Part shown: one piece after another, positions 1-64,000 of the stretch
Position numbering within the stretch: position 1 is the first letter of the stretch
Layout: every line of letters starts with the position of its first letter
Assembly (NCBI RefSeq): GCF_018320785.1
Contig: NW_024571694.1
Location: forward strand, 62,001-126,000
Length of the DNA stretch: 64,000 nucleotides
DNA from: Cheilinus undulatus
Taxonomy: Eukaryota; Chordata; Actinopteri; Labriformes; Labridae
Direction of reading: 5' to 3'
Made by a program: the position numbers and the translations under genes
The notes under the pieces: model-generated
Databases searched by the model: none
Seen by the model: the letters and a program-made list of their open reading frames with translations, nothing else
What the model was told of the DNA's origin: nothing

Positions 1-3000
1 GAGGATCTGAGGAAAAAGCATGAGCAAGAAATGAAAGAAAAAGAGGATCTGAAGCAAAAGCATTTGCAAGAAATGAAAGAAAAAGAGGATCTGAGGAAAA
101 AGCATGAGCAAGAAATGAAAGAAAAAGAGGATCTGAGGAAAAAGCATGAGCAAGAAATGAAAGAAAAAGAGGATCTGAAGCAAAAGCATTTGCAAGAAAT
201 GAAAGAAAAAGAGGATCTGAAGCAAAAGCATGAGCAAGAAATGAAAGAAAAAGAGGATCTGAGGAAAAAGCATGAGCAAGAAATGAAAGAAAAAGAGGAT
301 CTGAGGAAAAAGCATGAGCAAGAAATGAAAGAAAAAGAGGATCTGAAGCAAAAGCATGAGCAAGAAATGAAAGAAAAAGAGGATCTGAAGCAAAAGCATG
401 AGCAAGAAATGAAAGAAAAAGAGGATCTGAGGAAAAAGCATGAGCAAAAAATGAAAGAAAAAGAGGATCTGAGGAAAAAGCATGAGCAAAAAATGAAAGA
501 AAAAGAGGATCTGAAGCAAAAGCATGAGCAAGAAATGAAAGAAAAAGAGGATCTGAGGAAAAAGCATGAGCAAGAAATGAAAGAAAAAGAGGATCTGAGG
601 AAAAAGCATGAGCACGAACTGAAAGAAAAAGAGGATCTGAGGAAAAAGCATGAGCAAAAATGAAAGAAAAGAGGATCTGAAGCAAAAGCATGAGCAAGTA
701 ATGAAAGAAAAAGAGGATCTGAGGAAAAAGCATGAGCAAGAAATGAAAGAAAAAGAGGATCTGAGGAAAAAGCATGAGCAAGAAATGAAAGAAAAAGAGG
801 ATCTGAAGCAAAAGCATGAGCAAGAAATGAAAGAAAAAGAGGATCTGAAGCAAAAGCATGAGCAAGAAATGAAAGAAAAAGAGGATCTGAGGAAGAAGCA
901 TGAGCAAGAAATGAAAGAAAAAGAGGATCTGAAGCAAAAGCATTTGCAAGAAATGAAAGAAAAAGAGGATCTGAAGCAAAAGCATGAGCAAGAAATGAAA
1001 GAAAAAGAGGATCTGAGGAAAAAGCATGAGCAAAAAATGAAAGAAAAAGAGGATCTGAGGAAAAAGCATGAGCAAGAAATGAAAGAAAAAGAGGATCTGA
1101 GGAAAAAGCATGAGCAAGAAATGAAAGAAAAAGAGGATCTGAGGAAAAAGCATGAGCAAAAAATGAAAGAAAAAGAGGATCTGAGGAAAAAGCATGAGCA
1201 AGAAATGAAAGAAAAAGAGGATCTGAGGAAAAAGCATGAGCAAGAAATGAAAGAAAAAGAGGATCTGAGGAAAAAGCATGAGCAAAAAATGAAAGAAAAA
1301 GAGGATCTGAAGCAAAAGCATGAGCAAGAAATGAAAGAAAAAGAGGATCTGAGGAAAAAGCATGAGCAAGAAATGAAAGAAAAAGAGGATCTGAGGAAAA
1401 AGCATGAGCAAAAAATGAAAGAAAAAGAGGATCTGAAGCAAAAGCATGAGCAAGAAATGAAAGAAAAAGAGGATCTGAGGAAAAAGCATGAGCAAGAAAT
1501 GAAAGAAAAAGAGGATCTGAAGCAAAAGCATGAGCAAGAAATGAAAGAAAAAGAGGATCTGAAGCAAAAGCATGAGCAAGAAATGAAAGAAAAAGAGGAT
1601 CTGAAGCAAAAGCATTTGCAAGAAATGAAAGAAAAAGAGGATCTGAAGCAAAAGCATGAGCAAGAAATGAAAGAAAAAGAGGATCTGAGGAAAAAGCATG
1701 AGCAAGAAATGAAAGAAAAAGAGGATCTGAGGAAAAAGCATGAGCAAAAAATGAAAGAAAAAGAGGATCTGAAGCAAAAGCATGAGCAAGAAATGAAAGA
1801 AAAAGAGGATCTGAGGAAAAAGCCTGAGCAAGAAATGAAAGAAAAAGAGGATCTGAGGAAAAAGCATTTGCAAGAAATGAAAGAAAAAGAGGATCTGAAG
1901 CAAAAGCATGAGCAAGAAATGAAAGAAAAAGAGGATCTGAAGCAAAAGCATGAGCAAGAAATGAAAGAAAAAGAGGATCTGAGGAAAAAGCATGAGCAAA
2001 AAATGAAAGAAAAAGAGGATCTGAAGCAAAAGCATGAGCAAGAAATGAAAGAAAAAGAGGATCTGAGGAAAAAGCATGAGCAAGAAAAGAAAGAAAAAGA
2101 GGATCTGAAGCAAAAGCATTTGCAAGAAATGAAAGAAAAAGAGGATCTGAGGAAAAAGCATGAGCAAGAAATGAAAGAAAAAGAGGATCTGAGGAAAAAG
2201 CATGAGCAAGAAATGAAAGAAAAAGAGGATCTGAAGCAAAAGCATGAGCAAGAAATGAAAGAAAAAGAGGATCTGAGGAAAAAGCATGAGCAAAAAATGA
2301 AAGAAAAAGAGGATCTGAAGCAAAAGCATGAGCAAGAAATGAAAGAAAAAGAGGATCTGAAGCAAAAGCATTTGCAAGAAATGAAAGAAAAAGAGGATCT
2401 GAAGCAAAAGCATTGGCAAGAAATGAAAGAAAAAGAGGATCTGAAGCAAAAGCATGAGCAAGAAATGAAAGAAAAAGAGGATCTGAAGCAAAAGCATTTG
2501 CAAGAAATGAAAGAAAAAGAGGATCTGAAGCAAAAGCATGAGCAAGAAATGAAAGAAAAAGAGGATCTGAGGAAAAAGCATGAGCAAAAATGAAAGAAAA
2601 AGAGGATCTGATGAAAAAGCATGAGCAAGAAATGAAAGAAAAAGAGGATCTGAGGAAAAAGCATGAGCAAAAAATGAAAGAAAAAGAGGATCTGAGGAAA
2701 AAGCATGAGCAAAAAATGAAAGAAAAAGAGGATCTGAGGAAAAAGCATGAGCAAAAAATGAAAGAAAAAGAGGATCTGAAGCAAAAGCATGAGCAAGAAA
2801 TGAAAGAAAAAGAGGATCTGAGGAAAAAGCATGAGCAAGAAATGAAAGAAAAAGAGGATCTGAGGAAAAAGCATGAGCAAAAAATGAAAGAAAAAGAGGA
2901 TCTGAAGCAAAAGCATGAGCAAGAAATGAAAGAAAAAGAGGATCTGAGGAAAAAGCATGAGCAAGAAATGAAAGAAAAAGAGGATCTGAGGAAAAAGCAT

Positions 3001-6000
3001 GAGCAAGAAATGAAAGAAAAAGAGGATCTGAAGCAAAAGCATTTGCAAGAAATGAAAGAAAAAGAGGATCTGAAGCAAAAGCATTTGCAAGAAATGAAAG
3101 AAAAAGAGGATCTGAAGCAAAAGCATGAGCAAGAAATGAAAGAAAAAGAGGATCTGAGGAAAAAGCATGAGCAAGAAATGAAAGAAAAAGAGGATCTGAG
3201 GAAAAAGCATGAGCAAAAAATGAAAGAAAAAGAGGATCTGAAGCAAAAGCATGAGCAAAAAATGAAAGAAAAAGAGGATCTGAAGCAAAAGCATGAGCAA
3301 GAAATGAAAGAAAAAGAGGATCTGAGGAAAAAGCATGAGCAAGAAATGAAAGAAAAAGAGGATCTGAGGAAGAAGCATGAGCAAGAAATGAAAGAAAAAG
3401 AGGATCTGAGGAAAAAGCATGAGCAAAAAATGAAAGAAAAAGAGGATCTGAGGAAAAAGCATTTGCAAGAAATGAAAGAAAAAGAGGATCTGAAGCAAAA
3501 GCATGAGCAAGAAATGAAAGAAAAAGAGGATCTGAGGAAAAAGCATGAGCAAGAAATGAAAGAAAAAGAGGATCTGAAGCAAAAGCATTTGCAAGAAATG
3601 AAAGAAAAAGAGGATCTGAGGAAAAAGCATGCGCAAGAAATGAAAGAAAAAGAGGATCTGAGGAAAAAGCATGAGCAAGAAATGAAAGAAAAAGAGGATC
3701 TGAAGCAAAAGCATTTGCAAGAAATGAAAGAAAAAGAGGATCTGAAGCAAAAGCATGAGCAAGAAATGAAAGAAAAAGAGGATCTGAGGAAAAAGCATGA
3801 GCAAGAAATGAAAGAAAAAGAGGATCTGAGGAAGAAGCATGAGCAAGAAATGAAAGAAAAAGAGGATCTGAAGCAAAAGCATTTGCAAGAAATGAAAGAA
3901 AAAGAGGATCTGAAGCAAAAGCATGAGCAAGAAATGAAAGAAAAAGAGGATCTGAGGAAAAAGCATGAGCAAAAAATGAAAGAAAAAGAGGATCTGAGGA
4001 AAAAGCATGAGCAAGAAATGAAAGAAAAAGAGGATCTGAGGAAAAAGCATGAGCAAGAAATGAAAGAAAAAGAGGATCTGAGGAAAAAGCATGAGCAAAA
4101 AATGAAAGAAAAAGAGGATCTGAGGAAAAAGCATGAGCAAAAAATGAAAGAAAAAGAGGATCTGAAGCAAAAGCATGAGCAAGAAATGAAAGAAAAAGAG
4201 GATCTGAGGAAAAAGCATGAGCAAGAAATGAAAGAAAAAGAGGATCTGAGGAAAAAGCATGAGCAAGAAATGAAAGAAAAAGAGGATCTGAAGCAAAAGC
4301 ATGAGCAAGAAATGAAAGAAAAAGAGGATCTGAAGCAAAAGCATTTGCAAGAAATGAAAGAAAAAGAGGATCTGAAGCAAAAGCATGAGCAAGAAATGAA
4401 AGAAAAAGAGGATCTGAAGCAAAAGCATTTGCAAGAAATGAAAGAAAAAGAGGATCTGAAGCAAAAGCATGAGCAAGAAATGAAAGAAAAAGAGGATCTG
4501 AAGCAAAAGCATGAGCAAGAAATGAAAGAAAAAGAGGATCTGAGGAAGAAGCATGAGCAAGAAATGAAAGAAAAAGAGGATCTGAAGCAAAAGCATTTGC
4601 AAGAAATGAAAGAAAAAGAGGATCTGAAGCAAAAGCATGAGCAAGAAATGAAAGAAAAAGAGGATCTGAGGAAAAAGCATGAGCAAAAAATGAAAGAAAA
4701 AGAGGATCTGAGGAAAAAGCATGAGCAAGAAATGAAAGAAAAAGAGGATCTGAGGAAAAAGCATGAGCAAGAAATGAAAGAAAAAGAGGATCTGAGGAAA
4801 AAGCATGAGCAAAAAATGAAAGAAAAAGAGGATCTGAGGAAAAAGCATGAGCAAGAAATGAAAGAAAAAGAGGATCTGAGGAAAAAGCATGAGCAAGAAA
4901 TGAAAGAAAAAGAGGATCTGAGGAAAAAGCATGAGCAAAAAATGAAAGAAAAAGAGGATCTGAAGCAAAAGCATGAGCAAGAAATGAAAGAAAAAGAGGA
5001 TCTGAGGAAAAAGCATGAGCAAGAAATGAAAGAAAAAGAGGATCTGAGGAAAAAGCATGAGCAAGAAATGAAAGAAAAAGAGGATCTGAAGCAAAAGCAT
5101 GAGCAAGAAATGAAAGAAAAAGAGGATCTGAGGAAAAAGCATGAGCAAGAAATGAAAGAAAAAGAGGATCTGAAGCAAAAGCATGAGCAAGAAATGAAAG
5201 AAAAAGAGGATCTGAAGCAAAAGCATTTGCAAGAAATGAAAGAAAAAGAGGATCTGAAGCAAAAGCATGAGCAAGAAATGAAAGAAAAAGAGGATCTGAG
5301 GAAAAAGCATGAGCAAGAAATGAAAGAAAAAGAGGATCTGAGGAAAAAGCATGAGCAATAAATGAAAGAAAAAGAGGATCTGAAGCAAAAGCATGAGCAA
5401 GAAATGAAAGAAAAAGAGGATCTGAGGAAAAAGCATGAGCAAGAAATGAAAGAAAAAGAGGATCTGAGGAAAAAGCATTTGCAAGAAATGAAAGAAAAAG
5501 AGGATCTGAAGCAAAAGCATGAGCAAGAAATGAAAGAAAAAGAGGATCTGAAGCAAAAGCATGAGCAAGAAATGAAAGAAAAAGAGGATCTGAGGAAAAA
5601 GCATGAGCAAAAAATGAAAGAAAAAGAGGATCTGAAGCAAAAGCATGAGCAAGAAATGAAAGAAAAAGAGGATCTGAGGAAAAAGCATGAGCAAGAAAAG
5701 AAAGAAAAAGAGGATCTGAAGCAAAAGCATTTGCAAGAAATGAAAGAAAAAGAGGATCTGAGGAAAAAGCATGAGCAAGAAATGAAAGAAAAAGAGGATC
5801 TGAGGAAAAAGCATGAGCAAGAAATGAAAGAAAAAGAGGATCTGAAGCAAAAGCATTTGCAAGAAATGAAAGAAAAAGAGGATCTGAAGCAAAAGCATGA
5901 GCAAGAAATGAAAGAAAAAGAGGATCTGAAGCAAAAGCATGAGCAAGAAATGAAAGAAAAAGAGGATCTGAAGCAAAAGCATGAGCAAGAAATGAAAGAA

Positions 6001-9000
6001 AAAGAGGATCTGAGGAAAAAGCATGAGCAAGAAATGAAAGAAAAAGAGGATCTGAAGCAAAAGCATGAGCAAGAAATGAAAGAAAAAGAGGATCTGAGGA
6101 AAAAGCATGAGCAAGAAATGAAAGAAAAAGAGGATCTGAAGCAAAAGCATTTGCAAGAAATGAAAGAAAAAGAGGATCTGAAGCAAAAGCATTGGCAAGA
6201 AATGAAAGAAAAAGAGGATCTGAAGCAAAAGCATGAGCAAGAAATGAAAGAAAAAGAGGATCTGAAGCAAAAGCATTTGCAAGAAATGAAAGAAAAAGAG
6301 GATCTGAAGCAAAAGCATGAGCAAGAAATGAAAGAAAAAGAGGATCTGAGGAAAAAGCATGAGCAAAAAATGAAAGAAAAAGAGGATCTGAGGAAAAAGC
6401 ATGAGCAAGAAATGAAAGAAAAAGAGGATCTGAGGAAAAAGCATGAGCAAGAAATGAAAGAAAAAGAGGATCTGAAGCAAAAGCATGAGCAAGAAATGAA
6501 AGAAAAAGAGGATCTGAGGAAAAAGCATGAGCAAGAAATGAAAGAAAAAGAGGATCTGAAGCAAAAGCATGAGCAAGAAATGAAAGAAAAAGAGGATCTG
6601 AGGAAAAAGCATGAGCAAGAAATGAAAGAAAAAGAGGATCTGAGGAAAAAGCATGAGCAAGAAATGAAAGAAAAAGAGGATCTGAAGCAAAAGCATTTGC
6701 AAGAAATGAAAGAAAAAGAGGATCTGAAGCAAAAGCATTTGCAAGAAATGAAAGAAAAAGAGGATCTGAGGAAAAAGCATGAGCAAGAAATGAAAGAAAA
6801 AGAGGATCTGAGGAAAAAGCATGAGCAAGAAATGAAAGAAAAAGAGGATCTGAAGCAAAAGCATTTGCAAGAAATGAAAGAAAAAGAGGATCTGAAGCAA
6901 AAGCATGAGCAAGAAAAGAAAGAAAAAGAGGATCTGAGGAAAAAGCATGAGCAAGAAATGAAAGAAAAAGAGGATCTGAAGCAAAAGCATTTGCAAGAAA
7001 TGAAAGAAAAAGAGGATCTGAAGCAAAAGCATGAGCAAGAAATGAAAGAAAAAGAGGATCTGAGGAAAAAGCATGAGCAAAAAATGAAAGAAAAAGAGGA
7101 TCTGAGGAAAAAGCATGAGCAAGAAATGAAAGAAAAAGAGGATCTGAGGAAAAAGCATGAGCAAAAAATGAAAGAAAAAGAGGATCTGAGGAAAAAGCAT
7201 GAGCAAAAAATGAAAGAAAAAGAGGATCTGAAGCAAAAGCATGAGCAAGAAATGAAAGAAAAAGAGGATCTGAGGAAAAAGCATGAGCAAGAAATGAAAG
7301 AAAAAGAGGATCTGAGGAAAAAGCATGAGCAAAAAATGAAAGAAAAAGAGGATCTGAAGCAAAAGCATGAGCAAGAAATGAAAGAAAAAGAGGATCTGAG
7401 GAAAAAGCATGAGCAAGAAATGAAAGAAAAAGAGGATCTGAGGAAAAAGCATGAGCAAGAAATGAAAGAAAAAGAGGATCTGAAGCAAAAGCATTTGCAA
7501 GAAATGAAAGAAAAAGAGGATCTGAAGCAAAAGCATTTGCAAGAAATGAAAGAAAAAGAGGATCTGAAGCAAAAGCATGAGCAAGAAATGAAAGAAAAAG
7601 AGGATCTGAGGAAAAAGCATGAGCAAAAAATGAAAGAAAAAGAGGATCTGAAGCAAAAGCATGAGCAAGAAATGAAAGAAAAAGAGGATCTGAGGAAAAA
7701 GCATGAGCAAGAAATGAAAGAAAAAGAGGATCTGAGGAAAAAGCATGAGCAAGAAATGAAAGAAAAAGAGGATCTGAAGCAAAAGCATGAGCAAGAAATG
7801 AAAGAAAAAGAGGATCTGAAGCAAAAGCATGAGCAAGAAATGAAAGAAAAGAGGATCTGAGGAAAAAGCATGAGCAAAAAATGAAAGAAAAAGAGGATCT
7901 GAAGCAAAAGCATGAGCAAGAAATGAAAGAAAAAGAGGATCTGAAGCAAAAGCATGAGCAAGAAATGAAAGAAAAAGAGGATCTGAGGAAAAAGCATGAG
8001 CAAGAAATGAAAGAAATAGAGGATCTGAAGCAAAAGCATGAGCAAGAAAAGAAAGAAAAAGAGGATCTGAGGAAAAAGCATGAGCAAGAAATGAAAGAAA
8101 AAGAGGATCTGAGGAAAAAGCATGAGCAAGAAATGAAAGAAAAAGAGGATCTGAGGAAAAAGCATGAGCAAGAAATGAAAGAAAAAGAGGATCTGAGGAA
8201 AAAGCATGAGCAAGAAATGAAAGAAAAAGAGGATCTGAGGAAAAAGCATTTGCAAGAAATGAAAGAAAAAGAGGATCTGAAGCAAAAGCATGAGCAAGAA
8301 ATGAAAGAAAAAGAGGATCTGAAGCAAAAGCATGAGCAAGAAATGAAAGAAAAAGAGGATCTGAGGAAAAAGCATGAGCAAAAAATGAAAGAAAAAGAGG
8401 ATCTGAAGCAAAAGCATGAGCAAGAAATGAAAGAAAAAGAGGATCTGAGGAAAAAGCATGAGCAAGAAATGAAAGAAAAAGAGGATCTGAGGAAAAAGCA
8501 TGAGCAAGAAATGAAAGAAAAAGAGGATCTGAGGAAAAAGCATGAGCAAGAAATGAAAGAAAAAGAGGATCTGAGGAAAAAGCATGAGCAAGAAATGAAA
8601 GAAAAAGAGGATCTGAGGAAAAAGCATGAGCAAGAAATGAAAGAAAAAGAGGATCTGAGGAAAAAGCATGAGCAAGAAATGAAAGAAAAAGAGGATCTGA
8701 GGAAAAAGCATGAGCAAGAAATGAAAGAAAAAGAGGATCTGAGGAAAAAGCATGAGCAAGAAATGAAAGAAAAAGAGGATCTGAAGCAAAAGCATTTGCA
8801 AGAAATGAAAGAAAAAGAGGATCTGAAGCAAAAGCATGAGCAAGAAAAGAAAGAAAAAGAGGATCTGAGGAAAAAGCATGAGCAAGAAATGAAAGAAAAA
8901 GAGGATCTGAGGAAAAAGCATGAGCAAGAAATGAAAGAAAAAGAGGATCTGAGGAAAAAGCATGAGCAAGAAATGAAAGAAAAAGAGGATCTGAGGAAAA

Positions 9001-9698
9001 AGCATGAGCAAGAAATGAAAGAAAAAGAGGATCTGAAGCAAAAGCATGAGCAAGAAATGAAAGAAAAAGAGGATCTGAGGAAAAAGCATGAGCAAGAAAT
9101 GAAAGAAAAAGAGGATCTGAAGCAAAAGCATGAGCAAGAAATGAAAGAAAAAGAGGATCTGAGGAAAAAGCATGAGCAAGAAATGAAAGAAAAAGAGGAT
9201 CTGAGGAAAAAGCATGAGCAAGAAATGAAAGAAAAAGAGGATCTGAAGCAAAAGCATTTGCAAGAAATGAAAGAAAAAGAGGATCTGAAGCAAAAGCATG
9301 AGCAAGAAATGAAAGAAAAAGAGGATCTGAGGAAAAAGCATGAGCAAAAAATGAAAGAAAAAGAGGATCTGAAGCAAAAGCATGAGCAAGAAATGAAAGA
9401 AAAAGAGGATCTGAGGAAAAAGCATGAGCAAGAAATGAAAGAAAAAGAGGATCTGAAGCAAAAGCATTTGCAAGAAATGAAAGAAAAAGAGGATCTGAAG
9501 CAAAAGCATGAGCAAGAAATGAAAGAAAAAGAGGATCTGAGGAAAAAGCATGAGCAAGAAATGAAAGAAAAAGAGGATCTGAAGCAAAAGCATTTGCAAG
9601 AAATGAAAGAAAAAGAGGATCTGAAGCAAAAGCATTTGCAAGAAATGAAAGAAAAAGAGGATCTGAAGCAAAAGCATTTGCAAGAAATGAAAGAAAAA
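1..9698 (+). repeat. 42-bp coding minisatellite, 231 units
   Basis: The unit is 14 codons. Main variable sites are agg-aaa versus aag-caa (RK or KQ), gag versus ttg, rarely tgg (E, L or W), and gaa versus aaa (E or K). The span is 9698 bases; with the four single-base deletions added back it is 9702, exactly 231 x 42. A partial unit at 9699-9716 leads into the tail. Third codon positions hardly vary: the main silent change is aaa to aag in a few RKK codons (about 893, 3370, 3832, 4548). Such uniformity at nucleotide level points to recent unequal exchange or gene conversion. Confidence 0.97.
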
Positions 9699-9812
9699 GA
9701 GGATCTGAGGAAAAAGCTGTGGAGGTATCATGTTTTGCATATAAGTATATTACTAATATACTCACTTATTTATATATATACTACTACAAAGCTGTCCTTG
9801 GGTAACCTCTGA
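1..9812 (+). CDS. 3' part of a GIMAP-type gene: giant 14-residue repeat rod plus C-terminal membrane anchor (frame interrupted)
   Basis: The reading frame is open from base 1, so the 5' part with any GTPase domain is outside the window. The sequence encodes tandem 14-residue units ([14 protein letters not shown] and variants), then a tail with a hydrophobic stretch of about 16 residues ([16 protein letters not shown]) and a short polar end, stop TGA 9810-9812. The same tail ends the GIMAP gene at 40303-52878 with one residue changed, and the 3' flanks are also homologous. I therefore infer a tandem paralogue of that gene, anchored by its C-terminus as several GIMAPs are. Lesions: one base missing at about 658, 670, 2589 and 7849, all in A-runs, and a GAA-to-TAA change at 5359-5361. 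The first three deletions restore frame after 2590. Either the assembly under-called A-runs and the coding stretch is longer than 9.7 kb, or this copy is a decaying pseudogene. The TAA is a substitution and is harder to explain as a length error. Confidence 0.62.
5359..5361 (+). other. In-frame TAA inside the repeat array
   Basis: Codon 14 of one unit reads taa where its neighbours read gaa, a G-to-T substitution. It is the only stop in the array not caused by a length change in an A-run. It separates two open stretches of 923 and 832 codons. Confidence 0.9.
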
Positions 9813-9985
9813 TCAAGTTAGGTTTTGTTAGGTCTTGAGGAAGGATGTTGTGGAAGTCACAAGAGGGCAGTGTTTACTGACCAGTATGAGTGTTTAGTGT
9901 GATAAGTGAGGCCAAAACAATATCTGGACTCCTAACTGTTCAGTTTCAGGAGACTACGATGGAATAACAGGAAATGTTTTGTAAG

Positions 9986-10151
9986 AGACAATCTGAAGAC
10001 AAAGCATGATGAAGGACTTGAAGAAAAAGAGGATCTGAAGAAAAAGCGTGAGCAAGAAATAAATGAACTTAAAAAAAATACAAAAAAAATGTATCATCCT
10101 CTGATCTCTTCAACTCTTGATCATTTAAAGACAGAAGAAGATGTTTCTTAA
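9986..10151 (+). other. Candidate alternative C-terminal exon of the first GIMAP-type paralogue
   Basis: Downstream of the stop at 9810-9812 is a second charged reading frame with a divergent repeat unit (KEKEDLKKKREQE). A possible donor follows ctgtggag at 9725 (gtatca) and a possible acceptor AG lies at 9984-9985. Joining them continues the frame to TAA at 10149-10151. The equivalent segment in the second paralogue is also open. The acceptor has a poor pyrimidine tract, so splicing is an inference; it could instead be a relic of an older C-terminus. Confidence 0.35.
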
Positions 10152-10515
10152 TGATTTAATGATAATAGTCATATAGGATGTTAAGATGCTCCAAGTGTTG
10201 AATGAGGCCACAAAATGACTTCTAACATCAGATATAAACAGTGTGTCTGTCCTTGCAAATACATTTTCCTCCAAACATTCATGGGAAAACAAAGTTACAG
10301 CAATTAAGCTAATCTTCAGTCATGTGACTGATGTGGAAGCCTGGAGGGCAAAACGAGTTGAGGAAAGTGGCAGCTTTCATTGAATTCTCCATGAAGCTGC
10401 TGAAGGGCTTTTTAAAAAATTCTGTCTCTTCAAAACAACATGTTTACACTTAATGTCCACATTAGAAAGACAAGATATTAAGATGAATATGTTTTGGACA
10501 CTTGTGGCCCTCTGT

Positions 10516-10759
10516 ACTGTAACAGCATGTTTCAGCTACTTCCTGTAGCCTTCCTCAGAAGCGTCACGTGATGGTGCTGTGACGTGTCTTGTAGGCTGCT
10601 TATATGGTTTTGTCAGACAGTAGGGGGAAGCTTACGCCCCCTGCCGTCTAACACCGTCTCCAGGACCGCATCCCATGTGTGTGACAAGGTGTAGGCTCCC
10701 TCGTCCCAGTTCATGCTCCTCGGATCTTGTTTGCAGATCTCGATGGCCTCTTTGGTTCT
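10516..10759 (-). repeat. Inverted terminal fragment of the Penelope-like element
   Basis: It reads as the reverse complement of the 3' end of the same element (about 13660-13870), including the shared blocks cagctacttcctgtagcc and agcttacgccccct. It ends at about 10759, where the plus-strand RT segment begins. Confidence 0.8.
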
Positions 10760-10816
10760 TTTCCGGAGTGGCAAAGGGCCTCAAACACATTACCGTAGAA
10801 CCAGATGAAATACTCA

Positions 10817-12448
<1,632 letters not shown>

Positions 12449-12479
12449 TTGATCCTTGGTATTGAAAATAAGTGGATGT

Positions 12480-12668
12480 GGCTATGAATCTGTTGTGAGT
12501 TTGGTTCCTTTTGGGAGTGATTTGTCCTTTTTTCTATTGCTCTAATGCACATAAAGGCAATAAAAATGTGTATAACAAAAACATTTGTAACTGCAACAAT
12601 TTCTGGGAGAAATGGTGTATTTTCTGGAAAAATTCCAGAGGTGCCTAAATTTTCGTCCATGACTGTAT
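12480..12668 (-). mobile_element. Second Tc1-family terminal fragment
   Basis: A lone terminal region of the Tc1 family (cataaaggcaataaaaatgt, then the ggtgcctaaattttcgtccatgactgta end) lies directly before the resumed Penelope RT frame. No transposase is present. It is either an internally deleted copy or one end of a compound insertion with 10817-12448. Confidence 0.7.
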
Positions 12669-13857
12669 ACAAACAAAAAGAAGGATTTGCCATGGGAGAC
12701 CCACTATCAGCAATAAGGAGTGTTTTTTTTTTTATGGAAGACCTGGAACAACAAGCCATCACCACAGCACCATCTGACTGCAGAATCACACTCTGGAAAA
12801 GACATGTTGACGACATTCTGGAAAAATCAAAACAGCCCACACACAACAGCTCACAGACCATCTGAATACCATTGACCACACTGACAGCATCAAATTCACA
12901 CACGAAGAGGAGTCAAACAAGGAAATAGCATTTTTGGACCTTAAAATACACAACAACAATGACAGCTTAAACATAAAAATACATAGGAAACCCACACACA
13001 CAGACCAATACCTACTATGGACATCTGAGCACCCAAAAGCACATAAACTGTCAGTAGTCAGGACACTATATAACCAGACCACCATCATCACAGACACTCA
13101 GGACAAGGAGGAGGAGGAGGCACACATACACAATGCATTCACCAAATGTCAGTATCCACAATGAGCTATAGACAAAGGAAAACAGCAGGCACCAAACACC
13201 GAAAAGAAAAAGAGGAAACAGAACACTCACAGCATCAACAAACCTGCCATAGTCACGTTAACATACATCAGGGGGTCACAGAACGCATACAGAGGGCCAT
13301 GAGGAAACACAACATAAACACACCTGTCAAACCTCACAAAAAACTCAGTTACTAGTCCAAAAGGACAGAATACAGCCAGAACACAAATGTGATATGTAAT
13401 GTGTAATATGTGAGATACCATGTCTATCTTGCAATAAAACATATGTGGGGGAAACAGGAAGACCTTTTGGAACTCGGAAAAAAAAACACCAAAAGAATGT
13501 GAAAAAGAAACTGTAAACGGACAAACAAGAGCAATAAGAGACCAAGCAGAGCAGGAAAACTTGAAATCAGCAAATCAAATATCAGACCACTGCAAAAGAC
13601 AAAACCACATCGTGGACTGGAAAAACGCCAGGGTCATCCATGCCGAAAGCAACAAATACCACCGCTGGATCAGAGAGGCCATCGAGACCTGCAAACGAGG
13701 TCCGTGGGGCATGAACCGGGACGAGGGAGCCTACACCTTGTCACACAAGGTAGGGGGCGTAAGCTTCCCCTACTGTATGACAAAACCATATAAGCAGCCT
13801 ACAGGACACGTCACAGCACCATCACGTGACACTTCTGAGGAAGGCTACAGGAAGTAG
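12665..13857 (+). pseudogene. Penelope-like reverse transcriptase / GIY-YIG endonuclease, broken
   Basis: In order: the RT block YKQKEGFAMGDPLSA; the catalytic box as LWKRHVDDILE, where the usual YVDD tyrosine is histidine; a frameshift near 12830-12865; then the RT/thumb stretch with EIAFLDLKI and the IHRKPTHTDQYL block. Around 13400-13480 comes the Cys-rich entry to the endonuclease (IPCLSCNKTYVGETGRPFGTR), whose YVG stands for the YIG motif. 13561-13857 gives its C-terminal part (SDHCKRQNHIVDWKNARVI) up to a stop. The first RT part is missing or replaced by Tc1 DNA and there are at least two frame breaks, so this copy is dead. Confidence 0.85.
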
Positions 13858-14269
13858 CTGAAACAGGTAAAGCAGGTAAACAAACGCTCCTGTCTGACTA
13901 AATGAAATTGATACAGTACAGTTTAAACAAAAGACAGAATGAATCCTTACCTAAGACTTGTGGCCCTCATTCAGCACCCTGGAGCACCCTGGACATTGTT
14001 GGAATCACAAAGAAAACAACACTGCACTCACCAGACCTTGACTTCAGTGGTGTTGACAACTATTTAGTGGAAAAAATTTTCCTGCCAGGAAAAAAAATCT
14101 ACAAAAATACAGACAGCTTTTCTTGTATTTCCGGTGTTGCTGGGTCAGTAATAATGCAGTTTAGGAAGTGAAGAGCAAATCATTCATTATCATAAAAGAC
14201 TAGTGTTAATAAAGTAGTGTTGATAGGTATTGTTCACTAACAGCAGCTTTAGGATCTCTGTTCGCACAC

Positions 14270-15190
14270 TTAATGGATATTTAATAAGAAAAGCTTTTGG
14301 TAGAAAAAAAGTGTACAGGTGTTTTCTCTTGAGACTTTATAAATCAAAATGATGAGAATGGATTTTTTTTATTAACCATGTAAAACTTTAATGTTTAATA
14401 TTCTTGCAATAATGGTGACAGAGAAATAATAGTCCTCTGTTTTACCAGTGACCAGCCTGAAGTTGTTTGTTTTGGTGATGTTAGATCTTCTTTCACAGTT
14501 CAGCTCCAGCTTTGCAGCTCTGTTCTGAATCTGACTGTTTTCTGACCATACAGCTGGACAGAAGTACAGTAAGACAGGACAATCTAACCTGTGTGTTTTG
14601 TCTCTTTGATTTATCAGATTGTTTGTTTTGGAAAGTGTTGTCTCTCTACATTCTCCCTGAATCAGTGTGAATAGAAGATAACTTTCCTACAATTGTTAAT
14701 ATTTCTGTCTAAAATTCCTGGGAACGTCACCACAGACCCACAGTTTTGATAACTAAAGATTGTAAATACAAGTCACTGTTGTATGTATTGATTCCAGTCA
14801 CAGTTGTAAATATTCTTTGTGAGTGATAAATTTAGTTTTTGAAACAGATTTTTTTATAAGTTGATGTAAATGACTACTGAGTGGCAGCATCACACTGATG
14901 TGGATCTCTTTGCTTCAAATTGTTTTTTTTTTTTTTATTGAAATGTTCCTAACAAGCAGTCACAGTTTTCTGTTTCCCTCAAACTTGGTGGAAACTGGAA
15001 ACCACAAACTTTTTTGTCTCAGTGTGTCTGATCAATACTGAATTGTAACAAATCTCTTGTTTGAACCAATGTCCATGCTGAATAATTGTAGTGAGATAGA
15101 TTTCCATTGCAGGTGATGATTTTTTTAAATCTTTTCTTTGGTTGTTTTGTTGCTACTAATTATGTAATGGTTTTGTCTTTCCAGCAAGTT
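14270..15190. other. Non-coding stretch present only in copy 1 of the duplicated flank
   Basis: AT-rich sequence with a poly-T run near 14924-14938. It has no counterpart between the homologous blocks around 53850 and 53915. I see no gene, clear terminal repeats or target duplication, so insertion here or deletion from copy 2 are equally possible. Confidence 0.5.
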
Positions 15191-15446
15191 TTACCTAACA
15201 TGTTTGAAACTGTGTCATCTGTTAAATATTTTCTGTTTGCATGTTTGAATATTCAGTGAGCAAACAAAAACATACTATTGAGCTCGCTGACACAAGAGGG
15301 CGCTTTGTGTATATGAACTGTCTTGTTCCTGACTGGCTGACTTTTGTGATTGTATGTGTATTTTCTTTTTTGATGTTTAATTTGAATACCAAATTAAATC
15401 TTAATTTGGTATTTTTAATCATTGATTTTATTTTTAAATTTTCCTA

Positions 15447-15452
15447 AATAAA
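15447..15452 (+). promoter_or_regulatory. Candidate poly(A) signal of the first GIMAP-type paralogue
   Basis: AATAAA in a block (cctaaataaatgttt) that is conserved in the duplicated 3' flank of the second paralogue at 54222-54227. Conservation in both copies is the reason for choosing it; no transcript data are available here. Confidence 0.35.
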
Positions 15453-15725
15453 TGTTTGGAAAGGAGAACGTGTCTCATGAGTCCTGACTGACAGCTGACA
15501 CATTAGCAGTGACACTGGAGTTTAGTCTTCACCAACTCTGATTTGTGGTAACAACATGAGGGTTTACACTGTTCTGTAAAGACGAGGGGAGGGAGCAATA
15601 TAACTACCACAATGAGTGTAGCAGGTAGCTAACAGCTACCCACATTTAGTTTGTTTACTCTGAAGTTGTGTTTGATTGTGAGATTTGAAATGTTAAAAGT
15701 GGAGACTCTGGCGGCTGAATGAACA

Positions 15726-15830
15726 CGCAGGAAAACAGTCCAAATAGCTACTATTTATTTACAATGGAGTACTGGTGGCACTGGTATGAAGTTAGCAGTG
15801 ATAGCACAGGCAGTCCTCAATCCTCCTCCC
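15726..15830 (+). repeat. Short duplicated block, partner at about 18047-18165
   Basis: Both copies contain acgcaggaaa-cagtc, a run ctatttatttaca or cttatttaca, and cagtgatagcacaggca followed by ctcctc-rich sequence. Neither copy has a reading frame I recognise. Confidence 0.6.
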
Positions 15831-15964
15831 TTGTCTTTCCTTACAGGCAATAACAACATGAGAATATGGATCAGCAGCCAGGTTTTTAGGCCATGTCACA
15901 CCCCTATAATAAAGTCAAATACAGCAGCTGTTTTGTTAAGTGCTGTCAAGTCATCCTTTTGCGA

Positions 15965-16345
15965 TTAGAGATGCATTATATTGGATATTTACCGATATCC
16001 CATTGGCAATATTTACAAATTTATTTTAGGTGATACCGACATTAAAACGAAGTTCCCATCTTAAAACTGAAATCCTTGAAATACATTTTAAAATGTAAGA
16101 AACACTGATGTAAAGAGAAAAAAGACTTCAGGTGGGTAATGAGAATAAACTGAATTTAAATGACTGTAGCATCAGGCTGCAACATAACAACTGAAAAAAA
16201 GAGAAGGGGTCTAAATTTCTGAGTGCACTGTTGGTCCAGCCTAAAACTTCACTAACATATTTGCTCATACAGACACTATTTACAACTGATATATGCAGAT
16301 TCTTAAAGCCAAAATATTAGCGTTAAATATCAGTGGAAATTTTCT
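15965..16345. mobile_element. hAT-like MITE relic
   Basis: It opens with gagatgcattatattggata-type sequence and contains gatatt/gatac motifs at both sides (attttctgatactgataat at the right). This is the style of teleost non-autonomous hAT elements. A relative lies at about 32395-32520. No coding sequence is present. Confidence 0.45.
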
Positions 16346-16359
16346 GATACTGATAATTC

Positions 16360-16510
16360 ATCATTCAATACTAAAAAGTACAAGATTTTTGTACACAAGT
16401 AAAAGTACAGTTAATCTGGTTAAACTTAAGTAAAAGTAAAATTATGGATTTTAAAATGTACTCAAAAAGTACAAATACACAAAAAGCTACTTGTGAAACA
16501 TGAGTTAATG
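16360..16510. repeat. A-rich interspersed repeat (aagtaaaagtac type)
   Basis: Repeated aagtaaaagta/aaaagtac words occur on both sides of a short core, resembling a small DNA-transposon relic common in fish. No coding sequence. Confidence 0.35.
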
Positions 16511-16576
16511 TAATTAGTTTATTTTCAACCCTGAAATTAATAAAAAGTCTGGCTTTAGGAATTTATGTCATAATCT

Positions 16577-17135
16577 TGAAAATCCAATCCAATCCAATCC
16601 ACTTTATTTATATTGCTCATTTTACAAAACATTACGTTTACCAAAGTGCTGCACAGTGACTAAAACAAGTAAAAACCACAGTGAACATAAAAAACATCAT
16701 AAAATACATAAAAAACTTCACAGGGACTAAAATAAACTTAAAAAGAAACACAGTAGGGCAAATAAACACAGATAAAAGACACACAGTAGACCACACAACT
16801 CTCATGCTGAGTTAAAAGCCAAGGAACAGAAGTAAGTTTCAAGATGTGATTTAAAAGTAGGTAAGATGGGGGACGTTCTGGTTTCAAATTACAGCTCATT
16901 CCACAATTTAGGTGTGACAATAGAGAAAGTTCAATCACCACTGGTTTTTAATCTAGACTTTGGAACAACAAGACGGAGTTGATCTGCTGATCGCAGAGAT
17001 CTAGACGGGGTGTTAACCTCTAAAAGGTCAGAGATGTACTCAGGAGCAGATCCATTTAATGACTTAAAAACAAACATTAAAATTTTAAAATGGATTCTAA
17101 AACTAACGGGGGCCAGTGAAGGGAAGCGAGAATGG
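16577..17135 (-). mobile_element. Rex1-like LINE 3' end, 5'-truncated
   Basis: The plus strand begins with an (aatcc)n tail, then the 3' UTR words cactttatttatattgctca and caaagtgctgcacagtgac. It continues into degenerate RT C-terminal sequence on the minus strand (for example the region ending near gggccagtgaagggaagcg, the complement of the SLHWLPV block). It is the same type as 30705-30960 and 35212-36715 but older. Confidence 0.7.
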
Positions 17136-17459
17136 GGGTGATGTGTTCGTGTATACGAGTCCCTGAAAATGGGTAAAATCTTCTGGAAAATTACAATTTT
17201 GAAGATTTTAAATGGTAGATGCCACTCAAGCTGATCAACACCTTTTTTTCACAGCCTTACTAATAAATATGTTCTGCATTTTTGCTTCATTATACCGTAT
17301 GTGTTGTAATAGTTGTGTAATTGTTAGCAGGTGCCATATGCGGAAATCACGGAGGGGGGTGGGGGTCATTGAACTAATTGTATAGTCCCCTAAGAATTTA
17401 TGTCATTGTAAACATGTAATTGTGTATCATATAATATGCTCTGAACACACTTGCAAAAC

Positions 17460-17760
17460 AATGCGTTTAAAATTGAACTCCCCCCCCCAAAAAATGCTTC
17501 ACAGTGGTTCGGTCCGACCTTTTCCCTTCTCCGTTGAGAAGCCCCTCAATGCAGGGTGCAGTAGGGGGCGGAGCCCAACGTTGGGCACATTGCACATTGC
17601 ATTCAGGGTTACTAGTCTTTGTTGCTGTTTTTGTTCACAAAAAGGTGGCGCTGTGCAAAAGTATTTAATGGATGCTAATCAGCAGCAGGTGTCTCACGCT
17701 GAGGTCGGCAGTCTGACAGCAGTGATGAGGTGATGAAGGACGTGATTGTCAATGTAGTAG
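17460..17760. repeat. GC-rich block sharing a core with 19380-19450
   Basis: The block cacagtggttcggtccgacc recurs at about 19405-19428 after a similar gcgtttaaaa lead. The two neighbourhoods diverge outside about 80 bases. No protein is recognisable. Confidence 0.4.
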
Positions 17761-19069
17761 GTGAGAGGACTGTGTATTAGTGTGATTTACTGAGGTATTG
17801 GATGTTTTTTGTCTTTATCAATAAATGGATTGGTGTATCTAACCTGAACTTTTTCTGACTTGTCAAGTTTTATTTGAGTGATTGAAGATGATGTTTAGTG
17901 TTTGCTGCAAAGAAAAGCACACAAAATATGTTTCTAAATGATAATTTTTTCACAACAAAGATGAAATAATCACTGATGTTCCCACACAAATCATTTCACA
18001 TAACTGCAAATTATAATTGCATGTTTTTGACCCATCTTAAGTTTAGAAAACACGCAGGAAACAGTCAAAATAGCCACTCTTTATTTACAGTAGAATCATG
18101 GAGGCAGTGGGTAAATGGTGTGGAGTTAACAGTGATAGCACAGGCACTCCTCAGTCCTCCTCAGTGGTTAACATCCACATTCCTGTGCTGGATATTGTCA
18201 CTTGATGCTGTGGTCATATGTGAGTACAACCTGACAAAGCCTACGGCAATTTTATCCCATTGTGTAAATCAAATTATTGTCCAACTGTGCTGTTCCTGCA
18301 AGATGCTTACAGTAAAATTAGTTTGATGCTGTTTGCATCAGGTTCAAGAGTTCTGTGGCACCAAAGCAGTATCCATGAAACACAGCTACATCTAGTGGTG
18401 AGTGGCTGCATTACAGTCAAGACAGAACATTTGACCTGGATTGTAGACCTGAACTGATAGAAAATATTGAAAATTAGTTTAACTCACTAGTAAGTCTGGT
18501 GCCAGCTACAGAGAATTCTGATTTTAATCTTCTAGCAGCATCCCTAGAGATGACTTCTTTTTAGCAAAAAGGGTTTTTTGATAATAAACACTCTGTCAAA
18601 TTTATTTTATTATTTATTATGAGATGAGACTATAATTTCTTGCCGATCAAATAATCAAAATCTGTGATATTTCTGCACTGAGCATATAAACAGTCAAAAT
18701 ACAAGCAGAGGTGAGTATAGAGAGAGCGAAGAGCATGTGTGTGCATTCCCATGTGAAGAACTATGATAGAAAGAGCAGGAGGTAACATCATCAGAGATAT
18801 CTACACATAAATACCACCTGGGCTGCCACCGTTTACTGGAGAGATGCGTCACACCGGCGCCATATTGAAGAGGTGCAGTTGTTGATAAACAATGTAAGTC
18901 TATGACGGCAGGAAGTCTATCTATGATTAAAATGCTTGTAACTCACGTAAACATCAAACATTTTTCAAGCTGTTTGATTTTTCTCAAATGTCAGACATGC
19001 ATTTAAGATCAAGGGTTCTCGATCCAATGACAAATGCAGGATTTCATACTGAAATTCTTTATCTAATAT

Positions 19070-19250
19070 ACAGGTGCATGTCAGTTTGGGGTTTCCATTA
19101 GTAAGCCATAATCATCAAAATCAAAAGAAATACTTGAAATAAATCTGTGTACAGTGAATCTATATAACATAAGAGTTTCCCTTTTTGAATTGAACTACTG
19201 AAATAAATCAACTTTTTGATGATATTCTCATTCATTAAGATGCAAATGTG
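19070..19250. mobile_element. Solo terminal fragment of the Tc1 family found at 40390-42060
   Basis: It begins caggtgcatgtcag and contains the tail words aaatctgtgtacagtgaatct and ttgatgatattctcattca, which match the ends of the Tc1 relic in intron 1 of the GIMAP gene. No transposase sequence. Confidence 0.5.
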
Positions 19251-20219
19251 AGGTTGCAGTGACTCTGGGAAATATTAAGAGAAAAGTAAAAGCACAGACT
19301 GTATAGATCTTTCCAACTCATCTACAGTATATACATAAAAAGGTCAGCAAATAGATTTAATGCGTTTAAAACTTTTGAAGATCGACCCTGTCCCCCCTGC
19401 AGTACCTCACAGTGGTTCGGTCCGACCCCTTCTCTTCTCCCTGCCGTTGGTTTCATCTGGAAGTTTCTGCGACACTGACGGACTGAAAGACGCAGAGGAC
19501 AGGTAGTAGAGAGTTGGTGACTGTAGAGCGTCTTTAGAGCATCAACTTTTTCAAAAACCTGTAAAAATGAAATTTAATGTAATTTCAAACCTGATAAAGA
19601 CAGTAATTCCTAATTTTGGGTGATCTCTCCTCTGCTCCACTAGCTAAAGTCTAGCTAGTAAAGCACTAGCTAAGGTTGGGACTAGCTAAAAAACGTCTCG
19701 TGCTGACTGGTAATAAACCAGTTTAGAGCTGAGTGAGTCTGGGAATGACTACGCTAACTTTATCAACATTATATCAGAGGAAAAAGGTAGAAAATCATCA
19801 AATTCTCAATGACAGTTTGATATCAGAATATTAGATTAATTATATTCTTAAGAAAATAAGCTCCAGCTGCAAACCCTGATAATAAAGAAGTATGGTGAAA
19901 TAGTTATGACAAGTGATCTTAATTCATAGAAATGTGATTTAAGTGGTGGATAAAGAACCTAAGTAAATTCACGTAATATAAACATAAATATGTTGTTTAA
20001 AGGTAAAAGTTCTTAATTTTAAGCTGATTTGATACTGTAGTAAAATGGTATTATCAAAGGAGTATACTTTCACTGTAAGTAAAATTCCTTATATTGTAAA
20101 ATACCTTATAAAAGTAAAATGTCATGTTGCACTACAGTAGTTGATATATGGGTCAGTGGGATATAAGGGTTCATTTATTTGTGATTGTGCCACCTTACAC
20201 GCTGGTTGTGCCCACGGCT

Positions 20220-20750
20220 GAAAAATTTGGGAAAAATAGTCTAATAGAGATATTTTTTGACAATATTGCATTTTAATTGCAATTTGTTTTAGGATTTTCG
20301 TTTGTTTGTTTGTTTGTTTGTTTGTTTGTTTTTTTAGCAAACACAAGTAATAAATCCTTCTAATGTATAACCAGCACAATTTTTCATAGGATTAACGAAC
20401 GGTGAAAAATTTTGGAAAACATATTAATTACTCATGTTATTTTGACTCATATTGCAAATCTGATATTAATAATTGTATTGAAAAGAATGATCAACTTTAT
20501 GCCATTCTCATTTTGATTAAGATAACATACAAAAACAAGAAGAGAAGAGTTTTTCTGTCTGTGTTTGCATAATGTGTAGAACATAACACTTCTGCTCCAA
20601 AAAAAATAAAAATAAAAAATAAACTTGTGTTTTGACACAATTCAGGTTTTAAAAAATGCTTGCACTGTATGCAATTTGAAAATTGAAGTAGGACATATTG
20701 TGATTTTAATCTAACTTCAGATTAATTGTGCAGCCCTAGTTACACCACCT
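20220..20750. mobile_element. hAT-like relic with (GTTT)n
   Basis: The right end carries attaattgtgcagccctag, a typical hAT-type terminus in fish, and the body has ttgcaatttt/aattgcaa words. A (gttt)n run sits at about 20300-20333. No transposase is visible. Confidence 0.4.
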
Positions 20751-21734
20751 GACATCTACAAATAAATGAAAACTAAACAAAAAGAGAAAATACTTAGACA
20801 TATGTTGTTGTGTTTATGCTTGTTAGAAAGTGGACACATGTATTCTCAAAATAAAGTTAAGTGTTTAATGGTAAAATCAATTTTAGTAGTTTTACTTTGG
20901 TTGTATTACCTAGCATTTAAAGTGTACGCACTCACCTAAGCAAAACTATGACCCATCTTTTTTTTGTATGTGATATCTTATCAGAAGTAAAGCCAATATT
21001 TTTAGAGCTTTAGATATTATTATTTATTTAGTATAGTGACATGTTTTTCTCTTTTTAACCCACCCACCTGAAACTGAAAAGAAATGATTTTATCTTACTT
21101 GAAAAGGATATATAAAAGTTTTTACTCAGACATTAGTGTCAGCTGGAGTTAAATGTTGGTTACATTGTGCTACAATTTGTTTTAACCTATATAAATAAAT
21201 TTCCCATGATTACTGTTGCACTACAATGACATTTAGAACTAAATTCTGGGACTAAAGTTATTTGGATGATCCTATAAGCTTTATGTTGACACATTTAAGT
21301 AACATTTTTTATTACAAAGATTTAAACCATAAAATTATGCCGAAGTAATCAAATTGAAATTTCTCACAATTAGAAAGTTTTTAACAGTGTCAATAATCTG
21401 TTCATGCACTCAGAAGGTTGCACCACCTGACATTTTTAGGGTTTGAGATGCCAGAATATGAAATTAAATATTATTCAAATATACTGAAATGTATTTTTAA
21501 AAAGTAGATGTAGTAGGTTGATGTATAACTTGAAGTGATTTTTTCTTTTTCAAAAGGAAATAATAGATTTGGACACAAACATATGCAGACAATGTGACTG
21601 ATCTGCATGTGTATATATATATGTACATGTTATAGCTGGTGAAGTCATTTGACTATTTTAAACTGCTGGGTAGCAGGTGCATTACCCCACATAGTCTTTT
21701 AAAGTCTTCCTTAATGAAATATTTGTCGCTATAT

Positions 21735-22690
21735 TTTGTCAGTGCTGTGAAAAAGTTTTTGACCTTCCTCATTTTTATATTGTTTTCATACTTGTAACAC
21801 TTGGATGTCTCAGATTCTCAAACAATTTTGATATTAGGAATAGATAACCAAAGTAAATACAAAAGGCAGTTAATAAATGACAATTTTATTTATTAAAGGT
21901 TACATATTATGCAAAAAACACTTCTTCAGGCTTTTCTACAAAATTATGTGCCCCTGGCCTGTCCACAACCCCACCCCCATCCCCACTCTTTTTCTCCACC
22001 TTTCAGAAAATGTGTGCTGAAACAAGGTGTTGGATGTGGGGAGTTCCCACCGCTGCCAGGTTCAGTTTGTCCTCCCTGCTTGGAAGAAAGTTCTGCCCTC
22101 TTCTCCTGATCCTCCTCAGTCCGGTGTAGTGTAAGTTCTCTGTGAGCACATAAATTTTGCAAGATGGTTGTGCATCAAAAGCGATTCAGACGCACAGTAT
22201 GAGTTGACAGTCTACCACGACTATCCTATCGTCAGCTTGAAATCACACAGTGTATGCCCAGCTTAAGGGCCACCCAATTCTACCTAGACCTATGCCAAAC
22301 AGTCATTGCCCTCTAAACGTAATAACTGGTGGACTTGCTGGTGTGTTTTAGATCGTTGTCCTGCTGCTTAACCCAAGAGCTCTCCAGCTTTTCGTCACAA
22401 TCTGATGGCTGGATGTTCTCCTTTGGGGTTTTCTTGTAGAAAGCAGGATTCATAGCGCCATCAATTACGGCAAGTTGTTGTCCTGAAGCAGCAAAGCAAC
22501 CTCAGACCATCAGACTATCACCACAATATTTACTGTTAGTATGATGTTCTTTGTTTCTGATCTGTTCTTGAATTTCTTTAGATGGCGCCATGATGTGTTG
22601 CTTTTTGAGATCCTTTAGCCTACTTCACTCTGACAGACAGGTTCTATTTAAGGGATTTCTGGATTCAATAGGTCTGGCCTGGGTGTGGAT
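21735..22690 (-). mobile_element. Tc1-like relic, minus strand
   Basis: The left end has cagtgctgtgaaaaagttttt, matching the end of the copy at 25558-26937. On the minus strand about 22250-22560 keeps transposase blocks equivalent to GDSLMV..LLCCFRTTTCRN and the HTSKSTS region, with many stops. About 21905-22240 is GC-richer unrelated sequence, probably a nested insertion. Confidence 0.65.
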
Positions 22691-22699
22691 AGTGATGTT

Positions 22700-24300
22700 G
22701 AACTCAGCCCCCCCAAAAATGTGGTTAATCACAGTTAATTAATGATTTAACAACGAGTATGCCATTGGTTATTATTTAGTAGCATAACACAGTTTTATTT
22801 TCATTCAACAGTTGTACTGATAGTTTAATGTATGCACAGTGCATACAGGGTAACGTGTGGCAGCCCCTGACTAAAAGTAACATAGTGAAAATTTACGTTT
22901 ATTATTAAGTAAGGACAGTAAACACATAAATACCAGTAAGATGGAAACAAGGAAATGAATATGATGTTGGCAGTGGGAGGAAATTTGGACATTTTTACAG
23001 CGCAAGGAAAAGAGGGAAATCATCAGTGTTGTTTGGGTGAGTTGTTTTATTTCATTTTTTTCTGCTATTCTTCATGAATGCGAATAAGAGTGCTACTCAG
23101 CAACTATCTAACTGACTTAGTTTGTGGTGGTTTTACATTTTAAGTTCCTCTTTGGAGAAATGATCTCTGCTAACAGTTGATATACATCTTTATAGTGGAG
23201 AACTTCAGTTTCAGTTTAGCCTTAGCAGCTGATCTGATACTGTGTGCAGCCTTAGTAGAAGCTGATACCTTTCATGATTCAGAGACATGAATTTAACTAG
23301 CAGTGTGAAGTCAATAAACTTAACAAATAGCATAGACCTGAGCAAATATAGAATTTTAAATGGTTAGACTCTTAATGAAATAAAGGAAATGCTGTAAATA
23401 AATTTTACTCCATAGAACATCATCAATAATTTGGCTTTTGTGTAGGTCGTTGAGTTGGCATTTTAAACAGAAGCAGTGCTGACTGCATTCTACTGTGAGA
23501 TAGAAACCAACTGTTGGCATTAGCTACGGGAACAGAAAAACATCCACTAGTTGAACTGAATTTATCATGAAGTACTTTTTTTCATACATGAATTTATGAT
23601 TTTGCAAACAACATGGAGGCTCATGGATTAAAGTTTCCCATCACCACGATGGATTTCCGTCATTTGGAAAATGAGGGGGGTAAAGAAACTACAGGTTTTT
23701 TTTGTTTAGGTCCCATTAAGGCTATCCAGTCTAATCATGATATTAACCTGACGCTGCTTTCAAAAAATACAGCTAGCCGTAGTTTTAGCCAATCAGAGGC
23801 AGAGCAGGGCAGGTCCTGCTTGCAAATGCGCAGTGGGCCCGGGTGCAAGAATGCTTGTTTTGCAAGATGATCAGAAACTGGCAAAATTTAACATGGATGG
23901 AATGGTCTATCCCCAAACGCAGCTATCCCCAAATGGCGGCCCACGAGCCACTTCGCAGGTGTCATCTGGCCTGCGAAACATTTGGGGAAAAAGATGGAAA
24001 TCTTAAAAAATATATTCATTTTTAATATGCACCCTCTTGAGTGTTTAAAATACAAATTTTGGCTCATTTATCATCTTGATTATAGCAAGGAAAGGATGTA
24101 ATACAATGCAATAAATGAGTTAGACATGGAACTTTGAACTCTCTTTAGAGCAAGGAAGAGAATCATAAAAAGACGCACAGCAGACTGCTTCATCACCTCA
24201 ACTCTGCAAACATGCTGCCCCAAAAGAGGCTGATACAGACTGCATGACTTTTAAGACAGGAGGAGAAGTATTTAGTTTGTCTAATTTAATATTGATTCTT
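22700..24300. other. Region without a recognisable gene
   Basis: A hAT-style terminal word (gtggttaatcacagttaatt) lies near 22722. Around 23650-24010 are GC-richer repeat-like blocks. Open frames here are short and show no family I know. Confidence 0.4.
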
Positions 24301-25199
24301 TCTTAAAGATAAAAACTTTTACCACCCTGCACAGCTGCACGGACTCTCATTGAGTCCAGCCCTGCCTGCACCTCTTTCTGCATGTCAGACCTTAACGAAA
24401 CTCGGAAACTTCTATTCTTGTAGGAGATTAAATCAGCTGCTCTCATGATAGCAAAAACCTTCCCTGCATAACAGTACTTCAGCCACAAACGCAGACATAT
24501 GGGCTGTCTCCCTTTGGTGATTCAGTTGTCAGCCTGATTTAATCCCTCATCATAAAGAATCTGTAATGCTATACTAATATAAATTAATTCTATTGACATA
24601 TGATTTAATTTTACGTCAACAAGAAGTAAAATTATGGTCTTGATTACTTACGTTTAAACGGGACATAGTTTGTAAATCTTACGCGTATTTTACTCCACGT
24701 CTCATCAAAAAATGGTAAAAATGACTCTCAAATTGTAATACTCAATTGTTTATAACTGAAAATGTATTCCAAACCTGGACACAGGCTTTCCTTTGACATG
24801 AGAGATAAGCATTTTTGGTCTTTGTGCAGCACTCACAGACATTATTATGCTCGGAGATGCGCCACTTCATGACGCGCGCAGGACAGTCAGGGGGACTCCG
24901 AGAGAACGGACATGCAGAAAAACGACTGTTGTGGCTCAGACGTGCTTATAGGTCAAGTTTTTACTCAGTAGATGAGGATTTATAGCTCTTTGAGCAGTAG
25001 GCTAATAGTGCAGCAGTCAGAGAAACATCTCAGCAGGATCCTTCTATCTCTCTCTTTCTGGACTCTGCACTGGGGTGTCAACTTGAGGCATTTGGTTTCA
25101 CTGCCAAAAAGCAGGAAAATGAAAAGCAGGATAGCCATTTACACAACTGCACTTAATTGCTCTTAATTGTTGGTGCTGCTTTGAGTTTTGTTTTTCTGA

Positions 25200-25556
25200 A
25201 AAGTAATATGGCTGGGTGAGAAGCTCGGCCATCCGGGAGAGACTCGGAGTAGAGCCGCTGCTCCTCCGTGTTTAGAGGAGCCAGATGAGGTGGCTCAGGC
25301 ATCTGGTCCGGATGCCTCTTGGACGCCTCCCTGGTGAGGTGTTCTGAGCATGTCCCACTGGGAGGAGGCCCCGGGGAAGACCCAGGACATGCTGGAGAGA
25401 CTATGTTGCTCGACTGGCCTGGGAACGCCTCGGGATCCCCTGGGAAGAGCTGGACGAAGTGGCCAGGGAGAGGGAAGTCTGGGCTTCCCTGCTTAGGCTG
25501 CTGCCCCGGTGACCCGACCTCCGATAAGCGGGAGAAGATGGATGGATGGATGGATG
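25200..25556 (+). mobile_element. Rex3 (RTE clade) LINE 3' end
   Basis: The C-terminal part of the RTE ORF is readable (APGKTQDMLERLC, then the ISGRRWMDGWM end). It finishes in the family's gataagcgggagaagatggatgga tail with a (atgg)n microsatellite at about 25537-25556. It is 5'-truncated. Confidence 0.85.
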
Positions 25557-25557
25557 G

Positions 25558-26937
25558 AACCACAGTTCTTGGAAAAGTGAGTTCAGTTTCACTGGCCACA
25601 CTCAGGCCTGATTACCGCCAGATTTGTTGAATCAAGATATCACTAAAGTAGAGGCTGTCAGACAAAGTGAAGTAAGCTACAAGATCTCAGAAAGAAACGC
25701 ATCATGCCATGATCCAAAGAAATTCAAGAACAAATGAGAAACAAAGTGACTGAAATCCATCAGTCTGAAAAAGGTTACAGACATTTCCAAGGCTTTGGGA
25801 CTCCAGCGAACCACAGTCAGAGCCATTATCCACAAATGGAGAAAACTGTGAACAGTGGTGAGCCTTCCCAGGAGTGGTCGGCCAACCAAAATGACTCCAA
25901 GAGTGCAACGACGACTCATCCAGGAGGTCACAAAAGAACCCAGAACCACATCCAAAGACCTGCAGGCCTCACTGGCCTCAGTTAAGGTCAGAGTTCATGA
26001 CTCAGCCATAAGAAAGACACTGGGCAAAAATGGCATCATGGGAGAGTTCCAAGGCCAAACCACTGCTGACAAAAAAAGAACACAAAGGCCCGTCTCATAT
26101 TTGCCAACAAACATCGTGATGATCCCCAAGACTTTTATAGAAATATTCTGTGGACTGATGAGACAAAAGTTGAACTTTCTGGAAGGTGTACGGCCCGTTA
26201 CATCTGGAGTAAAAATAACACAGCTAAAGAACATCATGCCAACAGTCAGACATGGTGGTGGCAGTGTGATGGGCTGGGGCTACTTTGCTGATTCAGGACC
26301 TGGACCACTTGCTGTGATTGATGGAGCCATAAATTCTGTTCTCTACCATAAAATCCCGAATGCCAACATCTGGCCATCAGTTCATGACCTCAAGTTCAAG
26401 AGTTCTTGGGTTATGTAGCAGGACAACAACCTGCAACATACCAGCAAGTCCACCTCTGAATGGCTAAAAAAAAATAATAATAATAAGCTTTTGGAGTGGC
26501 CAAGTCAAAGTCCAGACTTAAATCCAATTGAGATCCTGTGGTGTGACCTTAAACAGGCAGTTCATGTTGGAAAACCCTCCAATATGGCCGAGTTAAAACA
26601 ATTCTGCATCAAGAAGAGTGGGCCAAAATTCCTCCACAGGGATGAGAAAGACTCATCACCACTTAAATTCAATTATTGCTGCCAAGGGTGGAACAACCAG
26701 TTATTAGATGCAGGGGGCAATTACTTTCTCACATAGGGCCTGATAGGTTTGGAATTTCCCCCTTAATAAATAAATCCATTATGTAGAAACTGCATTTTGT
26801 ATTTACTGGGGTTGTCTCTGTGAGATATTAAAATTGGTTTGATGATCTAAACATTTAAGTGTGATAAATATGCAAAAATAAAAAACAAAAAACAGAAATC
26901 AGAAAGGGGGAAAATACTTTTTCATGGCACTGTAAAT
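25558..26937 (+). mobile_element. Tc1-like transposon relic
   Basis: It starts directly after the Rex3 tail, which has probably removed its left end. The right end is catggcactgta, preceded by aaaatactttttcatgg. The internal sequence is a transposase pseudogene. Same family as the minus-strand relic at 21735-22690. Confidence 0.85.
25705..26735 (+). pseudogene. Tc1-like transposase, broken
   Basis: The frame starts at about 25705 with an immediate stop. The HTH region (PRVQRRLIQEVTKEPRTTSK) is open from 25855. The first DDE block (ctgtggactgatgagacaaaag) lies in another frame. MPTVRHGGGSVMGWGYF and then the C-terminal [17 protein letters not shown] block follow at about 26500. Multiple frameshifts and a stop inside the QQDN block make it non-functional. 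Confidence 0.88.
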
Positions 26938-26939
26938 AT

Positions 26940-28045
26940 TTTGTAGATGCCTTGCATTCCTTGGGGTGGTTTTACATAATCTTCTTTGTAAAAAGTAATC
27001 AATGCTAACCTAAAGTTTTTCCAGTTTTGCAAATAGATTTTCGATTCTGCTTACCATGGTCAAAACAACAGCATTTAAAACATCCATTTTAGTTCAAAGT
27101 ACTTCTACTTCTACTTAGTTGAAAGTTCATCTTTTATTCACATGTATGAATATATTTGGCAACTTGCTGTATGCTAAAAACAAATATAAAGTATTGAGCC
27201 TGATCTCTATAAGGCCTTCACTTCCAAGGTGTAGAACTGTAAGGCAAATAAAACATTAACTAAACTGATATCAGATCTGATCAGTCATAACAGACATGAT
27301 TGGCCCTCCTCACTCTGATGACAGGACATGTTTTCCAGGTGAGCTTGTTCTTTCTGATATGTGGCTGGTATCAAAGACAATGTCTTTAGGTAAGTACACA
27401 CAACCAAAATTTTACCAAAACATCAATCTGCATTGTTGTTGGAAAAGCTCTGTCTTTGCTTAAATGTTAAATATAATATTTTTATTTTCTATAGGAAAGT
27501 GCTGATTAATCAGGAATACTTATTAGCTGGACCAGAACAACATGTTTTGTTTTAATCACACTAAATTCTCAAAAAGTGGTTAATACATTTTAGAGATCCA
27601 TGATGTGAGACCAGCAACCAAGAGATCAACAACACCTACCTTAGGTAAGTAATGAGATCAATTACTTTGTCAATCTACTTGAAATTGATTAATATAAAAT
27701 TAATCAAGGTGCTAGAAATTATAAATTGTACATTCAATATTTTAACAAAAAAAGAACTCTAGATATATTTTTGTCTATTAAAACAAAGTTAGGCCCTTAA
27801 GTTTTTACTGCCACATTCCAAAGTTCAGAGTAGGGTCATATAGTAGGGTCATATGTTACTGATTAATTCCATCACAACTACTGCATTAAAGGGAAAATAT
27901 GGTTGGGAAACAATGGTCTAGATAGACTGAAAAAATATTATTTGACCTCATTGTACTGAAATAAGAACGGACTCTGAGCTGACCGGCACTTACCTGCCTC
28001 TATTTTCTATTCTCTCTCCATATAATTTCTGTGATCAGAGTACGA
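26940..28045. other. Intergenic, no recognised feature
   Basis: AT-rich sequence between two Tc1 relics. I find no open frame of interest, tail or terminal repeat. Confidence 0.5.
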
Positions 28046-28049
28046 TATA

Positions 28050-29684
<1,635 letters not shown>

Positions 29685-29747
29685 TTAGAATAATTATCCA
29701 AATAACCTTGAATATTTTTTGTCTTATTTTATAACAATAAAAGCTAT

Positions 29748-31243
29748 TACAGTTTTTCTCAGTTGCTTTGGTACATTTCTCGGATCAGAATTGAAATTCT
29801 CAAAACTACTTGTTCAATTTTCACATCATTGTGTCACTTGTGTACATCAAAAAAGCAGTTTCTCATTTCTTTCAACAAGTTGCAAATGCTTTGATACATC
29901 CATGCAAATGATTATGTACAATTCTCTGCTGTTTCCTACATTATCAGTTACTTATGTCATGTTGATCAAAATGCATTATCATGGGTCTCTGCTGAATAGT
30001 CTCACCCCTCACAACATTTAGGCATTAGTTCATCGCATAAGTCTTCACATGCAAAATGGTTGAACATGTTGTCGTAATAGCTATGTCAAGCATTAGACTT
30101 TTTTTCTCTAAATCTGTCCTGAATTGGTAAATTGCTCCCAGGCGAATCTTGACTTTCTCTAATGAAGGGAAATGTGTGAAGCATTAGATCAACCAATGAT
30201 CAAGGAATTTGATTGAGGAGAATTGGATGATTGAGGAATTTTGTCAGCATGGAGATGGAAAGTACACATGCATAGATGACCCTTCTGGCTGCTATGGATG
30301 CAGCATGTGATGCCATCACAGCAGATACCTGCAGAGGCTGGATAAGACACTCTAAAAGATTCTTTCCATGCTGCGTCACAAGAGAAGAAATTCTTTGTGA
30401 TGTGGATGAGAATTTGTGGCCCAACATACAGAAACGTCAGGAGGTGTAGGAAGACTGCCCTGTAATTCCTACAGCACTGCATGTACAGTTTTCCCTAAGA
30501 AGATTGTCCTGTGTTCACATTTCTACTTTGGTTTTTTCTTTTTTTTTTTTCTTTGTGATATGCAGTGCTGTCTTTTTCTTTCTGTGTTGCAATGACATGG
30601 TCTCTCAACAAATTACAGTACAAACAGTAAAATCATAGATGTGAATCTTGTCCAGTCTCTTGCAATCTCTCACATACACTAAGGTGTAACTTACAATTTA
30701 GGCAAGGCAAGGCAAGTTTATTTGTATAGCTCATTTCAGCAACAAGTCAATTCAAAGTGCTTCACACAGGTCATTAAAATACATTGACAAAGGGAAAAAG
30801 TTACACAATGAAAACATTTTAAACAAAGCATGTACACATAAAAAGTTTTGTAAAACAGCAAGAAAAAAAAAGCTACAGTGCAGAGTTGGAGCCAAAATAT
30901 ACAAAAATTTACAATAATTGTCATCAAAACTTTAGCCATAGTTTACATCAGAACATCCCTCCAGAGTACACTGTTATATTGACAACATGACTAAGCCATT
31001 TGACTGTCTTATTCGTAAACAATGACACGAGGACTTGTCATTCTGATGGCACTGACATGTTCATTGACACAGATATTTACTTTTGAGAGATGAACTAAGG
31101 ATTTTGAGCAGGAGACTGGCATTTGCAGGCAATCCATGGTGTTTTGCTATTTGTACGAATTGTTTGAGAAATGCACTTACTGTTTTGCAAATGTCGAGGA
31201 TGATTCGAGAAATGTACCAAAGCGACTGAGAAAAACTGTAACA
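29748..31243 (+). mobile_element. DNA transposon with about 40-bp inverted ends and transposase relic
   Basis: The left end, cagtttttctcagttgcttt-ggtacatttctcg, is matched inverted by cgagaaatgtaccaaagcga-ctgagaaaaactg at the right. At about 30230-30450 the plus strand keeps a transposase C-terminal block (CRGWIRHSKRFFPCC, then CDVDENLWPN) that I associate with IS630/Tc1-type transposases of fish. A Rex1 3' end is inserted at 30705-30960. The exact superfamily is uncertain. Confidence 0.7.
30705..30960 (-). mobile_element. Rex1-like LINE 3' UTR fragment
   Basis: It begins with (ggcaa)n, then gtttatttgtatagctcatt and caattcaaagtgcttcacac, and continues for about 250 bases with near-identity to 35220-35560. 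It has no RT, so it is strongly 5'-truncated. Confidence 0.8.
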
Positions 31244-31559
31244 AATTACAGTACAAACAGTAAAAGCCTAAAAGTGAATCTTGTCCAGTCTCTTACAATA
31301 AATCTCTCACATACACACACAGACCCACATGTGGCAGCATGCCCTGTGGTAATAATCAAATGTTAATAGATTGAAAGTAAGTCTGCAAGTTGTTATGGAG
31401 AGAAAAATTGTGAGGGACCAGGAGACATTGCTGTATGTATCTCTCCTCTACTCTCTGTAACAGACGCTAATGTTTATGTACATTTTAATAAGATGATAAA
31501 GGGACCTTTTGAAACGTTTTTTCTGATCTGTGAATTAAACAGGCAGTAGGGGTAGACTC

Positions 31560-32300
31560 CGTAGAAGGTGGCTTAGGGCAGTGTCTATATAGTGTTGCAA
31601 AACCAGTGGATTGGCCAGATTTTATGTCAGTCATCAGGGAGGTCCATCTTGCAAAGCTCCAGTCTGAAATGATTGATTCTGGGAATTGGCCTGACCAATC
31701 AGTCGGCAATTTGGGAAAAATGAGGTAGCAGCTACAGGTGGGATCTAGTTGCATTGGACGCAGTAGCAATGGCTGTTGCTGTAGCATAGTAGCTATAGTA
31801 AAGTTTTATTAGAACTGGAAAACAATTCTTATTAAATAATGACCAAAGAACAGCATTGAAAGCTTTTCATGACAGAAAAGATGTTTTTGCTCTTCTCCTG
31901 ACCTGCTTTAGCATGAGTTTGCAAGAGTTACAGGTAGGGTTGTACATTGAAATGGCCTACACAATGGCTGTTTCCAGTGTAGCAATAAGCTCAGATGTAG
32001 CTGTAGTATAATGGCAGTTTTATCAGATCTGGACTGCATGTTTTTATTTGAACAAGAGGAAAGAACCACAGCGAAAGCTTCTTTTGGCAGAGAAAATGTT
32101 TTTGCAATTCTCCCAGCCCACCTCAGCATGAGCTATATACACAAACAAGATGAACCATTCATATCCCACAGCAGCACCTGTTTGTTGAGCTCAGGTTACT
32201 ACCTGCATATGCCATCTACCCCATTATAAGCATACTATCTTGTCACTTTGATTGGGGCATAATGAATGTGACAGATCGTTTGTCCTGCCCTTCCCTAATG
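31560..32300. repeat. Unnamed interspersed repeat with internal tandem halves (copy 1)
   Basis: It contains two diverged units, each with an agttttatt/cagttttatcag start, an aaagaacagcattgaaagc-type middle and a (g/c)agaaaa-gatgtttttgc end. A segment with gattggggcataatgaatgtgacag follows. The same order of words recurs at about 45670-46330 and 49240-49570. Some internal frames are open, but I know no matching protein. Confidence 0.6.
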
Positions 32301-32394
32301 CTTTGTATGGGACCCTTACCAAGATAAATGTGAAATATATACCATGCCTTTAAGATATAAAACAGTCTACCTGATGTGTCAGGTTAGTGCCAGT

Positions 32395-32530
32395 ACCAGG
32401 GGTCTACAGATAATTGGTTGGGCTGATTATTGGTGTCGATATTTGGCATTTTGCCAATAATCAGTATTGACATTTTATTTCTATCGATCACAGATAAAAT
32501 TAATAAATTAATTAAAAAGTCTGCTACTTT
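32395..32530. mobile_element. hAT-like MITE fragment
   Basis: The words ggtctacagataattggttgg and ccaataatcagtattgaca resemble the relic at 15965-16345. There is no coding sequence. Confidence 0.35.
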
Positions 32531-32699
32531 GGCATTACTGCATGTGTTTCTTTCCCTCTGCAGCCCAAGGTGTAATAGAGAAGGCTGGAAAGCTGAGCAG
32601 TCACTGACCAATCACTCTGACAAGAAAATACAGCAGTTATTTAAAGTTAAGCACATTATGATCCTCCACACTGAAGTCTAAAAAAACACTGCGGTCCTG

Positions 32700-33590
32700 C
32701 ATGCAGATTCTAAGGTGACAAGTCTGTCTAGTCTCAGTCATACCACAGAAAATGTCAGAATAGTGAACTTTGTCTCACTGCTAACGTGACTGTGCTAATG
32801 TCAGCCTCCAGTATAAATCAATCAAATTATGTATTGAGCCACAGCTGATGCTTTTTTAAATTACAGTAGTGCCAATGCAGCAGGGACTTAAAAATAGCTT
32901 CCCAACTGTAACTCATCTTTTTGAGATCAGGTTTTCTTTCATGTTATTTAACGTCACATTAGCTGTTAGTGTTTAATGTCAAGTCCCTTATACGAAGTTA
33001 AATGTGTTTGAAAACCTCTTTTGCTGGTTCATTCAAGCAGATGACTAAAGAATGATAGACTGGCATTTTTTCCTTTCACTTAACATATTAGAGTTCCCAG
33101 TAACATGGCTTAAATATCCTGAAGCCATTTATGGTAATGTCATAGAGATGAGCAAAATAGCTGCTAAGTTGCTTAAATTTTAGGTACTTGACAGGTACTT
33201 CATGCAGACATTCATATCACTTTACTCCACTAGATTTAAGAGGTTAAGTACTGCTTTGTATAAAAGATATCTATTTAGATAAAATAGTCAATAGTTACTC
33301 CCTGATTCAGATTATTAATATGAAAGTCTATTTAAACATTCCTGCTGTATTATAATTAAGGTATCCCTCTTAAAAAGCTATATCTTAACAATCAGAAACA
33401 TTCAAACAATGAAAACATTAATGCATCATGAGTAGCATCCCGGTTTATCAATATATTAATATGAAATCCTGTTTTGTTTTTATCACATTGAGTATATTTT
33501 GCTTGACATAAATAGTCCTCTTAGGGTCTGATGGATGCACCCGTTTGATATGAAACTTATCAAAAGTGATGATCTTTTACACATTTCCCC
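32700..33590. other. Intergenic, no recognised feature
   Basis: AT-rich sequence with no open frame, tail or inverted end that I can support. Confidence 0.45.
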
Positions 33591-33591
33591 T

Positions 33592-33716
33592 AGGGGTGTA
33601 ATGCTATGGAAAAATTTTGGTTCGGTACGTACCTTGGTTTTGAAGTCACGGTTCGGTACGTTTTTGGTGTGGTAAAGCAAGCAAATAACAGACTTTATTA
33701 TTATTTTCAAATTGTA
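33592..33716. mobile_element. hAT-like terminal fragment
   Basis: aggggtgtaatgctatggaa followed by two ggttcggtacg words is the style of fish hAT ends. It lies directly left of the piggyBac-like block. Confidence 0.4.
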
Positions 33717-34389
33717 TTAACCCTCTGGGACAGCTCAAATATTTGTTACACTTTGGACCTTTAGCACATAATATGCACTCATCATACTGTCGCTGTAAAA
33801 AATATTACACATTTATATTTTCTTCTACTTTCATGGAGCTCATTTTTTTCAGCTACATCTAACTTAAATATTTATATCAAAGATTCTTGAATCTTTAAAG
33901 ATTTTAACCCTTTAAGTGCCAGGTTTTTGTCATGATGGCACCATGTTTTCATGTTGAAAAAACAGAAAATATTAATTATTTTCAATATACTACACATGCA
34001 AAGTACATTTTTCTTCGTTCTGGATTATTACAGCCTGGGATATGTCCATGACTAGCAGCAACGTTGATTTTCATGCATCATGATTTTTTGTGCAGTGACA
34101 AATACTCACACTTGGCACCTTTAGCACATAAAATGCACCATTGAATCCCATTCTAACTGTAATCTCCCTGCCATGAAAGCATAATAAATACATTTTATTA
34201 TATCTGGGTGTCAGCCTGGCCTTTGACCTTGAACATCATTTTTTAGTACTCTCCTCCCACTGGCATCATTTTGACCATATTTGGCATATGGAGAAAAAAC
34301 ATGCTATTTCTACTAGAACTGTCCCATTTGACCCCCTCTCTCACCCCTGGGGTGTGTATGTGTGTGGGGGGGGTGAGTGGGTGTGGTAA

Positions 34390-34612
34390 CTGTAAGCATG
34401 CACTGATCATTTCAGGGGTGAAAAAGGGGCATCTTCTAAAGGATGTGTTTCACGTGTCATTGAAGAGGTGAGTGAGTAAAAACATGGCCTCCTGCCTTTT
34501 CTGGACTCAAAACAAAAACAGTTGTTGGTGAGTATATGCACCTTGCTGCTTTCCTAACAGTGAGTGGAGATGAGACATACCACTTGCTAAAACTTGCTTG
34601 TTCTAAGCTGTC
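34390..34612 (+). repeat. Long inverted repeat, left arm
   Basis: It is the reverse complement of 37245-37465, with blocks such as aaacatggcctcctgcc, agttgttggtgagtatatgc and ttcaggggtgaaaaaggggc on both arms. The arms enclose the piggyBac-type ORF, a MITE and a Rex1 insertion. Confidence 0.85.
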
Positions 34613-34673
34613 CACCAGGCTGTTTTCACAGCCAAAGATAAACATGCGGCTTGGCTGAGGAGTCATTTCATTA

Positions 34674-34958
34674 ATGAGCAAAAAAGAAGAAAGACCAAAA
34701 ATAAAGAGGCATTTCAGTGCAGAAGAGGCTTTATTGATGATCATGCAGCCTACATTTGACCATGAGATGCAGGACTCATCTGAAGAAGCCACAAGCTTTG
34801 AGGGGGAGTCAGACACGGATGCTCACCGGAGTCCTCTTGTGTTTGTGCCTCTGACTCTTTCTCTGACGGTGGAGCAGACACTGAGGCCCCGCCCACACAG
34901 AGACAAATTCAAGGGTAGACGTATTAGCCTTTACATCCACACAAAAATAGCATTTTAG
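34674..34958 (+). pseudogene. piggyBac-transposase-like N-terminal fragment
   Basis: The start MSKKEERPKIKRHFSAEEAL is followed by an acidic, Ser/Glu-rich stretch (DSSEEATSFEGESDTDAH). This composition is typical of the N-terminus of fish piggyBac transposases. The frame runs into the nested DNA element after about residue 65. The DDD catalytic core is absent, so the assignment rests on context and composition. Confidence 0.45.
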
Positions 34959-35488
34959 GATGCCATAAACACTACTTTTGGAAACCGGGTCCCAGTGTGA
35001 AGAAATCTGTAAACACTTACCGATCTTTCTTGAAACAATTACATCATACAAAGCATAGCCAGCTAAGGACATGCGTGGGTCAAACCAAAACAACTATGGC
35101 AGGTCACAGGGTTGTGTTCATGCTCCCGAAGCTACTGAGTTTATTATGGCTTTCACAGCAAAATCTGGTGCTCCTTTACCACCACCAAGAACAGCATGCA
35201 CCAGATGTTCTAAGGCAAGGGCAAGGCAAGGCAAGTTTATTTGTATAGCACATTTCACCAACAAGGCAATTCAAAGTGCTTCACACAGTTCATTAAAATA
35301 CATTGACAAAGGGAAAAAGAAACACAGTGAAAACATTTTAAACGAAGCATGTAAAAGGTGATTAAAAACAAATAAGACCCACACAAGATAGACACATCCC
35401 TAGTGCCATTTGTCTGAACTTTATTTGTAAAACAGCAGATAAAATCCAAAAAAGATAAAACACACATAAAAAGTTAAAAAAAAAAAAA

Positions 35489-35509
35489 TATATATATATA
35501 TATATATAA
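35489..35509. repeat. (AT)n microsatellite in the Rex1 3' UTR
   Basis: A run of alternating ta bases about 20 long follows a poly-A stretch; it is absent from the relative at 30705-30960. Confidence 0.8.
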
Positions 35510-35636
35510 ACAGATTTTAAAGTAAAAGCTACAGTGCAGAGTTCGAGCAAAAATGGAAAATTTGAAAAGTAAAACTTTTTTTTTTTGTCAAAGGCAGCAG
35601 TGAACAGGTGAGTCTTCAACCTTGATTTAAAAGAAT

Positions 35637-36715
35637 TCAAACTCTCAGCAGACCTGATGTTTTCTGGAGTTTGTTCCAGATATAAGGAGCATAGTAACTG
35701 AACGCTGATTCTCCATGTTTGGTTCTGACTTTAGGGACACAGAGCAGACCTGCACCAGACGACCTGAGCAGTCTGGATGGTTCACACTGGACTAGAAGGT
35801 CTCTGATGTATTTTGGGCCTAAGCCATTCAGTGCTTTATAAGCTAACAGGAGGATCTTAAAGTCTATTCTCTGAGAGACAGGGAGCCAGTGAAGAGACAT
35901 CAGAACAGGAGTGATATGGTCCACCGTCTTGGTCTTAGTGAGGACTTGAGCAGCAGCGTTCTGGATCAGCTGCAGCTGTCTGATGGACTTTTTAGGCAGA
36001 CCAGTAAAGACACTGTTACAGTGGTCAACTCGACTGAAGATAAATGCATGGACCAGTTTTTCAAGGTCCTGCTGTGACATTAGTCCTTTAATCCTAGAAA
36101 TATTCTTGAGGTGATAATAAGCTGACTTTGTAATTGTTTTTATGTGGTTTTTGAAATTTAGGTCTGAATCCATGACAACACCCAGATTTCTGGCCTGGTC
36201 TGAGGTTTTTAACTGAAGTGACTGGAGCTGAATGCTGATTTTTAGAGATTCCTCCTTGGGTCCAAAAACCACTACCTCAGTTTTTTTTCTCTGTTTAACT
36301 GGAGAAGATTATGGCACATCCACTCAGTAATTTGTTCCATGCATTTACCCAGTGCTTGTATCGGGCCATGGTCACCTGGGGACATTGAAATGTAGAGCTG
36401 TGTGTCATCTGCATAGTTATGGTAGTTTATTTTGTTGTTTTCTATGATCTGAGCAAGTGGAAGCATGTAGATGTTAAACAGAAGAGGCCCCAGGATGGAG
36501 CCTTGAGGGACTCCGCATGTAATTTTGGTCTGCTCAGATTTAAAGTTACCTAATGACACAAAATAATCCCTGTCCTTTAAGTAGGATGCAAACCAATAAA
36601 GAACTGTGCCAGACAGTCCCACCCAATTTTCCAGTCGGTCAAGTAATATATTGTGGTCGACTGTGTCGAATGCAGCACTGAGATCCAATAACACTAAGAC
36701 TGAAGTTCTGCCATA
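35637..36715 (-). pseudogene. Rex1-like reverse transcriptase, C-terminal half
   Basis: On the minus strand: [14 protein letters not shown] (RT block A), [18 protein letters not shown], the catalytic [10 protein letters not shown] and LQLNREKK. A frameshift in a T-run near 36285 follows, then ARNLGVVMDSDL, RVDHCNSVFTGLP, IQNAAAQVL, SLHWLPVSQRIDFK and the C-terminal WNKLQ region. The catalytic YADD is intact but the frame break and missing endonuclease end its function. Confidence 0.9.
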
Positions 36716-37244
36716 AGATGTTCTTGTGTTTGTGTAGAGCGCAAAAGATTTACACGCATGAAGATTCAGAAAAGGCCACACATCTCGAGCATCAGAGCAT
36801 TTGAAGGCGTTGTGCAGAAACACATAAGTGTTTGTTTGTGATGTGAGCCAAACAAACTAGTGAAATATTATTGCTTTGTCCTCCATAACTTGGATTTTGA
36901 GATGTGTTGCCTATTTTTAAACTTTCTGAATGACTTTTGAGCTTAGGCTTGGCACTTCACTGATGGTTTACATTGATGAGAAGTGCAACTTTCCCCTCCA
37001 ACTAAGTCTTTATATGCATGCTTCATTATCTTCTTCTCTCGTTTATTGTGCATTTCTGTGGCAACATTACAGCGCAACTTACAGGCTTGGTATAAATCTT
37101 AGAGCGTTTTCAGTCGTTTTCCATGTTTCCTGGACATGTCCTGAAACAATCCTGTGTTTACGTAAAACGTTTTTAAAACAAAACTGAAATCATTTTCATC
37201 TGTCTGTGGATAAGGCCTAAGGAACCTGCTTATTCTTACAGTGA

Positions 37245-37465
37245 GTGAACCGCTTAGAACGAGCAAGTTTGGTCTCCATCCCATGTTCATCTCCACTCAC
37301 TGTTAGGAAAGCAGCCAGGTGCATATACTCACCAACAACTGTTTTTGTTTTGAGTCCAGAAAAGGCAGGAGGCCATGTTTTTACTCACTCACCTCTTCAA
37401 TGACACATGAAAAACACATCCTTTAGAAGATGCCCCTTTTTCACCCCTGAAATGATCAGTGCATG
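37245..37465 (-). repeat. Long inverted repeat, right arm
   Basis: Inverted partner of 34390-34612, diverged by scattered substitutions, so the foldback is not recent. Confidence 0.85.
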
Positions 37466-37515
37466 CTTATAAATTCACACACACACCCTCTACACACACA
37501 CATCTCAGCATGCAC

Positions 37516-37516
37516 G

Positions 37517-37556
<40 letters not shown>
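37516..37556. repeat. (AC)n microsatellite
   Basis: About 20 uninterrupted ca dinucleotides; more ca-rich sequence flanks it on both sides. Confidence 0.95.
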
Positions 37557-37559
<3 letters not shown>

Positions 37560-38192
37560 TCACACACATAAAAACTCTCCATAATATAACTGGCAAAAAT
37601 ACAAGAATGTTGTGCATGGGCCTAAAATGGGTAAATGGTTGAATCTGGTGGAATATGGTAAAAATGTACAATTTCAATAGATTTCTTCACGTTGAAATGC
37701 TGACATTATAGAATGCATGATTTTATACTGCAATGACAGTGAGATTAAAAAATGTGGTATTAATGGAAGTCAATGGGGGCATTTTTGCCTCGAAGATGTC
37801 AAGAGCGTATATCTGGCACTACATACAAAATACTAATGCGATCAAATCAAGTTTGTTGCTAATCTTTGACCCATCCAAGACTCTTATCATCCCCAAAGTT
37901 CCATCTTTCTACTTTTTATTATATGGAAAATAATTCACTTTTTTTTTTTTTTTTTTTTCAGTAAAAGATGAAACATTTCAAATAATCAAACTGGAATTAA
38001 AAGGTCTAAATTCTGAGAATTATTGAACATTTGGTAGTTTTGAGTAGTTCTGAAGCTTTTAAAGAGATTTATGAAAAAAAAGTAGAAAAAATATTGATGT
38101 ATGGTGATTTAATGGCAGTTTTTCTGTACGTGTACGTTTTTGCCTCGAAGGTGTCCAGAGGGTAGTAAATTTGAGGAAGGCACAAGGGTTAA

Positions 38193-40220
38193 GAAACTTC
38201 TGTCATTATTGATGGTGTAAATTTCTTTATATGAGTAAAATCAAGCTAAATTTTTCTTTATTTACTTTACTTAGTTTCTCATTTATCTGTTACAGCCTCT
38301 TATCCATCTGTCTCTGTTTCTCACTGCCTCCATGAACCATATTAAAGTTTTAATGTTCCTGTCGTCTTTTATGTCCGTTCATTATCAATAAGCGGCAATG
38401 CAGAGATTCTAACATTAATTTGTTCTCCATAAACATATGATATCAAGGGATTATTAACCAACTAATATTTTAACATTGCGCACACCCATGGCTCACGCAG
38501 GTGACACAGAGACACACACAGCTGGGAGCGCACAATCAAACAACGCTGACGCTGATCCTCCATGGTCAGAGAGGAGCTTTAATGCAGGAGAGAAAAGTTT
38601 AGGTATTCTGAAACTTTTGCCCCAACAAACTGAAGCCTGAAGTCTACACTACCAACATGTTAGCGTGTTCAGAGTAGGTGTGTGCGTGAGCGTTGCGTTT
38701 GTGTGTCATTGTTATGCAGCATGAAAGAAGATGAGGAAGAGAGGAGAGCAACCACTGATACTGCGTAAAAGACGCATGAACCGTCAAACGGAAGGGGAGG
38801 AAAGGGGAAAAGAGTGACAGGGGGACAAGAGATCATGATGGAAAAATTAAAAACCAAAGATTGTGCACGAGTCCCAAATCACGAGTCCGAGTCGAGCCAC
38901 TGATGTGTGCGACTTAAGTGTGACTCCAAGTCGCGGACTTGAGTCCACATCTCTGACACACGGAGACAAAATGGTTGGTGTATCAAGATTTGTTCTCTCT
39001 GGGACCCAGTTTCAAAAAGTGGTGGTCTTGGGCTCCCCAAAATGCCAGTTCCATGTGGATGAAACACTGATACAATAAAACACTCCAAAAGTCATCTCCA
39101 TGTGGACACTTAAACACTGGGTTGACAGCAACCCTTCATGCCCATTGTGCTCAGGAACAGCAGCTCTGAAGCATATTTTGACAGTTTATAAGATCAGTTT
39201 GTCACATCAGGATCAGGATTTTTCCTGGTTCAAATGGAAGCAGTGGTACCATTCTGATCAGCTTACTCTGACCTTTCTTGGGAGAGAGATATGTACATCA
39301 GTGATCACCAACTGGTGGCCCAGGGTCCATATCAGTTTAATCACAAATGACTTTATGTTTTGTTTCACTAATCCATCTGCCAGCAGAGTCCTGCTTGAGT
39401 TTTTTTTCTAATCACTACTAGCATTAAACCCAGAGATAGACTACATGACAACCCCAGAAATGTTTGGCTAAAATATCTCAATCGCCCCTTGTGGCTGGCT
39501 GTGGTACAGGGACTGTTATAGGCTAAAACAATGTGAATAAAAATAATGTCTGAATTGAGCTGCTCAAATCATCCAGTGTAGTTGCCTGTGATTCAGCTTG
39601 TCAAGCCACAGACAGCTGGATTAAGAACTTTGCAAACAGTTAAATGTGAAAAGGGGAAATATCCTCATTTTGAGGGCTATTAAGGCCAGTTTCGTTAGAT
39701 GAAGTCATGCTTTTAATTTTGGAGAGGATTACATCTATCTTTTTTCATCAATCATGATAACTACTGTCAGAGAAATTTCACAGTTTATATAAACACAAAA
39801 AATCTTTGCAAGATCAGTCTTGTTACAGCGTAGATATCCACTCAGAATAATTAATTTTTTCACAGACAAATTCAGCTCCTACTGCCTTTAAGTTCCCATG
39901 GATTTTCTCATAAAGAAAACTTAGACTACATAAATGTAAATGCCTTTTGGAAACAATGTAGCCATTATCTTTATTCTTAAAGTTTTAACATGGAAACTTC
40001 AGCCCATAGACTCTCCTGTCTCCTCCATCAGCTGCACATCTGCACAGCTGATGAAAGAGACAGGATTGAAGCTTCCATGTTAAGACTGAAAAAAAAAGTT
40101 GAAATCATTTCATGGTGATGCTACTGCCTCAACACACACAAAAACAACATCAACATCAAATTGTGGTTGATATGGTTTAAGTTAAGTTTTCCTAAATCAT
40201 CAAACTTTTTCTGTCTTTAC
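38193..40220. other. Intergenic region upstream of the GIMAP gene
   Basis: A repeat with cgagtcc/gactccaag words lies at about 38855-38960 and looks like a small interspersed element. Otherwise I see no gene. Any promoter and non-coding first exon of the GIMAP gene should lie here, but no TATA or initiator can be supported. Confidence 0.45.
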
Positions 40221-40302
40221 AGAGAGTTGATTGTTGGCTTTTCAAACCCTGCTGATCTTTTCCAGTTGAATAAAGCTCTGATGTTTCCAGGAGAGTAACA
40301 AC

Positions 40303-43300
40303 ATGGCGACTGCAGCAGAGGGTGAGTCCAGTCAGACTCTATTAGTCTGGGTAAAGTCCTTGTGTGATGATGTGAAGACATGTGTACAGGTGCATCTCAA
40401 AAAATGTAAAATCATTTAAAAGTTTATTTTTTCCTGTGATTTTTTTTTTTTTTTTTTAAGATTTATTTTTGGGCTTTTTCGTACCTTTATTAGAGAGAGG
40501 ACAGTGGATGGAGCCGGAAACAGGGAAGAGAGAGGGAAGAGACATGCAGGAAATAGCGCCACGGGCCGGACCCAAACCCGGGCCACCTGCGCACACGGCG
40601 CGCGCCCCAACCACTCAACCACCGGCGCACCCCTTTTTCCTGTGATTTACTTAAAAAAGATAAACTTGTATAAATTCTAGATTCAAATACAAAGTGAAAT
40701 ATTCCTAGATTGTTTTTTTCATTATGATAATTACAGTTTACAGCTCACAAAAATCTCAAATCCACTATCTCTAAATGTAAGATTATTGTGAAAAAGTCCT
40801 ATTTGCAAAGATTTCCTTAGCATGTGTTTTCTCACTGATTCAGTACACACAGCCACAATCATGGGACAGAATGCTGACCTGACTGTTGTTCAGAAGTCAG
40901 TTATTTGCACCCTCAACAAGGAGGGTAAGCCACAGAAGGTCACTGCTGGAAGGCCAGGCTGGTCTCAGAGGCTGTATCAGAGCAGATTCATGGAGAGTTG
41001 ACTGAAGTGAGAAGTGTGGGATTAGCTCAGCCTTTAGAAGATTTTCAAACAAAGCAGATTCAAGAACTTAGGGGAGCTTCACAAGGAGTGGACTGAGACC
41101 GGAGTCAGAGGATCAAGAGCCACCAAGTGTCGTGTTTCTAATGTCCAGCCACTACTGAACGACAGACAGGGTTGTGTTCTACCTGGGCTAAGGAGAAAAA
41201 GAACTCCTGTTTCCCAGTGGTGCAAAGTTCTGTTTTCAGATGAAACTCTAATTTAAATTTCATTTAGAAATCCAGATCCCAGAGTCTGGGAAGGATCAGA
41301 GAGACACAGAATCCAAGGGGCTTGAAGTCTAGTGTTTCCAGTCTCCACAGTCAGTGATGGTTTGGAGTTTACTGGTCTTCATCAAGTCCAGAGTTAACTC
41401 TGTCAGCTGTCTACTAGAAGATTTTAAAGACCTTCATGCTTCTATCTGTTGAGAAGCTTTATGGAGATACTGATTTCCTTTTCACCTGCCCACAGTGAAG
41501 CCAGAGCTACTAGAAATTGGTTTACTGACCATGGTATCACTGTGTTTGATTGGCCAGCCAACTGGTCTGACCTGAACCCCACAGAGAATCTTTGGGGTGC
41601 AGTAAAGAGAAATATGAGAGACACCAGACTCAACAATCCAGACGAGCTGAAGGCTACCAGAGCAGCCTGGGCTTCATAACACCCCAGCAGTGCCACAGAC
41701 TGATGGCCTCCAAGATATATATAGATATATATACAAGAGCAGAGATGCAGTAATTTGTGCAAAAGAAGCTCCAACCAAATACTGAATGCATCAATGAACA
41801 GAATTTTCCAGAAGGTCAACATTTCTGTATATTAAAACCTTTTGGACTGATGTGTAGTGATATTCTAAAATTTTGAGATGGTGGATTTTTTTGTGAGTTG
41901 TAATCATCAAGATCAACACAAAAAGTCTTGAAATATTTCTCTTTGTATGAGATGAATCTAGAATATGTGAAAGTTTCACTTCTTGAATTAAATCACAGCA
42001 AAAAAAGTAAACTTTTTCATGATATTCTATTTTTTGATGCATCTTTCTATGTACAGATACATATATTATCTTTTTCAAATAAAAATATGTAACATTTATA
42101 ATCATAAGTTTGATTTCATTGGCATTAAAGACCACAATCACTCATGATTACATTAATCTGTTTTCCAATCATAGATGGCAGTTTTCCTATAAGGCGCACT
42201 AAGAGTCTTAACTGGCTGCCACCATCCAGTGAGTGAATCTTTTTTCTGTGATATGACAATCTGTTTTAACAGTATTTTGTCATTAATATCTGTAAGTAGA
42301 GGAGATAATAATAATAATAATAATAATAATGAATGAATGATGAAATGTTAACCAGTTTTAAGGATAACTACATTAAAATGCCTCCATGGTTATTTATACA
42401 TTTTAAATTGTGATTATCATTTCACTGTTTATAATGACAGAACATATTTTACTGTTTATATAAACAAAACATGCACATCACTCTGTGCTGCTAATTTTGT
42501 GGTGTTTTTACATAAAACTTGCTCCATTGATTCAAGTGTGCCTTAACAAAAGTGATTTAATACTGATAACTGTGGTGACTTTGGTCACAAAAATCCTGAT
42601 ATGAAATTTTTATATTGCTACATCTATAGCATGAAGGTAACCAGACACTATTCATTTTAATGCAAGTTTTAATAATTTCAAATGTAAGTAAATCTTTGGC
42701 GTCTTTGTTTTTTCAACAGTGTCAGAGCTGAGGGTTGTTCTACTGGGGAACAGCTGGTCTGAGAGGAGTTCAGTGGGGAATTTCATCCTGGGAGAGAATG
42801 TGTTCAACACTCAGGAAGAACCAGATAGCTGTCTCAGAATCAGCAGGACAGTGAAGGGAAATGACGTAGTTCTTATCAACACCCCGGATCTGATGAAATG
42901 CAACAAATCTCAAACATGGGTGACAAGTTATGTAAAAAACTGTGTGAGACTCTGTGATCCTGGACCTCATGTGTTCCTGCTGGTTATACAATCTGAAGAC
43001 TTCACTGAGGAACACAAAGACCGTCTCTGCAGAGTCCTTGACACTTTCAATGATCGATCATTTGATCATTCATTCTTATTAATATCAACACCAGGAGATG
43101 AGAGTTCAGGTTTAAAGAAAACATACAAGTCACTCCCTCCATTGGTAGACATAATCAAAAAGTGTAAAAACAGATACTTGGAGAGGGAAAACCTTGAACT
43201 TCCAGAGCTGTTGACACGTTTGGGTCAAATAGTAAAGGAGAACAATGGAGATCATGTCAGCTATGAAGCATTTGAGGAAACAACAGATACATTACCAAGA

Positions 43301-44530
43301 CGTGTTCAGAGCTCCAACCAAAAGGAAACTCAGATTTCTCTCAAAGATAAAATTGAGGCTGCTGGTAAGTGCAGAAACAATCATGATAACAGTGAAACCT
43401 TGAGCAGACAAATCTTTCTTGACTTATAGAGTAAAGCTGAAAACTATTGTGGTCTTCTTTTCACAGGAATAATTAATCCACAAAATGTGGTCCTACGAGG
43501 AAAACCCCAGGGTCAGGGTGAGTAAAATTATCACAGTCTAAGTCATGTGCTGGTGAACCCAAAGACTTAGGCAGGGTGAAGGATGACCCTACTAGGAGTA
43601 CAAACAGCAGGAATGGATGATGTTAAAATCCTCCAGAAGAGAACATTTGTGGATGAGAGAAGGTGACCTCCTGTAGGGGACTGCATACAGGTCAGATGGT
43701 AGGGATCAAAGCATTGTGATTATAGTAAAGAGTTCCAAATTGTGCTGGAATATTAGAAGTAGCAGAAGGAAGCCCTTTGATGGAGATGGTACCCAGCATA
43801 GGTAAGGACACTGGTTTACCAAAGGGCCTGCCCTTCAGATACCTTCAGAGATACTAAGAGCATCTCTCTGGGTTTTCTTTTGTATGTTTGAGTGAAAGAG
43901 TTTGCAAAATAATTTGAAACTTTCTAAGAGAATTATTACTTTTACCTGTGACTTGAAGATTGTTGAGTGTCGGTGTTAAGTGATTTAATTCAGTCATTTT
44001 TGGTTTCCTTTGCCACACAAGCCTGGTGACCTTTGCATTTAATTTCTGCATTTTCTCTGTCTCCCAAGTTGTTTTAGTTTGTTTTCAGCTGCTTGGAACC
44101 AATGGTGTAGTTTCTCCATTATATTAAAAACTTTTAGAACTTTTGGTTTATCACTTACAAACATAGTCCCCCAAACTCCCCCCATCCTGACAAAAGCAGC
44201 CAGGAAGGTACAATAACGATCAAATAGCCAAAAGTGAATGATTGAGTAGATTGGGTAGGTAATAGCAGAAGTTTGACTCAGACTTGAGTCTGAGGAGGAA
44301 GGGGGAGGAGCATCGTACAGCCAGACAGAGCCAGGCCTCAGCTACACCAGAACTGAACATGAACAATCTAACCCAAACAGACCATTGGCCATTAGAGAAG
44401 ATGTGGGATGAGCTCCAGGAAAATCAGAGGGGTGGTAAACTAGATGTCCCCAAGGTAGAGTTGGGAAAGAACATCAAGATCCAGTAGAATATTGTAATTT
44501 TTGGTTGTGTGTGTAATCTTACCTTACCTT

Positions 44531-44561
<31 letters not shown>

Positions 44562-47500
44562 AGTTTCACTGTGTTCTGTGGTATCCCATGACACGTTCTT
44601 ATGTTTTGGGCCAATTGTCTTTCTTTGAGAATCCATTCCAGTAATATTGTATTCCTTGAAATACCTTTGTTGGACTTAACTTGTTAAGTTGTTTAATGCA
44701 AACGAAAATGAAAATAAAAAATTTGATTGCAAAAAAAAAAAAAAAAAGATCCAGCAGAATAACAGAAGAGCACACCACTCAGCTCCTCAAAACATGATGC
44801 AGCCAACTCCACCATCCTTGGCAATTAATACCTCTATCTAGGCTGTAAGAGCTGGTGGAGGTCATCAAATGGTCAGTCAGCCCCTGGGCCTGATGGCAAT
44901 GTCTATAAGCTGTGTAAGCAGGTACAAAAAGTTCTGTAGAAGCTCATGAAAACAGATTAAAGAGAACAACAAACCCCATCAGAGTGTCTGCAACCAATTG
45001 GTGTTTTCATCGCCAAAAACTGCAATACCATCAGCCTGCCCAGAAGTGATGCCTTGCTGAATGTTGACCAAATCCAGCATGCAAAGGGAGAGAATAGCCA
45101 GCATGTGATGTAGACCTTACAAGTGTGTATGGCTTAGTTCTACATATGCTGAAAGACTTCAAATTTTTCTGCCTTCCAGATTGTGTCAAAAGCATCAACT
45201 TCAGGAACTTTATTTAATAACTTTATTTCACCAGATGCATTTATATCACCATACATTAAGTAATCTGTTAATTGGCACTGTGGTAGGAAACAAGACAAGC
45301 CTGCAACAAATGGAACACAGAATGGGATGAGATGAGTCATGTCTCCTCATTTGCATCAGCCTTCAAAATATCAATCATTTCTCATGATGTGAAAAATGTT
45401 CGTTTATGCTCCTCTGCCAACCTGCTTCAGCATGTACATGTGATAGTAACAGGGAACTTCTACTTGTTATGCAAGTGGTTGTATACAGTGGCTGCTGGTT
45501 ACAATGTCATTTGGCAGACACTTTTGTCCAAAGCAACTTATATCTGGGACCTGTCTTCCTGGCATTAAGGACCTTGCCTGAGGGCTCACACTGGACACTC
45601 ATGCTCTGATTAACGTTTGAACCCCCAATATCCCATACCATAGTCAACAATGTAAACCACTGAGCTATCTAGCTGCCCTAGTGGACCAATTAGCATAAAC
45701 TTGCCACATCAGCAGTTTTGTTAGAACTCAACAACATTTCTTTATTAAAAAGAAGCACAGATAGCAACACTGAAAGCTTGTCTTGACAGAAAAGGTGTTT
45801 TCCCTCCTCTGTTGACCTTCTTCGGCATAAGTATGTGATAGTTATGGGGAAAAGGGTTAGTTGTTGTGAGTGAGTATATAAAATGGTTGCTAGTGGAGTG
45901 ATTAGCTCAGATTTAGCCACAGTGGCAGTTTTGTCAGAATTGGACTACGTGTGTTTTATGAAAACAAGGGCAGAGAGCAACACTGAAAGCTTTTTGTAGT
46001 GTCCCCCGACCGGCCTTGGGATCAATTTTATTCACAGAGAAGCTCCGATATTCACAATCTACGGCAGGGGTAGCCTGTCAGCTCAAGAGTTTTGCACGTG
46101 CACAGCGTCATTTGTTACTCTGGTTGGCCCGTCATGAATATGACAGACAGAATGTTCCTCCAATCACCTTTCGAGAATTTTCTGAAAAGTTCTGCCCTTC
46201 CAAAATGCAATCTATGGGAGCTGTCCCATATGATTGTGAAATATATTCAGTTGATCAAGGTAGCGTTTTCCTGCCGACAGGGCTTTATGTATTAAACTTT
46301 TGGGATCCTTCAATTGTCAACCCACAGCCAATAGGGACAGCACAATTACACCCCAAAAACCAATCACTGCCAGAACACACAATTTCTTAAGGCATTTCAA
46401 CAGGCATCCCAAATAGTTGCAGTCAGCCATAGACTAGGTTTTAACCTAGTAGGCTTCGCAATAGTCACATAGGCAAAATGCCTTGTCATATTTTTTATCC
46501 ACACTGGATGCTGTTTGATAATTAAAGGCAGTTAGCAAACGTTATTTTTAGCTGTTAGCATCTGTAGCAAACACAGGGTTAAAAAATGCTTTTCAGTGAT
46601 GGGTTAAAGTAAGAGAATACATCATATCTGCGACAATATTTTGGTTTGTTTGGATGTAAAGCTCTATTAGTTAAGATCAACCTTACATCTCTTTGGTGCA
46701 ACTGAACAATGACACAACTTAAGTTAGAACTTACCTAGTTTCAGCTTTACACCATAACTTAAGGCAGAACTTACACATAGCTGGTGCAACAGGCAGCAGG
46801 ACTCTGTGCAGGCCAGTCAAGTTCATCCACACCAAACTCTCTCATCCATGTCTTTATGGACCTTGCTTTGTGCACTGGTGCACAGTCATGTTGGAACAGG
46901 AAGGGGCCATCCCCAAACTGTTCCCACAAAGTTGGGAGCATGGAATTGTCCAAAATCTCTTGGTATGCTGAAGCATTCAGAGTTCCTTTCACTAGAACTA
47001 AGGGGCCAAGCCCAGCTCCTGAAAAACAACCCATAATCCCCCCTCCACCAAACTTTACACTTGGCACAATGCAGCCAGACAAGTACTGTTCTCCTGGCAA
47101 CCGCCAAACCCAGATTCTTCCATCAGATTGCCAGATGGAGAAGCGCGATTCGTCACTCCAGAGAATGCGTCTCCACTGCTCAAGAGTCCAGTGGTAGCGT
47201 GCTTTACACCACTGCAGCTGGCGCTTTGCATTGCACTGGGTGATGTATGGCTTGGATGCAGCTGCTTGGCCATGGAAACCCATTCCATGAAGCTCTCTAC
47301 CACTGTTCTTGAGCTAATCTGAAGGCCACATGAAGTTTGGAGGTCTGTAGCCATTGACTCTGCAGAAAGTTGGCCACCTCTGCGCACTATGCGCCTCCAT
47401 CATTTTATGTGGCCTTCCACTTCATTGCAGAGTTGCTGTTGTTCGCAGTCACTTCCACTTTGTTATAATACCACTGACAGTTGACTGTGGAATATTTAGG

Positions 47501-50500
47501 AGCCAGGAAATTTCACCACTGGACTTGTTGCACAGGTGGTATCCTATCACAGTACCACGCTGGAATTCACTGAGCTCCTGAGAGCGATGAAACCTTGCAA
47601 AGCAGATGGATTCGCCCGTTTCTGTGTTTCTCACTGACAAATCCATCTTGCAATGCTCCCATCTGAACTATTTGGACCCGGTTAGAAAGTGACAGAACCA
47701 ATCAGGGACAAGGGGCAGCACTTTCGAGCGCGGCAGAGTCAGGATGTAAGCAAGCAGCGAGAAGAGAAGAGGCAGTTGTAGATATGGCAGAAGACTATTG
47801 CTTGGCCGTTAATGGCGTTAATCTGCTACGTTAACGTGAGACTCTTATCGCAGGATAAGAAAATTATCGCATGTTAATTTATTCACTAAAGGGGCTTACA
47901 GACACACCGCCGAGCACATGTAGTGGGCTACCAACATGCCTCCGGTCATTTCCAGTGGGAGGAGGGCAGAGGTTTGGGTCTGCTGTGAGCAGGCTTACGC
48001 TCCGCTGAACTGGACAACATCTGTTTTTAATGAAAGAGGGAATGCTTGGGTGTGTGATTACAACCAGTAGTCAATATTACATGTTGTTTGCACATAAGCA
48101 CAAACCAGAGGTTGCGCTGTGACAGAGCACCACATCAGCTTTATGACATCATCGTAAAAGCTAAACTTCTTTAAACAGCGTGGCAGTTTGTTCACATTTT
48201 TCCTCAATAAAAGGCAGAAATCATCAGAATCCAGTCAATAAATGTTGTGCTGTGACTCACCTTACAGATGAACACAGGCTGGAGTCAGTGAGAGGAGGTG
48301 AAAAGCAAAAGAAGTCTCCTGTCACCTCAAAAACTGCTGTGTCTTTGCAGTGTGAGCCCATTTAATCCTCTGAGCTACACGTAGATGTGCAGATATGAAG
48401 AGCGAAATTGCTGGCATCTTAAAAGTGATTTTAATCATCCATGGATGCATGATGAACTTTTTGCCGGGTCAAAACAAAAAACAATCTTCCTCTTCTTTCG
48501 CCTCCTTTGCGGGGTTGTAAACTAGCTACATGCATACCGCCACCTGCTGTTTCAGACCGAGTAAATACGCAAGTGCATCAGGACACAGTTCAATATTGCT
48601 AGTGTGAAAGCAAGCCTGCGGGGGAAGGGGGAGGGTGAGGAATTGCGGCGCGGTGCGGTTCGAATCAACTGGGCCTAATGTGAAAGCACCCTAAAATCTC
48701 GCTGATCCATCCTGACGGAGAGCTTCATACAGCACACACTCATGCATCACAGCACTGAGACAAATTGGAGAGATGGAGAACAACTTTTTAATTCTGTCTC
48801 TGTTATGATCTGTGAGTAGGTTACAAACATATGCCTTTATCTGTTAGATTTTCATGACTGATATCATGGAAACTAGGGTGTTAAAATGAGGTTCAGAGAG
48901 GGAGAGAGAGGAGAGTTGGGTGGTGGTGAGCGAGCAAGAGAGAACAGGCGCGGATCTGAATCATCCTTCACCCATCTCTTTATTATATTTCCATGGTTGA
49001 AATCCACATGAAAAATTAGCAAACTTTGGTGTTTAAAGTGAGGGTTCAGTGGTGAGCAAGCGAGGTGTTCTCGAGCAGTCTGTGATGCATTTTCCTTAAT
49101 ATTTAGATAGGTCAAGCATTTTTTTAATGTCTTTGGCAAAATTCAAATTAGCATTTTAATCTAGATTAATCTAGAGTAACTACAGGATTGCAGTGAGATT
49201 AATCTAGATTTAAAAAATTAATCTATGCCCAGCATTACAGAAGAAATTAGAGTGGATGTTGCCAAAGCGCCAGTTTTATCAGAACATGATGACAATTCTT
49301 CATTAAAAGAAGAACAAAGAACAGAACTGAGTTGTTTTGTTTTCAAAAACGGCAAAAGTCGTGTACTGACATGTCTACAGTTGCCATAATTCATGTTATG
49401 CAGTTCTCTGTGGATTTTACTCCTTGGTATGGGCTACGTCACGTGTTTTGTTGCTCTGATTGGCCCATAAAGTTGTGACAGACAGAAAGTTCATCTGATC
49501 ACCCTTCCAGTGTTTTTTTCAAAGCCTCTGCCCTTTCCCAAACGCTGTGCATGAGATGGCAGGTTAGAGTGACCCATTCTTTCACAAATGTTTGTCGAAA
49601 CAGTCTGCATGCCTAGGTGCTTGATTTTATACACCTGCGGCCATGGAAGTGATTGGAACACCTGATTTTTATTATTTGGATGGGTGAATGAATACTTTTG
49701 GCAATATGGTGTATTTAACCTCCATTATTATTGCTAAAATTATTCAACTATCTTCAAATGCAGCATTAGCAGTTCAGTGCAGGCCTTTCAAAAATAATCA
49801 GATTTTTATGGAATATGTTCTTCAACTTTTTCAAAAATGTTCTGCATTATTTATACATACATTTTTTCAGCTTTTTAGAAACAGCATTAGCACTAAAGTG
49901 ACAACTTATTCATCATGCAGCATTTACAGCTCAGTGTCTTCAAACATTGCATTCTGTAATTCATATTACAGTTTAACATTGTGATATGCAGAACAAGTAC
50001 TGTGAAACAGCCATATGATAATGAATATTCTAAACACTGATCTATTTTTGTGTTGATTACAGCATCAACAATCAGGATTGTGCTACTGGGAAAAAGCAAG
50101 GCCAAACAGACAAAACTTGGTAACATCATCATCAGAGACCAAGTTGTTTATCAACAAAAACGTCAGACCAAACACTCAGAGGCCCACAGTGGGGACTGGA
50201 GAGGAAACCCAGTAACAGTCGTGAAAACTTCAGACGTGTTCAGTCTGTCTGTGGAGGCTGTGAGAAGAGAGGTGAAGAGCTGTGTGAGTCTTTGTCCTCC
50301 TGGACCAAATGTTCTGCTGCTGTTAGTGAAACCTTCTGATTTCACTGAAGAGAACAGACAAGCACTGAAGTTCATCCTGAGTTTGTTTGGTCAAGATGTT
50401 TTTAAACACTCAATGGTCATCATGACACACAGAGAGGATATACAGAGCCCTGTAAAGAAGCTGATTGAAAACTGTGGAGGAAGATGCATCTATATGCTTG

Positions 50501-52878
50501 AAGATAATCATGATCTTATGAAGAAGATTGAAAACATTGTATGTGAGAAGGAGGGAAACTTCCTCACCTTCACTGAAGAGTCCACAAGACCAAAGTCTGA
50601 ACTCAACAAACCAGCTTTAAACCTGGTTCTGTGTGGGAGAGAGGGATCCGGAAAGACTTCAGCAGCAAAGGTCATTTTAGGTCAGACAGGTCTTAATCCA
50701 GTCTCCAGCTCATCAGAGTGTGTTAAATATCAGGGAGAGGTTTGTGGACGTTGGGTTTCCCTGGTGGAGCTTCCTGCCTTGTATGAAAAACCTCTGGAGG
50801 AAGCGATGGAGGAGTCACTCAGATCTGTCTCACTCTGTGATCCTGAAGGTGTCCACGCCTTCATCCTGGTCCTACCTGTGGGTCCACTCACTGATGAGGA
50901 CAAGGGAGAGTTAGAGGCCATCCAGAACACATTTGGGTCTAAAGTCAATGATTTCACTATGATCCTGTTCATGTCAGAGTCAGATCCCAAAGATCCAGCT
51001 GTAGTTAACTTTGTAGAAAAAAGCAAGGAAATCACAGAAATCATTCAGAGCTTTGGAGGGAGATCTTTTGTTCTCAACATCAAGGACAACCAGCAGATCC
51101 CAGAGCTGTTGCAGATGCTGGAAAAGATGACGACTGGAGAATCCAGATGCTTCACCAAAGACACATTCACTCAGTCTCAGATGGAGAAAATTGTCCGACT
51201 TCAAACTGAGCTGCAGGATGTGAAACAGAGGAGGGTGAGGGAAGCTGATAATGACACCCAGAGCAGAGAATGTCTCAGGATAGTTCTGATTGGAAGGACT
51301 GGCAGTGGAAAAAGTGCGACAGGAAACAACATTTTGGGAAAAGATTGTTTTTACTCTGATTCCAGCTCAAAGTCTGTGACCAAGGCTTGTGAAAAAGCAA
51401 CTGGAGAGATTGATGGTCAGCCTGTGGTTGTGGTTGACACCCCCGATTTGTTTGACACAGCTCTGTCTGATGAGGATGTTCAGCAGGAGCTTGGGAAATG
51501 CATCAGCATGCTGGCTCCTGGACCTCATGTGTTCCTGCTAGTGCTGCAGATCGGCCGCTTCACTAAGGAGGAAAAAGACTCAGTGGAACTGATCCAAAAA
51601 TATTTTGGAAAGCATGCAGCAGATTTCATCCTTGTTGTATTCACCAGAGGTGATGATCTCCGTCAGTCAACTGAGAGTTACTTAGAGGACTCTGATGACG
51701 TATTGAAAAAACTGATCCACGACTGTGGAGGAAGATACCAGGTCTTCAATAACAAGAACCAGACAGACCGCACACAAGTCAGAGAGTTACTGACTAAAGC
51801 AAACAAAATGCTTGAAGACAATGGCGGCAGCTTCTACACATCTGATATGTTCCAAGAGGCTGAGGCGGCGATAGAGGAAGAAGTGGAGAGGATCCTGGAA
51901 GAAAAAGAAGAAGAAATGCAGAGACAGAAAGAGGAGCTTCAGAGAAAACATGAAGAAGAAATGGAAGAAATGAAGAAAAGAATGGAGAAACAGAGGAAAG
52001 AAAGTGAACAGCAGAGAGAGAAACAACTCAGAGAAATGGAGGGAAAAATCAACAAGGAGCGAGAAAAGAGGAAGAAAGAGCAGGAAAAGAGAGAAGAGGA
52101 GGACAGGAAGAGAAAAAGGCAGGATGAACTTAAACAGAAAGAGTGGGAGGACAAACTTGAAAACCTGGAGAGAAAAATAAAGTTAGAATCAGAGGAAAAA
52201 GAAACCATTGATAAAAAGTGGGAACAGAGCAGAAAAGAGCTGAGAAAACAGCAAGAGGACTGGGAGAGGGAAAGAACTGAATGGTGGAGACAGAGAAGGC
52301 TTGAAAATGAGAAAATACGACATGAAGAACAGTTAAAAATTAAAAAGCTTCAAGAGGAGTATGATCAGGAAAGAGAAAAAGTTGAGAAAAAGAGAAGAGA
52401 GGACGACCAAAGACGAAGAGAACAGGAGGAGAAGGAGAGAAGAGAACTAGAGGAAAACTATAAGAAAAAAATGGAGGACATGAAGAAGAGGAATGAAGAG
52501 GAGGCCAGAAAACAAGCTGAAGAATTCAATGAGTTCAGAAAAAATTACGACAAAGACTATAATGAACTAGAAGAGAAACGCATGAAGGAAATGCGTAAAT
52601 TGAAGAAAAAGCATGAGAGACAACTGTATGAGGAAGAGAGGAGACATAAGAAACAGTACAGGCTGTTACAAGAAGAAAGAGAGGATCTGAGGAAAAAGCA
52701 TGAGCAAGAAATGAAAGAAAAGGAGGATCTGAAGCAAAAGCATGAGCAAGATATAAAAGAAAAGGAGGACCTGAGGAAAAAGCTGTGGAGGTATCATGTT
52801 TTGCATATAAGTATATTACTAATATACTCACTTATTTATATATATACTACTACAGAGCTGTCCTTGGGTAACCTCTGA
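40303..52878 (+). CDS. Multi-domain GTPase IMAP family gene (GIMAP8-like), five coding exons
   Basis: GIMAPs are AIG1-type GTPases that act on membranes, in vertebrates mainly in lymphocyte survival. Proposed exons: 40303-40321, 42175-42228, 42720-43364, 43467-43517 and 50063-52878. All junctions have GT and AG and all are phase 1; the sum is 3585 bases, or 1194 residues plus stop. The start MATAAE follows a possible 5' UTR acceptor at 40222. Domains: AIG1-1 about 28-205 and AIG1-2 about 260-420 (both without a P-loop lysine), AIG1-3 about 441-624 (GREGSGKT) and AIG1-4 about 661-864 ([18 protein letters not shown]). A charged helix follows at about 865-1160, then a hydrophobic anchor at 1169-1184. 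Introns 1 and 4 are filled with transposons. The first domain could instead belong to a separate gene, but the phase match argues for one. Confidence 0.8.
40390..42060 (+). pseudogene. Tc1-like element with transposase relic in GIMAP intron 1
   Basis: The left end, caggtgcatctcaaaaaatg, is matched by ttttttgatgcatct at the right. The transposase is read from about 40860 ([15 protein letters not shown]) through [16 protein letters not shown] and FSDETL to [20 protein letters not shown] at about 41550-41610, with many stops and shifts. A SINE has inserted near its left end. Confidence 0.8.
40441..40632 (-). mobile_element. tRNA-derived SINE with target duplication
   Basis: On the minus strand it starts ggtgcgccggtggttgagtgg (box A-like) and has ggtttgggtcc (box B-like) about 40 bases on, a central body, and an A-rich 3' end seen as poly-T at 40440-40457. 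tttttcctgtgattt occurs on both sides (about 40427 and 40633). A diverged relative lies at 62063-62235. Confidence 0.85.
42305..42332. repeat. (AAT)n microsatellite in GIMAP intron 2
   Basis: Nine or so uninterrupted aat units. Confidence 0.95.
42720..43364 (+). CDS. GIMAP exon 3: degenerate first AIG1 domain
   Basis: After the acceptor tttttcaacag the frame reads [20 protein letters not shown]: the G1 position has no GKS. The G3-like block is LINTPDLM, and the conserved box [21 protein letters not shown] is clear. The G4 position reads STPGDE instead of TRxD, so nucleotide binding is unlikely. The family's [17 protein letters not shown] stretch follows. The donor is gctg|gtaagt. Confidence 0.85.
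44280..45120 (+). pseudogene. Degenerate LINE reverse-transcriptase relic
   Basis: Around 44878-44905 the plus strand reads [11 protein letters not shown], the PGPDG block that opens many LINE RT domains. [31 protein letters not shown] sequence follows, equivalent to the block before the RT fingers, with stops. The L1-type 3' end at 44485-44745 is nested inside. The clade cannot be fixed. Confidence 0.5.
44485..44745 (+). mobile_element. L1-type LINE 3' end with poly(A) and target duplication
   Basis: aagatccagtagaat at 44476-44490 is repeated as aagatccagcagaat after the A-tail at about 44746-44760. Before the tail is aaatgaaaataaaaaatttg, in the style of L1 3' ends. A T24-26 run sits near 44530-44553. 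No ORF remains. The family call is tentative; the retroposition signature is clear. Confidence 0.65.
45488..45686 (-). mobile_element. tRNA-derived SINE with L2-type 3' tail
   Basis: On the minus strand: gggcagctagatagctcagtgg (box A) and gggttcaaacg (box B), a linker with ccctcaggcaaggtcctt, then ttgctttggacaaaagtgtctgccaaatgac. The last block closely matches the 3' tail of the L2 LINE at 61129-61161, the usual arrangement for a SINE mobilised by L2. Confidence 0.85.
45670..46330. repeat. Unnamed interspersed repeat with internal tandem halves (copy 2)
   Basis: It shares with 31560-32300 the ordered words gcagttttgt, gaactcaacaacatttctttatt, agcaacactgaaagctt, cagaaaaggtgtttt, and then ggcccgtcatgaatatgacagacagaatgttc. 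It is best preserved in its second half. No known protein matches the small frames at 46016-46390. Confidence 0.6.
46797..47646 (-). pseudogene. Tc1-like transposase relic in GIMAP intron 4
   Basis: On the minus strand: an N-terminal HTH region ([13 protein letters not shown] to [19 protein letters not shown]), several shifts between 47290 and 47450, then [31 protein letters not shown] (first D), [18 protein letters not shown] and [13 protein letters not shown] (second D), up to [12 protein letters not shown]. It breaks off just before the DLNPIEH block with the third catalytic residue, so it is truncated as well as shifted. Confidence 0.9.
47800..49240. mobile_element. hAT-like / MITE relics
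   Basis: The left words are ggcgttaatctgctacgttaa and ttatcgcatgttaatt; the right words are ttaatctagattaatctaga and aattaatctatgcccagc, both of the attaatc type seen at fish hAT ends. A second MITE end, cctaatgtgaaagcacccta, lies at 48671-48690. No transposase frame is readable. Confidence 0.4.
49240..49570. repeat. Unnamed interspersed repeat (copy 3)
   Basis: It carries gccagttttatcagaaca, cttcattaaaagaagaacaa and gattggcccataaagttgtg, as in 31560-32300 and 45670-46330. It is shorter, with only one of the internal units. Confidence 0.55.
49580..49712. mobile_element. Tc1-like 3' terminal fragment
   Basis: gcatgcctaggtgcttgatt, tggaagtgattggaacacc and the end gaatacttttggcaatatgg are the terminal region of a common fish Tc1 family. 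It has no coding sequence. Confidence 0.65.
50063..52878 (+). CDS. GIMAP last exon: three AIG1 domains, charged helix, anchor
   Basis: The acceptor is gtgttgattacag. AIG1-2 has [16 protein letters not shown], with no proper P-loop, but keeps [24 protein letters not shown]1-3 starts at about 50614 with [21 protein letters not shown]1-4 starts at about 51274 with [20 protein letters not shown], then [10 protein letters not shown], the box [17 protein letters not shown] and VVFTRGDDL. From about 51870 the sequence is Glu/Lys/Arg-rich helix. At 52680-52784 lie about 2.5 copies of the 42-bp unit that fills 1-9716. The last 31 residues hold the hydrophobic segment and end at TGA 52876-52878. Confidence 0.93.
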
Positions 52879-53051
52879 TCAAGTTAGGTTTTGTTAGGTT
52901 TTGAGAAAGGATGTTGTGGATGTCCAAAGAGGGCAGTGTTTACTGACCAGTATGAGTGTTTAGTGTGATAAGTGGGGCCAAAACAATATCTGGACTCCTA
53001 ACTGTTCAGTTTCAGGAGACTACGATGGAATAACAGGAAATGTTTTGTAAG

Positions 53052-53169
53052 AGACAAGCTGAAGAAAAAGCATGATGAAGGACTTAAAGAAAAAGAGGAT
53101 CTGAAGAAAAAGCGTGAGCAAGAAATAAATGAACTTAGAAAAAATACCAAAAAATGTATCATCCTCTGA
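53052..53169 (+). other. Candidate alternative C-terminal exon of the GIMAP gene
   Basis: A donor after tggag at 52790 (gtatca) joined to an acceptor AG at 53050-53051 would skip the anchor-coding 261 bases. The frame would then continue through KLKKKHDEGLKEKEDL and KKKREQEINELRKN to TGA 53167-53169. Both paralogues keep this frame open. The acceptor is weak, so use in vivo is inference. Confidence 0.4.
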
Positions 53170-54221
53170 TCTCTTCAACTCTTGATCATTTAAAGACAGA
53201 AGAAGATGTTTCTTAATGATTTAATGATAATAGTCATATAGGATGTTAAGATGCTTAAAGTGTTGAATGAGGCCACAAAATGACTTTGACATCGATAAAA
53301 ACAGTGTCTCTGTCCTTGCAAATACATTTTCCTCCAAACATTCATGGGAGACAAAGTTACAACAACTAAGCTAATCTTCAGTTATGTGACTGATGTGGAA
53401 GCCTGGAGGGCAAAAAGAGTTGAGGAAAGTGGCAGCTTTCATTGAATTCTCCATGAAGCTGCTGAAGGGCTTTTTAAAAAATTCTATCTCTTCAAAACAA
53501 CATGTTTACACTTAATGTCAACATTAGAAAAGAAGATATTAAGATAAACTATTTTTGGACACTTGTGACCCTCATACAGCACCCTGGACATTAATGCTAT
53601 TGCTATAAACAGTAATGCACCCACCAGACCTTCACAACAGTGAAGTTTTTACTAATATTTAGTGGAGAATCCTTTCTCTAACACTGTTAACAGGATGAAA
53701 ACCTACAAAAGTAAAGACTGCTTTTTGTATTTTCAGTGTTGCTGGGTTGCAATACTGCAGTTTGGGAAGTGAAGAGCAAATAATTCATAATCATTAAAAA
53801 AATAATGTTTATTAACTGGCATTGATAGTTATTGTTGGTTGAAAACCATTTTAGGATCTTGTTGGCTATGAGGTTGTCAAACTATTTGAATGTTTTTTTG
53901 TTTGTTTGTTTGCAGCAAAGTATTTCTAAACACTTTTAAATCAGTATCATTAGTTTAATATTTTCTGTTTGCATGTTTGAATATTCAGTGATCAAACCAA
54001 AACATACTATTGGGCTTGTTGCCACAAGAGGATGCTTTTGTATATGAACTGTCTTGTTCCTGCCCAGAAGTGACCACTCCATCTCAGATCAGTTTGAGTG
54101 AACATCATCCACAAGGTTGTCATCCCTGTTATTATTGTATCAGTATGTGATTTTATGTTGATCATTGTTTTAATCTCAATTTGGTATTTTTAATCATTGT
54201 TTTTATTTTTCAGTTTTCCTA

Positions 54222-54227
54222 AATAAA
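54222..54227 (+). promoter_or_regulatory. Candidate poly(A) signal of the GIMAP gene
   Basis: AATAAA, conserved with its surroundings in the paralogous flank (15447-15452), about 1.35 kb after the stop codon. Confidence 0.35.
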
Positions 54228-54499
54228 TGTTTAGAAAGGACAGCGTTTCTCCTGAGTCCTGACTGACAGCTAACACACTGGCAGTGACACTGGAGTTCAG
54301 TGTTCACCAACTCTGATTTGTGGTAACACCACAAGTGTTTACACTGTTCTATAAAGACAAGGGGAGGAAGCATTAAAACTTCCACAATGAGTGTAGCAGG
54401 TCGCTAACAGCTAGCCACATTTGGTTTGTTTACTCTGAAGGTGTTTGACTGTTAGATTTGAAGTGTTAAGAGTGGAGACTGGTGGTTGAATGATTCTGT

Positions 54500-56520
54500 T
54501 AGTGCAGTGGTTCCCATACTTTTCTGCTGGGCCCCCCTTTAGCAGATTAACCCCTCACCATACACATCCGCATAAAAACATATGTAAACAAAAAAACAGT
54601 CTGTCACGATTTTCTGCTATCAAATTCCTATTATGTTTGAATTTACTGGAGCATAAAACCTAAAAATTTGTAAAATTAACAACCATTGATTTAAAGATTT
54701 TTAAATATCTGACTCTAAAGACATTTTTCAAGAGTTCTACTTCCTGTCCTGCTTTTATTTCACTGACATCTGATGGCTTGTTTTGTACTACAGATCTCCT
54801 CTGGTCCTGGGTGAAGTAGAGAGAATAGTACTCTGTTTATTTTAAATATGTAGCTTTTCTGTATTTTGTCTTGATTGAGGCAACAGCAGAAAAAACATCT
54901 CCCACTGCAGCGGGGACTTCTATTCCACTCCAATCCAAAATGCAGAAAATGTCTTTGACTTGAACTACAACTGAAACGTTAAATCTGAGGTGACATCAAT
55001 AAACTGCTCTTCTTCTGCAGTGCTGCAGTCACCTGCTGATGTTGTTAGCTGTGCTGTGCCCACAAAAAATATTTAATCTGTCATTATTTCTCATGAGTGG
55101 GTGCTTACATTTCCAAAATTGAATAAGATTATAAATATCTTTCTAAGTCTTTTTAATATTGTGCTGTCTTTAAAGTTGAAAGAAAGAGTGAAGGACAGTT
55201 CTCTTTATCCATCTGAAAAAATATATTGTTATTTTTTCCAGTGTATGCATCGTACTTCCATGCATTCCATACATTTGCAGATTATAGAGTAGAATGGCTT
55301 TTATAATATAGATGATGTCCTATGTTCTATAAAGACAACCTTATATTAGGTAAAGGCTTTGGGTATGAAACCTACATCTGTAGTTAATGTTTTAACTTAA
55401 GTTTGGGAGGAGCTCACACCAAAACCACACCTTCAATCACCTGACAAGCCTACTGAAATGCAGCCATCCCACTTCACTCTGTTTGAGATTTTTCAACCCC
55501 CCCCCCCCCTTTCTATAACTGATTAACCACATGTTTCGTCTGTGGCCCAACCAATGTCTCATGTAATTCTGGGTACAGTCTGGGTTTAGACTCGCTCAGG
55601 CAGAATGACGTCTGAGAATAAACCCCATCCTGAGTCTCCCTCTACCGAGCCTTCATTGCATCTCCCAGACTAGCCAAACTACATATTCACATACCTCATC
55701 ATTCATAACAACAAACAGTCTAACAGTACATTCTTGTATGCTGGATCAAAAATGCATGGCGGATGTTTGTGACAAAGAAATGTCTTGAAAATCAACATAT
55801 TTTTCAGCCAAGTCTGCCTCTTGATATGGTGTAGATGTGATGCATCTCAGAAGATCCCCACTGGACAAGTAAGGAGTAACTAAGAACACCTTTACTGGTA
55901 AAGCGATCCACTGAAAACTGATTTTTTTCATTTTCAGCATTATTTGCATCAAAATTACAGCGATCTGATACTTTTTAGTTTATGCGTTCAATCATGTGTA
56001 GGCATCAAGCTAACAAAGGAACCTATCCCAGGCCATCAGTGAGAAACAGCGCCCTCTCTGGTGAATAATACACCAGCCATCACTGGTTGTAAGATCATAC
56101 TTGAGGGACAGGATGAGCTAAAAAGAAGGGAAGGGTTAGGAAAGTTAGCAGTTTACATATTTATCATGCTAACTTTGATACTAATTTGGATGCAAAATAG
56201 TTTAACTGTTAAGCTTGCCTGTTTGTGGCAGAAAAACACTGAAAAGGTTTTTGCTGTTTGTTAAAAATTCCATGACTTCTTTACTTAAGATGTAAATAAA
56301 GCTTTTCTGCATGCTAGTAGTGCTACCAGCTGATCAGTTTGCTGAGTTTGAAATATAACTTTGAGGCTTAAGTTGAAGTCTAAACATATGTCACCTTTAG
56401 GCTAAGCTAGGCTAACTAACTAGGTTTACAGCTCCAGATCAGACGGTCTCACAGAATTAGTTTTTAAGTTTCCATCCAAAGCATTCTAAAGTGACATTTC
56501 TTATACAGTCAGACATAAAT
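54500..56520. other. Intergenic between the GIMAP and nudt18 genes
   Basis: A repeat-like block begins at about 54505 (agtggttcccatacttttctg), and a C-run lies at about 55498-55510. The genes converge here. I see no other gene. Confidence 0.45.
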
Positions 56521-56677
56521 GTTAAGATTTATTGCTTTTTGATTACATTTAAACTCTTCAAACACTCTTGTTGATAAATAAATTATTTCAGAATAAAAGC
56601 TTTCATAAAGTATACAGTTATTATCTTCTTTTCACAATAAAAGTCCTCTTTGTGAGGGATGCAGAAACATTATTTGG

Positions 56678-59600
56678 TCAGTACAGGCTGTGGATGGGTA
56701 AGATCGATGTGTTTTTGGTCATTTCCAGCAGTTTCTCTTTCAGTGGTATTTTCCGGACTTCACACCACACGTATCGAGAGTTTTCTACAGGTGGAGGTTT
56801 TCCCGTCAGCTTCCACTCTATTTTCTCTCCATCCTCGTCGCGTTGGACGTAGTCGGGCACCAGAGCCACCAGCGTGTTGAAACACACGCCGTCCGTCTTC
56901 CCGTGCTGCCGGCCGTTGTGCTGCAGACTGAAGACGCCCAGTGTGTTGACGTCGTGGTCATAGTACGCTTTCGGCATGGCTTCCTGCACCACCATGTTGG
57001 CCGCCCAGGTCACTGCGTGGGTTTTTACCGCCGCTGCTGTGGGGAGGTGGGGCGTGGGGGCTACAGAGGAAGGAGGGAGATGGGTGAGTTCATAAATCTT
57101 TACGTAACATTAAAACAATAAGACATAAAGCTGACAGCCATGTGAGGATGATAAAACACATCAGAAACATGAAGATATTTTTTTTAATCTGCAGTCAGTT
57201 ACCTTTGATGACCAGGACCCAGATCTTCGCATCATTATGGGTAAAAACCAGGACGAGTCTCTGCACCACATGGCGGCAGCTCATATCCATAGGTAATGTG
57301 ACAGGATGCCAGGGTGTCTGATGGTACCTGAAAGCATCACAGCAGCCAGGGTCAGGTTTAGCATTCATCTCCATCAGTGTTGAGTTCATTGACTAAAACT
57401 ATGAATACAAATGTTAAGCCCAAACACACAATGGACCAGTGTGTTGCATCTTTAGATGCCCCTCAGTTGATGTCCCTAGCAAACACCAACAGCAGCGCAT
57501 CAACGGTCCAACTCTCCACCAACCACTGCTCGGCCAGGTGTTTGATACTAAAGCTGACAGCTTGTCAGGGGCTCACCTCCCCGCCTTATTGGTTAAGTGA
57601 ATAGGAGCAGTTGTATTTCACCAGCAGCTGAGACCTCCCATTTACTATACACCTTGGACAAAAGATGGCACTAAATTTATTTTTCTGTGCTCTTAAACAG
57701 ATCTGCTGCCACAGCAACCGAGATGGAGAGACTCCAGCCTCAGCCGGCCGCACCAAGACTAAAGCAGTGGTGTAAAGCACCACGTCTGGCCACACCAGTG
57801 AAGGTTTTTTCATAGAAAATAATGTGAGTGACTGTTTGGACGTACTTCAGACAGCGCTTGTGTGTTTAGGGCTTGATCGCCTTTATTCCATGAGAAAGAC
57901 TGGACTAAGACTAAGGTTGTATTCACACCTGATAGTCCAGGGACTTGGTCCGTTTTGGAATGGAAATTGCAACACTTTTGCACATTCCTATGGTTTGGTT
58001 CACATTTATGTTGCCCTTGGTCAAACAAACCAGACCATACGTTTGTGGCTTGTTCAAGAAAATCTATGCACTCTTAGGGTTTCTGCTTTTGCACTGGGGA
58101 ATTACAAGCAGCCAGTGAGGCAGTGAGCTAATCAGCATGTCGTTCTTTACATGAGACGAATAAGTAAGCACCAAAGACAAAGGCGAGCCAGTGAGAGACT
58201 ACGACATGTTGCAGTGGTTACGCAGACACCAAGCGAGGGACCGACTTGTATTGGAGTGTATTAAATTACATACATAAATCCATAATTCCTTACGCTTTAT
58301 GCTACTTCCTGCCTTTGGCTCACAAGTTGGGCCTCTTTGCTTTCGCAGCTCAAACGAACCGCACCAGGGATTGTTTGGAGGCGAACTGAGGCCCCTGCTT
58401 TTAACAGACCAGTGTCCGCTTGTTTGGTCCACACCAGAGTTTGTGTGAGCTTTCACACCACTCCAAACTAACTATCCAGGATAATGGAGCAGAGTTTGAC
58501 CAAACAGCTCTGGTGTGAATGTGCCCTAACAACACTCTGGCAAAAAGATTTAGTTTCCAACAAGACTATCACTGGACTGTTGGATGTTCAAAATCCATGA
58601 TATTTCTCCTGTGAGTATAATGTATGGCAGTGTTTTCATCAGTGTATTTTAATAAATGAAAGTAGTTTATAGATAAAGAAAAAATGTCAAGTCCATCAAT
58701 ATTTATCACAGATTAAAAAAAAAAAAAGTATTTATAGATCAGAACCCAAAGGGCAGGGCTCAGAGCGGCAGAGAGAAAATGGCGTAAATCCAAACAAACC
58801 ACTGACTTGAGTGCTTATCAGCAAAAACTGTCCTGTTTTACCTCTGCTCTAAAATCTGCTAAGAAGGCGTTCTATCAATCAAAGATCTGTGCTGCCACTG
58901 ATGCACGCAAACTCTTCTCTGCTTTTAACTCGCTCCTCTCTCCTTCAAACCCACAACCCTCCAGTATGTTGACTCCAGACATGTTCGCCTCCTATTTCAC
59001 TGACAAGGTTTCTGCCATCAGCAACCAATTCTCTGAGCCTGTCCAACTCAGTTTTCTGCCACCAGCTAGTGATGCATCACTTAGCTCATTCTCTCCACTA
59101 AGTGAGAGCGAGGTCACCAGGCTTCTGCTTGACTCTAAGCCCACAACCTGTCCCCTCGATCCGATACCATCACATCTCTTGCAGGCGATTGAGCCCACAA
59201 TCAGCCCTGCTGTGAGTTGTATCATTAACTCCTCTCTGTCCACAGGTGTTTTCCCAGCTGCTTTCAAGCAAGCGTGGGTTACACCACTGCTCAAAAAACC
59301 CACTCTCAACCCAGCCCTGGTTGAAAATTACAGGCCGGTCTCACTTCTCCCATTCCTATCAAAAATACTGGAGCGCACAGTCTTCAACCAGCTCTCAGAA
59401 CACTTGCAGAACAATGATCTACTTGATCAGAATCAGTCTGGCTTTAGGCGGGCCACTCTACTGAAACTGCACTTTGTCAGTAACGGATTCACTTCGCTTG
59501 GCCAGAGCAGCTGGTCAGTCCTCAGTTCTCTTACTGCTGGATCTGTCTGCTGCCTTTGACACAGTAAACCACCAAATCCTCCTCTCCACACTCTCTTCAC

Positions 59601-62600
59601 TTGGTATCTCAGGATCTGCCCTACAGTGGTTTAAGTCCTACCTCACAGGGAGATCTTTTAGAGTATCATGGAAGGGAGGAGTGTCTAAACTGCATGGCTT
59701 ATCAACAGGGGTGCCTCAAGGGTCTGTGCTTGGTCCCCTACTTTTCTCAATATACACCACCTCACTTGGTGCAATCATCCGCTCCCATGGCTTTTCTTAT
59801 CACTGCTATGCAGACGACACACAGCTATTCCTGTCCTTTCCACCAGATGACACAACTGTCTCAGCTCGGATCTCATCCTGCCTTGCTGATATTTCTAAAT
59901 GGATGAGGGAACGTCACCTTCAGCTCAACCTGCCCAAAACTGAGCTCATTATCATCCCAGCCAGTCCCACTATGGAACCGCAGATCAGTATCCAGCTTGG
60001 ATCAAATAATCTCTTGCCCACTAAGTCAGCCCGGAATCTGGGTGTCATGATTGATGACCAGCTAACCTTCAAGCTCCATGTGGCCTTGATTGCTCGGTCC
60101 TGCCGTTTCGCCCTCTACAACATCAAGAGGATCAGACCCTACTTGACAGAGCATGCTACACAACTCCTAGTACAGGCTCTTATAATATCACGTATTGACT
60201 ACTGTAACTCATTACTGGCAGGCCTACCTGCATGCACAGTTATACCTCTGCAGTTGATCCAGAACGCAGCAGCACGTCTGGTCTTCAACCAACCCAAGAG
60301 AGCTCATGTCACGCCTCTTTTAATCTCTCTACACTGGCTTCCAGTTGCAGCTCGCATTAAATTCAAAACTCTAATCATTGCTTACAAAGCAGTAACTAAA
60401 ACTGCTCCTGTTTACCTGGAGTCCCTCATCCAGGTCTACACCCCTTCTCGCCCACTACGCTAAGCCAGCGAAAGGCGCCTGGTACTTCCAGCACATCATG
60501 CTCCTAAGTCACTAGCTCGACTCTTCTCCTCTGTTGTCCCTAAATGGTGGAATGAATTACCCAACTCCATTCGATCTACAGACTCCCTCTCTACTTTCAA
60601 GAGATGGCTAAAGACCCAGCTCTTCAGAGAACACTTTGCACTTAGCTAGGCAATTCTCTACTGTTGTCCCCAGTAGTAGATTGAGTCTCAGCCAGACTAT
60701 TCTCCACTGCTGTCCCCAGTGGTTGAATGAGTTTCCCAACTATAGTTAGCTCGCACTGTCCTGCTCTACTTCTGGGATTTCTTTGCCCAGCTCTTTGGGA
60801 ATGATCCAGCACTTGGTACTTGGTAAATAGTTGTTGTGAAGCCTAATGAATGGCAATTAGTGATCCCACATTTTCCTTGATTCATTGTTGCTGTCTAAAA
60901 ACAAACAAACAAACAAAAAAAAAAAAAAAAAAACAAAACAAAACAAAAAAAATAAATAAATAAATAAATAAAAAACCTACATAAACAACGTATATTTTAG
61001 GTACTCTGCCTTAAACTCTACACGGCAGCACTTGCGTCCAATTGAACCTGAAGCACTTGATGGCACTTACTGATGTTGTTTCTTCTTGTCTAGATCATTG
61101 CTTGTGTTGTTCTTGCTCTCAAATGTACGTCGCTTTGGAGAAAAGCGTCTGCTAAATGACATTGTAACATTGTAACATTGTAGATCGATGTGGTTTTGTC
61201 AGCTGAAGTTAAAGCAGCTAAAACAGGCCACTGTTCATGTAACCACCTCTAAAACGGGATTATACATAATTTAATCCCAGATTAGACATTCAGCCTTTTA
61301 ACTGTTTATGTATAAAATGTTGCTGAGTCTGTAATGTTTGTAGTTTCATTATTTCATTAATTTAACTGCCAGACTTTGTTTAAGGATAAAGTTGAAAAAA
61401 AAAAAACAGGTGGCATCTGACAGTGTTGTCTGCAGCCAGACCCCTCTCCATTTATGACCAGACATCAGTGTCCACAGCCATCAGTGTCTTGTTCAAACAG
61501 TTGGGGGCTCTTTCAAGTCCAAATATTTATATTCTAAGTGGATAATAGTCTTTTTCATCCCAAATGTTTCTCTCCCCTGTTGAATACACAGCATTGTGTC
61601 AGAGTGTCTTGACAGCCTTGCGAAGGAGTCGGGTCGTGCTGAAAGTGACGTCAGAGCAAACCATCCATACAATCACCAGGAAAGAAGCTAACTATCGACA
61701 GATGTCTGGCTCTGTAACTCTAGGTGGTGACGTGCCCACTTTCAGCTTCTATTGGTCCTTCTCCTTGTTGACATTACCAACAAGTGAAATAAAACATGGA
61801 CAAACTTTACTTTCTGTACAATTTATACTTACTCTAGGTTTTCCTCCTGGTACAAATACAGGCTATCTCTCCAGCTGACAACAACCTGACATTTGATATG
61901 ATTAGCATTTGTGCTCTTCAAGTTTGATTGGTAGCGACTGAAAGCTTGAGAAAATCAACCTGTGTTATCCAGGTGTGTTAGTCTGACTGATCTAGTACGA
62001 GTTCAGTCTGAAATGTTCACATGCAGTTTTTTAAAGGTCAAGTTTTAGTCTGAACAATAATTCTTTTTTTTTTTCTTTTTTTTTTTTTTGGTCTATTTCT
62101 GGGCCTTTTTTAGGTAGAGGAGGACAGTGGATAGACTTAGAAACAGGGATGAGAGAGTTGGGGGAGACATGCAGGCCAGATTCAAACCCAGGCTTCCTGC
62201 GTACATGGGGCGCCCTTAAACCACTCGACCATCTGTCTGAACAACAATTCTAACACCAATTTTAATTAATCAAACTTTTTCTAACATGTAAATAAATGTT
62301 AAGACTGTCTAAAAAGATTTATTGTAGATGTCGTACTTGAGTCCACATTCAATGAGTCGGAGGATGTCCCGTCCCCTCAGAGTGAGAGCGGACTGTCTGT
62401 CCCACCATGAGGCCTGGAGAGACTCCTGATCTGCTGCTGACAGACTCTTCAACGTCCCACCTACCACAAAGACAGAGAAAATTTTTACTTCATTAGTGTC
62501 TCTTTACTTCATTAGTGTCTCTTTACTTCATTAGGGCCTGTGTCTATAGCTGCCAGTTTATCTCTAAGGTGCTGGCAGCACTCATTTATAACAAAAAATC

Positions 62601-63017
62601 ATAGTAGTCCAGCATTTCTTGTGTTTGACATCCTCCGTGTTTAGCTGATACTGGTTGCTGTGCTCACAAGCGTTCTCAGATGACAAAGTTTAACTTTCAG
62701 AACATTTTATGATATGATTTATGATACTAGCTTTTTTAATAGCAGTTGTGGAGGAGAAACTGATCAAATTCATCTTTTCTAGGGTGAAGTCTCCAGTTCT
62801 AAAGCTGCTGCTTTTGTCAGGACAAGATTATTTTACACTGTTGTCATGTTTTTAATGAACACAGTTTTTAGTTTGATTTAACAGGTTGGTTTCAGAGTAT
62901 GTGTGACCTCTGACCTGTGACTCTGGCTAGGAAGATGAAGCGGATCCACTGTGGTCCCTGCTCTTGGATCAGCAACAAGGTGATTGGCTCACACTCGAGG
63001 CCGGCCTCCTCCTTCAC
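56678..63017 (-). CDS. nudt18: nudt18, 3' four exons (5' part beyond the window)
   Basis: NUDT18 is a Nudix hydrolase reported to act on oxidised nucleoside diphosphates. Minus-strand exons: 63017-62915, 62460-62337, 57327-57203 and 57036-56678 (stop TGA 56680-56678). All have AG and GT borders and phases that fit (1, 2, 1), giving 236 residues. Exon 1 here opens [11 protein letters not shown], the second half of the Nudix box with its paired glutamates, then [15 protein letters not shown]. The next exons give [17 protein letters not shown], then [21 protein letters not shown], then VFSLQHNGR and [13 protein letters not shown]. This order and spacing match vertebrate NUDT18. The first roughly 90 residues lie past 64000. 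A possible poly(A) signal (complement of tttatt) is at 56528-56533. Confidence 0.9.
57033..57039 (-). promoter_or_regulatory. NAGNAG tandem splice acceptor of the last nudt18 exon
   Basis: The minus strand reads cacagcag|cgg: two acceptors three bases apart, both in phase, so splicing could include or skip one alanine codon. Confidence 0.5.
57903..58531. mobile_element. MITE in the large nudt18 intron
   Basis: Inverted ends: aaggttgtattcacacctg at the left and ctggtgtgaatgtgcccta at the right, with gc-richer internal sequence and no ORF. The related end cctaatgtgaaagcacccta lies at 48671. Confidence 0.6.
58807..60649 (+). pseudogene. L2 reverse transcriptase, nearly intact C-terminal part
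   Basis: The first frame has [21 protein letters not shown], then [13 protein letters not shown] and [21 protein letters not shown] single frameshift lies near 59470. The second frame has [29 protein letters not shown], the catalytic [38 protein letters not shown] and [13 protein letters not shown]. One stop (TAA near 60461) interrupts ASERRLV, after which the frame runs on to TAG 60647-60649. Few lesions suggest a fairly young copy. Confidence 0.92.
60900..60973. repeat. A-rich simple repeat ((AAAC)n, (A)n, (AAAT)n)
   Basis: Consecutive acaaacaaac, a poly-A run, aacaaaac and aaataaataaat units inside the L2 3' UTR. Confidence 0.9.
62063..62235 (-). mobile_element. tRNA-derived SINE with target duplication
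   Basis: Poly-T at 62066-62089, then the body words gaggacagtgga and gagacatgcaggcca shared with 40441-40632, and a diverged tRNA-like head at the right (gattcaaacccagg, complement of box B). tctgaacaa-taattct at about 62050 is repeated as tctgaacaacaattct at about 62237. Confidence 0.82.
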
Positions 63018-63244
63018 CTGGAGATAAACAGAACTGTGAGTCTGGGCAGGAGTGTCTATCTGATCAGTATTTTCACACGTACACAACACTTTTTCAAGGT
63101 GAGCCGAATGTAAGCCAAAGAAAGTCCAGATTTTTACTCCACTTTACTCCGGAAAAATGTACAGCAGAGATAAACAAAACTGCTGTTCCCTTAGGAAAAC
63201 ACTTCCAGGAATAGAGCAGTGGCGTTACGTGCCATCAGAGTGGG

Positions 63245-63350
63245 TTTCAATCCATCAATGTTTGTCTGTATAGCACCAATTCACAACCAAAGTTATTTCA
63301 AGACACTTTAGAAAGAAGGCAGGTCTAGACCGTACTCTCTGATGTGGTTT
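63245..63350. mobile_element. LINE 3'-tail-like fragment
   Basis: gtttgtctgtatagcaccaa, ttatttcaagacactttaga and ggcaggtctagaccgtactc are the 3' tail of an interspersed family common in percomorph fish. No ORF; the family name is uncertain. Confidence 0.5.
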
Positions 63351-64000
63351 ATTATAATAGACCAGCATTAACCATTAATATTATAATAAAGACTGAACAC
63401 TATTATAATAGAGCAGCATTAATCACCATGAGCACAGCACATAAACCTCTCCTAACTATGGGGTAGGACTGTTGAGCAGACCAGACTTATGTTGAACAGC
63501 TCTCTGCCAAAACAGCACTGAGGTTGGAGAGGACTACAGGAAGGGGTAGGGGTTGGGATAAAAGCATGAAGAGGAGAGGGACAAGAGAAACAACAAAACA
63601 CCAGATAAAAGACAAATTCATGGTTTGTTCATGTAAAATAACGGGGCTGATCATTTAGACGGGCGTTGGACGGCACCTGTGTGTTACAGGCTCCAGAAAA
63701 ACCACCAAGCCAGTCAGAGAGTTATTTTTAAGGACTAAATGTTCAGTTAAATTTTTATGTCCCAGCCATGAATCTCTGCTCTGTCAGGAAGTAGAAGTGG
63801 AGGGGTGAGTGAGCATAGAGGGGATTTCTGTGTTCTGGTAGATCATTGATAAATCCTGTAATCACAGCATCCTGGAACCAGAAAGCAAAATATAAAAATG
63901 ACAGCAAAAGGGAACACAAAGTGACAGAGTCCAGTGTGCAATGCTACAGTGAGATTATTTGTCATTATACCAGAGCCAATGGAGCCTAACAGACTTTGAA
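63350..64000 (-). other. nudt18 intron, no feature seen
   Basis: A short ttataatagaccagcattaa word is nearly repeated at about 63350 and 63402. No upstream nudt18 exon with the first half of the Nudix box is found before the window ends. Confidence 0.45.

Follow-up and report, generated by a model that had tools for sequence, protein, structure and literature searches.

A GIMAP-type gene of the humphead wrasse, the fish Cheilinus undulatus, contains a real coding minisatellite, an array in which a unit of 42 bp (that is, 14 codons) stands 281 times in succession, and a giant tether is a possible product of this array. The array lies on C43, a contig of 145,196 bp in the 1.17-Gb assembly of a single fish, and reaches into the window analysed here (that is, the whole stretch of 64,000 nucleotides, C43:62001–126000). 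As the explanation for this structure, we lean towards a minisatellite expansion located in the final large coding exon of this gene, most simply on one haplotype.

Structure of the array and its host gene

An earlier note on this DNA had described 231 tandem 42-bp units in a single orientation, and the two methods applied here agree with it. Tandem Repeats Finder (TRF) gives 231.5 copies of 42 bp at window 1–9717 (score 17061, which rules out a repeat by chance), and a unit-by-unit split yields 231 whole units, all in one orientation, of which 228 measure 42 bp, two 41 bp and one 40 bp. As the note had also stated, the array begins before the window; across the contig it comprises 281 whole units (C43:59901–71698) of 22 types, with the four main types (A–D) accounting for 241 of the 281. 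The exact type A unit has 95 matches assembly-wide, and positions among the matches listed span C43:59901 to 71572. Given that the unit length is a multiple of three and the units stand in frame with an AIG1 exon, the array can be classed as a coding minisatellite.

Three related GIMAP8-like genes (g1, the array gene g2 and g3) are arranged in tandem on C43, and the motif is present on this one contig as one unit in g1 (exon frame C43:7237–10056), as two in g3 (exon frame C43:112041–114875; the gene named in the earlier note) and as 281 in g2. The main frame of g2 has 1503 codons (C43:57225–61733), or about 1482 once the 21 intron-like residues at its start are set aside, and comprises three AIG1 stretches, a charged stalk and whole units 1–43 of the array. 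Its exon scores 387.3 bits for AIG1 over the three stretches, and an upstream exon (C43:43355–44062) scores 83.9 bits, both against a Pfam cut-off of 27; a leader-like exon near C43:32174 is a weak match. Extension in the 5' direction, as the note had proposed, thus found AIG1 sequence in frame before the array together with a further AIG1 exon upstream, which bears out the assignment of the array gene to the GIMAP type. Its relatives among solved GIMAP structures are GIMAP7 (3zjc, E = 1.6e-49) and also GIMAP4, 5, 2 and 1. The main features within the window are as follows.

Window 1–9698, + strand: 3' part of the g2 array, 231 whole 42-bp units of 14 codons each (TRF, unit split, full contig)
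Window 9607–10512, + strand: shared 3' end and flank, aligned with window 52673–53573 (94.9% identity, 907 columns)
Window 42720–43429, + strand: g3 AIG1 exon, from an apparent acceptor to the end of the open frame, with the 3' boundary not set (AIG1, 93.5 bits)
Window 50063–52878, + strand: g3 main exon, with three AIG1 stretches, charged stalk, two units, partial unit and hydrophobic tail
Window 52681–52764, + strand: both 42-bp units of g3, which are similar to types A and B of the array (TRF, sequence)

The sequence also confirms that the array continues into a tail shared with the gene that ends at window 52878. In the main exon of that gene, AIG1 scores 366.9 bits in three stretches, and protein P0001 is 100% identical to it over the residues searched. 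At the DTPG position of the best-conserved G domain, which we take to be the G3 motif, g1, g2 and g3 all read DTPD (in g3 within the third AIG1 stretch, window 51240–51500). Among the relatives examined (that is, the 120 matches listed, of 431), 101 have DTPG, two DTPD (P0001 and P0002), one DTLG and one DTPS. Because the loss of this motif, in what is otherwise a clear member of the family, bears on activity, we call g2 GIMAP-like and do not claim GTP hydrolysis, which DTPD may alter across the wrasse cluster.

The g2 exon itself looks like a mosaic of g1 and g3 when similarity is followed in 200-bp steps. Over its first 1.8 kb it is closest to g1 (96.5–99.5%), and over the last 0.55 kb before the array it is closer to g3 (97.0–98.5% versus 94.0–94.6%).

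Origin of the array and an array-free version of the locus

The first unit of g3 differs from type A by one base and the second from type B by three, and a two-unit motif of this kind is a plausible starting point of the array. The order of unit types recurs in blocks of 14 units at distance 87 and of 11 units at distance 106, compared with a maximum of 10 in 500 shuffles; a third block of 9 units is within chance, blocks of 9 or 10 being seen in 15 of the 500 shuffles. For the units of the window by themselves, the longest block is 14 (at most 11 in 300 shuffles), and the autocorrelation at lag 87 is inside the shuffle range (0.368 versus a maximum of 0.375). The recurring blocks show that runs of neighbouring units have been duplicated inside the array, a process for which unequal exchange or slippage would be the candidate mechanisms. 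Given that the longest exact repeat in the array is 634 bp, the repeated unit order fits block exchange and not a long assembler loop; a loop over long blocks is disfavoured by the non-periodic order of units as well as by the 634-bp limit.

One of 13 distinct rare array changes is synonymous, which is within the neutral expectation (7.5 to 23.4 percent for the range of biases considered); types A–D are excluded from this tally, and so is type 'a', whose GAG to TTG change we explain by A/C recombination. No selection on unit residues is seen in these 13 changes, which are few and make a weak test. Conservation of the frame cannot serve as proof of selection either, as duplicating an in-frame unit would leave the frame intact even without selection, and the changes are compatible with neutrality. 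The present length of the array may be viewed as a largely neutral outcome of minisatellite instability, and not as a selected rod. With a unit of 42 bp, equal to 14 codons or two seven-residue charge periods, gain or loss of whole units would shift the length of the stalk without shifting the frame.

Four copies of the sequence for the protein tail are present across the assembly; C43 carries three of them, and the fourth is on the 55-Mb contig C5. The C5 region examined (4418–4464 kb) contains no N and holds a single gene with two units (the first minus one A) and a partial unit, but no array. Its exon 1–2 region and the first 1.1–1.2 kb of its big exon are g1/g2-like (mostly 95–97%, with some weaker intron blocks), and from about C5:4,443,065 onward it matches g3 and the right flank of g3. 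Identity is 98.7% over the whole 22.2-kb alignment and about 99.5% in the right flank. The g3-like part past the switch, about 20.9 kb long, differs by 101 substitutions and 40 indels, and 68 of these substitutions are concentrated in two stretches.

We also observed that C5:4444309–4444441, compared with window ~52436–52567, carries 19 substitutions in 132 bp of otherwise nearly identical sequence. Of these, 18 are transversions and one is a transition (14 of the 19 read A or G to C), and this stalk copy further has two single-base deletions. Such a cluster suggests an error confined to this part of the consensus or, alternatively, an unusual mutation shower.

Most simply, C43 would represent the other haplotype of the locus, and the same fish would carry array and array-free versions. 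Alternatively, C5 is possibly a collapse or mis-join of tandem copies. The earlier note had counted collapse to a few units in independent assemblies against its proposal; this is borne out in part by the C5 version, which has two units, but that version belongs to the same assembly and is not a clean allele of g2, its 5' half being a g1/g2-like paralogue and its 3' half g3. It could also be argued that assembly, by inflating a repeat, produced most of the array length, considering the array-free version on C5 and the small size of C43 beside a chromosome-sized contig. We consider this quite improbable, as a non-periodic unit order, a longest exact repeat of only 634 bp and the presence of 22 unit types are unlike a looped repeat.

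Reading frame and C terminus of the array gene

As assembled, the array is not one reading frame, being broken by two identical TAA units and by four lost A's in three units. The breaks within the window are as follows.

Window 631–670, + strand: 40-bp unit with two A's lost, one from a six-A run and one from a five-A run
Window 2561–2601, + strand: frame-breaking 41-bp unit in which a six-A run is one A short
Window 5359–5361, + strand: TAA in unit 178 of 281, GAA to TAA (unit split, full contig)
Window 7810–7850, + strand: frame-breaking 41-bp unit in which a five-A run is one A short

The identical TAA variant also occurs in unit 44, upstream of the window (C43:61734–61736), and it is here that the assembled frame from the AIG1 exon stops, after 43 whole units and with no tail; translation from that exon would thus end in unit 44 without the tail. 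Within the window, the sense strand is open at 1–660, 641–2590, 2584–5358, 5362–7857 and 7833–9809. The earlier claim that 231 units amount to 3234 continuous residues therefore fails for the sequence as assembled, given the TAA and the three short units in the window. All three minus-strand frames are also open across the array, which we read as a product of unit composition and not as antisense coding, since it is the plus frame that joins the AIG1 exon.

If these stops are taken at face value, the gene is truncated or decaying, with genuine stops ending translation in unit 44 and the remaining array untranslated, a reading to which we give somewhat less than an even chance. Besides the end of the assembled frame at C43:61734–61736, it draws on the identity of the TAA in units 44 and 178, which fits a true mutation copied inside the array, and on the compatibility of the array changes with neutrality. 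The rest of the exon sits uneasily with decay, however: outside the array, its 871 codons contain no stop or frameshift, and pairwise dN/dS is 0.535 versus g1 and 0.65 versus g3 (in this comparison g1 was not cut before its repeat, and the extra g1 codons fell in gaps).

A second difficulty for genuine stops is that the lost A's and the rare substitutions resemble consensus errors, so that the frame breaks may be false. All four missing A's sit in runs of five or six A's, compared with one comparable A-run loss among 20 single-base gaps (counted by eye) in the g1/g2 alignment of ~9.1 kb. Likewise, the distinct rare array substitutions comprise 2 transitions and 11 transversions, versus 53 and 27 between g1 and g2 (p = 0.0013); alternative tallies of the rare changes (2:12, 2:13 or 3:14) give p of 0.0003 to 0.0021, and across other tallies and references the contrast has p of 0.0003 to 0.0034. 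The sequencing chemistry of the assembly was not found in the excerpts of PMC10932694 and PMC12223197, the latter on a HiFi genome of Cheilinus chlorourus.

Were the frame breaks assembly errors, one haplotype would encode a complete giant GIMAP in which translation runs through all 281 units. In addition to the A-run losses and the transversion excess, the unbroken non-array part of the g2 exon and the C5 stalk, which shows both the error-like cluster described above and two single-base deletions, point this way. We nevertheless regard an intact giant as unlikely, given that the same TAA in two units is less readily produced by random error, that no array protein was found at the lengths searched (a weak negative) and that the joined C terminus of g2, too, lacks a CaaX box. 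The translated extent would be 43 whole units without a tail as assembled, or all 281 units if the breaks are consensus errors.

The C terminus calls for separate treatment, and the features that bear on it are as follows.

Window 9699–9812, + strand: partial unit, hydrophobic tail and stop of g2, if the 225 bp are unspliced
Window 9725–9949, + strand: 225-bp GT...AG stretch, a possible g2 intron (in-frame join; equal length in three paralogues)
Window 9950–10151, + strand: possible alternative C-terminal exon of g2, an open frame without an intact CaaX box
Window 52791–53015, + strand: 225-bp GT...AG stretch of g3, a possible intron with the hydrophobic tail inside
Window 53016–53169, + strand: possible alternative C-terminal exon of g3, ending in KKCIIL and a stop

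The earlier note had treated the hydrophobic tail as a membrane anchor. Such tails do occur in the family, given that excerpts of PMC8201404 describe TM tails in GIMAP1, 3 and 5. In the wrasse genes, we think it likely that the hydrophobic tail is instead a read-through of the 225-bp intron and that the usual C terminus of the family is a CaaX prenylation box. All three paralogues have a GT...AG stretch of exactly 225 bp whose removal leaves the frame intact, and in g3 the join ends in CIIL. Among the matches listed (120 of 431), Cys stands at position −4 in 104 (at each of the other seven of the last eight positions, Cys is found in at most 7) and a CaaX pattern is present in 99; of the 21 listed without CaaX, a TM-like tail occurs only in P0001 and P0002. 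The consensus of a 16-protein alignment likewise ends in KCIIL. Against a read-through stand the NCBI models P0001 and P0002, which use this tail, and the joined ends of g1 and g2, which have no CaaX box. The tail as an anchor is thus doubtful, in that an in-frame splice of 225 bp removes it and gives a CaaX-type end in g3, though not in g2; the possible C-terminal forms are a hydrophobic tail if unspliced, CIIL in spliced g3 and neither intact in spliced g2. If so, the C terminus of the wrasse models is probably mis-annotated and should be a CaaX end. A read-through of this kind concerns the anchor only and is compatible with each of the alternatives weighed above.

Predicted product and comparison with known systems

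The array extends, by its predicted translation, the charged helical stalk downstream of three AIG1 domains. In units 1–43, charges recur every seven residues with a power of 68, compared with a maximum of 2.8 for the native stalk among 13 periods tried; as an exact 14-residue repeat forces power to 14 or its fractions, it is the peak at 7, and not at 14, that is informative. E(i)–K(i+4) pairs, which mark single alpha-helix (SAH) domains, number 23.1 per 100 residues in these units (at most 13.3 in 200 shuffles) and 15.4 in the native stalk (at most 13.6 in shuffles). A firm heptad coiled coil is weakly indicated, as the best a/d seam has a hydrophobic fraction of 0.34, a measure that does not separate the array from the native stalk (0.24). 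AlphaFold, given the array and tail (659 residues) as a single sequence, predicts one helix from residue 2 to 657 (mean pLDDT 70.9, pTM 0.24). We read the pattern as a single alpha-helix, although the AlphaFold helix does not separate a monomer from a coiled coil.

These data qualify the earlier proposal of a continuous helical rod of 485 nm. A 659-residue stretch is indeed predicted to be helical, but the 3234 residues are not continuous as assembled, and 'rod' is too strong a word for an SAH. SAH domains have been described as constant-force springs that unfold and extend (excerpts of PMC4183817), and a stiff rod of 485 nm is therefore unlikely. By calculation, 281 units equal 3934 residues with a contour of 590 nm at 0.15 nm per residue, and a g2 exon with all 281 units would encode 4842 residues. 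If made, the product would carry its GTPase domains on a helical tether of great length and spring-like behaviour, the end of which might be fixed to the membrane by prenylation or by a hydrophobic tail. The fullest form of this proposal (that is, an uninterrupted GIMAP of ~5,000 residues with a single-helix tether of ~590 nm contour on one haplotype, two units on the other, and a minisatellite that sets the reach) is, in our judgement, unlikely.

GIMAP8 has three GTPase domains (excerpts of PMC8201404), and GIMAP8 and fish GIMAP8-like proteins resemble g2 in having several AIG1 domains per protein, the fish forms also having a long charged stalk; g2 differs by its 281 copies of a 14-residue unit at the end of the stalk. 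Internal repeats of the charged stalk are present in 37 of the 120 GIMAP8-like matches listed (of 431), including P0003, P0004 and P0010 (the count excludes P0042, a 38th repeat-bearing relative with a duplicated G-domain region). In these other fish proteins the duplications have periods of 72–159 residues and 1.3–4.0 copies, in contrast to 14 residues by 281 in g2, and stalk length seems to evolve fast across fishes. No period-14 array was found among the 120 matches listed (of 431), in which the top period-14 score belongs to g3 with its two units.

Searches with the array itself gave a similar picture. For the first 43 units against proteins of about 827–2630 residues, the only matches among those listed were P0001 and the bacterial protein P0121 (29% identical); with this biased query P0001 itself reached only E = 2.7e-6, so that the negative is weak. 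Among 4003 candidates, no array protein of about 1781–5667 residues was found, likewise a weak negative. In line with the earlier note, which knew of no described GIMAP of this form, none was found by title or start of abstract in the open-licence literature.

Involucrin is another coding minisatellite. The zinc-finger array of PRDM9 is also a coding unit in tandem and evolves as a minisatellite (excerpts of PMC8925151); the array described here is likewise a tandem coding unit, but with far more units and in the stalk of an immune GTPase. With SAH domains it shares a charged, E/K-rich predicted helix with spaced opposite charges. Compared with the 27-turn helix in the excerpts of PMC4183817, the array is represented by 602 residues analysed and 3934 possible; a record length for a natural SAH was not found in the excerpts of PMC5812594.

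If translated, the locus would offer a natural length series of a tethered immune GTPase (1, 2 and 281 units on one contig) and an extreme single alpha-helix. If untranslated, it would illustrate plainly how a coding minisatellite can outrun the gene that holds it, and would caution that in draft assemblies long coding repeats can carry doubtful stops and be lost from protein sets.

The window also contains a 1.6-kb element in two copies of opposite orientation that are 93.5% identical (window 10826–12449 and 28047–29664); its minus-strand frames resemble a Tc1-type transposase by eye only, and window 11265–11600 within it has no Pfam match at 1e-3. Downstream of g3, at window 59465–60460, lies a retroelement reverse transcriptase frame (RVT_1, 90.4 bits).
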